Positions 1 to 44,188 of a stretch of 44,188 nucleotides of DNA are shown here, piece by piece; position 1 is the first letter of the stretch; each line of letters starts with the position of its first letter. The notes below the pieces were generated by a model. The model saw only the letters and a list, made by a program, of their open reading frames with translations, was not told the DNA's origin and ran no database searches. Location: assembly GCF_001650195.1 (NCBI RefSeq), contig NZ_LXYR01000044.1, positions 1 through 44,188 of the forward strand, in the 5' to 3' direction. This DNA is from Phormidesmis priestleyi BC1401 (GTDB taxonomy: Bacteria > Cyanobacteriota > Cyanobacteriia > Leptolyngbyales > Leptolyngbyaceae). The position numbers and the translations under genes are program-made.

Positions 1-8
1 AGTAAGAC

Positions 9-359
9 TTACTTTTCTTCGGTGTACGTATAAGACCCCAACTCACAGAGATTTAGCTCATCGCGTTCAACAATTTGACCCTCCGCAAAGTTGCCCCTGA
101 TGCCATACGCGCAAGTCGTCTTGCCGTCAGCAATCGTCACCGTTGCCGTTGCTCCAGGCTCGATCTCTGTGTGGAGAATGTTTTCTCCCCAAGTTTTAGA
201 AGCGGTGGGTTCTACATAAAACTCGGTCAGCGCTTTTGTGGTGTCGTTGTGTAAGGTAAATTCGAGATCTTCCGCGTGAGCACTTTGCATTCCAATGACC
301 AGAGCAGGCAGGGCTAAAGCGGAAGCCGTGAGAACGCGGCGAAGGGTGGAAGAGAGCAT
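9..359 (-). CDS. Small secreted protein of unknown function
   Basis: The 116-residue product starts with a classic signal peptide: a basic start (MLSSTLRRV), a hydrophobic core of about 18 residues and an AHA-E cleavage site near residue 29. The mature part is about 87 residues, acidic, with two cysteines (in TTCAYG and NLCELG) that could form a disulfide. It resembles a family of small periplasmic proteins common in cyanobacteria, but I know of no assigned function. It reads away from the recombinase and BREX genes and is probably not part of them. The start is the ATG at 357-359; no alternative start keeps the whole signal peptide. The gene is complete in the window. Confidence 0.7.
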   Translation of the reverse strand: MLSSTLRRVLTASALALPALVIGMQSAHAEDLEFTLHNDTTKALTEFYVEPTASKTWGENILHTEIEPGATATVTIADGKTTCAYGIRGNFAEGQIVERDELNLCELGSYTYTEEK

Positions 360-557
360 CTAGAGTTTTCCTAAACTATGAATATGACCAAAAGTTAACC
401 GACACCCAAAGCGATTCACAACAGTGTTTGCACGAGTTAGACGCTTCACGAGAAGAATATTATGTTTCAATTGCAGCAAGGTTCACATCGCGGTAGATAC
501 CTTGGGACAACTGCTAGCGGATAGTGCCCTTTTAGAAAGGCTGGAGAATACTCGGGA

Positions 558-607
558 TTGAGATGCAGTCGAGTAGGACATCACTGCCCTACTCGACTGC
601 ATCTCAA
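558..607. repeat. Perfect 20-bp inverted repeat with 10-base loop
   Basis: The arms are 558-577 (TTGAGATGCAGTCGAGTAGG) and 588-607, exact reverse complements separated by 10 bases. No T-run follows on either strand, so a simple terminator is unlikely. Its length matches the second perfect 20-bp palindrome inside the neighbouring recombinase gene, although the sequences differ. Confidence 0.8.
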
Positions 608-782
608 CCCCAACTATGCAACTCATGCTGCTGCCGCGCCTGACTCGGCGACAGCAAACTATATGCCCAGCATTTTTGATTCAGCGATCGACCCATTTGG
701 CATTGGCTGCAAAAATTTCCCTGATTATCGCTGGTCGGCAAAGGCTTTTATCCAATGCTTGCTATTATTCTGAGAATAGTCT

Positions 783-810
783 GATAGAGATAAGTCTAAT
801 TATCTCTATC
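783..810. other. dif-like Xer recombination site (candidate)
   Basis: Two perfect 11-bp inverted arms (GATAGAGATAA and TTATCTCTATC) flank a 6-bp centre (GTCTAA). This is the 11-6-11 geometry of Xer/dif core sites. It also has the dif-like inner motif ATAA-N6-TTAT, where XerC and XerD cut. It lies 28 bases upstream of a tyrosine recombinase gene. The geometry and position are seen directly; its use as a recombination site is inferred. A regulatory operator for the recombinase gene is the main alternative. Confidence 0.5.
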
Positions 811-838
811 TAAAATCCACCCACCTTTTTCTTCACCG

Positions 839-1904
839 ATGGCTTCATCCGCTTCTGACCCCGTTTTACCGATCGTGATCGTGCCGCTCGAAGGAGGCAA
901 GGAAAAGGAACCCCGACGCGAAGAACCTCCAGACCTGCGGCATTGGCAGATTGAGGAGTTTCTGCGTCAGACCGGCAAGGCAGACAACACCCAGCGCACT
1001 TATCGGGGACAGCTTCAGCGCTTTGCGGCCTGGTCTGAGAAGTCTTGGCTCGAGGTCACCCCCAGTCACATTGGCAAGTATCGGCGAGAACTGAAGCTAA
1101 AGGGGTTGAAGCCGACTTCGGTGAACCACGCCCTCAATACGCTGCGCTCGTTCTATAGCTGGTTCCGTCGCAGCAATGGCTACCCCTCGGGTAGCCATTG
1201 CTGCGACGAATCAGCCCTTACCGACGGATGCGATCGATTTGGAACGACAGGAGGAACCGCAAGCGGCTCACCTTGATGGGGAGGACTTGGGGGAGGTGTG
1301 GGCGGTGCTGGAGTTGGAGGAGAAAACGCGGGTGCGTGACCGGGCGGTCGTGTCGGTGCTGCTGCATGGGCTACGGGCATCGGAGGCATCGGCGCTGGAT
1401 GTCAGCAGCTGGAATGGCAAGATTTTAACCGTCCATCGGTACAAGGGGCAGAACGTGAGTGAGATACCCCTGAGTCGAGAGGCGCGATGCCATTTGAAAG
1501 CCTATCTGGAGTGGCGACGGCATCAAGGTGGAGCGTTTGAGCCAATGCCGGAGAGTCCCATGTTTTTGGCGCAAGATCCGAAGAGTGCCGGGAAGCGGTT
1601 AGGGTATAAGGGCTTGCATCGGATGGTGAAGAAGCTGGGGGCGATCGCGGGGGTGGAGAATCTGCATCCCCATCGGTTTCGGCATTCCTTCGGGACAGAG
1701 GTGACCAAGCGCGGGGTGGATCCGCTGTTTGGCAAGGAGTTGATGGGGATTAAGAGCGATCGGGTGTTTGAACGCTACACCAAGGGGGTGTTTAAGCAGG
1801 CAGCAGGTGAGGCGTATCTCAAGGCGATCGGGGAGAGTGATGAGGAGTCAGCAACCGAGTCTCAGAACTCATCTGTTAGTGACGATTCTATGGGACTAAA
1901 CTAA
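839..1904 (+). pseudogene. Tyrosine recombinase (XerC/D-like), frame broken at a hairpin
   Basis: The N-terminal SAM-like core-binding domain reads in one frame (839 to about 1183; HWQIEEFLRQTG then NTLRSFYSWFRRSNGY). The catalytic domain reads in another (about 1209-1904). The catalytic domain keeps the Arg box (GLRASEAS), the HxxR box (HPHRFRHSFG) and the nucleophilic Tyr in ERYTKG at 1776-1778. Removing bases 1184-1208 (25 nt) would join the two frames as NGY-NQPLPTDAIDL and give a normal-length enzyme of about 345 residues. Those 25 nt contain the right arm of a perfect 20-bp inverted repeat whose left arm is the preceding coding sequence. The gene is therefore probably inactivated by a self-templated insertion. 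Bypass of the hairpin or an assembly artefact are alternatives. The start is the ATG at 839. Confidence 0.75.
1166..1208. repeat. Perfect 20-bp inverted repeat inside recombinase gene
   Basis: The arms 1166-1185 (CGTCGCAGCAATGGCTACCC) and 1189-1208 are exact reverse complements with a 3-base loop (CTC). The left arm is ordinary coding sequence, so the right arm looks like an inverted copy of it. The repeat sits exactly where the reading frame changes. Confidence 0.9.
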
Positions 1905-2580
1905 GACAAAAAGCTTGCAGAATAGAAGTTACAGGTACTAAAAAGAAGAGTGGGTTTTGAGAATCTTTAGCGTCCGTTATTAAGAAGATGAAAGGAGTGA
2001 TCGCCCCTCGACGACAGAATAAGACTTTCAGCCTCTCAAAACCCTTCCCAAAATCAAAGTCTCACAACTTTAATCCATCAATGGGTTCTGAGAGTCTCGA
2101 CCGTTGCCTGATTAAGCGCTTTCGGCAATGAGACATGAGGGCTAAACAAGCTTAAATCTCCGAAGAGAAGTAAGAGCGGATTTAAGATCGACAGCTCAAT
2201 GTAGCAATCACCCTTCCAGCAATTCCTTATAATTCTGGCGATACTGGCACGAATCGGGTTTCCTATTTACCCGTCGCCAAGGGCATATAGCAGCAGCCCA
2301 AAACTCACCAGCAGGAGTAGGCGGTCGTTCAAATGGTGAGCAGTGAGCAGAAAAATGACTCCGAGGCAGCATGTTTATTCAGTGTGTATCCCTGCACCAT
2401 CAACTGTCTCTTGGCAGAACATCATGAGCATCTTGATGACGACGATGGAAGAGTAGTGCCAAGATAGGGGGAATGCTATGGACGGGGTACCTAAGATGTT
2501 TTCATCTGTCTCTGTCTCTATCACCTGCTTCAATCCAAACTTGATGTTTGAGTTGAAAAACTATCGAAAGGTTAGAACGG
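1905..2580. other. BREX upstream intergenic region, no gene seen
   Basis: The 676 bases between the recombinase and brxB contain no convincing gene. In particular no WYL-domain regulator (BrxR) and no brxA are seen here. A short open frame at 2478-2693 overlaps the start of brxB and has no recognisable domain. An 8-bp inverted repeat (TCTTGGCA 2410-2417, TGCCAAGA 2458-2465) lies in the presumed leader of the BREX operon, whose promoter must be in this stretch. Confidence 0.5.
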
Positions 2581-3174
2581 ATGTCCTTACTGACGATCCA
2601 ACAACGACTCAATGCCCTACTGCCTGCATTACAATCTCCTCGCTTGCTAGAAAATCAGGGTATTGGCAACGAGATAGGTTTCTATATTTTTGATTACAAC
2701 CCAGAGCATGAGCCGTTGGTTCAGCAGCACATTCCCAAACTGCGATCGAAGCTTGAGTTACCGCCTAGCAATCTAAAGATTGTTGAGATTAACCTATATG
2801 GCGCAGTTTTAAGCATTCTGGAAGAGCGCAAAGTTTTACAAAAGGCATTTGAACTGGAATCTAGCAAAGGGAGCGCGGCTTTGAAGAAGTCGGTTAAACC
2901 GATGGTGCGTCCTGAGCAGGTCGTTGATTACATTCAGAAACAGCTTCAAGGGAATGAGCGGCTGATTTTTCTAACGGGTGTGGGAGCCTGTTACCCAATT
3001 TTGCGCGCTCACACGATTCTCAATAACCTGCATTCAGTCCTCGATCGCACTCCACTTGTGATGTTTTTCCCCGGATCGTATGACGGACATGAGTTACGGT
3101 TGTTTAACACGCTCAAGGATGACAACTATTATCGCGCTTTTCCTTTAGTGCCTCGCCAGGAGTATTTAGCATGA
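2581..3174 (+). CDS. brxB: BrxB, BREX protein (DUF1788)
   Basis: This 197-residue protein has the DUF1788 signature. A mid-protein LIFLTGVGACYPILRAH segment is followed by PLVMFFPGSYDGHELRLF, and it ends with the NYYRAFPLV motif typical of BrxB. BrxB is a small core component of type 1 BREX, required for defence, with no known catalytic activity. The ATG at 2581 is preceded by GAAAGG about 12 bases upstream. The gene overlaps brxC by four bases (ATGA), indicating translational coupling. In canonical type 1 loci brxA precedes brxB; here brxA is at the far end on the other strand. Confidence 0.92.
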   Translation: MSLLTIQQRLNALLPALQSPRLLENQGIGNEIGFYIFDYNPEHEPLVQQHIPKLRSKLELPPSNLKIVEINLYGAVLSILEERKVLQKAFELESSKGSAALKKSVKPMVRPEQVVDYIQKQLQGNERLIFLTGVGACYPILRAHTILNNLHSVLDRTPLVMFFPGSYDGHELRLFNTLKDDNYYRAFPLVPRQEYLA

Positions 3175-6100
3175 ACATTGATCAACTGTTCCAAAAGAGC
3201 ATTCACCGCAACATTAACGGTGTGATTAAAGTCGCTCAACAGGACTATGAAAGTGTTCGGCAAGAACTCGAAGAATATATTGTGACGAAGGAGTTAGACA
3301 AGCATTTTCACGCTTTCTTCGAGCGCTATACCAGTGCGCTAGACACCCCTACCGACAAAATGGGGGTTTGGATTTCTGGCTTCTTTGGCTCAGGAAAATC
3401 TCACTTCCTCAAAATTCTGTCTTATCTACTCGCCAATCAGGAATTGAATGGTCGACAGGCTGTAGATTTTTTTGACGAGAAAAGAATTCCTGATTCAATT
3501 CTACGAGCAAACATTATTCGATCGGCTCATGTGTCAGCGGATGTGGTTCTATTTAACATTGACTCCAAAGCTGATGCCACGAGCAAAAACCAGAAAGACA
3601 GCATTGTAAAGGTCTTTCAGAAGGTATTTGATGAGCATTTAGGGTACTTTGGCACAGTGCCTGCGATCGCCGAATTTGAGCGCACGTTAGACGAACAGGG
3701 CAATTATCTGTCCTTCCAAGAGGCATTTCAGGCGGCGAGCGGTGTGTCCTGGCAGGGAGCGAGAGACGCTTGGGGCTTCCATCAAGACGAGATTAGCCAA
3801 GCGTTGCAGGTCAGCCGAAGAATGAGCGCTGATGCAGCCGATCGGTTGGTGGAAACCTACGACCAGAACTACAGCCTGAGCGTTGAGCAGTTTGCTTGCA
3901 CGGTGCGACAATACCTTGATAAGAAGGGGTTACAGCATCGCTTGATCTTCATGGTGGATGAAGTCGGGCAATATATTGGCGAGAATAGTGACCTGATGCT
4001 GAACTTACAGACTGTTGTGGAAGATTTGGGGGTTCATTGTAGTGGACGTGCCTGGGTTGCGGTCACTTCTCAAGAGGCGATGGATGAAATTACGAAGAAT
4101 CGCATCAAAGGCAATGATTTTTCTAAGATTGTGGGGCGGTTCCACCGTCCGTTAATTTTGTCTTCTGCTAACACAGATGAGGTGATTCGGCTCCGCTTGC
4201 TGGCAAAGACTGAATCTGCTGAAGCGGCTCTCAAAACGCTGTATGGCGAAAAGGCTCCACTACTCAAAAACCAGCTTGCCTTCACCCAAGATAGTGCCGA
4301 GATGCCAGGATATCGGAGTGAGGGTGAGTTTATCGCGACCTATCCGTTCATTCCCTATCAGTTTGGCTTGCTGCAAAAGGTCTTTACCCAAATTCGCTTG
4401 ATGGGTGCTGCCGGGAAGCACTTGGCATCGGGAGAACGATCGCTCCTAGATGCATTTCAAGTAGCAGCACGAGCCGTTGCCGATCAGCACAGCGACATTT
4501 TGGTGCCCTTTCACACGTTTTATCTAGCGATCGAGGGTTTCTTAGATAGTGCTGTCAGCCAGGTAATTAGTCAGGCAAAAGAGAATTCGCAGCTTCAACC
4601 GTTTGACATTGATCTGCTCAAAACGCTGTTTATGGTCAAATATGTCAAAGAAATTCACGCCAATTTAGATAACCTAACCACCCTTTGCCTCAGCAGCATT
4701 GACCAAGACAAGCTGTTATTGCGGCAGCAAGTCCAGGATGGATTGAATCGATTGGAGCGGCAAACCTTGATCCAGCGTGTGGGGGATGATTACGGCTTCT
4801 TGACTCACGAAGAGCAAGATGTGGGGCGAGCGATCAAGAATATTGAAATCGATCCAGGGAAAGTTACCACTGAGTTTCAGGGAATGGTGTGGAACTCAAT
4901 TTTCACTGACAAAAAGCTGAAATACGACTCTCGTCATCAATATAGTTTTAATCGAAAGCTAGACGATCAGTCATTTGGGCAGCAGCTTGATGATTTTGCG
5001 CTGCATCTAATCACCCCTTATGCCGATCGCTACCAAGAGTTACAGTCAAACGAAGCCTGCATGTTGGGTACAAGTTCTGGACAGGAAGTGTTAATCCGCT
5101 TACCAGATGACGGACAGCTAATCGATGAGGTGAATGAGTTAGTTAGAACAGATGAGTATCATCGCCGCACCGATCAAAGTACGCTCACACAATCGTTGAA
5201 AACTGTTCTGGCAATTCGAGGAGAGCAGAACAGCAAACGACGCTCTGATATTGAGAATAAGCTCCGTAATTTAATTGCCCAGGCGGATGTATTTGCCAAC
5301 GGTAGCAAGGTTGAGGTCAGCACCCGTGATGCTAAAGCATTACTCACTGAGGGCTTGACCTACCTGATTGGCAATATCTACACCAAGCTTAACTATGTTG
5401 AGAGCGGGTTTGCGACCGAGGATGAAGTGACCAATGCCTTGACTCGTGAAACTGAGGTGCAGAATTTACAAGGCAATCACCCCAACGCGGCAGCACACGG
5501 AGAGATGGAAAGCTGGCTAACGAATGAGGCACGATCGCATCGACGAGTCAGTATCCGGTTGCTGCGGGAGAAATTTGAGGCGCGTCCCTGCGGCTGGTCA
5601 GAGTTTGATGTGCTGGGGGTGATGGCAGAACTAATCAATAAAGGCAAAGCCGAACTACGCCGCGCTCAGAAAACTGTCAACTCAAAAGAAAGAGGACTGG
5701 TTGCCAAGCTGCGGGCAAAGATTGGGCTAGATGAATATCTAGTGCATCTGTGTCAGGAAGTTGATTCGGTGAGCCTGCGTGTGGCGAGAGAGTTAGCAAA
5801 CGATCTCTTACCCAGTGCGCCTCCGACCGATCCGCTCAAGCTCTATGAGGAGTATCAGCAAATATTTAAGCAAGGGTGTATCGACCTTCAAAGCTGGCGC
5901 GATCAAGCGGAACGAGATCAGTTACCGTTTGCAGCGTTGCTGACACAGCATTTGGAGGTGTTACGCAAGTTATCGGAAACGGACGGGACAGCAACGTTCT
6001 TCAATGCAGTCCGTGATCAGAAGGAGAAGATTGAAGACTATACCGATGATAGGCAGAAGCTGAAGTCGTTCTTCACGGCTCAATTTACTATCTTCCTGAA

Positions 6101-6719
6101 AGCCAGATCAGATTTGGCAAAGCTGGAGCCAGAGTTGCGCCACATTAGCGAGGCAAAACTGCTGGGACAGGTAGAAACGGCCCGATCGATTCTCAATATG
6201 AGTGACCCAACCGCCCAAATTCCTCAGCTAGGAGGATTGCTAAAACCCGTTCAAGATCAGGTGCAAGTAATTTTGCAACGACAGGTGGCTGAGGTGCAAC
6301 AGATTGGCAGTCGAGTCAGAGAACAGGTGGGAGACTATGCACGATCGGCTCATGGAACGGTGATCGATCGCCTCGATCTGACTCCATTCACGCAGGAGAT
6401 TGAGCAGGTGAATCGTGCTGCTAGAAGTGCCATCAGCATTGATTCGGCGATCGCCCGTCAAAGTGACCTGGAAAACCTCTATTTAGCGTTGATTCAGCGG
6501 GTCGATCGTCAAGCGATCGAGATTCTAGAACAACTCAGGAAACAGCCGGATTCAGAGAACCTGGTGGTGCAGGCGAAGCCTATTGTGCCGATCAAGGTGG
6601 CACGAGTTGCCCCGAAACCTGTCCTTGAGACGGCTGCGGACGTTGAGGAGTATCTAACGGCACTGCGAGGAACGCTGATGAGAGAAATTGAGCAGGAGAA
6701 ACGAGTCCGGTTGGAGTAA
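3171..6719 (+). CDS. brxC: BrxC, BREX AAA+-type ATPase
   Basis: The 1182-residue size is normal for type 1 BrxC. A P-loop GFFGSGKS lies at residues 70-77 and a Walker B-like strand (IFMVDEVG) near residues 258-264. A long helical C-terminal half follows, and the last 80 residues are rich in basic and acidic residues. BrxC is the large ATPase of BREX, related to PglY/DUF499 proteins, and is thought to act on DNA or as a scaffold with PglX and PglZ in the cytoplasm. The start is the ATG that overlaps the brxB stop. It is followed after eight bases by the AbrB-type antitoxin gene, so a toxin-antitoxin pair separates brxC from pglX. Confidence 0.93.
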   Translation: MNIDQLFQKSIHRNINGVIKVAQQDYESVRQELEEYIVTKELDKHFHAFFERYTSALDTPTDKMGVWISGFFGSGKSHFLKILSYLLANQELNGRQAVDFFDEKRIPDSILRANIIRSAHVSADVVLFNIDSKADATSKNQKDSIVKVFQKVFDEHLGYFGTVPAIAEFERTLDEQGNYLSFQEAFQAASGVSWQGARDAWGFHQDEISQALQVSRRMSADAADRLVETYDQNYSLSVEQFACTVRQYLDKKGLQHRLIFMVDEVGQYIGENSDLMLNLQTVVEDLGVHCSGRAWVAVTSQEAMDEITKNRIKGNDFSKIVGRFHRPLILSSANTDEVIRLRLLAKTESAEAALKTLYGEKAPLLKNQLAFTQDSAEMPGYRSEGEFIATYPFIPYQFGLLQKVFTQIRLMGAAGKHLASGERSLLDAFQVAARAVADQHSDILVPFHTFYLAIEGFLDSAVSQVISQAKENSQLQPFDIDLLKTLFMVKYVKEIHANLDNLTTLCLSSIDQDKLLLRQQVQDGLNRLERQTLIQRVGDDYGFLTHEEQDVGRAIKNIEIDPGKVTTEFQGMVWNSIFTDKKLKYDSRHQYSFNRKLDDQSFGQQLDDFALHLITPYADRYQELQSNEACMLGTSSGQEVLIRLPDDGQLIDEVNELVRTDEYHRRTDQSTLTQSLKTVLAIRGEQNSKRRSDIENKLRNLIAQADVFANGSKVEVSTRDAKALLTEGLTYLIGNIYTKLNYVESGFATEDEVTNALTRETEVQNLQGNHPNAAAHGEMESWLTNEARSHRRVSIRLLREKFEARPCGWSEFDVLGVMAELINKGKAELRRAQKTVNSKERGLVAKLRAKIGLDEYLVHLCQEVDSVSLRVARELANDLLPSAPPTDPLKLYEEYQQIFKQGCIDLQSWRDQAERDQLPFAALLTQHLEVLRKLSETDGTATFFNAVRDQKEKIEDYTDDRQKLKSFFTAQFTIFLKARSDLAKLEPELRHISEAKLLGQVETARSILNMSDPTAQIPQLGGLLKPVQDQVQVILQRQVAEVQQIGSRVREQVGDYARSAHGTVIDRLDLTPFTQEIEQVNRAARSAISIDSAIARQSDLENLYLALIQRVDRQAIEILEQLRKQPDSENLVVQAKPIVPIKVARVAPKPVLETAADVEEYLTALRGTLMREIEQEKRVRLE

Positions 6720-6727
6720 TTGGGCGT

Positions 6728-7000
6728 ATGTCATACTTTGATCAGCGTATGACAGAAAATAAACTGATGTCGATGAGCAAAGTTGGGGGACGCTATCAGG
6801 TTGTTGTTCCTAAAGAAATTAGAGAGGCACTGAACCTGAAACCTGGTGACTATTTAGAAGTCACAATTGTAGATGGAGCCGTGGTGATGGTTCCACAAGG
6901 CTCTTATACCTCACGATTGTTTGGTAAACACCAAGACGTTTGGCAGGGAGAAGACGCAGTGGCGTATGTGCGGCGTGAGCGAGAATCATGGCGCGACTAA
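6728..7000 (+). CDS. AbrB/SpoVT-type antitoxin (VapB-like)
   Basis: The 90-residue protein carries a swapped-hairpin AbrB DNA-binding domain (KVGGRYQVVVPKEIREALNLKPGDYLEV, residues about 18-45) and an acidic/basic tail that would bind the toxin. It overlaps the PIN-domain gene by 13 bases, the usual arrangement of type II VapBC pairs. The complex probably represses its own transcription, and here perhaps influences the BREX operon it sits in. ATGs also exist at 6755, 6767 and 6773; the AbrB fold begins only after these, so the true start is uncertain. Confidence 0.85.
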   Translation: MSYFDQRMTENKLMSMSKVGGRYQVVVPKEIREALNLKPGDYLEVTIVDGAVVMVPQGSYTSRLFGKHQDVWQGEDAVAYVRRERESWRD

Positions 7001-7434
7001 CCGACCTTCAAGGGTGCAGGGTTGGGCTGGATACAGTGGTGTTTATCTATGCCTTAGAAGGGCATCCTACCTTTGGCGATCGTGCGACCCAGTTGTTTGA
7101 ACGCATTGAGCGAGGGACGATCAAAGCCTCTGCTTGTGATCTGGTATTAGCAGAGTTGATGGTGAAACCTTTGCGCTCAGGACGAGCAGATATTGCGGAA
7201 GGCTATGCCGCGACGTTGCCCCAGTTCCCGAACTTGAACTTTTGTGCCATGACTCAAGCGATCGTCCTTGCGGCAGCGCGATTACGAGGAAGCAGTAAGT
7301 TGGGTTTGGTGGATGCGCTGCATCTGGCGGCAACTCATGCTGATGGCTGCACTCTTTTCATTACCAACGACACGGCAATTCAGCATCCCGACCCAGGGTT
7401 AACGATTCTTTTGTTGTCTGATCTTTATGTTTAA
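6988..7434 (+). CDS. PIN-domain ribonuclease toxin (VapC-like)
   Basis: The 148-residue product has the PIN-domain acidic residues in order: D15 in GLDTVVFIYALEGHP, an E in LAELMVKPL, D in LVDALHLAA and D in FITNDTAI. These bind Mg2+/Mn2+ for RNA cleavage in the family. It partners the AbrB-type antitoxin immediately upstream. The pair is inside the BREX operon, where it could stabilise the locus on the plasmid or respond to loss of BREX expression; this role is inferred. Confidence 0.88.
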   Translation: MARLTDLQGCRVGLDTVVFIYALEGHPTFGDRATQLFERIERGTIKASACDLVLAELMVKPLRSGRADIAEGYAATLPQFPNLNFCAMTQAIVLAAARLRGSSKLGLVDALHLAATHADGCTLFITNDTAIQHPDPGLTILLLSDLYV

Positions 7435-7467
7435 TGTCTTTTTCTGCTGCAATTCAAAAGGAGAAGC

Positions 7468-7833
7468 ATGGAATTTAGTTTGCATAATGACAAGATGCAA
7501 GGGTATATCTCGATCGCACAGCGGAGATCGCAGAGCCGTTTGGAACAGCTAGTGCAGCGCCGAGCGCAGGGGATGGAGGTATCTCGGAAGGCAGCGAACT
7601 TATTGAAACAGGAATTTGGTGTAGGACGAGTCGTTTTGTTTGGCTCAGTGTTGGGAGAAGACTTCCATGAATCGTCCGATCTTGATCCGGCAGTCTGGGG
7701 TTTGCCAGAATCTCTCTATTTTAAGGCGATCGCTCGGTTGGAGGGGTTAGACGGATTCGCGATCGATCTGGTAGAAGCTCAACACGCCCTGCCTCACATT
7801 GCAGACGCAATTAAGAATGGGATTGATTTATGA
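7468..7833 (+). CDS. MNT-type nucleotidyltransferase domain protein
   Basis: The 121-residue protein contains the minimal nucleotidyltransferase motif GS-x9-SD-x-D (FGSVLGEDFHESSDLDPAV, residues about 56-74), with metal-binding aspartates in SDLD. In HEPN/MNT toxin-antitoxin pairs such proteins are antitoxins that modify or mask a HEPN RNase. No HEPN gene follows; instead the gene overlaps pglX by four bases (ATGA). It may be an orphan antitoxin or may have been recruited to the BREX operon. A strong ribosome-binding site (AAAAGGAGA, 7456-7464) precedes the ATG at 7468. The N-terminal 50 residues form a likely coiled helix. Confidence 0.8.
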   Translation: MEFSLHNDKMQGYISIAQRRSQSRLEQLVQRRAQGMEVSRKAANLLKQEFGVGRVVLFGSVLGEDFHESSDLDPAVWGLPESLYFKAIARLEGLDGFAIDLVEAQHALPHIADAIKNGIDL

Positions 7834-10800
7834 ACCGTACTGCTATCAAAAATTTTGCTATCTGGGCACGTCGATCGCTTCGTGAACAGGTGAGAGCTAG
7901 AGCCACACAGTTTGGCATTCGCTCAAATGAGATTCAGGAGGCACAGGAAGTCTCTGGTGGGTTGGTCGTAGCGGGGCAGGCGTTGAATGCTGATGAGGCA
8001 AAGCAATATCGGCTGTTGCGATCGCGATTGCAAGACTTGATGCAGCTTTATAAGCAGGCGCAGGCAGTAGATGTGCTGATTGATGAGATTGCCTACACCT
8101 GGTTTAACCGACTGGCGGCACTGCGGTTTATGGAGGTGAATGGTTACTTGACGACGCGGGTGTTGAGCAGCAGTGACCCGAAGCTGGTTGACCCGGATGT
8201 GTTGCGCGATGCGGGCTATATTGCTGAGGCGGGTGAGTTTCCGGGGTTGGATCTGGATCAGCTCGATGAGTGGCGCAGTGTGGCGAGTCGTGCCCCAAAC
8301 CCAGATGAGTGGCTCTATCGGCGGCTGTTGGTGGCGCAGTGTGAGGCGTTGGCGGCGGGGTTGCCGTTTTTGTTCGATCGCACCCAAAACTATACAGCCC
8401 TGTTTGTGCCCACCAATTTGCTGAACAAGGATGAGATTGTGCAGCGATTGGTGACGGATATTCCAGAAGAAGATTGGCGCGACTCGTCGGATAGCGAGAA
8501 CGGGGTCGAGATTATTGGCTGGCTCTACCAATTTTATATTTCGGAACGTAAGGATGAGGTGATTGGCGCGAAGAGCAAGGTGGCGGCACAGGATATTCCC
8601 GCAGCGACGCAACTCTTTACGCCGCACTGGATTGTGCGCTATATGGTGGAAAACTCGCTGGGTCGGTTGTGGCTAGAGTCGCATCCAGAGTCGGGGTTGA
8701 GATCGAAGATGCCCTACTACCTGGAGAGTCCAGTAGAATCGCCCCCTAGCCCCCAAGTTTGGGGGAACCAGAGTTCTCAAAGTCCCCCAGACTTGGGGGA
8801 TTTAGGGGGCAAATTGCCTTTGCAACCTCAAGATCTAACGGTTTGCGATCCGGCTTGTGGCAGTGGTCATATTCTCGTTTATGCCTTTGATCTGTTGTTT
8901 GAGATCTATCGAGAACAGGGCTATTTAGAGCGAGACATTCCGGGGTTGATTTTGACGCACAATCTGTTTGGGCTGGATATTGATGAACGGGCGGTGCAGT
9001 TGGCGAGTTTTGCGGTGTTGATGAAGGCACGATCGAAGAATTCGCGCATTTTGCGAAAGCCCCCTATGTTGAATTTGGTGACGGTACGATCGACTCGCCA
9101 TTTAGCCAGTCAATTAGCAGCTAGTCAGTTAGCGACGATGCCATCAGCATCACCCACATTGATCAATCATCAGTTAGTGCTGGGTGAGGTGCGATCGATG
9201 CAGTTGCCGATCGTGCCACAGCAGGCAAATGAATCGAGGTTAGGTGATTTGTTGGGTGGGCTGTTGACGGCGTTTGAGGATGCCGACCATTTGGGCAGTT
9301 TGATTACGCCGCCTGTGTTTGATGCGGTAGTGCTAAATGCGGAACTGGAGGCAATGGAACAAACGGCACCTGTGTTTGTGGAGTTGTTTGCGGCGTTGCG
9401 TCATGTGGTGAAGCAAGCGGAGTTGTTGCGGAAACAGTATTGGGTTGTGGTAGCGAATCCGCCGTATATGGGTAGCAAGAGCATGAATTCTCATCTAAAA
9501 GATTTTGCTCAGGCAAACTATCCCGATAGCAAGTCTGATTTATTTGCTGTGTTTGTTGAACGCATTATCGGCATGACAACGGCAGATGGATTTATGGGTT
9601 TAATGTCTCCATTTACCTGGATGTTTTTAAGCTCTTATGAAAAGCTTCGCAAACACATACTCAATAGAAACACGTTAACGAGTCTAATCAGACCGGAATA
9701 TCATGCGTTCTTTGAGTCCGCTTATGTTCCAATCTGCACCTTTACTCTCAGCAAAAAGGTTTTACCTGAATATTCAGGAACATTTATTGATCTCACTCAG
9801 TTTTATGGAGCAGATTTACAACCCATTAAAACATTAGAAGCGATCGCTAACCCAAACTGTGGTTATCTTTACCACGCAAAAGCAACCGACTTTGCAAAAA
9901 TTCCGGGGAGTCCGATCGCGTATTGGGTGAGTCGCAAAGTAGCTAAAATCTTTGAATCTTATAATTTTCTTTCAGAAGTTGCTCATCCTAAAAAGGGATT
10001 AAATACAGCAAACAATGAGCGTTTTTTAAGACTTTGGTTTGAAATCGCAACAGAGAAATTGGGTCTTGCGTTAAGTAGTAAGTTAGCGGCAAAGGAATCG
10101 AAGAAAAAATGGCTCCCAAATCATAAAGGTGGAGATTACAGAAAGTGGTATGGAAACAATGATTGGGTAATTAATTGGGAGAATGATGGTCGTGAAGTTC
10201 GAGACTATCCAAGTTCAGTTGTACGCAACCCGGATTTTTACTTTTTAGAATGTATAACTTATTCATCTATAAACTCATCATTCTTCGCAACACGTTTTTC
10301 AGAACAAGGATTTTTGTTTAACACGGGAGGATCTTGTGTTTTCCTAAAGCGGACAGAATATTACTGGATAGTAGGTAGTTTCTTGTGTTCCAAGTTGTCA
10401 ACTTTTTTTATGTCTTTTATTAATCCAACTATGAATATTAACGTAGAAGACGTAGCCGCTTTGCCTATTTTAGAAATCGAGGATTCTTTAAAGGAAGAAC
10501 TTGAAGTTAATGCAAAGAAAAGCTACCAAATTTCTCGTATAGATTGGGATAACTTTGAAGCCTCTTGGGATTTTCAAACTCATCCACTTCTACGAGACAA
10601 AACCATTTATCAACTCTCCCAAGCATTTACAACCTGGAAAACTGAAAGCGATCGTGCCTTCCAACAACTCAAACAACTCGAAGAACAAAATAACCGCTAC
10701 TGGATTGATGCCTACGGGTTACAAGACGAACTCACCCCCGAAGTCCCCGACGAGCAGATCACCATTCGCCGCGCCGACCTCTCCCGCGACATCAAATCCC

Positions 10801-11585
10801 TCATCTCCTACGCTGTCGGCTGCATGATGGGTCGCTACTCCCTCGATCGCCCCGGCTTAATCCACGCCGGACAACCCTTCGACCCCAGCCAGCACACCAC
10901 CTTCCCCGCCGACACCGACGCAATTTTGCCCATCACCGACCAAGCCTACTTCGACGACGACCTCGTTTCCCGCTTCATCGACTTCATCAAAACCGCCTAC
11001 AGCGAAACCCACCTCAGAGAAAACCTCGACTTCATCGCCAACGCCCTCACCCTCCGCCAAGACGAAAGCCCCCGCGATCGCATCCGTCGCTATTTCCTCA
11101 CCGAATTCATCTCCGACCACATCCAAACCTACAAAAAACGCCCCATCTACTGGCTCTTCACCAGCGGCGCTGGCAATAGCAAAACAGTCCGCGCATTCGG
11201 CGCACTTATCTACCTGCACCGCTACACCCCCAACACGATCGCCCAAATTCGCACCGATTACGTCCTCGAACTGCAACGCAAACTGATGGGAGAGATCGAT
11301 CGCACCCAAAAGCAACTCGATGAAGCCACCACCAGCACCGCCAAAAAAGCCATCCAACGTCGCCTCAAAACCCTACGCGACCAAGATGCAGAACTCGCAA
11401 CCTACCAGGCAAAACTACAAACCTTTGCCGATCAACGCATCCAACTCGACCTCGATGATGGCGTGGCATACAACTACACCCGCTTTAAAGGCTTAGTCTA
11501 CGAAGGCTCAGACCTAAAAATGGTAGACCTAGAGAAAAAAGCCCAGTGGAAGCTAGATCTGTCGAAATCAGAGCGATCACAGTAA
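7830..11585 (+). CDS. pglX: PglX, BREX adenine-specific DNA methyltransferase
   Basis: The 1251-residue protein carries SAM-binding motif I (DPACGSGH, about residue 340) and catalytic motif IV (ANPPYMG, about residue 543), as in N6-adenine methyltransferases. PglX methylates one strand of a non-palindromic site and marks host DNA for BREX. The central part after NPPY, roughly residues 560-900, is the expected target-recognition region and is AT-rich. The first third is G-rich on the coding strand and the last quarter C-rich, suggesting a mosaic gene. A 70-bp dispersed repeat (8741-8810) is inserted in frame before motif I and adds about 24 residues rich in Pro and Gly. The start overlaps the nucleotidyltransferase stop. 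Confidence 0.95.
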   Translation: MNRTAIKNFAIWARRSLREQVRARATQFGIRSNEIQEAQEVSGGLVVAGQALNADEAKQYRLLRSRLQDLMQLYKQAQAVDVLIDEIAYTWFNRLAALRFMEVNGYLTTRVLSSSDPKLVDPDVLRDAGYIAEAGEFPGLDLDQLDEWRSVASRAPNPDEWLYRRLLVAQCEALAAGLPFLFDRTQNYTALFVPTNLLNKDEIVQRLVTDIPEEDWRDSSDSENGVEIIGWLYQFYISERKDEVIGAKSKVAAQDIPAATQLFTPHWIVRYMVENSLGRLWLESHPESGLRSKMPYYLESPVESPPSPQVWGNQSSQSPPDLGDLGGKLPLQPQDLTVCDPACGSGHILVYAFDLLFEIYREQGYLERDIPGLILTHNLFGLDIDERAVQLASFAVLMKARSKNSRILRKPPMLNLVTVRSTRHLASQLAASQLATMPSASPTLINHQLVLGEVRSMQLPIVPQQANESRLGDLLGGLLTAFEDADHLGSLITPPVFDAVVLNAELEAMEQTAPVFVELFAALRHVVKQAELLRKQYWVVVANPPYMGSKSMNSHLKDFAQANYPDSKSDLFAVFVERIIGMTTADGFMGLMSPFTWMFLSSYEKLRKHILNRNTLTSLIRPEYHAFFESAYVPICTFTLSKKVLPEYSGTFIDLTQFYGADLQPIKTLEAIANPNCGYLYHAKATDFAKIPGSPIAYWVSRKVAKIFESYNFLSEVAHPKKGLNTANNERFLRLWFEIATEKLGLALSSKLAAKESKKKWLPNHKGGDYRKWYGNNDWVINWENDGREVRDYPSSVVRNPDFYFLECITYSSINSSFFATRFSEQGFLFNTGGSCVFLKRTEYYWIVGSFLCSKLSTFFMSFINPTMNINVEDVAALPILEIEDSLKEELEVNAKKSYQISRIDWDNFEASWDFQTHPLLRDKTIYQLSQAFTTWKTESDRAFQQLKQLEEQNNRYWIDAYGLQDELTPEVPDEQITIRRADLSRDIKSLISYAVGCMMGRYSLDRPGLIHAGQPFDPSQHTTFPADTDAILPITDQAYFDDDLVSRFIDFIKTAYSETHLRENLDFIANALTLRQDESPRDRIRRYFLTEFISDHIQTYKKRPIYWLFTSGAGNSKTVRAFGALIYLHRYTPNTIAQIRTDYVLELQRKLMGEIDRTQKQLDEATTSTAKKAIQRRLKTLRDQDAELATYQAKLQTFADQRIQLDLDDGVAYNYTRFKGLVYEGSDLKMVDLEKKAQWKLDLSKSERSQ
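8741..8810. repeat. Cyanobacterial GC-rich palindromic repeat inside pglX
   Basis: This 70-bp element starts GCCCCCTAGCCCCCAAG and ends CTTGGGGGATTTAGGGGGC. Its ends are near-perfect inverted repeats, and an inner CCCCCA/TGGGGG pair is also present. It matches a type of dispersed palindrome I know from filamentous cyanobacteria. It keeps the pglX frame open. Confidence 0.8.
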
Positions 11586-11609
11586 AGTAAGTAGCAGGAG
11601 GCACAAGCG

Positions 11610-12365
11610 ATGCAACCCAAGTTTCCAGGAATGAATCCCTATCTTGAAAATCCTGAACTGTGGTCAGAAGTACATTTTGGGCTGATTGCAGTACTAGCAC
11701 GATCACTCAATGCTGTCATTACCCCTAAATATCGGGCTGCGGTTGAGAAACGGGTTTACGCCGACTCGCTGCTAGTTGGCATTCCCGATGTTGCAGTCTT
11801 TCAACCGGGCACCCAGGCGATCGCACCCCAGCAAACCACAGCAACGTTGACCAAACCGCTAGTCGTGACAGTGCCGATCGTAGAAGAAACCCAAGAGCGC
11901 TTCTTGGAGATTCGAGCAGTGGCGACAGGAACAGTCATCACGATCGTGGAAGTGCTGTCGCCGAAAAACAAGCGGGCAGGCGAAGGCAAAGCAAAATATG
12001 ATGCCAAGCGACAAACCGTGTTAAACAGCGCGGCTCATTTGGTAGAAATTGATCTGCTGCGAACCGGAGAACCAAAGCCAATGGCAGGAGGCGTGGCATC
12101 CGATTATCGGATCTTAGTCAGCCGTGCAAATTGCCGCCCTACCGCAGAACTATATCCATTTAATTTGCGAGAGCCGTTGCCACGCTTTTTGTTACCCTTG
12201 CGCCCTGAAGATTCAGAACCCGTTGTAGATCTCCAAGATCTGTTGCAGCAAGTTTATCAAGAAGCAGCATTAGATTTGGCGATCGACTACTCCACCCAAC
12301 CAATTCCGCCCCTACCAACAGCAGACTTTGAGTGGATTCAAACCTTATTAGAGGTCGAAGCATGA
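11610..12365 (+). CDS. DUF4058 family protein
   Basis: The 251-residue product begins with the hallmark of DUF4058, FPGMNPYLENPELWSEVH, and has the conserved LSPKNKRAGEGKAKYDAKR segment and an LVEIDLLRTGEP strand typical of the family. The family is abundant in cyanobacteria, related to PD-(D/E)XK-like folds, and has no demonstrated activity. It follows pglX by 24 bases with a good ribosome-binding site (AGCAGGAGG) and overlaps the Uma2 gene by four bases. It is therefore co-transcribed with the BREX genes although it is not a known BREX component. Confidence 0.85.
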   Translation: MQPKFPGMNPYLENPELWSEVHFGLIAVLARSLNAVITPKYRAAVEKRVYADSLLVGIPDVAVFQPGTQAIAPQQTTATLTKPLVVTVPIVEETQERFLEIRAVATGTVITIVEVLSPKNKRAGEGKAKYDAKRQTVLNSAAHLVEIDLLRTGEPKPMAGGVASDYRILVSRANCRPTAELYPFNLREPLPRFLLPLRPEDSEPVVDLQDLLQQVYQEAALDLAIDYSTQPIPPLPTADFEWIQTLLEVEA

Positions 12366-13027
12366 TGGTTAACCAATTCGCGCCACCTCAAGCAGCCCCT
12401 AACAGTCAAGCCACTCAACGGGTTGTGCTGCATGATGTCAGTTGGCAAACCTATCAAGCCTTGCTGTCTGATATGGGCGACCATCGTTCCTCTCGGCTTG
12501 CCTACGATCGCGGTGTGCTAGAAATCACTATGCCCTCTGACCTGCACGAATTCATTAAACGCCTGCTAGAAAGAATCGTGACGACACTCACCGAAGAGTT
12601 AAACCTAAAAGTGCGGAGTATTGGTTCAGTCACCCTCGATCGAGAAGACCTCTCGCAAGGCGTAGAACCAGATTCTGGCTTTTATATTCAAAACGCCAGC
12701 CACATTCGAGGTAGAAAACTCGATCTTGTGAATAATCCTCCCCCTGACCTGGTTGTAGAAGTAGATATCACAAGTGTTTCAACTCGGCGATTAAAGATCT
12801 ACAAGCAGTTACAGGTTCCCGAAGTCTGGCGTTGCACTGCACAAGCGATTGAAATCAAACACCTTCAGAACGGAGAATATACCTCCCGTGAATACAGCCT
12901 TGCCTTTCCAATGGTTTCTGCTGTGACGATCCAGCAATTTCTTGAACAAGGCAAAGACACGGATGACGATAATGAAGTCGTGCGATCGCTGCGCTCCTGG
13001 ATTCAACAGCAGCAAAGCTCACCTTAG
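12362..13027 (+). CDS. Uma2 family (DUF820) PD-(D/E)XK nuclease-like protein
   Basis: The protein has about 221 residues from the ATG at 12362, which overlaps the preceding stop (ATGA). An upstream in-frame start at 12332 would lie inside the DUF4058 gene. The Uma2 pattern is visible: YDRGVLEITMPSDLHE near the N-terminus, then EPDSGFYI, then DLVVEVDITS, matching the D...ExD/K metal centre, and SVSTRRLKIYKQLQVPEVWRC. Uma2 proteins are very numerous in cyanobacteria and nuclease-like, but their biological role is unproven. Its position between pglX and pglZ suggests either a hitchhiker or a local BREX accessory. Confidence 0.85.
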   Translation: MMVNQFAPPQAAPNSQATQRVVLHDVSWQTYQALLSDMGDHRSSRLAYDRGVLEITMPSDLHEFIKRLLERIVTTLTEELNLKVRSIGSVTLDREDLSQGVEPDSGFYIQNASHIRGRKLDLVNNPPPDLVVEVDITSVSTRRLKIYKQLQVPEVWRCTAQAIEIKHLQNGEYTSREYSLAFPMVSAVTIQQFLEQGKDTDDDNEVVRSLRSWIQQQQSSP

Positions 13028-13054
13028 CGATCGCATCCAATCACACCTGCCCAC

Positions 13055-15607
13055 ATGAACATCACTCGCATTCAGGCTATACTACAAACCCTTTTCCAGG
13101 ATGATTCTCGTTGGTCGCATTCAGGGCAACGTGTAGTGTTTTGGTATGACCCCGATCAGCAGTTCCAAGACACCTTTGCCGAAATCCAGCTAGACGATAT
13201 TGAAAAACTTCAGTTAAACGACACCCCTTTCACGGTTAAACACCGCCTTCTGATCGAACAGCCTGATCAAGCTTTTCTTCTCTACGCCCCCCATCTAGAA
13301 CCCGAACCCCAAGACAACTGGCTACTCGATATCCAACACCGAGGACTCACTTTCTCCGCCGATCGAGCTGCCCTGATCTTTGCTGATCTGGGGTTACGTC
13401 AACGCAGCCTAGAAACCGTCATCCGCCAATACCTCAAATTCTTCGACAGCCGAAAGCGGACAGAAGCCCTACAAGCAATGAATCTTGCCCCTCAAACCCA
13501 CGAACAGGGATTTTTATTAGCGATGCTGTCTGTTCTGGTTGGGCTGAAAGTCCCTGATGCCAGTGGTCTAATTCGCCGAGTGCTGATGGCAGGGCTACTT
13601 GAAACCGATAATGCACTCTGGGTAGAAATCACCCGCTTTGTCTCCCCCAAAGCCTTCTGGCAGATTGTCCAAGATCACTTGGGGGTAACCGATGCGACTC
13701 CTAGCCTCAACAAACTGTTTGTGTGCCTGCTCATCACCCATTTCGATACTGCCCTGCACGGACACCTGCCTAAATCACTGCACCCGCACGTCATCCTTCC
13801 AGGTCAACAAGCCTATGCCTTCATCGACCAATGGATGCGCGACCAGCAAGACTCATCCAAGTGGATGGAGCTAAGTCAATTGATTGAGGCAGAACTTGAT
13901 CTATTTCCAACGATCGAACCCCTCGCCCCTGACATCCTCTTTGAAGCGTCTAGCTTTGAAGCCGTTGACCAAGCTCTCATCCGCACTTGCATTCAAGAAC
14001 TCAAGGCACAGGCAAGCGACCTCACCCGTTGGCGCACCCGTTTTACAGCAAGACGTTCCACCGTTTGGTATCCCAAATATGAAGCAATCTATCAGGCACT
14101 AGAAGCTGCGATCGATTTAATAGAGCTAAAACATCGCTACGCTAACTTTCGATTGTCTGCACCTCTGCTGTTCAACGCCTACGCCACCGAGATCCATCAG
14201 TTCGATCGCGCTTACCGTCACTTCATCGTTGCTAGCGACCGTGCGATGGGTGACATCATCAAAAACCTGGTTAAGGAAATTGAAAATCTTTATACCTACT
14301 GGTTCCTTGATGGGCTAGGAGCCGCCTGGTCAGACGCACTGGAGGCGCAAGCAAATGGGCATTGGCAGGTCGCAGGAGTCACGTCTCAAGCCAATTTCTT
14401 TAACCACAACATCACCCCAATTCTAGAACGCAACGATCGTGAGAAAGTGTTTGTGATCATCTCTGACGCATTGCGCTACGAAGTCGCTAGCGAACTCAAA
14501 GACACGATCGAAAAAGAGCTACGGGGCGAAACACTCTTAGCCCCCCAACTTGGCGTTCTACCCAGCACCACTCGCCTGGGAATGGCAGCTTTACTCCCCG
14601 GCACTACGTTAGAGCTAGTTCCTAAAGATGCCCTGAAGGATGGATTAAGCACAAAGGGAGCGGATACCCGTCTGTCCGTGCTACAGCGCAACAGCGGAGT
14701 CGAAGCGACTGTCCTTCGTGCCGCCGATCTACTGGCAATGAGCACTGAAATGGGACGAGAGGCAATCAAACCCTATCGTTTAGTTTACATCTACCACGAT
14801 ATCATTGACGCGATCGGCGATAAAGCTGCTAGCGAACGGCAGGTATTGGCTGCCTGTGAAGATGCGATCGCTGAATTGCTGAAGCTGGTCAAAAAAATCT
14901 GTAACTCACTCAATGGCACCCACGTTTTAATCACCGCCGATCACGGGTTTCTCTACCAGCGTCAAGCGATCGCAGAGGCTGACAAAGTTCCCCTTCCCCA
15001 AGGAGATGACATTGTAGAAACGAATCGGCGGTTCACACTCCGTACCCAAAATATTGAGGAGCCGAGCTTGTTAAACTTCACCCTTCCCTATGACTCTAGA
15101 GGTGCGATCGTGAGTGTGCCCAGAGGAAGCCTGCGTTTTTCAATTCAAGGAGCGGGTGCTCAATATGTGCATGGGGGAGCCAGCCTTCAAGAAGTTTGTG
15201 TTCCGGTCATCACCTATCATCACAAACGAGCAGAAAAAGGAGATGATGGCCCTGCCCGAAAGGTAGGGGTGCAGATCAATGCCCGACTCCGGCGCGTGAC
15301 CAATAACCGCTTCAGCTTCAATTTGATGCAAACTGACCCAGTTGAGGGCAGATGGCGATCGCGGCGCGTGTCAGTGGCGCTCTACGATTCACAAGGCAAC
15401 GCAATCACCGATGTCAAAGTGGTGGAGCTAGGCAGCAGCAGCCCACATCCCACCGATAGAGAATTCAAACAGACTTTAATCATCACGGTGCCTAACCCGC
15501 CTACAACCGCTTCCCTTATTGTTAAAGATTCTGATGACAATACCGAATTAGTACGAGAGACGTGGACAATTAGCCTGGGGATTACAAATGACTTTGGCGA
15601 CTTCTAA
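13055..15607 (+). CDS. pglZ: PglZ, BREX alkaline-phosphatase-superfamily protein
   Basis: The 850-residue product has the PglZ core: a metal-site strand VFVIISDALRYEVASEL (about residues 464-480) and a second metal motif LITADHGFLYQ (about 625-635), as in alkaline phosphatase/sulfatase-type enzymes. A beta-rich C-terminal domain follows. PglZ is a core component of all BREX types and interacts with PglX; its hydrolase substrate is not established. The start is the ATG at 13055. The next gene, brxL, begins 42 bases after its stop, consistent with one operon. Confidence 0.94.
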   Translation: MNITRIQAILQTLFQDDSRWSHSGQRVVFWYDPDQQFQDTFAEIQLDDIEKLQLNDTPFTVKHRLLIEQPDQAFLLYAPHLEPEPQDNWLLDIQHRGLTFSADRAALIFADLGLRQRSLETVIRQYLKFFDSRKRTEALQAMNLAPQTHEQGFLLAMLSVLVGLKVPDASGLIRRVLMAGLLETDNALWVEITRFVSPKAFWQIVQDHLGVTDATPSLNKLFVCLLITHFDTALHGHLPKSLHPHVILPGQQAYAFIDQWMRDQQDSSKWMELSQLIEAELDLFPTIEPLAPDILFEASSFEAVDQALIRTCIQELKAQASDLTRWRTRFTARRSTVWYPKYEAIYQALEAAIDLIELKHRYANFRLSAPLLFNAYATEIHQFDRAYRHFIVASDRAMGDIIKNLVKEIENLYTYWFLDGLGAAWSDALEAQANGHWQVAGVTSQANFFNHNITPILERNDREKVFVIISDALRYEVASELKDTIEKELRGETLLAPQLGVLPSTTRLGMAALLPGTTLELVPKDALKDGLSTKGADTRLSVLQRNSGVEATVLRAADLLAMSTEMGREAIKPYRLVYIYHDIIDAIGDKAASERQVLAACEDAIAELLKLVKKICNSLNGTHVLITADHGFLYQRQAIAEADKVPLPQGDDIVETNRRFTLRTQNIEEPSLLNFTLPYDSRGAIVSVPRGSLRFSIQGAGAQYVHGGASLQEVCVPVITYHHKRAEKGDDGPARKVGVQINARLRRVTNNRFSFNLMQTDPVEGRWRSRRVSVALYDSQGNAITDVKVVELGSSSPHPTDREFKQTLIITVPNPPTTASLIVKDSDDNTELVRETWTISLGITNDFGDF

Positions 15608-15649
15608 AATAGAAATTGTCCCGTCCGGGCATTAGCAGGTAAATACACA

Positions 15650-17674
15650 ATGGCTATAGATGTCCTCGATCGCAAGCTCAATGATATTTACCCTGGCAGG
15701 GTCGTCCGAAAAGACTTAACGAAGCGCATCAAAGAGGGGGCTAGCGTTCCGGTTTACGTATTGGAATACCTATTAGGAATGTATTGCGCCACAGACGATG
15801 AGGCAACCATCGAAGCAGGCGTTCAAACGGTTAAGCGGATTCTTTCTGAAAACTATGTTCGTCCTGATGAGGCGGAGCAGGTTAAATCAAAAGTGCGGGA
15901 GATTGGGCGGTTCAGTGTCATCGATCGCGTGACCGTCAAACTCAATGAAAAAGCAGATATCTATCAGGGACTCTTGATGAACTTGGGAGTGAAAGGCGTT
16001 GCAATTGACGCTGATCTCGTGACCCGCAACCCCAAACTGCTGAGTGGAGGTATCTGGTGCATTCTCCAGCTTGAGTATGAAGCGGGTGCAAATCCTAGCC
16101 CATTTATTGTGGCGAGTCTAAAGCCCATTCAAATGCCCAATGTAGATATGGAGGAGTTATTTGCGGGGCGATCGGCGTTTGAGCGAGAAGAATGGATCGA
16201 TTTGCTGATTCGCTCTACGGGACTAGAACCAACCACCTTAGTAGACGAAGTAAAATGGCATCTGCTGGCGCGGATGATTCCACTGTGCGAGAACAACTAT
16301 AACTGTTGCGAATTGGGACCGCGATCGACCGGAAAGTCTCACCTCTACAAAGAGATTTCACCGAATTCGATTCTAGTCTCTGGCGGCAAAACCACGGTTG
16401 CCAACCTGTTCTACAATATGTCTTCTCGCCAGATTGGGTTGGTGGGGCTGTTTGATGTGGTCGCATTTGATGAAGTGGCAGGCATCAGCTTCCATGACAA
16501 TGACGGGATTCAGATCATGAAAGACTACATGGCATCTGGCTCCTTTGCGCGCGGCAAAGCTGAAATTAGCGCCAATGCTTCCATGGTATTCGTCGGAAAC
16601 ATCAACCAAAGCGTCGAGTCCCTAGTCAAAACCTCGCATTTGCTGGCTCCTTTTCCAGCCGCCATGATCGATACTGCCTTTTTCGATCGCTTCCACGCCT
16701 ACATTCCCGGCTGGGAAATTCCCAAATTCAGCCCTCAAAACTTCACCAATCAGTACGGCTTCATCGTAGATTACTTGGCAGAATGGCTACGAGAAATGCG
16801 AAAACGCAGCTTTGCCGATGCAATCGATCGCTACTTTCAACTGGGCAATAATCTGAAGCAGCGCGATGTGCAAGCCGTCCGCAAAACGGTGTCAGGACTG
16901 CTAAAACTGATCTTTCCCGATGGCAGCTTCACCAAACAAGATGTTGAGACGGCGCTGGTGTATGCGCTCAGAGTCAGAAGACGAGTCAAAGAACAGCTTA
17001 AAAAAATTGGTGGTATGGAATTCTATGATGTGCATTTCAGCTACATCGATATTGAAACCTTAGAAGAACATTTCGTCTCAGTGCCAGAGCAGGGCGGTTC
17101 GCATTTAATCAGCGAAGATATCCTCCCACCAGGACACCTGTATCTAATCAGCGATAGCGATAGGGGCAAAATTGGGGTCTTCAAACTGGAGCTACAGGCA
17201 GTTTTAGGCAATGGTAAACTGAACCGTGCAGGAGTCGCCAGCGCTACTGGCATGAAAGACACTATCAATATTGCCTTGAGCTACTTCAAAGCCAATGCCC
17301 ATCGGGTCAGCGGTTCAATTCATCCTGACAACTCTGACTTCCTGCTGCAACTCCTCGACCTCCAAGGATCAGGTGTGCCGACCTATAGCGGATTAGCATT
17401 GTTCATTTCGCTTTGTTCTGCGGCATTAGGGCGCGCAGTACAGCCTCAGCTTACAATTTTTGGCGAGATGACGTTAGGCGGCACTATCAATCCAGTCAGC
17501 CATCTTACAGGAAGCTTGCAGGTAGCCTTCGATGCTGGCTCTAGAAAGATCCTGCTCCCTATGACTAGCGCTGTTGATCTCCCAACGGTTCCGCCTGAGC
17601 TATTCACCAAATTCCAGACCTCGTTCTATACCGATCCAATCGACGCCGTTTTCAAAGCGCTGGCAGTGAACTAA
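15650..17674 (+). CDS. brxL: BrxL, Lon-like ATPase/protease-type BREX protein
   Basis: The 674-residue protein fits type 1 BrxL. An AAA+ P-loop variant (ELGPRSTGKSHLYKE, about residues 219-233) precedes a Walker B-like VVAFDEVAG (about 269-277). A Lon-protease-like C-terminal domain includes VPTYSGLALFISLCSAAL and FGEMTLGGTINPV. In characterised systems BrxL forms DNA-binding ring assemblies and is needed for phage restriction but not always for methylation. It is the last plus-strand BREX gene and ends 24 bases from the end of the convergent brxA. Confidence 0.94.
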   Translation: MAIDVLDRKLNDIYPGRVVRKDLTKRIKEGASVPVYVLEYLLGMYCATDDEATIEAGVQTVKRILSENYVRPDEAEQVKSKVREIGRFSVIDRVTVKLNEKADIYQGLLMNLGVKGVAIDADLVTRNPKLLSGGIWCILQLEYEAGANPSPFIVASLKPIQMPNVDMEELFAGRSAFEREEWIDLLIRSTGLEPTTLVDEVKWHLLARMIPLCENNYNCCELGPRSTGKSHLYKEISPNSILVSGGKTTVANLFYNMSSRQIGLVGLFDVVAFDEVAGISFHDNDGIQIMKDYMASGSFARGKAEISANASMVFVGNINQSVESLVKTSHLLAPFPAAMIDTAFFDRFHAYIPGWEIPKFSPQNFTNQYGFIVDYLAEWLREMRKRSFADAIDRYFQLGNNLKQRDVQAVRKTVSGLLKLIFPDGSFTKQDVETALVYALRVRRRVKEQLKKIGGMEFYDVHFSYIDIETLEEHFVSVPEQGGSHLISEDILPPGHLYLISDSDRGKIGVFKLELQAVLGNGKLNRAGVASATGMKDTINIALSYFKANAHRVSGSIHPDNSDFLLQLLDLQGSGVPTYSGLALFISLCSAALGRAVQPQLTIFGEMTLGGTINPVSHLTGSLQVAFDAGSRKILLPMTSAVDLPTVPPELFTKFQTSFYTDPIDAVFKALAVN

Positions 17675-17698
17675 GCAGTCGGCTGAGAATTTGGTCAA

Positions 17699-18343
17699 TC
17701 AATTAAGCATCAATACAAGAAAGCGCTCAAACCCATCAACGATCAACGGCTGCTTAAGGGCTATCGGCACTGGAGTCGCTCGAATTTCATAGGTTCCTTT
17801 GGGCTTAATCGGCTGCAACAATCCTGCACTCACCAAGACTGAAACCGTATTGCTAGACGCTCTCTGGTAGGTTGCTTCTGACCAGCTAGCAAGCGTTTGA
17901 CTCTCCTCTCTTTGAGTCTCAAAAAAGACTCGTAAATCCGCAGGTTTAATCGCTAGGTCAAACTGCTTTACCTTGTTGAGTAACACATTAGCAATCAATT
18001 CTCGTAGCAGCCGATGCTCTAGCAAAATTGCAAATAGAACAGTGAAACGTCGTACATCGGCATGACCCTTTGCTATCAGGTAAATGTATTTAGGCGGTAG
18101 CTTTTCCAGACGCTGCCAAATCGTCCGCAATGCACCCTGCCGTGATGTTTGAGAGCGAATCTGCAACAAATCATCAATGACCACTCGCTGCTTAATCGTT
18201 TCATATTCAAGCCCCTGCCATCGTAGTTCAGCGATCGCTACTGTTTCAGTCAAGGCAAAAGCATATTTCGTATAAGCCCTATACGAGGAATTTATTGCTG
18301 TGTTGAACAAGCCGACAGAGCTTGCTGCTGACTCGTTAATCAT
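17699..18343 (-). CDS. brxA: BrxA, BREX protein (DUF1819), on the opposite strand
   Basis: The 214-residue product resembles the DUF1819/BrxA family. An N-terminal helical segment with ETVAIAELRW is followed by a central RRFTVLFAILLEHRLLRELIANVL segment. A C-terminal winged-helix-like part follows (QTLASWSEATYQRASSNTV then SVLVSAGLLQP) and a short beta tail. BrxA is a small DNA-binding protein found first in canonical type 1 operons. Here it is tail-to-tail with brxL and must have its own promoter. If correct, the locus holds all six type 1 core genes. The assignment rests on pattern and context; a different small helical accessory protein is the alternative. Confidence 0.75.
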   Translation of the reverse strand: MINESAASSVGLFNTAINSSYRAYTKYAFALTETVAIAELRWQGLEYETIKQRVVIDDLLQIRSQTSRQGALRTIWQRLEKLPPKYIYLIAKGHADVRRFTVLFAILLEHRLLRELIANVLLNKVKQFDLAIKPADLRVFFETQREESQTLASWSEATYQRASSNTVSVLVSAGLLQPIKPKGTYEIRATPVPIALKQPLIVDGFERFLVLMLN

Positions 18344-18379
18344 AGATGCTCTCTATTAGTTGCAAAGGAAGCTATACGC

Positions 18380-18505
18380 TTAATCAAGGTTCTCATTCCC
18401 TTTAGCCCAGTCAATACTTACTTGCAGTTGTTCTGGAGCCGGTAGTTCTGTTTGAAGCTCTAATGGAAGGCTACCTAACTGATAGGTGCTGGGACAGCTC
18501 GCCCG
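18380..18505 (-). pseudogene. Relic of a DUF1016 gene C-terminus
   Basis: Read on the minus strand this stretch encodes about 41 residues ending in a stop, including STYQLGSLPLELQTELPAPE. It lines up with the C-terminus of the intact DUF1016 protein next door (ATYRMTSTLPQELKDQLPNPE). There is no start codon or upstream part. It is best explained as the surviving tail of a second, diverged copy. Confidence 0.6.
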
Positions 18506-18528
18506 ATTTAACTTTGCTAAAGTGTAAT

Positions 18529-19548
18529 CTACTCTAATCCCTCCAACAACTTTGCTACTTGCTCAGGATTGGGCAGTTGGTCTTTCAACTCCTGCGGTAG
18601 CGTCGAAGTCATTCGATAGGTTGCGATTCCGATCGGCTTAGTAGCATCTTTCAAGGCGTACTCCACCGTCATCTTGTCTTTAGTCTTGCACAGGATAATC
18701 CCAATCGAAGGCTGCTCATGTGAGAGCCGGACTTTATCATCTAATACCGCCAGGTAGAATTGCATTTTACCAAGATACTCTGGCTCAAACTCCCCAATCT
18801 TGAGATCGATCGCCATGAGGCACTGCATTGATCGATGGTAAAGCACAAGGTCAATGAAATATTCCTTGTTTCCGACTTCTAGGCGGTATTGGCTTCCGAC
18901 AAAAGTAAACATGCCACCCATCTCTTGAAGGAAAGGTTCAACTTTTGACAGGATGGCAGTCTCCAGTTGACGCTCTGAATATTTATCCCCCAACTCCAAA
19001 AACGGGAACGTGTATTCATCCTTTACCGCCAATTTAGCTTGATTCTGAATCTCTTCAGAAATTGTAGCCTCAAAGTTCGTTTGGTTCAGTAGAGTCTTTT
19101 CGTAAGTCTGATTTTCAATTTGATGGAGTAAGACGTTTTTTGTCCAACCATATTTGCGAGTCATACGGATGTAGAACTCTCGTTCCAGATCATCCTTACA
19201 TTTCTCCATGATGACTAGGTTGTGGCTCCACCCAATTTCTGCAACCATTGGTTGCAGTTTTTGATTTTGGCTGTAAGTGACGTAGAAACTTCGCATATTC
19301 CAGATATTGCGAACGGAGAACCCACTCATTCCTGGAAACTCTGCTTGTAAGTCCTTGGCTAGCTGTTCAACGATCGACTTCCCCCAGCTTTCTCCTTGTT
19401 GACGAGTCACAATCAGTTGCCCAATATCCCAGTAGAGCGCAATCAGTTCTTTATTGACTGCCCGAAGCGCCTCGTATTGAGCAGACCGAATTCGCTGTTT
19501 GATTTCAACGAGAAGACTGCCATATTCTCCTGAACCTAATTTGCTCAC
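18529..19548 (-). CDS. DUF1016 (YhcG-type) PD-(D/E)XK nuclease-domain protein
   Basis: The 339-residue protein has the two domains of this family. An N-terminal DUF1016_N helical domain contains SAQYEALRAVNKELIALYWDIGQLI and WGKSIVEQLAKDLQAEFPGMSGFS. A C-terminal PD-(D/E)XK fold has D233 (FIDLVLYH) and D248/K250 (AIDLKIGEF). The family is often found beside type I restriction and other defence genes; a nuclease activity is predicted rather than proven. It is transcribed in the same direction as brxA and parAB, 51 bases downstream of parB. A duplicated C-terminal relic lies just downstream. Confidence 0.9.
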   Translation of the reverse strand: MSKLGSGEYGSLLVEIKQRIRSAQYEALRAVNKELIALYWDIGQLIVTRQQGESWGKSIVEQLAKDLQAEFPGMSGFSVRNIWNMRSFYVTYSQNQKLQPMVAEIGWSHNLVIMEKCKDDLEREFYIRMTRKYGWTKNVLLHQIENQTYEKTLLNQTNFEATISEEIQNQAKLAVKDEYTFPFLELGDKYSERQLETAILSKVEPFLQEMGGMFTFVGSQYRLEVGNKEYFIDLVLYHRSMQCLMAIDLKIGEFEPEYLGKMQFYLAVLDDKVRLSHEQPSIGIILCKTKDKMTVEYALKDATKPIGIATYRMTSTLPQELKDQLPNPEQVAKLLEGLE

Positions 19549-19599
19549 TAAACTTAATCCCTAACATTCGACAGAAAAGGCTGGATGCATTATCTAGAG

Positions 19600-20532
19600 C
19601 TAAACTGCATCAGAGACCAATGATCGCAGATCAGCCAGCACTTTCTCCAGCCTTTTTTGTTTTTTAGGATCATCCCAAACCTTCGACCGCTTGGCGAGTT
19701 TCAGTACATCATCAATCTGAGTCTTTAAAGGGGGCTGTTCTGCTGCCGCAGCATTAGACTTGAGATTATCAACCCGCTCTTTGATTTGAGCTAAAGATAA
19801 GTCTTGGGAAATCGCCTCCTTGAGCAGGTCTTTGCGGTGTTCCTCATCTTTCACACGAGCGATCGCTTGAGCCTTGGTATAGGCAATCTTTCCCTGTTGC
19901 AGAGCTTCTAGAACATCGTCAGGAAGCTTGAGTAGGGGAAGGCGATTATTGACGAATGACTCCCACGTCATGGTTGCCAAAGAAGCAAAGGTCGATTGCA
20001 CAGCCTCGTTTTCTGAACTGCCCATAACGTTATGGGCAACTTTTCCTTTAGCCTCGTGCTGCATCCGATAAAGCAGTTTAGGAACCTCGTCAAGAGCCAT
20101 TTCTAGCCTGAGTGCCAGAAGCTGTAATACCCCTTCTGTTTCCTCGATCGGATTGAGGTCTTCTCGCTGAAGGTTCTCAATCAGAGCCAGTTGAACTGCC
20201 TGTTCGTCCGTTAGATCACGAATCACGGCAGGAACATCATTCAGCCCAGCTTCCTTTGCAGCGCGGTAGCGCCGTTCCCCGGCAACTAGTTCGTACATAT
20301 TTGACCCGTCGAGAGTCCGCAGCAGCAAAGGCTCTAAAATTCCGTGTTCTTTGACCGAGAACACAAGTTGTTCCATTTTCTGAGGGTCAAAATATCGTCG
20401 GGGTTGTTGGGCAGGGAGTTGGATGCGACCAAGCGCGACCGTGTTGGACGCAGAGGAAGTCTCAGCATCCCCGAATAAAGTGACTGGAGCCGTAATCTTG
20501 CCCCCGAACACGCGCTCACGCTTCGATGTCAT
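19600..20532 (-). CDS. parB: ParB-family partition protein
   Basis: The 310-residue protein has the ParB N-terminal nuclease-like domain: IQLPAQQPRRYFDPQKMEQL, then GERRYRAAKEAG with the CTP-binding box, and ENLQREDLNPIEETEG. It also has a central DNA-binding region and a basic C-terminus. ParB binds parS sites and, with ParA, segregates the plasmid. It overlaps parA by four bases (ATGA), forming a normal parAB operon. A second ParB-like gene at 26691 is clearly paralogous through most of its length, including the MGSSE/IGSSQ and TWESFVNNRLPL segments, which indicate an unusual subfamily. Confidence 0.92.
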   Translation of the reverse strand: MTSKRERVFGGKITAPVTLFGDAETSSASNTVALGRIQLPAQQPRRYFDPQKMEQLVFSVKEHGILEPLLLRTLDGSNMYELVAGERRYRAAKEAGLNDVPAVIRDLTDEQAVQLALIENLQREDLNPIEETEGVLQLLALRLEMALDEVPKLLYRMQHEAKGKVAHNVMGSSENEAVQSTFASLATMTWESFVNNRLPLLKLPDDVLEALQQGKIAYTKAQAIARVKDEEHRKDLLKEAISQDLSLAQIKERVDNLKSNAAAAEQPPLKTQIDDVLKLAKRSKVWDDPKKQKRLEKVLADLRSLVSDAV

Positions 20533-21284
20533 TTTAGCTTCTCCATTTCTTTAGCAATTCCGTCTAGTACCTTCTTAGCTGGATGCTTAGGGCTATAGAC
20601 AGCTAAGGGAACTCGCTCCATTGAAGCATCTGCGAAGGCAGTTGACTTCGGAATCAGTGGAAAAACTTTAGCGATCGGAGCGAGCTGTTCCTGGATCGCT
20701 TTTAGGGTTAACTCGTCGTGAGAGTTGCGGCTATCGTACATCGTGGGCACAAACCCAGCGATTTTGAGATTTCGGTTGGGTTTGGCTTTTACCTTTTGTA
20801 AGGTTTGCAAAAGCATATCAGTCCCCTGAAAGGCTTTGAACTGCGTTTGGATCGGAATCAGCAGGTAATCTGTTGCTACTAAAGAAATATAGCTCAGCAT
20901 CCCTAAACTAGGTGGACAATCAATCAAGATGAAATCATACTGATCGCGAACTGGATCTAAAGCGTCTTTGAGGCGAGTGTCGCGCATATATGCGGTGACT
21001 AACTCCTGCTCAGCATCAGAAAGTTTTAACTGCGCGGGCACTAAATCCATGCCACAGATTTCTTTATGGATAGGCAGTTCTTCTTCAGGTACGATCGCGT
21101 TATAGACCGATCGCTCTAGCTCTCCTGGCTCCAGCCCCATGAACGTGGTTAGCGATGATTGGGGGTCCATATCGACTAGCAGCACTCGCCGCTTTCTTTG
21201 AGCCAAGCTATAGCCTAAGTTCATTGCCAAAGTTGACTTCCCAACTCCGCCAGCTTGGTTAAATAGTGCAATGACTCTTCCCAT
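20529..21284 (-). CDS. parA: ParA-family partition ATPase
   Basis: The 251-residue product starts with the P-loop segment NQAGGVGKSTLAMNLG, then DMDPQSSLT and FILIDCPPSLGM, the standard ParA/MinD order. Most ParA proteins have KGGVGK with a signature Lys before GG; here Ala occupies that place (QAGGVGK). It is an ATPase that moves ParB-bound plasmid copies. It is first in the operon with parB. A 14-bp palindrome (GTACTTAGAAGTAC, 21322-21335) lies 38 bases upstream of its start and could be the operator or a parS site. Confidence 0.93.
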   Translation of the reverse strand: MGRVIALFNQAGGVGKSTLAMNLGYSLAQRKRRVLLVDMDPQSSLTTFMGLEPGELERSVYNAIVPEEELPIHKEICGMDLVPAQLKLSDAEQELVTAYMRDTRLKDALDPVRDQYDFILIDCPPSLGMLSYISLVATDYLLIPIQTQFKAFQGTDMLLQTLQKVKAKPNRNLKIAGFVPTMYDSRNSHDELTLKAIQEQLAPIAKVFPLIPKSTAFADASMERVPLAVYSPKHPAKKVLDGIAKEMEKLK

Positions 21285-21321
21285 TTATCTTAAATGCCAA
21301 TTGTCTTGAGAGCAGCATACC

Positions 21322-21335
21322 GTACTTAGAAGTAC
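21322..21335. promoter_or_regulatory. Palindrome upstream of parA (operator or parS candidate)
   Basis: GTACTT-AG-AAGTAC is a perfect 6-2-6 inverted repeat in the presumed parA promoter region. Its position suits autoregulation by ParA/ParB or a centromere site. Related AAGTACG words occur near 24829-24845 and 25000 but do not form the same palindrome. Confidence 0.4.
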
Positions 21336-21476
21336 CTAATTTGCCTTCTTTCACACTTAATGACATTGCATAACTCAATCCAGGAGGCTGCTTCATGCAA
21401 AGGTTGATTCTAGTGGTGGCATAGTTGAGGCTTCGCTCAAAGTTCTTGATCAAACTTTTGCAGTGTTCAATTCAAG

Positions 21477-21702
21477 CATTAGAGGTAACTACTCAGCCGA
21501 GATTGAAAAACCAGAAAAGGTTTACCCTGAAAGTATTTCAGCCGATTTGGTGCAAAATACAATTCTCAACTAGCTCGGAAAATTGGATTCCTATTGAGAA
21601 TGGTCGATTTTTGTATATTCAGAGAGAATTTTCAAATCCTACAGGTAGTGGTTTAGTCATCCTGAAATTCTAAATGTAGAGTCTGAGTAGTTACCATTAG
21701 AG
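21477..21702. mobile_element. IS66-type MITE with 8-bp target duplication
   Basis: The element 21485-21694 (210 bp) has perfect 12-bp terminal inverted repeats (GTAACTACTCAG ... CTGAGTAGTTAC). It is flanked by identical 8-bp direct repeats CATTAGAG (21477-21484 and 21695-21702). Ends beginning GTAA and an 8-bp duplication are features of the IS66 family. No transposase is encoded; an open frame at 21425-21673 runs across the boundary and is not a gene. It is a non-autonomous element that needs a transposase elsewhere in the genome. Confidence 0.85.
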
Positions 21703-21910
21703 TATTCAACGATCCATCGAGCTGCTACCGGCACAAATCCCAATTTTTCTGTTCCGCCTTCTTTTGTTTTAACAGCTTCTTGCATGATTGAAAGCGAAAG
21801 TCTTGAATCAGTAGTCATGGGGCATTTCAAAAGAAGACTTTTAACCTAACAGCAACAAGAATAGAGGAGATGCGTTGTGAACTCATTACCGCAGCATTCA
21901 AGTGAGCGGA

Positions 21911-24480
21911 TTAATGTACTTCACTAGGCAGAAGCAGATTAACCTCAACCTTTTCCTGCACAGATGGAGTGATAAACTGTGCACGCTTCATACAGTCTAG
22001 TAGCAAGAGATTAGCGTCATAATATTTCCTTAAAACATCTTTATTCACCTCATCTAACAATTGCGGAAATCGAAGCAATGTTTCGTTATTTGTGTTTGTA
22101 GAGTCAAAGAATTGCAGTTCGTCCAACAATTTTGCTGCCCACCTTCCTCCGTCTTGCCGCCACCAACTCATAAACAAATTTTGCTGAGGCGGGAATACAA
22201 CGCTATCAAGTTGAAGCAATAACTCTTTGATGGATAAAAGGGCAGGTAGAATTGTATCGACTAATCTTGTATGGTAGAAGCGCGCAAACGCCATGATGTC
22301 ATTCGCCAATTTTTCAGTTGAAACCAGACTCAGCGCGTTGCACATACGTTGATACAAAAGATTAAAATCTGACAGATCTTGCGCGAACTCTTCATCAAGG
22401 CCCATCGTTTGTGCCAGCGGAATTGCCTGATAATCCTTAGTTGCTTGCCCACTCTTGCGAAATGACTCAACTCCCTCATCAAAATTGCAGCCCGCTAGGG
22501 ATAAGTACCAAGCTCGCAGTGCTGATAGCTTATAAGGCAGTTTCTCGGCAGTCTTGATTGCCTTAGTATTGGACCAGGTTAGCAGTTGCTGTAATTCACT
22601 CTGATTAGCGAAGGTAGTGTGAAGTTGCTGCTCCATTTGACGAATCATGTCATCTGCGGAGAGCTGCATCTCGGCCACAAGCAAAAACACTTCTCGCCAC
22701 TGGGAATTGCATATTTGCGGTAGCAAAATCTGCCATGCCTGCTCTAGGTGAATTGACCGAGCCACGAAGTACTCATGGAATGTTAGGTGGGAAAAAGAGT
22801 AGATGTAAATCGCCCGCTCCGCTAGCAACCCATGATGTGCCGCGATCGCCTTGATGATTGCCTTGCCCTCTTCCTGTAGCCGAATTAAGCTAGACGCAGC
22901 AAGATTGGATTGTCGTAGGTATCGCGCTACAACTTCTTGAGCAAGTTGCTGGTTGAAAAAAGTTGGGACTGCTCAAACGTGACTCGTGCCAGTTGAAGTA
23001 GCAGTTCCACTTTATGGGCTTTCCCTAAGTTGCGATAAATCTCATCACGATGGACATTTCGGTGCAAATCCCACTTCTCTAAGAGTGCATCGATACCCTG
23101 TTCATATAACTGATGCTGCGTTTTAGGCAAAGCCTTCATATCGCGAAACACAATGCAAATTAAGTTTAGTAGTAACGGTGTAACGGCTAATTCTCGAATT
23201 GCTCGATGCTGCGGCTGATTGAGTGCTTCAATTAGAGCTTCGCTCGGGTTAGGTTCTGCTTGTGATTGATCTTTCAGTAGCGCTTTAAACCAGAGTTGAA
23301 TGAAAGATTCAGCTTGCTCTCGGCTAAAATCAGCAACTTCAATCTCAACAAATTTCTCTCCAGAAAATTCGTACTTGTTAGCTGCAACACGGCAGGTAAT
23401 TAAGAAGGAATTATCAGCATATTGGTTAATGAACTGCCTAATTTGCAGCACAACTAGCTCATTGCTTGACGCTGACACTTCATCTAAACCGTCTAGACAA
23501 ATTAGTGCTTTCCCGGATTCTAAAATCGCCTGAACCGATTCCTTAGACACACCCCACTGAACTAGCGTTGAGCAAATAAAACTGAACAGCTCGTTTTCGC
23601 TTGAACCTTGCTGGACTACTCTTGCAAAATAAGACAGTTGAATGAAGATAGGAATCTTATCTGGCTGAAATCTGCCTTCGATGCACTGCACCACCAGGTA
23701 TAGCAAGTAGGTCGTTTTCCCAATGCCAGGTTTTCCTAAAACCATCAGCCGTTGAAGGTTTTCTGCTAAATCCCAACCAGAATGACGCAGCGGCTCTTGT
23801 CCTTCTAAGCCCAAGCGATCAAGGTGTTTCACAGCGACAGGAGATTGGAGAAGTGCAAATAGTGATCGCCAGCGGCGATTGACAATCTCTCGCCAAACAT
23901 CTGTGCCCGTGTAAATGGCTTCCACATCTACGAGTTCTGGAATACCGAAAACGCGAATTCTGCCGTACTCCTGGTGAATTCTTTCGTACAGTTGCTGGCG
24001 AACTTGCTGAACTTGTGCCTCGATTCCTGAAACTGGTTGACCTTGAGCCAATGAACCTTGCGCCTCTACCAATGACCGCACGTGCTTGAGATTCATGGAG
24101 CGGTTTTTTGATAGCAGCTTCAAGTGGAGAAGTTTTCCAGGAACGCGCGGCAAATTATGAATGCCGTCATCGTCATCGTCGGGCACTAACACCTTGATTT
24201 CTTTAAGCCTTTCCAGCAGGTACCCGAGATCGCGTTTTGTGCGTTTGATCTTCCTGCCTTTTTCTTGCTCGCAAAACAGGATAAAAAGCTGATTTAGATC
24301 TTGATGAGTTGTCTGAATTCGCAAACAAAACCCGTTAGAGGACTGCGCCACCCACTCAAACTCGATCGCATAGGGTGAATCCTCTCTATTCTCAAGCTTT
24401 CGATCAGCCCAAGTTAGAAGTGCATCTACTAGGTCAAAGACCTGCTGTTGAGTTTCGGGTCGCCAGCCTGAAAGTCCCAT
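21911..24480 (-). pseudogene. NACHT NTPase (bNACHT-like), one-base frameshift
   Basis: The first frame (24480-22927, 517 residues) has an N-terminal helical/acidic region and then the NACHT domain: P-loop GKPGIGKTTYLL (about residue 245), Walker B LICLDGLDEV (about residue 323), and the LAVTPLLLNLICIVF segment. It stops just after FEQSQLF. The second frame continues from there through AHHGLLAERAIYIYSFSHLTFHEYFVARS, the expected end of the NACHT module, and then a helical C-terminal sensor-like region. Adding one T to the six-T run at 22956-22961 (A-run on the plus strand) restores one protein of about 856 residues. Bacterial NACHT proteins include anti-phage NLR-like proteins. A homopolymer sequencing error, slippage or a true knock-out are all possible. 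Confidence 0.8.
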
Positions 24481-25023
24481 AATGTTAAGAAATCTGAATT
24501 TTATGAGAAATCGAGGTCCTAAACTGCTGCGGAATCTTAATTGCTGATCATTCCGCAGCCCAACACATTGATTTTACTGCGCCAGAACAGCTTGGACAGG
24601 TAAGTTGCTGCGGAATCATTCCCCAGATATTTCTTGAGTTGACGACAAATCTTCGGCTCAACCCGTGTTTATAGCTAGTAAGTGCCTTTTTGCTCAATCT
24701 ATGACTTCGACAAGACGGAACGATGCGTCTAATTTTCTGCTGCCAAACAAATCGCTGCTTGCAAGTACACCAGACTCCTCACTGGCAATCGATGAACCGT
24801 GTGGAATGGCGACCCACGAACTGCTTGCAAAGTACGTAATTAAGTACGTTTCAGGACTTAACTGCTAAGACCATTGCCCACTCTGGCTTCTGAGATTTCC
24901 CTACAGCTTGCGGGGGTTATACGGAAATCTCGGAAGCCAATATCTGACAGGCATTCCAGACGATCACTTATTCACTGAAACAACTGCTTTTTCTGCCCGA
25001 AGTACGCTTCTAAATACAGAGAT
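24481..25023. promoter_or_regulatory. NACHT upstream region with three GCTGCGGAAT copies
   Basis: GCTGCGGAAT occurs at 24526-24535 and 24607-24616 and inverted at 24550-24559. The first and third-listed copies form a 10-bp stem with a 14-base loop. They lie 46-136 bases upstream of the NACHT start and could be a regulator or recombinase binding array. The rest of this 543-base stretch has no convincing gene; an open frame at 24665-24868 has no recognisable feature. Repeated AAGTACG words occur around 24829-24845 and 25000. Confidence 0.45.
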
Positions 25024-26694
25024 ATGACTGCTAGAAAGAACCAAAAATCTCAAAAGGAAACAGAAGTCAAACCGCGTGTAGAAGCTGGAAAAATCTCTTG
25101 CCCAGTTTTAGCAGATGGCTCACTTCGGTTCAATATTCCCCAAGAACACTCCGTCGGCAACAAGAAACAAACTCAAATACGACTAAGACTGAAAGAGTCT
25201 CCTGAGAACCGAGCGATCGCCGATTTGATCACTGCTCGTCTGAATGAACGCATCGCGACGAACAACTACGAACCAGAAAAACTTAATGAGTACATTGACG
25301 AGTATAAGTGTCTCTACATGGGATCTGATTGTCAGTCGCCTTCTTCTAAACGCCCAAAGGCTGTGAAGAGCAAGACTCCGACACTAGATCAGCTTTGGGA
25401 AATGTTCTGCCAGTACAAAGTACCCCTCGTCAAACAAACTACTTTCAATATAGTTTTTTCTACTGTTGGTAATCACATTAGTAAATTGAAGACGAAGAAT
25501 TTGGAGGAGGCAGATACTATCATTGCCGAACTACGCCGGCAAATTAAGTCTGACTCTGCAATGTATCGAACCTTGAGGTACATCTCCAGTTGCTGTGACT
25601 GGGCAGTTAGCCGGGACAAAATTCTAAAGAATCCCTTCAAACTTACCCTAGATGATTTGAGAGAGCCTCAGACAGATGCTGACCCCGACCCTTTTACGGG
25701 GGAGGGACTGTGTCGCGTTATCGAAGCATACAAAAAACATCCTCGCTACCGTCACTACGCCCCTTTTATTCAATTTAGACGAGCTACAGGCTGTCGGATT
25801 GGAGAGGGAATTGGGCTGAAGTGGAAGCATGTTCACATGGAAGAAGGCTATATTGAGTTTTGTGAGACGCTCACGTGGACTAGCAAAGGAGTTGTTCACC
25901 AAGAAGGCACGAAAACTGAGCCATCTCGCAGATTTCCGATTAAAGCTAATTTGCATCAGCTTTTAGAGGAGCACAAACCTGCTAATGTCAACCCCGAAGA
26001 CTATGTATTTCTTGATTCAAATGGTGGACATATCAAGTACAAAAGATTTCTCTACAGCTGGTACGGGGAAAAGCGCAAGCGGACGTTGAAAGATGGAACA
26101 AAGAAGACGTACTTTTGTAAAGGAATTGTTTCTCAACTAGCAGGCCTACCAGAGGAGGACGGTGGAATCGATCACTACCGAACACCCTATTCGCCCCGAC
26201 ACACGTTTATCACATTGGCTTTAGATAAACTTGCTCGAAAGCGGGAAGTGAAGCTCAGCGACGTTGCCCAACTAGCAGACTACCTCGGCACCAGTCCCGA
26301 CATGATCTTTAAGCATTACTTGGGCAAAAGTGGTGACGATTCGATCGTGGACATTGAAGAAGATGAGACAGCATCAACATCGATCGCCCCTCTTCAGAAC
26401 AATACTCAGCCTCCGACTGAGACAGTAACTCAGCTCAACTTCGCTCATCAGTTAATCGAGCAGTTGACTCAGCAGCTTAACCAGATCACTCAACAAAACC
26501 AATTCCTGCAACAGCAGCTAGCTCAACTCCTTTCTCTACAGGCAGCCCCTCAACCGATCAACTGTTCTCCTAGATCTTTCGAGCAGCATGAATCAACTGT
26601 GCCTTCAGAATCTGATCTCGATCAGCTAGCATTACTGCTTGCTGTGAACAACCAGATTGAAGGCGAGTCGGCACCCACATCTGAGCAACGCTAA
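25024..26694 (+). CDS. Tyrosine recombinase / integrase
   Basis: The 556-residue protein has a lysine-rich N-terminus, a core-binding domain (about residues 120-220) and a catalytic domain. Catalytic residues visible are Arg258 in TGCRIGEGIGL, the Arg-His box in YSPRHTFITLAL (about 391-402) and the nucleophilic Tyr432 in HYLGKS. The first His of the usual HxxR box is replaced by Tyr. The last 100 residues are unusual: a Gln/Leu-rich coiled coil (LIEQLTQQLNQITQQ...) that may drive multimerisation. It probably integrates or resolves a mobile element or plasmid. It is unrelated in layout to the broken Xer-like enzyme at 839-1904. Confidence 0.9.
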   Translation: MTARKNQKSQKETEVKPRVEAGKISCPVLADGSLRFNIPQEHSVGNKKQTQIRLRLKESPENRAIADLITARLNERIATNNYEPEKLNEYIDEYKCLYMGSDCQSPSSKRPKAVKSKTPTLDQLWEMFCQYKVPLVKQTTFNIVFSTVGNHISKLKTKNLEEADTIIAELRRQIKSDSAMYRTLRYISSCCDWAVSRDKILKNPFKLTLDDLREPQTDADPDPFTGEGLCRVIEAYKKHPRYRHYAPFIQFRRATGCRIGEGIGLKWKHVHMEEGYIEFCETLTWTSKGVVHQEGTKTEPSRRFPIKANLHQLLEEHKPANVNPEDYVFLDSNGGHIKYKRFLYSWYGEKRKRTLKDGTKKTYFCKGIVSQLAGLPEEDGGIDHYRTPYSPRHTFITLALDKLARKREVKLSDVAQLADYLGTSPDMIFKHYLGKSGDDSIVDIEEDETASTSIAPLQNNTQPPTETVTQLNFAHQLIEQLTQQLNQITQQNQFLQQQLAQLLSLQAAPQPINCSPRSFEQHESTVPSESDLDQLALLLAVNNQIEGESAPTSEQR

Positions 26695-27644
26695 CCTCCA
26701 ATCAGAGAAGATAGCTCTTGCAATAGTTCTTTGACGCGCTCCCGCTTTTGCGGGTCTTCCCAAGCCTTAGATGCTCGAATACGTTCGTAGGCTCGATCGA
26801 GTAAGTCTTGCGGTAATCTCGGTTCTACAAGCGGGTTAGATGAATTAGCTCGAATCCGCTTACGAATCTCACTTAAGCTAAGACTTTGGTCTACAGCGTC
26901 TTGTAAAAGAGAAGATTGAAAAGTTTTATCTTTGACTCTAGAAATAATCTGCGCTTTAGTGTAAGCGAGTTCTCCCGATCTCACTAACTCTAAGAGGGGT
27001 GTGGGCAATTTGAATAGAGGTAAGCGATTGACGATGAATGATTCCCAAGTGAATCGCCCGATCTCAGAAAAGATCGACTCAATCTGATGAAATTGAGAGC
27101 TACCAATAATGTTATGGGTAATTTTTCCTCTAAATTCATTTTGCAGTCGATAGAGTAAAGTCACAACTTCATCAGTTGTCAAGTTGAGCCGTAATGCCAG
27201 TAATCTCAGAACCCCTTCTGTTTCCTCAATGGGATTAAGATCCGCTCGCTGAAGATTCTCCACGAGAGCTAAAGATAGAGCCTGTTCATCTGTCAGTTCA
27301 CGTACTGTTACAGGCACTTCAGTTAATCCGACAGCGATCGCTGCCCTCAACCGTCGTTCTCCAATGACTAATTTATAGTTTCCATTGTTTGAAGGACGAA
27401 CCACCAAATTCTCAAGAATTCCATGAGTCTTAATAGAGTAAGACAACTGTTCTAATTTCTGCGAATCAAAGTACTGCCGAGGCTGATGCGATGATACTTG
27501 AATTGCTGAAACTGGCACCATAATATAAGATAAATCATTTTGCATTAGCACAATGCTATTAGCATTGCATGTTCGTTGATCAACAATACTAACTTCAGGT
27601 TGGCGCTGTCTTTGATTAGCATGACGGTATGTCATAATTTCCAC
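26691..27644 (-). CDS. Orphan ParB-family protein, paralogue of parB
   Basis: The 317-residue protein follows the same order as the ParB at 19600: HQPRQYFDSQKLEQL, GERRLRAAIAVGL, ENLQRADLNPIEETEG, then IIGSSQ and FTWESFIVNRLPL, and a C-terminal AWEDPQKRERVKELL region. No ParA gene is adjacent. It converges with the integrase, the last four bases of the two genes overlapping. It may be a second partition protein from a merged plasmid, or a regulator. A 99-residue gene upstream would have been only about 20 bases away before the MITE inserted between them, so they may have been one operon. Confidence 0.88.
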   Translation of the reverse strand: MEIMTYRHANQRQRQPEVSIVDQRTCNANSIVLMQNDLSYIMVPVSAIQVSSHQPRQYFDSQKLEQLSYSIKTHGILENLVVRPSNNGNYKLVIGERRLRAAIAVGLTEVPVTVRELTDEQALSLALVENLQRADLNPIEETEGVLRLLALRLNLTTDEVVTLLYRLQNEFRGKITHNIIGSSQFHQIESIFSEIGRFTWESFIVNRLPLFKLPTPLLELVRSGELAYTKAQIISRVKDKTFQSSLLQDAVDQSLSLSEIRKRIRANSSNPLVEPRLPQDLLDRAYERIRASKAWEDPQKRERVKELLQELSSLIGG

Positions 27645-27662
27645 ATGGATCTAATTTCACAT

Positions 27663-27810
27663 GGTTAGGACCTAAGTACAGGACAAAAAATGGAAAACGG
27701 GAAGACGAACTCTGCTAAAACGTCAGTGCAGCAAAGGTTCCAGCCGTTTTAGCTAAAAGCTCTGATGGGAGGGCTTTTCAGGCTTTTTGTCCTGTACTTA
27801 GGGTTAGGAC
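27663..27810. mobile_element. 130-bp MITE with 9-bp target duplication
   Basis: The element 27672-27801 has perfect 18-bp terminal inverted repeats (CTAAGTACAGGACAAAAA and its complement). It is flanked by identical 9-bp repeats GGTTAGGAC (27663-27671 and 27802-27810). There is no coding capacity. A 9-bp duplication is compatible with IS4- or IS1-type transposition, but I cannot assign the parent element. It inserted exactly at the stop codon of the 27804-28103 gene and kept the stop intact. The long stem could also act as a transcription barrier. Confidence 0.85.
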
Positions 27811-28103
27811 TGGTGAATTTGCAAGTTCATCTGGCTTGCAATCGCCTCCACCACCCCTTTATTTTTCAGATCCCCAAGAGCCTTGTAAAAATCACCAATG
27901 CTTAATTCCCATCGATCGCAAAACCCAGCCACATCGATGGTTGGCGTAAGTTTACCAGGATAGTCGATTTGCAGTGCAAAGTAGAGGTAGTCGCGATCGC
28001 TCGTCAGTAGTTTTCTTGATCGAACTTGCAAAAGTTCATCGCGATCGAGAAAATAGCCTGCCTGGTGCGCTTTGGTCATTCTCACACAATCTCCACAAGC
28101 CAA
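27804..28103 (-). CDS. Small hypothetical protein, possible winged helix
   Basis: The 99-residue product is mostly helical. The segment ELSIGDFYKALGDLKNKGVVEAI looks like the recognition-helix region of a winged-helix protein, as in plasmid replication or regulatory proteins, but I do not recognise a named family. Its start overlaps the end of the upstream 106-residue gene by 22 bases. Its stop codon lies in the target duplication of the MITE, so the insertion just missed breaking it. The N-terminal MACGDC may not be translated; a later Met (MTKAHQ) is possible. Confidence 0.55.
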   Translation of the reverse strand: MACGDCVRMTKAHQAGYFLDRDELLQVRSRKLLTSDRDYLYFALQIDYPGKLTPTIDVAGFCDRWELSIGDFYKALGDLKNKGVVEAIASQMNLQIHQS

Positions 28104-28402
28104 ACTTCTTCGGAAAGACCTAACAGGTCAGCCGCCTCGAATGCGTCGCGTACCCAAAACTGAGCGTGATTCCATCGTTCGGCAAGTTCTCGCAGTTCGA
28201 AAATGTCACGACTCTCCCACACCCAGATGTCAAGGCGGTTACAGTACCAAGCACTCGGAAGGGTTGACAATCCTTTTAAGCAAGGTTGCAACTTTGCAGC
28301 TTGAGCAGGCAAGGCAGAGCTAAAGATGAAAGTTTGGCTCAAGTCGATCAAAGATTTAACCAAATCAATCGGAGTCGTCGGATTTAGCCTAAAGTCTGAC
28401 AC
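28082..28402 (-). CDS. Hypothetical protein
   Basis: The 106-residue product is not recognised. It is rich in Leu and Trp, with a central WYCNRLDIWVWESRDIFELRELAERWNHAQFW segment predicted to be helical. It lies between the HNH nuclease gene (25 bases upstream) and the 99-residue gene it overlaps, suggesting an operon of HNH, this gene, the 99-residue gene and the orphan ParB on the minus strand. Confidence 0.5.
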   Translation of the reverse strand: MSDFRLNPTTPIDLVKSLIDLSQTFIFSSALPAQAAKLQPCLKGLSTLPSAWYCNRLDIWVWESRDIFELRELAERWNHAQFWVRDAFEAADLLGLSEEVWLVEIV

Positions 28403-28426
28403 GCAGTTGTTTTCTCCCTTACTTCT

Positions 28427-28756
28427 TTACTCCCATACCCACTGCCGCCAAGCCGCTGGAATTATTCCATCCCGTAGAGCGGGGGCAATCAGGCCCTGAT
28501 GAGATTTGCAGGCTCTCAGCGCATGGCAGCGCCGACAGAGCGTCCGCAGATTTGAGTTTGCATTTGTCCCTCCATGCGAAAGCGCCATCACATGGTCAAT
28601 ATGTGCCTTTTGAAGCGGCAGCGAGTTCGCGGGTTGATCGCGGCAATAGGGTCCCTGACAGCGGCCCTGGTCTCGTAGCCAAATCTGCTGTCGGGTTTGT
28701 TGCCAAATTGCTCTGGGTTGTCGCCGTTTTCGCATGGTTGTTCCCTGTCTTGTCAT
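28427..28756 (-). CDS. HNH endonuclease
   Basis: The 109-residue protein is a compact HNH nuclease. Zinc-ligand cysteines lie in GRCQGPYC and LCRRCHALR, and the catalytic segment HIDHVMALSHGGTNANSNL contains the HxDH and Asn residues. It would bind a metal and nick or cut DNA. The frame also allows a start at 28735 (MRKRRQP), which gives a typical basic N-terminus. Small lone HNH genes are common on phages, plasmids and mobile introns. The gene is first in the minus-strand cluster that ends with the orphan ParB. Confidence 0.85.
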   Translation of the reverse strand: MTRQGTTMRKRRQPRAIWQQTRQQIWLRDQGRCQGPYCRDQPANSLPLQKAHIDHVMALSHGGTNANSNLRTLCRRCHALRACKSHQGLIAPALRDGIIPAAWRQWVWE

Positions 28757-28851
28757 ACCTTACCTGACCACACCCCAACTATCCTTGCCATACCGGAACC
28801 CGACGTGCCCCTACTTGTCTTGCTACGTCTAGCCAGTCCAGACCGTGTGGA

Positions 28852-28877
28852 TGTCTGACACTAGGAAGTGTCAGACA
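28852..28877. repeat. Perfect 11-4-11 palindrome
   Basis: TGTCTGACACT and AGTGTCAGACA flank AGGA. It overlaps the last codons and stop of the interrupted 28861-29490 gene and is about 96 bases upstream of the HNH gene. No T-run follows in either direction, so an operator or protein-binding site is as likely as a terminator. Confidence 0.7.
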
Positions 28878-29490
28878 CAATGAAAGACTTTACGTCAAAG
28901 CGCCCAAACCCGATCGCGCGTCCATCCCCCAGTCCTACAAATTGTCCGGCCGTTAGGCATAGGGCTTCCATCTCAGCCCTGGAAAGCACTGTTTTATCCC
29001 AATGAATTGTAAATTGGCAGAGCCAGCCTGGAGCAGCAGCAACCCGATAACGGATGTTTCGTCACCCGGTTGAAGGGTTCCGAACGCCCTCAACGTAAAT
29101 GTAGACGGGGGGTAATGACTCAATGGCTTTTCCCCGGTCGATCAGCTCTGGATTCTTTGGGACAAAGCGATCAGCAATCAGAATAATCTCTTCTTGAATT
29201 TGTAGGGTTGCCGAGACTGCAGTTTGTAGTGATTTACCCCGTTTGATAAATGGGGCAGCAGATCGAATACAACTGAAGACGTAGGTGTTGTAAATAAGCA
29301 GTTGCCGATCGCTGGTCATTAGAACCGTCTTGCGCCACTCTCCTGGATTGTGACCGGCTACTCCTTCTGTTTCCTGCTTTTGGAGAGGAATTGCATCTAT
29401 GCCAAAGTGGTGCCATAAAAGTGGGCGGGTTCCTTGCAAGGCAACTTGAGCCGTGAGTAGATTGCCAATTATGGGAGCTGATGGTGTCAT
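28861..29490 (-). pseudogene. Conserved hypothetical protein with one in-frame TGA
   Basis: Translation from the ATG at 29490 gives 142 residues to a TGA at 29062-29064. The same frame then stays open for 66 more codons (RNIRYRVAAAPGW, WDKTVLSRAEMEALCL, VGLGDGRAIGFGRFDV) to a TAG at 28861. The part after the TGA looks conserved and belongs to the same protein as the N-terminal LQGTRPLLWHHFGIDAIPL segment; I recall this combined pattern from plasmid and prophage proteins of unknown function. The Gly-rich GDGRAIGFGRF end resembles the loop of RAMP-type RNA-binding folds, a weak similarity only. A recent nonsense mutation is the simplest reading. Confidence 0.7.
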
Positions 29491-29585
29491 GGGCTAGGCA
29501 TCCAAGAACAATCGTATTGCTTGAACACCATTAGACGGCTACCCCTAGTAGCAAAGCAAGGAAATCGTGTCAGATTGACATAGGT

Positions 29586-29870
29586 TCAGTCTTCCGATTC
29601 TTCTGAGCGCTGCCATTGTTCAAGAAGGGGCTGCATCCGGTCGGCATTGGTTAATAAGAAATCTGCCACTGCCAAAATGCGCTGGTATGCAATTCCTGGG
29701 ATGCGACGACTAGTACGCCCAACCAACCAGTGGCTCGCACTTGATCTCGATACTCCACAGATTGCCGCGATCGCCGCCGCATCCATTCCCCAGCGAAAAC
29801 TAAAGGTCTCAGGAGATAAAAGCATCCTGTTGTGCAATTCGAGCACGCGCTGTCGGTTGAGGCTAGTCAT
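29586..29870 (-). CDS. Small helix-turn-helix protein
   Basis: The 94-residue product has a helix-turn-helix centre: MDAAAIAAICGVSRSSASHWLVGRTSRRIPG (about residues 29-59) places GVSRSSASHW where XRE-type turns and recognition helices lie. A helical tail follows. It is probably a DNA-binding regulator. Its start overlaps the stop of the 102-residue gene upstream by four bases, so the two are co-translated. The downstream neighbour is the interrupted gene at 28861-29490. Confidence 0.7.
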   Translation of the reverse strand: MTSLNRQRVLELHNRMLLSPETFSFRWGMDAAAIAAICGVSRSSASHWLVGRTSRRIPGIAYQRILAVADFLLTNADRMQPLLEQWQRSEESED

Positions 29871-30175
29871 GATATATAGCCTTCTGACTGGTTAGGCAAT
29901 CGCCCCATTGGTTCCAAATCCGCTTCAAATGCGAAGTCGTGACAGCAAAAGCTGCGGGAAGGACTCTGCTCGTCAAGCAAAATTAAGTAGTGTAGCCCAG
30001 TCACCTGGTGGGTCGCTTCATGGCTGTAAACCACGCCAATCACATGACCGAAATCTGGCTCAACGTTCATTCGCCAACAAACGGTTTCTCCGAGTCGAAA
30101 TTTTGGTTGAGGCACAAGCGATGGAATTTTTTCGGGCAGAACGATCGGCGGGAGTGGCGGCAGAGAATTTGGCAT
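29867..30175 (-). CDS. Hypothetical protein
   Basis: The 102-residue product has a Pro-rich start (PPLPPIVLPEKIPSLVPQP) and a beta-rich centre (FRLGETVCWRMNV, FGHVIGVVYSHEA, GLHYLILLDEQ) like small SH3- or Tudor-type barrels. No named family is recognised. It is coupled to the downstream HTH gene (ATGA overlap) and divergent from the CopG-like gene at 30272, with 96 bases between them for both promoters. Confidence 0.6.
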   Translation of the reverse strand: MPNSLPPLPPIVLPEKIPSLVPQPKFRLGETVCWRMNVEPDFGHVIGVVYSHEATHQVTGLHYLILLDEQSPSRSFCCHDFAFEADLEPMGRLPNQSEGYIS

Positions 30176-30271
30176 GGTGCAAAGTTCAGCAGATAGAAGT
30201 TAAGACAAAATAGAACATTTTGATGTGAACTAGCATATTATAGATGCTAACTAGACGGTTTTTTAAAGAAG

Positions 30272-30505
30272 ATGCAGCGAACTGGCTATCATTGCTTGCA
30301 TTCCAGCAACAATGATCTAGATGTGGCAAAAGATGTCAAGCGAATTACTGTAACGCTGCCAGCTCGAATCTTTGAGGATTTGGAGCAATGGGCTGAGTGG
30401 GAGTCTCGACCACCAGCTAACCTGGCAGCGTTTTTGATTGAGTTAAGTGTCAGAGCAAAATTTCCAGACAAGTACCCGCCCCCTCAAACAGGGCAACAGT
30501 CCTGA
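30272..30505 (+). CDS. Ribbon-helix-helix (CopG-like) protein
   Basis: The 77-residue protein contains a ribbon-helix-helix core, VKRITVTLPARIFEDLEQWAEWESRPPANLAAFLIELSV (about residues 22-60). The ITVTLP strand would insert in the DNA major groove. Such small proteins regulate plasmid copy number or act as antitoxins. No toxin gene lies next to it. It precedes an HTH gene and the replication gene in the same direction, which favours a copy-control role. Confidence 0.75.
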   Translation: MQRTGYHCLHSSNNDLDVAKDVKRITVTLPARIFEDLEQWAEWESRPPANLAAFLIELSVRAKFPDKYPPPQTGQQS

Positions 30506-30614
30506 CTTTGCCTCGATAGATTTTTAGTTACAAAAGTTTTTGTGCTGATCTTTTGATCGTGAAGTAGGATCTGGAGCAACCATACTACAGCAAGTGAACT
30601 TGCGAGTGATAGCT

Positions 30615-30830
30615 ATGTGGACTGGGGAATCGCTTCGGAACAGACGCTTAGAACTTGGGGTCACTCAACGGCGATTGGCAATCGCTCTAGACGTGACGGA
30701 GACGACCGTGAGGAATTGGGAGTCTAGCAAACACATTCCAAGCCTTACGCCTCGGCAGACCCAAACCATGTGCCGAATTCTGCAACTCTCACTCGATGAG
30801 TTTGCAGAATTCGAGCATTTGGCAAGCTAA
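30615..30830 (+). CDS. XRE-type helix-turn-helix regulator
   Basis: The 71-residue product is a single HTH_3 domain: LRNRRLELGVTQRRLAIALDVTETTVRNWESSKHIPSLTP, with the TQRRLAIALDVTETTVRNWE helix-turn-helix. The ATG at 30615 is preferred; a GTG at 30594 would add seven residues outside the domain. It lies 551 bases upstream of the replication gene and may control it. Confidence 0.8.
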   Translation: MWTGESLRNRRLELGVTQRRLAIALDVTETTVRNWESSKHIPSLTPRQTQTMCRILQLSLDEFAEFEHLAS

Positions 30831-31381
30831 GTTGAGGTTTTGAGATTTTCTCCACCAACCAGCGAGAGTTGATAGAGTAAGTTGACCTAAATCAGATGCC
30901 AAACCTTGATAAACCTTACTGAACCCGGTGCATCTGATGCTAAAAAGGCTTTCCTACTTGTAATGAAAGAGGTGCGTCCTATGTTCTAGATAGTCTAGAA
31001 GCCAAAAACCCCAACTGGAAGAACAGTAAGGGGTTCAGGGCTTGTTATTCAATTGATTGGATGGAGCGTGGTAACGCTAACTAATGCTTTGGCGGGCTGA
31101 CGTTAGGTTACTGAGCTTTGCTATGGCAATTGTAGTGCCAATTTGTCGAGAGATGCAACACTCTTAACAAATTGCACAGTTTTTGCGCGGCTCTCTATCC
31201 CTTCAAACTTCCGCAGAGAGCAGTTTTCAGAGTTTTCTGCCTTCACGCTTTCTGCTCGCCGTTTGTTAACGCGGCAGAGAAATTACACCAACTCTCTCCG
31301 ACTCGGTGGTACTTCCCACTGCTTCCGGTCAGTCTTGTCGTTTTTCTCTGTCTCTTTACCCCCTACGGGACAGAGCTATTC
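30831..31381. other. Repeat-rich region upstream of the replication gene (origin candidate)
   Basis: No gene is supported in these 551 bases. They contain a 9-bp inverted repeat (ATCAGATGC 30891-30899, GCATCTGAT 30930-30938) enclosing two tandem AAACCTT words 10 bases apart (30901, 30911). There is also a 17-bp palindrome TTCTAGA-TAG-TCTAGAA (30984-31000) and an AACCCC/GGGGTT stem (31007-31012/31030-31035). Such clustering directly before a replication gene is typical of plasmid origins and copy-control RNA regions, but no iteron array is present. Confidence 0.4.
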
Positions 31382-34300
31382 ATGCTGACACCGCAACACC
31401 TACAAGAATTCCAAGCCAGTGCGATCGCCCCCTCGCTAGCAGACCTCAACTTTCACTCCACTGACGACAACTGGTTCATTCGGCAGTGGATTAACTGGAA
31501 GTCCGAACAGAAATGGAAACAGTGCCCCTTCTCGTCTGGCTGGTACTGCCACACCCTCGACCCACAGACCGGAGAACCCCGTAACTGGGGTCCATTCAAG
31601 CCGGACGACCCGTTAATTGACACGAATAAAGGCAAACCTCGAAAGTACGAACATCCCGCTGGCTACGAAACTCTATCCATTCTTCTGGATGTTGATCGCA
31701 CCACCTGGGAGGCGATCGCCCGTCGCTACCGCGTTCCCATCACTTCCCTAATGCTGCGACTGCGGGATCGTAACCCTTATCCGCACTTCTGGGAATGGGT
31801 CTGGACGTACAACCTCCCGATCATCATTTGTGAAGGTGCGAAAAAAGCTGCTGCGTTGCTGAGTGCTGGCTATGTGGCGATCGCGCTGCCTGGAGTTTGG
31901 AATGGACGCAAGAAACGTCAAGGAAATCAGCCAGAGCGTCTTATTCCTGACCTACAGCACTTTGCCACTTTGGGTCGGGAGATTTACTTCTGCTTCGACC
32001 ACGACCCCAACCTCAAAACTCGTCAGCACGTCAGCAACGCCCTTGTTCGCACGGGCAAGCTATTCGAGCAGGCAGATTGCACCGTCAAAGTCATCCGACT
32101 ACCCGGACCTGAAAAGGGTGTGGATGACTTCATCGTTGCCAGAGGCGCAGAATCGTTTGACCAGCTCTACCTAGATGCCGCTTCGCTGCAATCCTACGAG
32201 CGTCATCGGCAGCATTGGCTTATGGGGCATACCCTGACCTATCCGATCGCCATCGATCTTGACCAGCAGTATTTACTACAATCTCCCCGATCGTCTCCCA
32301 GTCAGCTCACCCAACCGCTGCCAGATTCGGGTGTGATTGCCGTGCTTTCAGATATGGGCACGGGCAAGACCGAATTACTCAAGCAAATTAAACAGAGCCA
32401 TCCCCATGCCCGCATTCTCAACCTTGGACATCGGATTGCCCTACTGCGAAACCTGGCAACTCGTATTGGCACTGCGATCTATTCTGACCACGGCTGGAAT
32501 ATGTGGCGTGAGCAGTGGCTGTCGCTTACCGCTGATTCTCTCCACAAACTCAAGACGGAAGGCAATACCTATGACTTTATTTTTCTGGATGAATGCGAAC
32601 AGTTCATTCAGCACCTGCTGTGTTCTTCAACCTGCAAAGAGCATCGCCATTCTATTCTGCAATCCCTCAAACACTTTATCTATTCCGCCAAGTGCGTGGT
32701 GCTGAGCGACGCGCACTTATCCGATGTCTCACTGAAATTCATTTTGGCGATGCGACCCGATCCCACCGAGTTGCCGTTTGTGATTCGCAACCGCTACCAG
32801 AATGGCGATCGCCGCGTCTTCTGGTATGAAGGCAACGATCGCTCTGGCATCGTGCGCCAAATTAAAGCCTCGCTGTTTTTGGGCGATCGCGTCGTAGTTG
32901 CCTGCGATGGATTGGAGTTCTCCAAAGACCTCTATGAAACCCTGCAAACCCTGTTTCCAGAGAAACGGATTATCTGCATCAACTCAGAAAACTCAAACGA
33001 GCCAGGGATGCGATCGCTGATTGAGAACGTCAATGCTCCCGGAAAGCTCGATGGCATTGACTGCCTGATCTACTCGCCCTCAGTTAACACTGGCGTGAGC
33101 ATCGACACCCCTCACTTCGACAAAGTGTTTGGGGTTTTTGTCGGGGGTTCGCTAGCTGGAACGGACTGCATTCAGGCACTCAACCGCTACCGCCCCAAAG
33201 TGAACTGGCATGTCTGGGTCGGTTCTAATCCGATCGGGGGATACCGCCCCACTAGTGCGGAGCGAATCAAACGCAACAAACTTCAGGAAAATGACCTGTG
33301 CGGCTTTTTACTCAAGATTATTCCCGGCAGTGGGGAGAAGACGATCGCCGATGAGTTTGCTTGGAATGCGTGGGCAGCGGTTCAAGCCCGCCGCAATGAT
33401 TCTCTCAACAACCTGCGGGGCGATGTGCGCTATTTGATTGAAGCCCAGGGGCATTACCTGATTCCGTTGGGTGAAGAAACTGATTGGGAAACGAAGGAGG
33501 AGTTGAAGGCGGCTCGCGAGGTCAACCAGCAGACTCGCAGCCGGGGTATTTGCAGTGCTGAAAAGATTTCTCCGTCTGAAGCCCGACGGTTGGAATCGAA
33601 GGAACGTCCCACGCAGGATGACTGGTACAAGCTAGAGCGGCACCGCATTGAAACTTCTTGGGGCAGAGTAGTGGACACAGATCTAATTGACCTCGACAAA
33701 CGCGGACGCACGATTCGCCAGTTCACGCTGCTCGAAGCACTGCTCGAAGCGCCATCTGAAGTAGACAATATCAGCGGCAAACGTATTCTCTTTCCGCCAG
33801 CACTTGTAACAGCCAAAGACCTGGGTGAACGAGAGAAGTTTCACCCCTTGGACTGGCGCAACGATTCGGTGGCTTGGGCACTGCGTCGGGAGTTAGGACT
33901 GCACCGCTTCGTTGACCCGGAGCGAGAGTTTCGCAATGATGATCGCGATTTGTTGGAGCTGGAGAAGCAAGCCCAACGGAACGTGCTGATCATCAAAGAC
34001 TTTCTTGGCACTACCATTCGCCGCAATGCTACTCCGATCCAGATCTTACAGCAGTTGTTGGATCAGATCGGACTGCGACTGGTGTGCGACAGGCGTGAAG
34101 GTGCGCGCGGCGAACAGGTGCGCGTGTATCGCCTCGGTCTGGAGCAATGGACAGTTGCCCAGGAGGTTCTCGCATACCGTCGATCTAAGCATCAGACTCA
34201 AGCCCAGCCAGAGGTGGAAGCTGTTTCTACTGTGGTAGTCACAGGGGGCGATTTTGATCAGAATATAAATAAAGGGGGGGCAGTGACTACCGAGAGCCGG

Positions 34301-34621
34301 GAGCAAGGTTTGACCCCTGAAGCGTTGGCGGATGGGTTGGCATTTTTGTCTCAGGCACTGGCGGCAGGGAAGCGAGAACGGGTGCAATCGCTCTGGAAGA
34401 CTTGGAATTCATTGGAGCGTTCTGCTTTGCTAGTATCTATGCCTAATACGGTGCGACAGCGATTAACCAAATGCTTGGGCATTGTGCCAGGGGCGATCGT
34501 TCGGTGGTGGGGCAAAGCTGGAGAATGGGTCGTGGATTTTGTAGAAGCGGAGTCCGTTCGGTTATTGCGGAGTGGAGTCTCTAACCAAATCTGGTTAGCG
34601 GAACTGGCGGACTTGTGTTGA
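31382..34621 (+). CDS. CyRepA1-like plasmid replication protein (primase/helicase)
   Basis: The product has about 1079 residues from the ATG at 31382. The frame is open upstream to 31172, but the extra 70 residues look non-coding. The N-terminal third is a DUF3854/TOPRIM-type primase region (WTYNLPIIICEGAKKAAALLSAGY, then GREIYFCFDHDPN). A helicase follows: P-loop LSDMGTGKTELLKQI (about residues 320-334) and Walker B FIFLDECEQF (about 397-406). A segment with DCLIYSPSVNTGVSID is similar to motif V-type origin-binding helicases. The C-terminus is basic. This layout matches the large replication proteins of cyanobacterial plasmids. It marks the window as plasmid. Confidence 0.85.
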   Translation: MLTPQHLQEFQASAIAPSLADLNFHSTDDNWFIRQWINWKSEQKWKQCPFSSGWYCHTLDPQTGEPRNWGPFKPDDPLIDTNKGKPRKYEHPAGYETLSILLDVDRTTWEAIARRYRVPITSLMLRLRDRNPYPHFWEWVWTYNLPIIICEGAKKAAALLSAGYVAIALPGVWNGRKKRQGNQPERLIPDLQHFATLGREIYFCFDHDPNLKTRQHVSNALVRTGKLFEQADCTVKVIRLPGPEKGVDDFIVARGAESFDQLYLDAASLQSYERHRQHWLMGHTLTYPIAIDLDQQYLLQSPRSSPSQLTQPLPDSGVIAVLSDMGTGKTELLKQIKQSHPHARILNLGHRIALLRNLATRIGTAIYSDHGWNMWREQWLSLTADSLHKLKTEGNTYDFIFLDECEQFIQHLLCSSTCKEHRHSILQSLKHFIYSAKCVVLSDAHLSDVSLKFILAMRPDPTELPFVIRNRYQNGDRRVFWYEGNDRSGIVRQIKASLFLGDRVVVACDGLEFSKDLYETLQTLFPEKRIICINSENSNEPGMRSLIENVNAPGKLDGIDCLIYSPSVNTGVSIDTPHFDKVFGVFVGGSLAGTDCIQALNRYRPKVNWHVWVGSNPIGGYRPTSAERIKRNKLQENDLCGFLLKIIPGSGEKTIADEFAWNAWAAVQARRNDSLNNLRGDVRYLIEAQGHYLIPLGEETDWETKEELKAAREVNQQTRSRGICSAEKISPSEARRLESKERPTQDDWYKLERHRIETSWGRVVDTDLIDLDKRGRTIRQFTLLEALLEAPSEVDNISGKRILFPPALVTAKDLGEREKFHPLDWRNDSVAWALRRELGLHRFVDPEREFRNDDRDLLELEKQAQRNVLIIKDFLGTTIRRNATPIQILQQLLDQIGLRLVCDRREGARGEQVRVYRLGLEQWTVAQEVLAYRRSKHQTQAQPEVEAVSTVVVTGGDFDQNINKGGAVTTESREQGLTPEALADGLAFLSQALAAGKRERVQSLWKTWNSLERSALLVSMPNTVRQRLTKCLGIVPGAIVRWWGKAGEWVVDFVEAESVRLLRSGVSNQIWLAELADLC

Positions 34622-34928
34622 CGGTGGGCTGTTAATTTGAACGGATAGTCTTTCAAGAAGACTCCTTTCTAGCCCTCGGTTCGACTCTGCTTCCTATGCC
34701 GTGGATGTCAAGATGACACAACTTGTTGGACTTCCAGAGAAACAAGGCGTTCAATGAGAATTGGTCTCCTGTGATCGAGATTAACTGCACTGGAAAGGCT
34801 GTGGAAGAAAAGCTTTATGGATTTCGATAGTTCGTAATTTCAAACCTGGAAGTCAGCAATGGGTTTCTAGACGTGCGTCTTGGGTCTGCCGGTTCTAAGG
34901 TCGCGGAATTTCAATTAACCGCTGGTTG
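34622..34928. other. Intergenic stretch, nothing seen
   Basis: The 307 bases after the replication gene hold no open frame with protein-like features, no clear hairpin with a T-run and no repeat that I could detect. Confidence 0.5.
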
Positions 34929-35219
34929 ATGGAGCATGAGTGGCTGTCCTTCGATCTAGCGATGAAGGTGCAGACTTGGCTGGTAGATGGAATTCATGCC
35001 GAACAAAAACTGTCGTGTCAGGTGCATTTGAAAGTGATTAAAGCCTGCATTACCTCGAAGGATTTTCCCCCACATCCAGGTTTAGAGTACGTTCAGGATT
35101 TGAGAGCGCTGTATGCTGAAGGGCGATATGAAGCCATGCTGATTCAGCTTTATCAACTTGATATATCTGTAGCCACTTTGGTTAGGACAGGGTGCAGGGG
35201 CGGAACTTTTGAACAGTAG
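34929..35219 (+). CDS. Hypothetical protein
   Basis: The product has about 96 residues from the ATG at 34929; a TTG at 34926 is also possible. It looks soluble and helical (LSFDLAMKVQTWLVDGI, LKVIKACITSKDFPPHPGLEYVQDLRALYAEGRYEAMLIQLYQL). No family is recognised. It stands alone between the replication gene and the small-gene cluster. Confidence 0.5.
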   Translation: MEHEWLSFDLAMKVQTWLVDGIHAEQKLSCQVHLKVIKACITSKDFPPHPGLEYVQDLRALYAEGRYEAMLIQLYQLDISVATLVRTGCRGGTFEQ

Positions 35220-35560
35220 TGGCTCCCCCAATCCTCAATCAAACCCATGTCCTAAGCTATCTGGCTACAGCTATACATCGGTCACAGTTGCCGAGAATGA
35301 GACTGTCCATGACACTCTCTTTGTGCTGGAAGAGTGGTGAATCCCAAAGTTAGCTTTAGTAACTTTCACGATCAACGAGGACAGATTGCTCAGATGTGCC
35401 GTGAACGATCGATTCGATTGGGGGTGGAAACAATGTATCCCTCCCCCTCGACTCGACTTCATCCACAACTGCCCCCGCGTCCATCCCCTTGAGCCAAGAC
35501 TATCACCTGCACAATCACCAGACCCTGACTGCGGTAACCTTGGAATCGAGCTAACTCCTC
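35220..35560. other. Intergenic stretch, no gene supported
   Basis: Overlapping open frames here (35271-35468 minus, 35386-35634 plus) show no protein-like pattern; the second runs into the start of the next gene in another frame. A C-rich tract (CCCCCTCGACTCGACTTC, from about 35441) has no palindromic partner. Confidence 0.45.
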
Positions 35561-35890
35561 ATGCCCCTTTTTCTAATCACCACTTTATACGACGAAGGCA
35601 TCTCCCCCAATCTGGTACGAGTCGTCGAAGCTGAATCAGCCTTAGCCGTCGCCGCGCATATGCTGCACTACTCAGACTCGTGGGGCTATTTCCTCTACCG
35701 TTCCTTTGGGCAAGATCTGCCGCTCGGTATCCTCACTCCAGAAGAACTTCTAGAACGTATCCAACATACCTCGGTCGATGGCGACTCGACGGCTCAACTC
35801 CGCATCACGCCGCTGGTCGTGCAGTCGCTTGATTTGATCGTCACCACTCCTGCTTTCCAGCCCGGTGCTCTGTTCTCTGACTTTGGCTAA
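35561..35890 (+). CDS. Hypothetical protein
   Basis: The 109-residue product begins MPLFLITTLYDEGISPNLVRVVEAESALAVAAHML, a beta-alpha start seen in many small cyanobacterial plasmid proteins. I recognise no domain. It ends two bases before the start of the 191-residue PD-(D/E)XK-like gene, so they are probably one transcription and translation unit. Confidence 0.65.
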   Translation: MPLFLITTLYDEGISPNLVRVVEAESALAVAAHMLHYSDSWGYFLYRSFGQDLPLGILTPEELLERIQHTSVDGDSTAQLRITPLVVQSLDLIVTTPAFQPGALFSDFG

Positions 35891-35892
35891 TC

Positions 35893-36468
35893 ATGAACGT
35901 CAAACTCCTCCCTCTAATTCAACAGCAGTTTGGGTTGCAGCTGATTGAAACCGAATCGCCTCTGGTAAAACCTCGACCCTTCAGCCCGTCGTCAGGGCGG
36001 AGATCTCTAGTAGAGCAGGGAGTCGAGATGGTCTTCCCCCACAGCAATGAGCGAACACGCTCAGAGTGCATTGTGGCTCAGGTGATGATCGGGATTGCCC
36101 TCGCCCATCCCGTCAGCTACTTCTCTGGCTATCCTTTCGAGGTCGATCCGGCTCTGGGGCTGGTCGGTCAATGTGACTACTTGTTCAGCCGTTCACCCTT
36201 GACGTTCCGCATCCATCCCCCAGTGGCACTAATTGTGGAAGTCAAGCGTGATTTGGGGCGCTGTCTCCCTCATTGCCTGGTGGAACTCGCCGCTGCTCAA
36301 AGGTTCAACGGCTTAACGGCTCCGATCTACGGGGTTCTGACGACCGGGTTAGCGTGGCAGTTTCTCAAGCTAGAGGGCGAGATTGTCACGGTTGAGTCAA
36401 CCATTTACAAGGTCGAATCCCTCGCCCGCATTGAGTCCATTCTGGCTGCCATGGTGGGCGAACCCTAA
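35893..36468 (+). CDS. PD-(D/E)XK-like protein of unknown role
   Basis: The 191-residue product has a nuclease-fold signature. Glu in RTRSECIVAQVMIGIAL lies on the first helix, Asp in GLVGQCDYLFSR on a strand, and ALIVEVKRDLG supplies the ExK motif, followed by a helix with a conserved Gln (LAAAQRFNGL). Spacing fits PD-(D/E)XK nucleases such as Uma2- or restriction-type folds. The target is unknown. It follows the 109-residue gene by two bases. Confidence 0.65.
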   Translation: MNVKLLPLIQQQFGLQLIETESPLVKPRPFSPSSGRRSLVEQGVEMVFPHSNERTRSECIVAQVMIGIALAHPVSYFSGYPFEVDPALGLVGQCDYLFSRSPLTFRIHPPVALIVEVKRDLGRCLPHCLVELAAAQRFNGLTAPIYGVLTTGLAWQFLKLEGEIVTVESTIYKVESLARIESILAAMVGEP

Positions 36469-36644
36469 ACTCGACGGACGAGCGCCACGATCGAGATGAA
36501 TGAATGTATGTGCGCATCAATTGGCGACAGGGACTACCCCCTTAGATTTGGGACGAGGATGCCTTGTGATCACGGGAAACTCAGATCATCCCTGCCGAAA
36601 ACTGCAAAGCAACTGTATCTTTACCACCGCACCCAAGTCACACA

Positions 36645-37052
36645 ATGATGTTCAACCCCTCAAAACCCATTGGTGAATGTTCCGCTCAAGAGCTTGCCGC
36701 CGCTATTTTGCTCAACGCGGGAGTCAGTCGCTTTAATCCTCAGCAGGTGCTTGCAGATCTAACCGCTCACCGTCATCTGTGGCGTACCTTCCTGATGGGA
36801 CTGCCCATCTCACCCTGCCCAGAGCACGAGCTACTCCGAGGAGTCCTACTACCATTGCGGGATCTCGAAGGCCACTGGAATCTAGACACGCTGTACGTCT
36901 TAGCCCGTAGCGATGAGTGCGTTGCTCCCTTAATCGCCCTCGGTGCGGAGTGGGGCGGTGAGACCGGGCAGGTCTACAACCCGGAGCAAGCAGGGCGGTT
37001 GATGAGCCGCTTTCACGACCCCCAACCTGTCGTCTGGTTTTGGTGGGATTGA
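36645..37052 (+). CDS. Hypothetical protein
   Basis: The 135-residue product is not recognised. Its N-terminal half is helical (SAQELAAAILLNAGVSRFNPQQVLADLTAHRHLWRTFLMG) and it ends with a Trp cluster (VVWFWWD). The ATG at 36645 or the next codon at 36648 may serve as start. The next gene begins 46 bases after its stop with a strong ribosome-binding site. Confidence 0.6.
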   Translation: MMFNPSKPIGECSAQELAAAILLNAGVSRFNPQQVLADLTAHRHLWRTFLMGLPISPCPEHELLRGVLLPLRDLEGHWNLDTLYVLARSDECVAPLIALGAEWGGETGQVYNPEQAGRLMSRFHDPQPVVWFWWD

Positions 37053-37098
37053 GCGCGGGGAGTTACAAATGATGCGTGCTTGCAGCAAAGGAGAACCC

Positions 37099-37533
37099 AT
37101 GAATCCAGAAAACACAGCTCGCCTGTTTGAACGGTTCGACCACTTGTATCGAGGACGGCACCTACCCGACACCCAAAATCTCATGGGCTATGGCTTTCAG
37201 TGCGGCGATGGGTGGTTTGAGCTGAGTTACGAGCTATCCGAGCAGATTGAGGCTTACTGCCAACAACATCCAGAAGCTGCCGAGTTGATCGCGGTGCAAG
37301 TCAAACAAAAGTTTGGAGAACTGCGTTTTCATGTCTGTCCGCTGGTCCCAGCAATCCAGCAAATGATTGAACAAGCCAGAGTCCAGTCTCGCCAAACCTG
37401 TGAGCGAACTGGGAAGCCAGGGGAGATGTGTCGCGACCCGAATGGCTACTACCAAACCTTGTGCCCAGAAGCCGCGACGGAATTCGGCTTTGAACCCGTG
37501 AGGCAAAAGCCATCGCCGGAATCAGAGACGTAG
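37099..37533 (+). CDS. Conserved hypothetical protein with Cys pair
   Basis: The product is 144 residues from the ATG at 37099, chosen because AAAGGAGA lies six bases upstream; an ATG at 37069 lacks this. It matches a pattern I know from many phage and plasmid proteins of unknown function: a GFQCGDGWFELSYELSEQIE start, VKQKFGELRFHV, and a C-terminal SRQTCERTGKPGEMC region, which in relatives is a zinc-binding-like CxxC-GxxG. Here some of the cysteines are replaced (CERTGKPGEMC). Confidence 0.65.
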   Translation: MNPENTARLFERFDHLYRGRHLPDTQNLMGYGFQCGDGWFELSYELSEQIEAYCQQHPEAAELIAVQVKQKFGELRFHVCPLVPAIQQMIEQARVQSRQTCERTGKPGEMCRDPNGYYQTLCPEAATEFGFEPVRQKPSPESET

Positions 37534-37606
37534 GGGATGCCCCCACGAAAGGGCGCAAAGAGATAATACTAAAGTACTATTAAATTACCTGATTCATGCT
37601 AAAACT

Positions 37607-38347
37607 ATGACTCCCTTGAACACCCAACTTGCAGCTTATCAAACTCTACTTCAGCAGCAACGGGAGCAAGTGACTCCTGCCCTTGGGCAACTCCATCAGC
37701 AGATCAGTCAGCAACTAGGAGCCTTGCAGCAGCAAGAGCAAGCCCTACTCGATGCCCAAGCATTCGCCCTTGAACCCCTGCGATCAGTGATTTCAGCCGA
37801 TGCCCGTTGTTTGTTGCCCACTGATTCCTTTGGGCAAGCCCTACTGATCATGCTAGAAGAGCGTCGGGTCTATGGAATGATGGCGCTGCGTTCCCTCACT
37901 TTGGAGGTCGATCCCACAAATTGGCTCTTGGGAACTCTGCCCGTACCCCTGGAAATTTTGACTTACGAAACGCTTCGCGATGACGGGGCTTACAACGATG
38001 AGAACTACTACACCGACTACCGCTACCACTTGATGGCGCGATTAGGAATCTGGCAGAAAACCCTGGAGATCTCAACCGCCAGTCTCCATCCTGGTAACCC
38101 GATGAGCTACTACATCAGGAACCTGTCCAGTCAGCATCATGATGTGGTGTATCGGATGTTGGGAGAAGAGTACAACCGTCCTGAACCGATGCCTCAACCC
38201 GCCTTTCCTGATCTGCTATTGAGTGACGAACAAGCTCTGCAACTGAAGCAAGAATTGAGCTGTGTGCTTGCTTTTGTAGGTAGCTTGTTTAACATCCAGT
38301 CTCGCGTTGAACACTTTCGTTACCCCCAGCAACGCTCTGGCGAATGA
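37607..38347 (+). CDS. Uncharacterised coiled-coil-start protein, module copy A
   Basis: The 246-residue protein has a Gln-rich coiled-coil N-terminus (MTPLNTQLAAYQTLLQQQREQVTPALGQLHQQISQQL...) and a mixed alpha/beta remainder with a Tyr-rich segment (DENYYTDYRYHLM). It is homologous at its start and overall plan to the broken gene at 40106-40781 and to the relic at 41578. In each place it sits directly before or after a TIM-barrel gene, so the two proteins probably work together. The function is unknown; I recognise no catalytic motif. Confidence 0.7.
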   Translation: MTPLNTQLAAYQTLLQQQREQVTPALGQLHQQISQQLGALQQQEQALLDAQAFALEPLRSVISADARCLLPTDSFGQALLIMLEERRVYGMMALRSLTLEVDPTNWLLGTLPVPLEILTYETLRDDGAYNDENYYTDYRYHLMARLGIWQKTLEISTASLHPGNPMSYYIRNLSSQHHDVVYRMLGEEYNRPEPMPQPAFPDLLLSDEQALQLKQELSCVLAFVGSLFNIQSRVEHFRYPQQRSGE

Positions 38348-38359
38348 GGAGAGACTCCA

Positions 38360-38737
38360 ATGGAAATTGTTCAACCGACCAAAATCAACCGCACACCTCT
38401 GTACTTGAGCCTGTCTAGCTGTGGCGGGATAAGTACCGAGGAAGCCCTTGAAACTTGCGCCGCCACAGGAATTCACCACGTCGAACTGGCGATCGGGGTC
38501 AAACGAGACGGAAACGTCAGTGCTGCTCTTGAGAAGTGGCAGGCTCAAGGGATGCAGTTTCGCGCTCACCATGCCTTCGTCTGGGACACCCATCGCCCCT
38601 TTAGTTTGGCAGCTTCTTTTGATGTTGATTACTTCAGTCGGTTAACGGACTGTTTAGCGAGGCACCAGATTACGGGCGCTCTTTTCAACTCTGCCTTGAC
38701 GGTGCCTGACGCGATCGCTCCAGCAGTTCATTTCTGA
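38360..38737 (+). pseudogene. Truncated AP-endonuclease-2-like TIM-barrel protein (module copy A)
   Basis: The first 100 residues or so align with the intact 267-residue paralogue at 40778: LYLSLSSCGGISTEEALE, HHVELAIGVKRDG, QGMQFRAHHAFVWDTHRPFSLAASFDVDYFSRLTD. After the DCLARHQIT segment it diverges into an unrelated 20-residue tail and stops at 125 residues, losing most metal ligands. It follows copy A of the coiled-coil protein by 12 bases with a GAGGAGA ribosome-binding site, so it may still be translated. Confidence 0.75.
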
Positions 38738-38748
38738 GGTAAAACGCC

Positions 38749-39105
38749 ATGATGTTCCGTTTCTTCCTGCCAGACTTTGAGTTTAAACTTGACGAGTGGC
38801 AACAACACTTAAATGCTGGAGAAGCCACGCTCACAGAGGTGCTGCAAGCCTTGCTGGATCATATTCAGCCGATCGTTCAGCCAGAACTGTTTGCAGAGTT
38901 CCCCGCAGAATCGGGCGAACCCGAAGGCGAGGAACCCGAAGGCGAGGAGGTTTCCTTGGCGCTCATGGCGTATCTCACTCGTGTCACAGCCATTGCCACT
39001 CGGTTAGACCAGATGGACAAGCGCTTGAACCGCATCGAAAAGGGGATTGCCCGCATCGAACAGCGAGGAGGGGATGCGTCACCCGCTCAAAAAGTGGAAG
39101 ATTAG
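38749..39105 (+). CDS. Hypothetical protein with GEEPE repeat
   Basis: The 118-residue product has an N-terminal FFLPDFEFKLDEWQQHLN segment. An acidic linker is made by a 15-bp tandem DNA repeat (GAACCCGAAGGCGAG, about 38928-38957). It ends in a C-terminal coiled coil (RLDQMDKRLNRIEKGIARIEQR). A decayed copy of its C-terminal part is at 42219-42346. The coiled coil suggests an oligomerising partner for the upstream proteins, from which it is separated by only 11 bases. Confidence 0.6.
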   Translation: MMFRFFLPDFEFKLDEWQQHLNAGEATLTEVLQALLDHIQPIVQPELFAEFPAESGEPEGEEPEGEEVSLALMAYLTRVTAIATRLDQMDKRLNRIEKGIARIEQRGGDASPAQKVED

Positions 39106-39212
39106 ACCCAAATCCCACGGCAGCAGTCTTGCAAGTAGCGCCGCCTTCGATCTCGCCACTAACAGCAGGTGGGGAGTGCAGTAACGATGAGAGAACTTGT
39201 GAATTGAGCAGT

Positions 39213-39485
39213 ATGGAACCCATGCAATCATCTCCTAACGAAGAGGTCGAACCCCAAGGTTTACCGCCAATCGTGCAACTGAAACAGCAGCTCAGGCAGA
39301 TTCTAGACCAACAACAACAGAATGCCGCTCAAGAGTTGTAGCGACCCGGCGCAGAGTGGGGTCTCAATCCTGACTACTATCCTCAGAAAGCCGCTCATCA
39401 GGCGGCGGATCAAGCTTTGCTTGACTTCATTGCTGACCCAGAAGTGACGCACCTGCTTGCGGCGATCGAGAAATACTACACCTAA
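39213..39485 (+). pseudogene. Small hypothetical protein with one in-frame TAG
   Basis: Translation from the ATG at 39213 gives 42 codons to a TAG at 39339-39341. The same frame then continues for 47 codons (RPGAEWGLNPDYYPQKAAHQAADQALLDF...) to a TAA at 39483. The second half has good protein-like composition. It is probably a gene with a recent nonsense mutation. I do not recognise the family. Confidence 0.55.
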
Positions 39486-39521
39486 TTGCAGCGATCCGAA
39501 TTAATCGAGCACGAGGAACCG

Positions 39522-40004
39522 ATGGGCTACTGTATTCAATACCACTGGCATACTCTACGTATTCCAGCCGAGCAGGTTTCAGCAGCTTTAGCCGCAATCC
39601 ACAGCCTGTATCAGCCCGCCGTGATGGCGCAACGGGGAACCGCAAGCCGCTACGACCCACAAACCCAGCGCACCCTCAGAGAGTACCGGGCAAGCCCTTT
39701 GCCACCGGGTGGGTTTACAGACTTGATTGCAGCCCTCCAAGCTTGGGCGTTTGCAGCCGAACAGCAGGCAGATGGCAGCCTTGAAATCACTGCCTTCCTG
39801 GGAGACAAGGTTGGGGATGAAGCCGTTTTGTTTGAGGCGCTCGCCCCCTTCCTAGACGCTTCGTTGCACCCTGTCATCGAAGCAAGACAGGACAACGACG
39901 AGGTTTGGCGACACACTTTCTGCAATGGAGAGCATCGGCGAGTGCCGGGTAAGGTCGTTTACGCGGACAACTATCCAGAGTTATTTCGGGCAGACCTGGC
40001 ATGA
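39522..40004 (+). CDS. Hypothetical protein
   Basis: The product is 160 residues from the ATG at 39522 (MGYCIQYHWHTLRIPAEQV), preceded by CGAGGAA; a TTG at 39486 would extend it without adding a recognisable feature. It is alpha/beta with AALAAIHSLY and FTDLIAALQAWAF helices and a C-terminal HTFCNGEHRRVPGKVVYAD segment. No family is recognised. It lies between the two copies of the coiled-coil/TIM-barrel module. Confidence 0.65.
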   Translation: MGYCIQYHWHTLRIPAEQVSAALAAIHSLYQPAVMAQRGTASRYDPQTQRTLREYRASPLPPGGFTDLIAALQAWAFAAEQQADGSLEITAFLGDKVGDEAVLFEALAPFLDASLHPVIEARQDNDEVWRHTFCNGEHRRVPGKVVYADNYPELFRADLA

Positions 40005-40105
40005 GGTCGATTTCATCTCGTTCAGCTCTGCACGAACCGATTGATTCTCCACCGAAGATTAGTGATACATTTGAACTAAATTATTTGTGCTTGAGGTGAT
40101 TGCCC

Positions 40106-40781
40106 ATGACCCAACTCCATTTTCTGACCGAGTATCAATCGCTCGTGCAGCAACATCAAGCGCAGTTTACCCCAGCCCTCGATCACCTCCAGGCGACGGT
40201 GAACGAGACGTTGACCCAACTGCGGCAGCAGGAACGATCGCTCGTGGAGGCTCAAATTCAGCAGCTAGCACAGCTCAAAGCGCAGTTGGCGCTCGGCTGA
40301 ATTACAAGCTTTTGTTGCCGAAGTTCAGGCAACTCCACCGCTTCAGCGTTGGAATCAAAGGGAACCCGCTCCTGAACTGGATGCGAATCCGGTCACTTGG
40401 CAGTTAGCCCAAACTGACCTTCCTCTCGCCGTTCATGGCTATGAATCGACGGTTGACCACGATGCTTATGATGATGAGCGCACGCATTCTGCTTATGGAT
40501 ATGGCGTGACCATCCAGGTTGGAGACCAGAGCCGCCGCCTCGAAGTCCTGACTCAGCGGATTTATTCACCCGTTAGTCATCAATCCTACAGCCTACGGCA
40601 GGAACTTCATTATGACTTTGAAGATGCGGTGATGGAGATGCTGCCGCAACAAGACATCGCAGCATCCCAGGGACAATTGGCACTCGAAATTGGCTATCTG
40701 CTAGGTTGTGCTGCCCGCTTACTCTCACTCACGCCACGAACTCTACAGTTTCAGTATTCCAGTGAAGAGGTGGCAGGATGA
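40106..40781 (+). pseudogene. Coiled-coil-start protein, module copy B, frameshifted
   Basis: The ATG at 40106 (after GAGGTGA) opens a frame for a coiled-coil N-terminus (MTQLHFLTEYQSLVQQHQAQF) like copy A. The frame stops at 40298-40300. The frame starting at 40290 then remains open without a stop to 40781 and ends in LALEIGYLLGCAARLLSLT, matching the C-terminal plan of copy A (LKQELSCVLAFVGSLFNIQ). A single indel between about 40280 and 40297 explains this. Its stop overlaps the TIM-barrel gene start (ATGA). Confidence 0.75.
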
Positions 40782-41581
40782 ATCAACTTTGGGTCAGCTT
40801 ATCCACTTATGGAGGAGTCACAACGCGAGAAGCGTTAGACGTGTTCTGGGCAGCCGGGATTCGTCACGTTGAATTAGCGATCGGGGTTAAACCGAGTCCA
40901 GATACCGTGGAAGTGCTGCGGCACTATCAGCAACAGGGGATGCAGTATCGTGCCCATCACGCGCTCGTTTGGGCAGAAGGGCGATCGTTCAACTTGGCTC
41001 ACAATTTTGATGCCCGATACTTTGAACGGTTGACTGATTGGTTGGTTACGATAGGCATTACCGCCTATTCTGTTCATGGAGGCAGCTATTTCCCAGGTGA
41101 TGATCCAACTGCCGCCTATATGCGCTTTCTGAATCATCTAGATCAACTGGAGCAATTGTGTCGCGATCGTGGGATTCGCCTGGGTGTGGAGACGATGTAT
41201 CCTGCCCTGTCAGACGACACCAGCCAGTATTTGCTACAAAATGCCACCCAGATTGAGCAATTGTTGTACGATTTGCCCGACATCCACTTGGTTGTAGACA
41301 TGGCGCACCTCAATATCTGGAAAACGGAAACTATTTCAGAGAAGCTGCATCTGCTTGAGCTGGCTAACAACCGCCTGCTGGAAATTCATCTCTCTGACAA
41401 CGACGGTTATTGGGATAGCCATACAACCATTACCGATCAGACTTGGTGGCTCCCCTATATCGCAAACTTTCCGCCCCATCTCCCGATCGTGCTGGAAAGC
41501 CGGATGAACCGTCAGACTATCCGGCGAGTCCAGTCTCAAGTTGCAGCGGTTCAAGCCTTAATCGAGAGGACACACCAATGA
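40778..41581 (+). CDS. AP-endonuclease-2-like / sugar-isomerase TIM-barrel protein
   Basis: The 267-residue protein has the AP_endonuc_2 (xylose isomerase-like) pattern with likely metal ligands in order: H60/H61 (RAHHAL), H100 (YSVHGGSYFPG), E138 (LGVETMYP), D174 and H177 (VVDMAHLNIW), H204 (LEIHLSDNDG), H215 and E240 (PIVLESR). It could be an endonuclease IV-type DNA-repair enzyme or a sugar isomerase; the residues do not decide. It is translationally coupled (ATGA) to copy B of the coiled-coil gene upstream and to a relic of a third copy downstream. Confidence 0.85.
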   Translation: MNQLWVSLSTYGGVTTREALDVFWAAGIRHVELAIGVKPSPDTVEVLRHYQQQGMQYRAHHALVWAEGRSFNLAHNFDARYFERLTDWLVTIGITAYSVHGGSYFPGDDPTAAYMRFLNHLDQLEQLCRDRGIRLGVETMYPALSDDTSQYLLQNATQIEQLLYDLPDIHLVVDMAHLNIWKTETISEKLHLLELANNRLLEIHLSDNDGYWDSHTTITDQTWWLPYIANFPPHLPIVLESRMNRQTIRRVQSQVAAVQALIERTHQ

Positions 41582-41655
41582 CCCAAATAGAGGCACAACT
41601 TGCCACCTAAGAAAATCTGCGACAGCAGCAATTTGAGCAGATGGACGGAGCATGA
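41578..41655 (+). pseudogene. Relic start of a third coiled-coil gene copy
   Basis: The ATG overlapping the TIM-barrel stop begins MTQIEAQLAT, then a TAA, then ENLRQQQFEQM in the same frame. This follows the N-termini of copies A and B (MTPLNTQLAAYQTLLQQQREQ, MTQLHFLTEYQ). The homology ends at about 41655. Confidence 0.65.
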
Positions 41656-42388
41656 CAATGCTTGCATGATTGGATTGGCTCACAATTTGGACCAGCGGGC
41701 GCATTTGAACAGAAAGTTACGGTTTTGGCTAGAATCCTTATCCCGCAATACTTTCATCTCCCATAAAGGCAATAGCTAGAAAAACGACCGTTTTCTTTGT
41801 GCCGAGTTTTTTGACGCTATGAGGTCTTGATCAGCACAAGAAAACTCACCAAGCAAGCAAAATCAGGTTGAATGGTCAGTTCTAAGTTTACTGACACATC
41901 GAAACCGTAATTTTCTGCATGGATGCGCCTGCTAGTCCAGTTGGGTTTGGAACTGGAGGCGGAGGGCGTGCTGGGTAGTGGCTGCTTTTGCCAGCGCCGC
42001 TTCGTCGGGGGAGAGGGTGATGGTGCGTCGCTCTACATGATCTCAATCGCCATTGGGGTGCGCTCGAAACAGGCTTCTTCACACCCTAAGCTTTGCGGCT
42101 TTCTACAAGCAAGTGATCCCTGTCAGCGTGACAGCGGAACTGATCTGGACAGCATTGCTAGCGTCTTAACTCGGTGCTTGACAAGCGGTTCCATACAACA
42201 GGTCAACGGTTCAACAGCCCTTGCCACTCGGTTAGACCAGATGGACAACCGCTTGAACCGAATCGAAAAGGCGAATCGAAAAAGGGATTGCCCGACTCGA
42301 ACAGCAATGGGGTGATGCGCCACCTGCTCAACGAGCAGCAGACTAGACTCAAAGAGTTCATACCCTTCACCCTTTTCAGGAGGCTTTT
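41582..42388. other. Decayed region between module and ADP-ribosylglycohydrolase
   Basis: No intact gene lies in these 807 bases. It contains the third-copy relic at its start and a C-terminal relic of the 118-residue gene near its end. A minus-strand stretch around 41930-42035 reads RRTITLSPDEAALAKAATTQ and ends in a stop, like the tail of a lost gene. Confidence 0.55.
42219..42346 (+). pseudogene. Relic of the 118-residue gene C-terminus
   Basis: The DNA at 42221-42250 (ATRLDQMD coding) matches about 38991-39020 almost base for base and continues through a diverged end to a TAG at 42346. It carries a 14-base internal duplication (CGAATCGAAAA twice) that breaks the frame. Confidence 0.75.
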
Positions 42389-43186
42389 GTGCTAGGCGCA
42401 GTTGTAGGTGACGTCGTGGGTTCTATTTACGAAAGGCACAACCTCAAAACCAAAGACTTTCCCCTTCTAAGTCCCGGCTCTCGGTTCACGGATGATACCG
42501 TGCTGACGATCGCCTGTGCAGATGTCTTGCTCAACCATGACTCCGGGGGGAACCTGCCCAGCAACCACGACTACGCCAGCAGCTTTAGAGACTACTACCG
42601 CCGTTACCCAAACGCAGGCTACGGTCGCAGTTTCGCAAATTGGGCAGCCTCTGATCTCGCCCCTGCTTACAACAGTTGGGGAAATGGTTCAGCGATGCGA
42701 GTCAGTCCGATCGGCTTTGCCTTTAACGATTTAGAGCAGGTGCTAACCGAAGCGAAGCGGAGTGCAGCAGTGACGCACAACCATCCTTTAGGCATCAAAG
42801 GTGCTCAAGCGACAGCCTCCGCAATCTTTCTAGCGCGAACGGGGCACGACAAAGCGGCAATCAAATCCTATGTGGAAACCACCTTTGACTATGACCTGAC
42901 GCGAACGCTTGCAGACATTCGACCGAGCTATCGCTTTGAGGTATCTTGTCAAGGTTCCGTGCCCCAGGCGATCGTTGCCTTTCTCGAATCCACGGATTTT
43001 GAGGATGCGATTCGCAACGCCATCTCGATTGGAGGGGATAGTGACACAATTGCTTGCATGGCTGGAGGCATCGCTCAAGCTTTTTATGGCGGGGTGCCAG
43101 ACGTGCTCTCGCAGCCAGTTATCGCCTTGCTTCCCGCGTCGTTCCAGGAAGTCCTGCAAGCGTTCACTGCCCGATACCCTGCCTGA
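42389..43186 (+). CDS. ADP-ribosylglycohydrolase family protein
   Basis: The 265-residue enzyme has the DraG/ARH signature: GAVVGDVVGSIYE at the start, the metal-binding FTDDTVLT box (residues 33-40) and the C-terminal GGDSDTIACMAGGIA box (about 214-228) that completes the two-Mg2+ site. It removes ADP-ribose from proteins or nucleic acids. The start is GTG at 42389, preceded by CAGGAGG. No ADP-ribosyltransferase is seen in the window. It may reverse toxin- or phage-linked ADP-ribosylation; this is inferred. Confidence 0.92.
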   Translation: MLGAVVGDVVGSIYERHNLKTKDFPLLSPGSRFTDDTVLTIACADVLLNHDSGGNLPSNHDYASSFRDYYRRYPNAGYGRSFANWAASDLAPAYNSWGNGSAMRVSPIGFAFNDLEQVLTEAKRSAAVTHNHPLGIKGAQATASAIFLARTGHDKAAIKSYVETTFDYDLTRTLADIRPSYRFEVSCQGSVPQAIVAFLESTDFEDAIRNAISIGGDSDTIACMAGGIAQAFYGGVPDVLSQPVIALLPASFQEVLQAFTARYPA

Positions 43187-43435
43187 AATGTGTTTTCTTC
43201 GCAACCGAGTCTTGCTCGAAGTTTCAGTCACTCCCACGCTGCATCACTCAAACAGAATTGGTTGGTTCCTGCGATTGATGATCTCGACCTCGGAAGCAGT
43301 CTGTCTGATGGTGACGGGAACGGTGTGCTCTTCCCTGGACAGCCAGGATGAATAGAACAAAGTAAAAAGGAACAAATAAAAGCAAAACACAATGCACAGG
43401 GGGTGAAAACTTGAAAAAACCAAGGAAATTCCTCC

Positions 43436-43744
43436 ATGCATTCGCCCTCCGAATCGGATCTGACGCCCAACTCCTCCACCCAGGGGTTCGATTACTTTAA
43501 AGAGCAATCAGCGCCCTCCACGCGAATTGATGCCGTCATCTGTGACCTCATGGCTCACATCGAGAATTACTCAGATGAGGATTTCGATTCGCAATGGATG
43601 CATCTGACAAGCGCAGAAGTAGAAGCAATGGTCGTGGCACTGATCCGGCATTTAATGGACACAATGAACGGGAAGCTTTTGAGTGGATATCTGCTGGGGA
43701 GTAGACAGGAAGAGTCCTCTGCCCCAGAGGATGAAATAGAGTAA
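43436..43744 (+). CDS. Small acidic hypothetical protein
   Basis: The 102-residue product is acidic and helical (DAVICDLMAHIENYSDEDFDSQWMHLTSAEVEAMVVALIRHLMDTMNG), with disordered ends. No family is recognised. The A-rich 60 bases before it include AAATTCCTCC, which is not a ribosome-binding site, so the start is uncertain. Confidence 0.5.
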   Translation: MHSPSESDLTPNSSTQGFDYFKEQSAPSTRIDAVICDLMAHIENYSDEDFDSQWMHLTSAEVEAMVVALIRHLMDTMNGKLLSGYLLGSRQEESSAPEDEIE

Positions 43745-44188
43745 GCAAGCGTTGAGGCGAGACAGCTAGTTATCTTGGTTAGGGTAGGACTGCATCACTG
43801 AAGTGAGCCATTGACAGGGCTTTAGCGAACTGGTTTCTACCCTAAATCAATCGACCCAAAACAAAGGATAAATCCCAGAGGCGGAACTTCCAGTTATAGC
43901 TTGCCTCAGTGAATCGGCATTGTCTGCACGGTTAGGCTTAAAAGGGACTACTACAAACTTAAATTTCTATTTGGGAAAAACGCCTAACCGTGCAGGGCTG
44001 AATCTTGTGACACTCTCGTGTTCCGAAAGGTGAGAGCAACGGGGAATACAAAGCCAGCCTAAACATTGGTGGCATCCTCTCTACTCGACCCCTTTTGGGT
44101 CAAACTCAGCGGGAACGCTCGCGATCCGCTTCTTGCTTAGAAATGATTCGATGCGATTCTGCGGCTCGAAATCGTTCTCCGACATAGC
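43745..44188. other. Terminal intergenic stretch with inverted repeat
   Basis: A perfect 14-bp inverted repeat (CTGCACGGTTAGGC 43924-43937, complement at 43982-43995) encloses 44 AT-rich bases. It could be an RNA stem, a small mobile element or a regulator site. No flanking direct repeats were seen. Confidence 0.5.
44081..44185 (-). CDS. Possible short or partial gene at window edge
   Basis: A minus-strand frame entering from the right edge reads MSENDFEPQNRIESFLSKKR and stops at 44081, 34 codons after the ATG. It may be a tiny gene or the tail of a longer one beyond the window. No family is recognised. Confidence 0.25.
   Translation of the reverse strand: MSENDFEPQNRIESFLSKKRIASVPAEFDPKGVE

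Follow-up and report, generated by a model that had tools for sequence, protein, structure and literature searches.

Gene content of the plasmid locus

The window analysed here is a 44,188-nucleotide stretch of Phormidesmis priestleyi BC1401, a plasmid that also encodes BrxB, BrxC, an Eco57I-type methylase, PglZ, BrxL and a NACHT-EAD4 gene. An initial annotation had described a module at 37607–41655 in which coiled-coil (CC) genes alternate with AP-endonuclease-2-like TIM-barrel (TIM) genes. The module is real and all five of its members could be located, together with related genes and a further barrel relic upstream:

35337–35453, + strand: third barrel relic, far decayed, profile columns 108–146 (29 bits)
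35561–35890, + strand: gene of family F27, part of the same neighbourhood
35893–36468, + strand: F28, PD-(D/E)XK-like nuclease gene, likewise part of this neighbourhood (PADLOC PD_DExK, 5.8e-31), also on the Leptolyngbya sp. NIES-3755 plasmid
36645–37052, + strand: F03 family gene, common to the NIES-3755 plasmid and other coiled-coil loci
37607–38347, + strand: CC-A, intact coiled-coil gene of the A-type clade, 246 aa (open frame, CC profile, tree)
38360–38737, + strand: TIM-A', shortened barrel gene, homology confined to 38399–38674
40106–40781, + strand: CC-B, broken coiled-coil gene of the B-type clade (CC profile in two frames, tree); N-terminal piece 40106–40300, C-terminal piece from 40293 in a different frame
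40778–41581, + strand: TIM-B, intact PF01261 TIM-barrel gene, 267 aa, ATGA overlap with CC-B (open frame, Pfam)
41578–41652, + strand: CC stub (copy C), 25 codons, ATGA overlap with the TIM-B stop, closest to A-type coiled-coil starts

The proposed ATGA couplings lie at 40778–40781 (CC-B stop, TIM-B start) and 41578–41581 (TIM-B stop, stub start). The components of the proposed tandem alternation are thus all present, but not as a strict head-to-tail array: since two further open frames (38749–39105 and 39522–40004) lie between copies A and B, the arrangement is better described as two modules approximately 1.4 kb apart. A repeat following TIM-A' (38986–39112) recurs after the stub (42214–42353) in two pieces of 93% and 79% identity. 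In a scan of the locus, promoter and terminator signals were no more frequent than in shuffled sequence. A profile search of the whole genome (5.55 Mb, 213 contigs) found CC matches confined to the present contig. As judged by eye, an F27-like domain occurs in other genomes as an N-terminal fusion on coiled-coil proteins of approximately 364 aa.

Damage in the copies and the working pair

Each copy carries one damaged member, as originally described: copy A has an intact CC gene and a cut barrel, copy B a broken CC gene and an intact barrel. TIM-A' retains profile columns 3–95 of approximately 270 (E 1.1e-32), and 'IRLGVETMYP' is legible in one frame of the relic at 35337–35453. CC-B matches the CC profile over columns 6–63 (3.3e-11) and 72–230 (2.2e-34), the conserved stretch between them being absent, which we read from the sequence as a probable internal deletion with a frameshift. 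Assembly error was considered as the cause and judged unlikely, on the sequence and without reads, because the gap spans several codons and takes out a conserved motif. The stub has a stop at codon 11 and shares 12 of 25 residues with CC-A when aligned start to start, a score equalled by none of 20,000 shuffles of the stub.

The copies did not arise by recent tandem duplication. CC-A and CC-B belong to separate old clades, on opposite sides of a starred branch of the coiled-coil tree, and TIM-A' is 54% identical to TIM-B, the same as to the barrels of two other genomes (53–54%).

The idea that one intact pair remains in sum gains some support from relatives. On a related plasmid of Leptolyngbya sp. 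NIES-3755, a transposase-like gene splits the B-type CC gene, with the barrel and the A-type CC gene intact, and in a further genome (G006) an A-type CC gene lies upstream of the barrel. In family f1, to which the window belongs, all three barrel-carrying genomes have an intact TIM and an intact A-type CC; the B-type gene is broken in two of these and was not found in the third. Leptolyngbyaceae MP9P1.79 (family f17) does have an intact B-type CC gene, and loss of this type is therefore not general in that group. The working unit on the plasmid is most likely CC-A with TIM-B, CC-B having been lost.

Pairing of barrel and coiled-coil genes across genomes

We surveyed the neighbourhoods of both families, as rare co-occurrence would have spoken against a functional module. 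In all 21 loci with a full-length barrel gene, every one retrieved by a barrel-based search, a same-strand CC gene adjoins it. The runner-up neighbour family lies within 3 kb in only 6/21. The two genes overlap in 15 loci, where the CC stop overlaps the TIM start by 1 base (11 loci) or 4 bases (4 loci), and the remaining six pairs are separated by 5–148 bp. Given this adjacency, the overlaps and the much lower count of the next family, CC and TIM very probably form a real two-protein unit. Loci found with the barrel alone on genome contigs have a same-strand CC gene upstream in 17/17 cases, and the two genes are neighbours in 3/3 plasmid records. Alignment A1 as query gave the genome-contig loci; a single-protein query gave none. 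Across 386 genomes of the phylum, TIM was found in two, including the window's own, and CC in the same two (first 6–7 candidates per genome). Duplicate loci (L089, L091, L093 and L094) were excluded from the 21-locus set and from the 48-locus set described below.

Protein distances of the two families are correlated over 20 loci (Mantel r 0.96; 0/2000 permutations as high), and dN/dS falls between 0.13 and 0.28 in 12 of 16 comparisons; the other four, with few changes, gave 0.37, 0.46, 0.89 and an undefined value. Together with the 21/21 adjacency, these data support the selected two-protein function that had been proposed. The pair is not specific to plasmids, however, as some loci lie on chromosomes or contigs of 3.9–5.7 Mb. 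Among the barrel fragments, ten in number, a CC gene is missing within 400 bp of four (L066, L065, L076:5433 and the window relic at 35337). An additional barrel fragment was seen in genome G587. Searches of viral contigs (barrel as query) and of phage records (CC as query) found no relatives. No paper on this pair was among those listed by literature searches.

The coiled-coil protein and its wider contexts

The AlphaFold model of CC-A consists of a 63-residue N-terminal helix and an alpha/beta domain (mean pLDDT 87.1). CC yielded no credible match in Pfam or PHROGs and none among PDB sequences (best 0.57). In fold searches, Foldseek gave nothing under 0.001 and the best VIA Z-score was 4.5, an absence that does not show a new fold. 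PADLOC models gave weak, scattered matches among 29 CC members: PDC-M04A in three (best 7.3e-4), Cas12d in one (6.5e-5) and five others in one each.

The CC family is broader than the barrel. Elsewhere it adjoins a GmrSD-type nuclease or K06, a 310-aa protein, each in 7/48 CC loci. These are raw counts within a 1.5-kb limit, beyond which K06 lies in L060 and L097, and they are biased because TIM searches supplied some of the loci and CC searches the others. One member of the GmrSD family matches PF03235 at 4e-24. Around the barrel itself, a cytosine methylase adjoins TIM in L078 and L081, and type III restriction genes lie approximately 2 kb from it in L085. The pairs in L075, L077 and L092 have neighbours that, by eye, resemble housekeeping genes. 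Not all of these contexts are independent, as neighbours are shared within the groups L075/L077, L078/L081, L082/L084/L086 and L045/L088.

The barrel protein and its putative metal site

TIM-B passes the Pfam cut-off for PF01261 (AP_endonuc_2, xylose-isomerase-like TIM barrels; 1.2e-12, 48.5 bits against 31.1), and 18/18 barrel members match this family at E up to 1. The nearest fold is 3wqo, a D-tagatose 3-epimerase-like protein (Z-score 23.7, rmsd 2.7, 244 residues aligned), and the 50 VIA matches listed are epimerases, isomerases and uncharacterized relatives, with identity of at most 18%. D-tagatose 3-epimerases are also the best PDB sequence-profile matches (1.2e-4). Four putative metal ligands, E138, D174, H204 and E240, are present in 18/18 members. 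Sugar epimerases and isomerases have two catalytic glutamates; opposite E138 there was a glutamate in UlaE, Hyi and YcjR in 6/6 runs each, and opposite E240 in YcjR in 5/6, UlaE in 2/6 and Hyi in 1/6.

The fold, the profile matches and the invariant ligands all favour a metabolic unit, in which TIM would be a sugar or sugar-phosphate epimerase or isomerase, CC an accessory or oligomerizing subunit and the cassette an optional metabolic trait. We regard this as the foremost alternative, though one with clearly fewer chances than a role in genome conflict: no sugar gene was recognized by eye among the families recurring within 3 kb, CC also adjoins a GmrSD-type nuclease, and the cassette has a patchy distribution, with copies that decay where they sit.

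The same residues invite comparison with endonuclease IV. The comparison covered the nine metal ligands of E. coli Nfo. TIM H100 aligned with Nfo H109 in 6/6 alignments, as did residues of TIM with Nfo E145, D179, H182, H216 and E261; H69, D229 and H231 aligned in 0/6. A first alignment had given eight of nine ligands, including D229 and H231, but we rejected a full endonuclease-IV site and reduced the claim to six of nine because these two were lost under three MAFFT modes, whether run with a single relative or with all of them. An endonuclease-IV-like metal site in TIM is possible at the level of aligned residues. When single E. coli proteins were taken for profile-profile comparison, the signal was too weak to rely on (Nfo over 21 columns only; UlaE at E 0.018).

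This partial site would suit a role in DNA repair or processing, with TIM as an endonuclease-IV-like nuclease brought to DNA by CC, and endonuclease IV itself was found in 0/29 related genomes. The Nfo family model had no match in genome G000, compared with 10/14 control genomes matched. We nevertheless consider the repair explanation unlikely. At E up to 1, TIM-B has no match among the NCBIfam families, TIGR00587 (Nfo) included, three ligands align in none of the six alignments, and YcjR also has a D-x-H at the position of D213-x-H215. Repair genes are, moreover, seldom so patchy.

Among PADLOC models, TIM matches only the candidate PDC-M70B, in 11/18 members (best 3.8e-10; residues 149–261 of the window copy). 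None of the PDC-M70 models matches CC among the 29 members, and a literature search found no paper naming PDC-M70B. For the known anti-phage systems of PADLOC-DB 2.0.0, no single system's models match both genes.

Proposed function

The explanation that best fits the whole is that the pair is a mobile two-protein unit with a role in genome conflict, to which we assign a probability of roughly 0.45. Slightly less firmly, its most likely role would be that of a genome-conflict cassette that defends against phages or competing mobile DNA; by analogy, the pair seems to behave like bacterial cassettes used against viruses and other mobile DNA. Adjacency, correlated divergence, purifying selection, patchy spread and unrelated sites suggest that the CC and TIM genes move as one unit. 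TIM would be a metalloenzyme belonging to the AP_endonuc_2/sugar-epimerase superfamily. CC would be its dedicated partner, holding or controlling it through the long N-terminal helix, and would serve the GmrSD-type nuclease and the 310-aa protein likewise. On sensing an invader, the CC partner would set TIM to work, the target being either nucleic acid or a metabolite (nucleotide or sugar). In favour of a conflict role are the GmrSD-type and K06 neighbours of CC, the methylase and restriction genes near some barrels, and the BrxB, BrxC, methylase, PglZ, BrxL and NACHT-EAD4 genes of this plasmid. Counting against this explanation, the closest folds are sugar epimerases and isomerases, whose substrates need not include nucleic acid; further points against it are the weak or candidate-only PADLOC matches, the housekeeping-like neighbours of several pairs, the lack of relatives in viral contigs, the barrel fragments that lack a nearby CC gene and the intact B-type CC of family f17.

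Two overlapping genes that are mobile and leave broken copies could also be a toxin-antitoxin or plasmid-addiction pair. This is improbable, as intact TIM persists beside broken CC-B (although CC-A may cover for it), there is no credible toxin-family match in Pfam or PADLOC, and both proteins exceed the size usual in such pairs. Another possibility is a protein- or peptide-modifying enzyme with its partner, like the MNIO (formerly DUF692) enzymes, which have a related barrel fold and would likewise pair an enzyme with a partner. We give this very little weight: with E up to 1, and with HMMER filters that discard weak matches, PF05114 matches 0/18 members, and no small precursor gene recurs among open frames of at least 60 aa. 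MNIO structures were absent among the fold matches listed, which excludes nothing.

The genome-conflict reading may extend to the CC family as a whole. More tentatively, this family could be the common platform of undescribed, partner-swapping mobile conflict systems in cyanobacteria, in which one or two CC proteins, drawn from two old clades whose members neighbour each other in several loci, would serve an interchangeable TIM metalloenzyme, GmrSD-type nuclease or K06. Small companion genes of HTH and SH3-like type would be shared. In cyanobacteria few defence systems have been tested, and what we describe here is a two-gene enzyme-partner cassette whose partner family is also found with a restriction-type nuclease. 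One partner family would then, if the platform reading holds, tie several orphan enzymes to a single biology.

Comparison with known systems

TIM has the barrel fold of the PF01261 sugar epimerases and isomerases, but differs from them in that a CC gene adjoins each full-length copy of the 21 loci and in an invariant H100, where UlaE, Hyi and YcjR of E. coli have no histidine. Endonuclease IV belongs to the same superfamily (Foldseek ranks 25 and 27) and six of its nine metal ligands align stably; TIM differs in lacking a match to the endonuclease IV family model and in the three ligands that did not align in those six runs. Nfo acts without a partner protein. The barrel fold of the MNIOs is related to that of the TIM family. 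MNIOs often work with partner proteins (PMC12452194), and the MNIO/DUF692 pairs likewise combine a barrel and a partner; the Pfam family differs, however, and no precursor gene was seen near TIM. GmrSD-type nucleases (PF03235) with CC in related genomes share the same CC family and, in some loci, the neighbour families F01, F02 and F06, whereas the enzyme itself differs from the TIM barrel. GmrSD has a role in type IV restriction.

The contig and its modules

The coiled-coil (CC) and TIM-barrel genes lie on one whole contig (C44) out of 213 in a cyanobacterial genome of 5.55 Mb, which belongs to the same family (f1) as that of Leptolyngbya sp. NIES-3755. Judging from its CyRepA1-like protein and two ParB-like genes, the contig looks like a plasmid.

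Features of the contig
2581–17674, + strand: BREX genes BrxB, BrxC, Eco57I-type methylase (in the PglX place), DUF4058 gene, PglZ and BrxL
19600–20532 and 26691–27644: two ParB-like genes (identity judged by eye)
22927–24480, − strand: NACHT protein with EAD4 effector-associated domain
29586–30175, − strand: small HTH and SH3-like gene pair (F01/F02)
31172–34621: replication-type protein, clustering with the CyRepA1-family replication protein of plasmid pNSMS102
35337–35453: third barrel relic
35561–35890: separate gene for a domain that is N-terminal in some CC proteins (by eye)
37607–38347: CC-A
38360–38737: TIM-A′
40106–40781: CC-B
40778–41581: TIM-B
41578–41652: CC stub
42389–43186: ADP-ribosylglycohydrolase (PF03747, 1.4e-41)

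The initial annotation described three coiled-coil genes alternating with two barrel genes, with one damaged member in each copy, and the genes are as it placed them: CC-A and TIM-B are intact, TIM-A′ is truncated and CC-B is broken, and the stub makes the third CC copy. A repeat forming part of a small gene stands behind each module (38986–39112 and 42214–42353; two pieces, 79% and 93% alike), and the ADP-ribosylglycohydrolase gene lies directly behind the one that trails the stub.

Pairing of the barrel with the CC gene

The initial annotation named rare co-occurrence of the two families elsewhere as what would refute its two-protein proposal. This was checked and not seen: at the non-duplicate loci, every one of the 21 full-length barrel genes (those covering more than 200 profile columns) has a CC gene no more than 400 bp away. 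K09, the second most frequent neighbour family, lies within 3 kb of six of them. In a scan of the genome_contigs collection with the barrel alignment alone, CC lay upstream on the same strand at all 17 loci (the barrels of L090 and L091 and the CC gene of L085 are incomplete), and it is also present in the three plasmid records with a barrel. Six of 10 barrel fragments have CC within 400 bp, three of these being pieces of one decayed gene (L063), and four do not. Among 386 genomes drawn across the phylum, the barrel was found in two, including the window genome, and CC in the same two. Of 291 relatives, 21 carry CC and eight the barrel, so CC is the wider family. The two are side by side in at least six of these eight (the window genome, NIES-3755, G006, G057, G233 and G227); the others hold a fragment without CC (G186) and a distant barrel of 27% identity (G134).

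The CC stop and barrel start overlap by one base in 11 of 21 loci and by four bases in four, with gaps of 5 to 148 bp in the other six. Distances between barrels and between their adjacent CC proteins are correlated (Mantel r 0.96, 20 loci; 0 of 2000 permutations as high). Of 16 comparisons, 12 gave a dN/dS of 0.13–0.28; the remaining four (0.37, 0.46, 0.89 and undefined) all involve closely similar genes. Between the window and NIES-3755, pN and pS were 0.25 and 0.68 for the barrel, 0.37 and 0.83 for CC-A, and 0.36 and 0.70 for the broken CC-B piece, for which old selection and recent loss are indistinguishable because pS is near saturation. The pair is a real two-gene cassette, and it is highly likely that its products constitute a two-protein unit. 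None of our searches turned up a description of it.

Possible exchange of CC partners

A starred branch (95/93) divides a tree built from 60 CC sequences (root for drawing only; several long branches, flagged by a tool warning). On one side of it the C-terminal piece of CC-B groups with B-type genes linked to barrels; on the other, CC-A joins the A-type genes of NIES-3755 and G006. In NIES-3755 the barrel comes after a B-type and before an A-type CC gene, with 4-base overlaps on either side, and the B-type gene is split by a transposase-like gene (judged by eye). CC-B, TIM-B and the stub follow this order, and the stub has its highest scores with the starts of A-type genes (48 with the window's CC-A, 42 with L048); thus both plasmids carry a differently broken B-type gene with the barrel and an A-type gene intact. 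The barrel of G006 is also preceded by an A-type CC, and these three loci suggest that A-type CC has taken over as the barrel's partner. Plasmid3 of NIES-3755 has three further CC genes beyond the barrel module (L044:10870–11532, 23408–24040 and 30772–31380, the last in two pieces).

Other CC neighbours and genomic setting

Where CC genes lack a barrel, they are often preceded by a small F02/F01 pair together with a GmrSD_N nuclease gene, or enclose K06, a protein of 310 aa, from both sides (CC-K06-CC, three genomes). In a biased sample of 48 CC loci, the barrel was found within 1.5 kb of 24, GmrSD of seven, K06 of seven and none of these of 11, one locus counting for both barrel and GmrSD. 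K06 (L048:8212–9162; also L049, L050, L051, L053, L060, L096, L097 and L099) is a conserved family with invariant DVD and YxTxNGLR motifs across nine aligned members, motifs reminiscent of primase-polymerase (AEP) active sites; the L048 member had no credible match in Pfam, PHROGs or PADLOC. The window's own F01/F02 pair resembles those standing ahead of GmrSD-CC or K06 loci in other places, with no such partner adjoining.

Near the CC and barrel genes, four neighbour families are common to the window and NIES-3755 (F03, F06, F27 and F28, a PD-(D/E)XK-like nuclease). Some Nostocales pairs adjoin methylase or type III restriction genes; others sit among genes resembling housekeeping genes. We tentatively favour a role in conflict or defence, with a probability of about 0.4.

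Predicted structures and relation to known enzymes

The CC model (mean pLDDT 87.1) has a 63-residue helix followed by an alpha/beta domain, in which three long strands are accompanied by additional helices. There was no credible match among solved and viral structures or Pfam, PHROGs and PADLOC families; isolated hits, each confined to a single member out of 29 (e.g. EXOC6_Sec15_N at 0.0013 and Cas12d at 6.5e-5), look like noise from the coiled coil.

The barrel matches PF01261 in 18 of 18 members and gave a good model (mean pLDDT 87.7). Its nearest fold is the D-tagatose 3-epimerase-like 3wqo (Z 23.7, rmsd 2.7, 244 aligned), and further epimerases and isomerases come next; endonuclease IV chains stand lower, at ranks 25 and 27 of the Foldseek list. 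In the E. coli enzymes UlaE, Hyi and YcjR no histidine corresponds to H100. Endonuclease IV itself (TIGR00587) was found in none of 29 cyanobacterial genomes (the window genome and 28 relatives; 10 of 14 control genomes positive, six over the cut-off). Sugar metabolism is a possible, if rather unlikely, role for the pair. DNA repair, raised alongside defence by the initial annotation, is doubtful. That the two genes form an addiction pair is less probable again, and an MNIO-like pair is very improbable.

The barrel is very probably a metal-dependent enzyme, which may be epimerase-like or endonuclease-like, given these fold matches, the residues invariant in 18 of 18 members (H60, H61, H100, E138, D174, H177, H204, D209, D213, H215 and E240) and the comparison with E. 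coli endonuclease IV (Nfo). Of the nine Nfo ligands, their residue letters checked in the alignment, three align in none of six alignment runs and six align in all of them.
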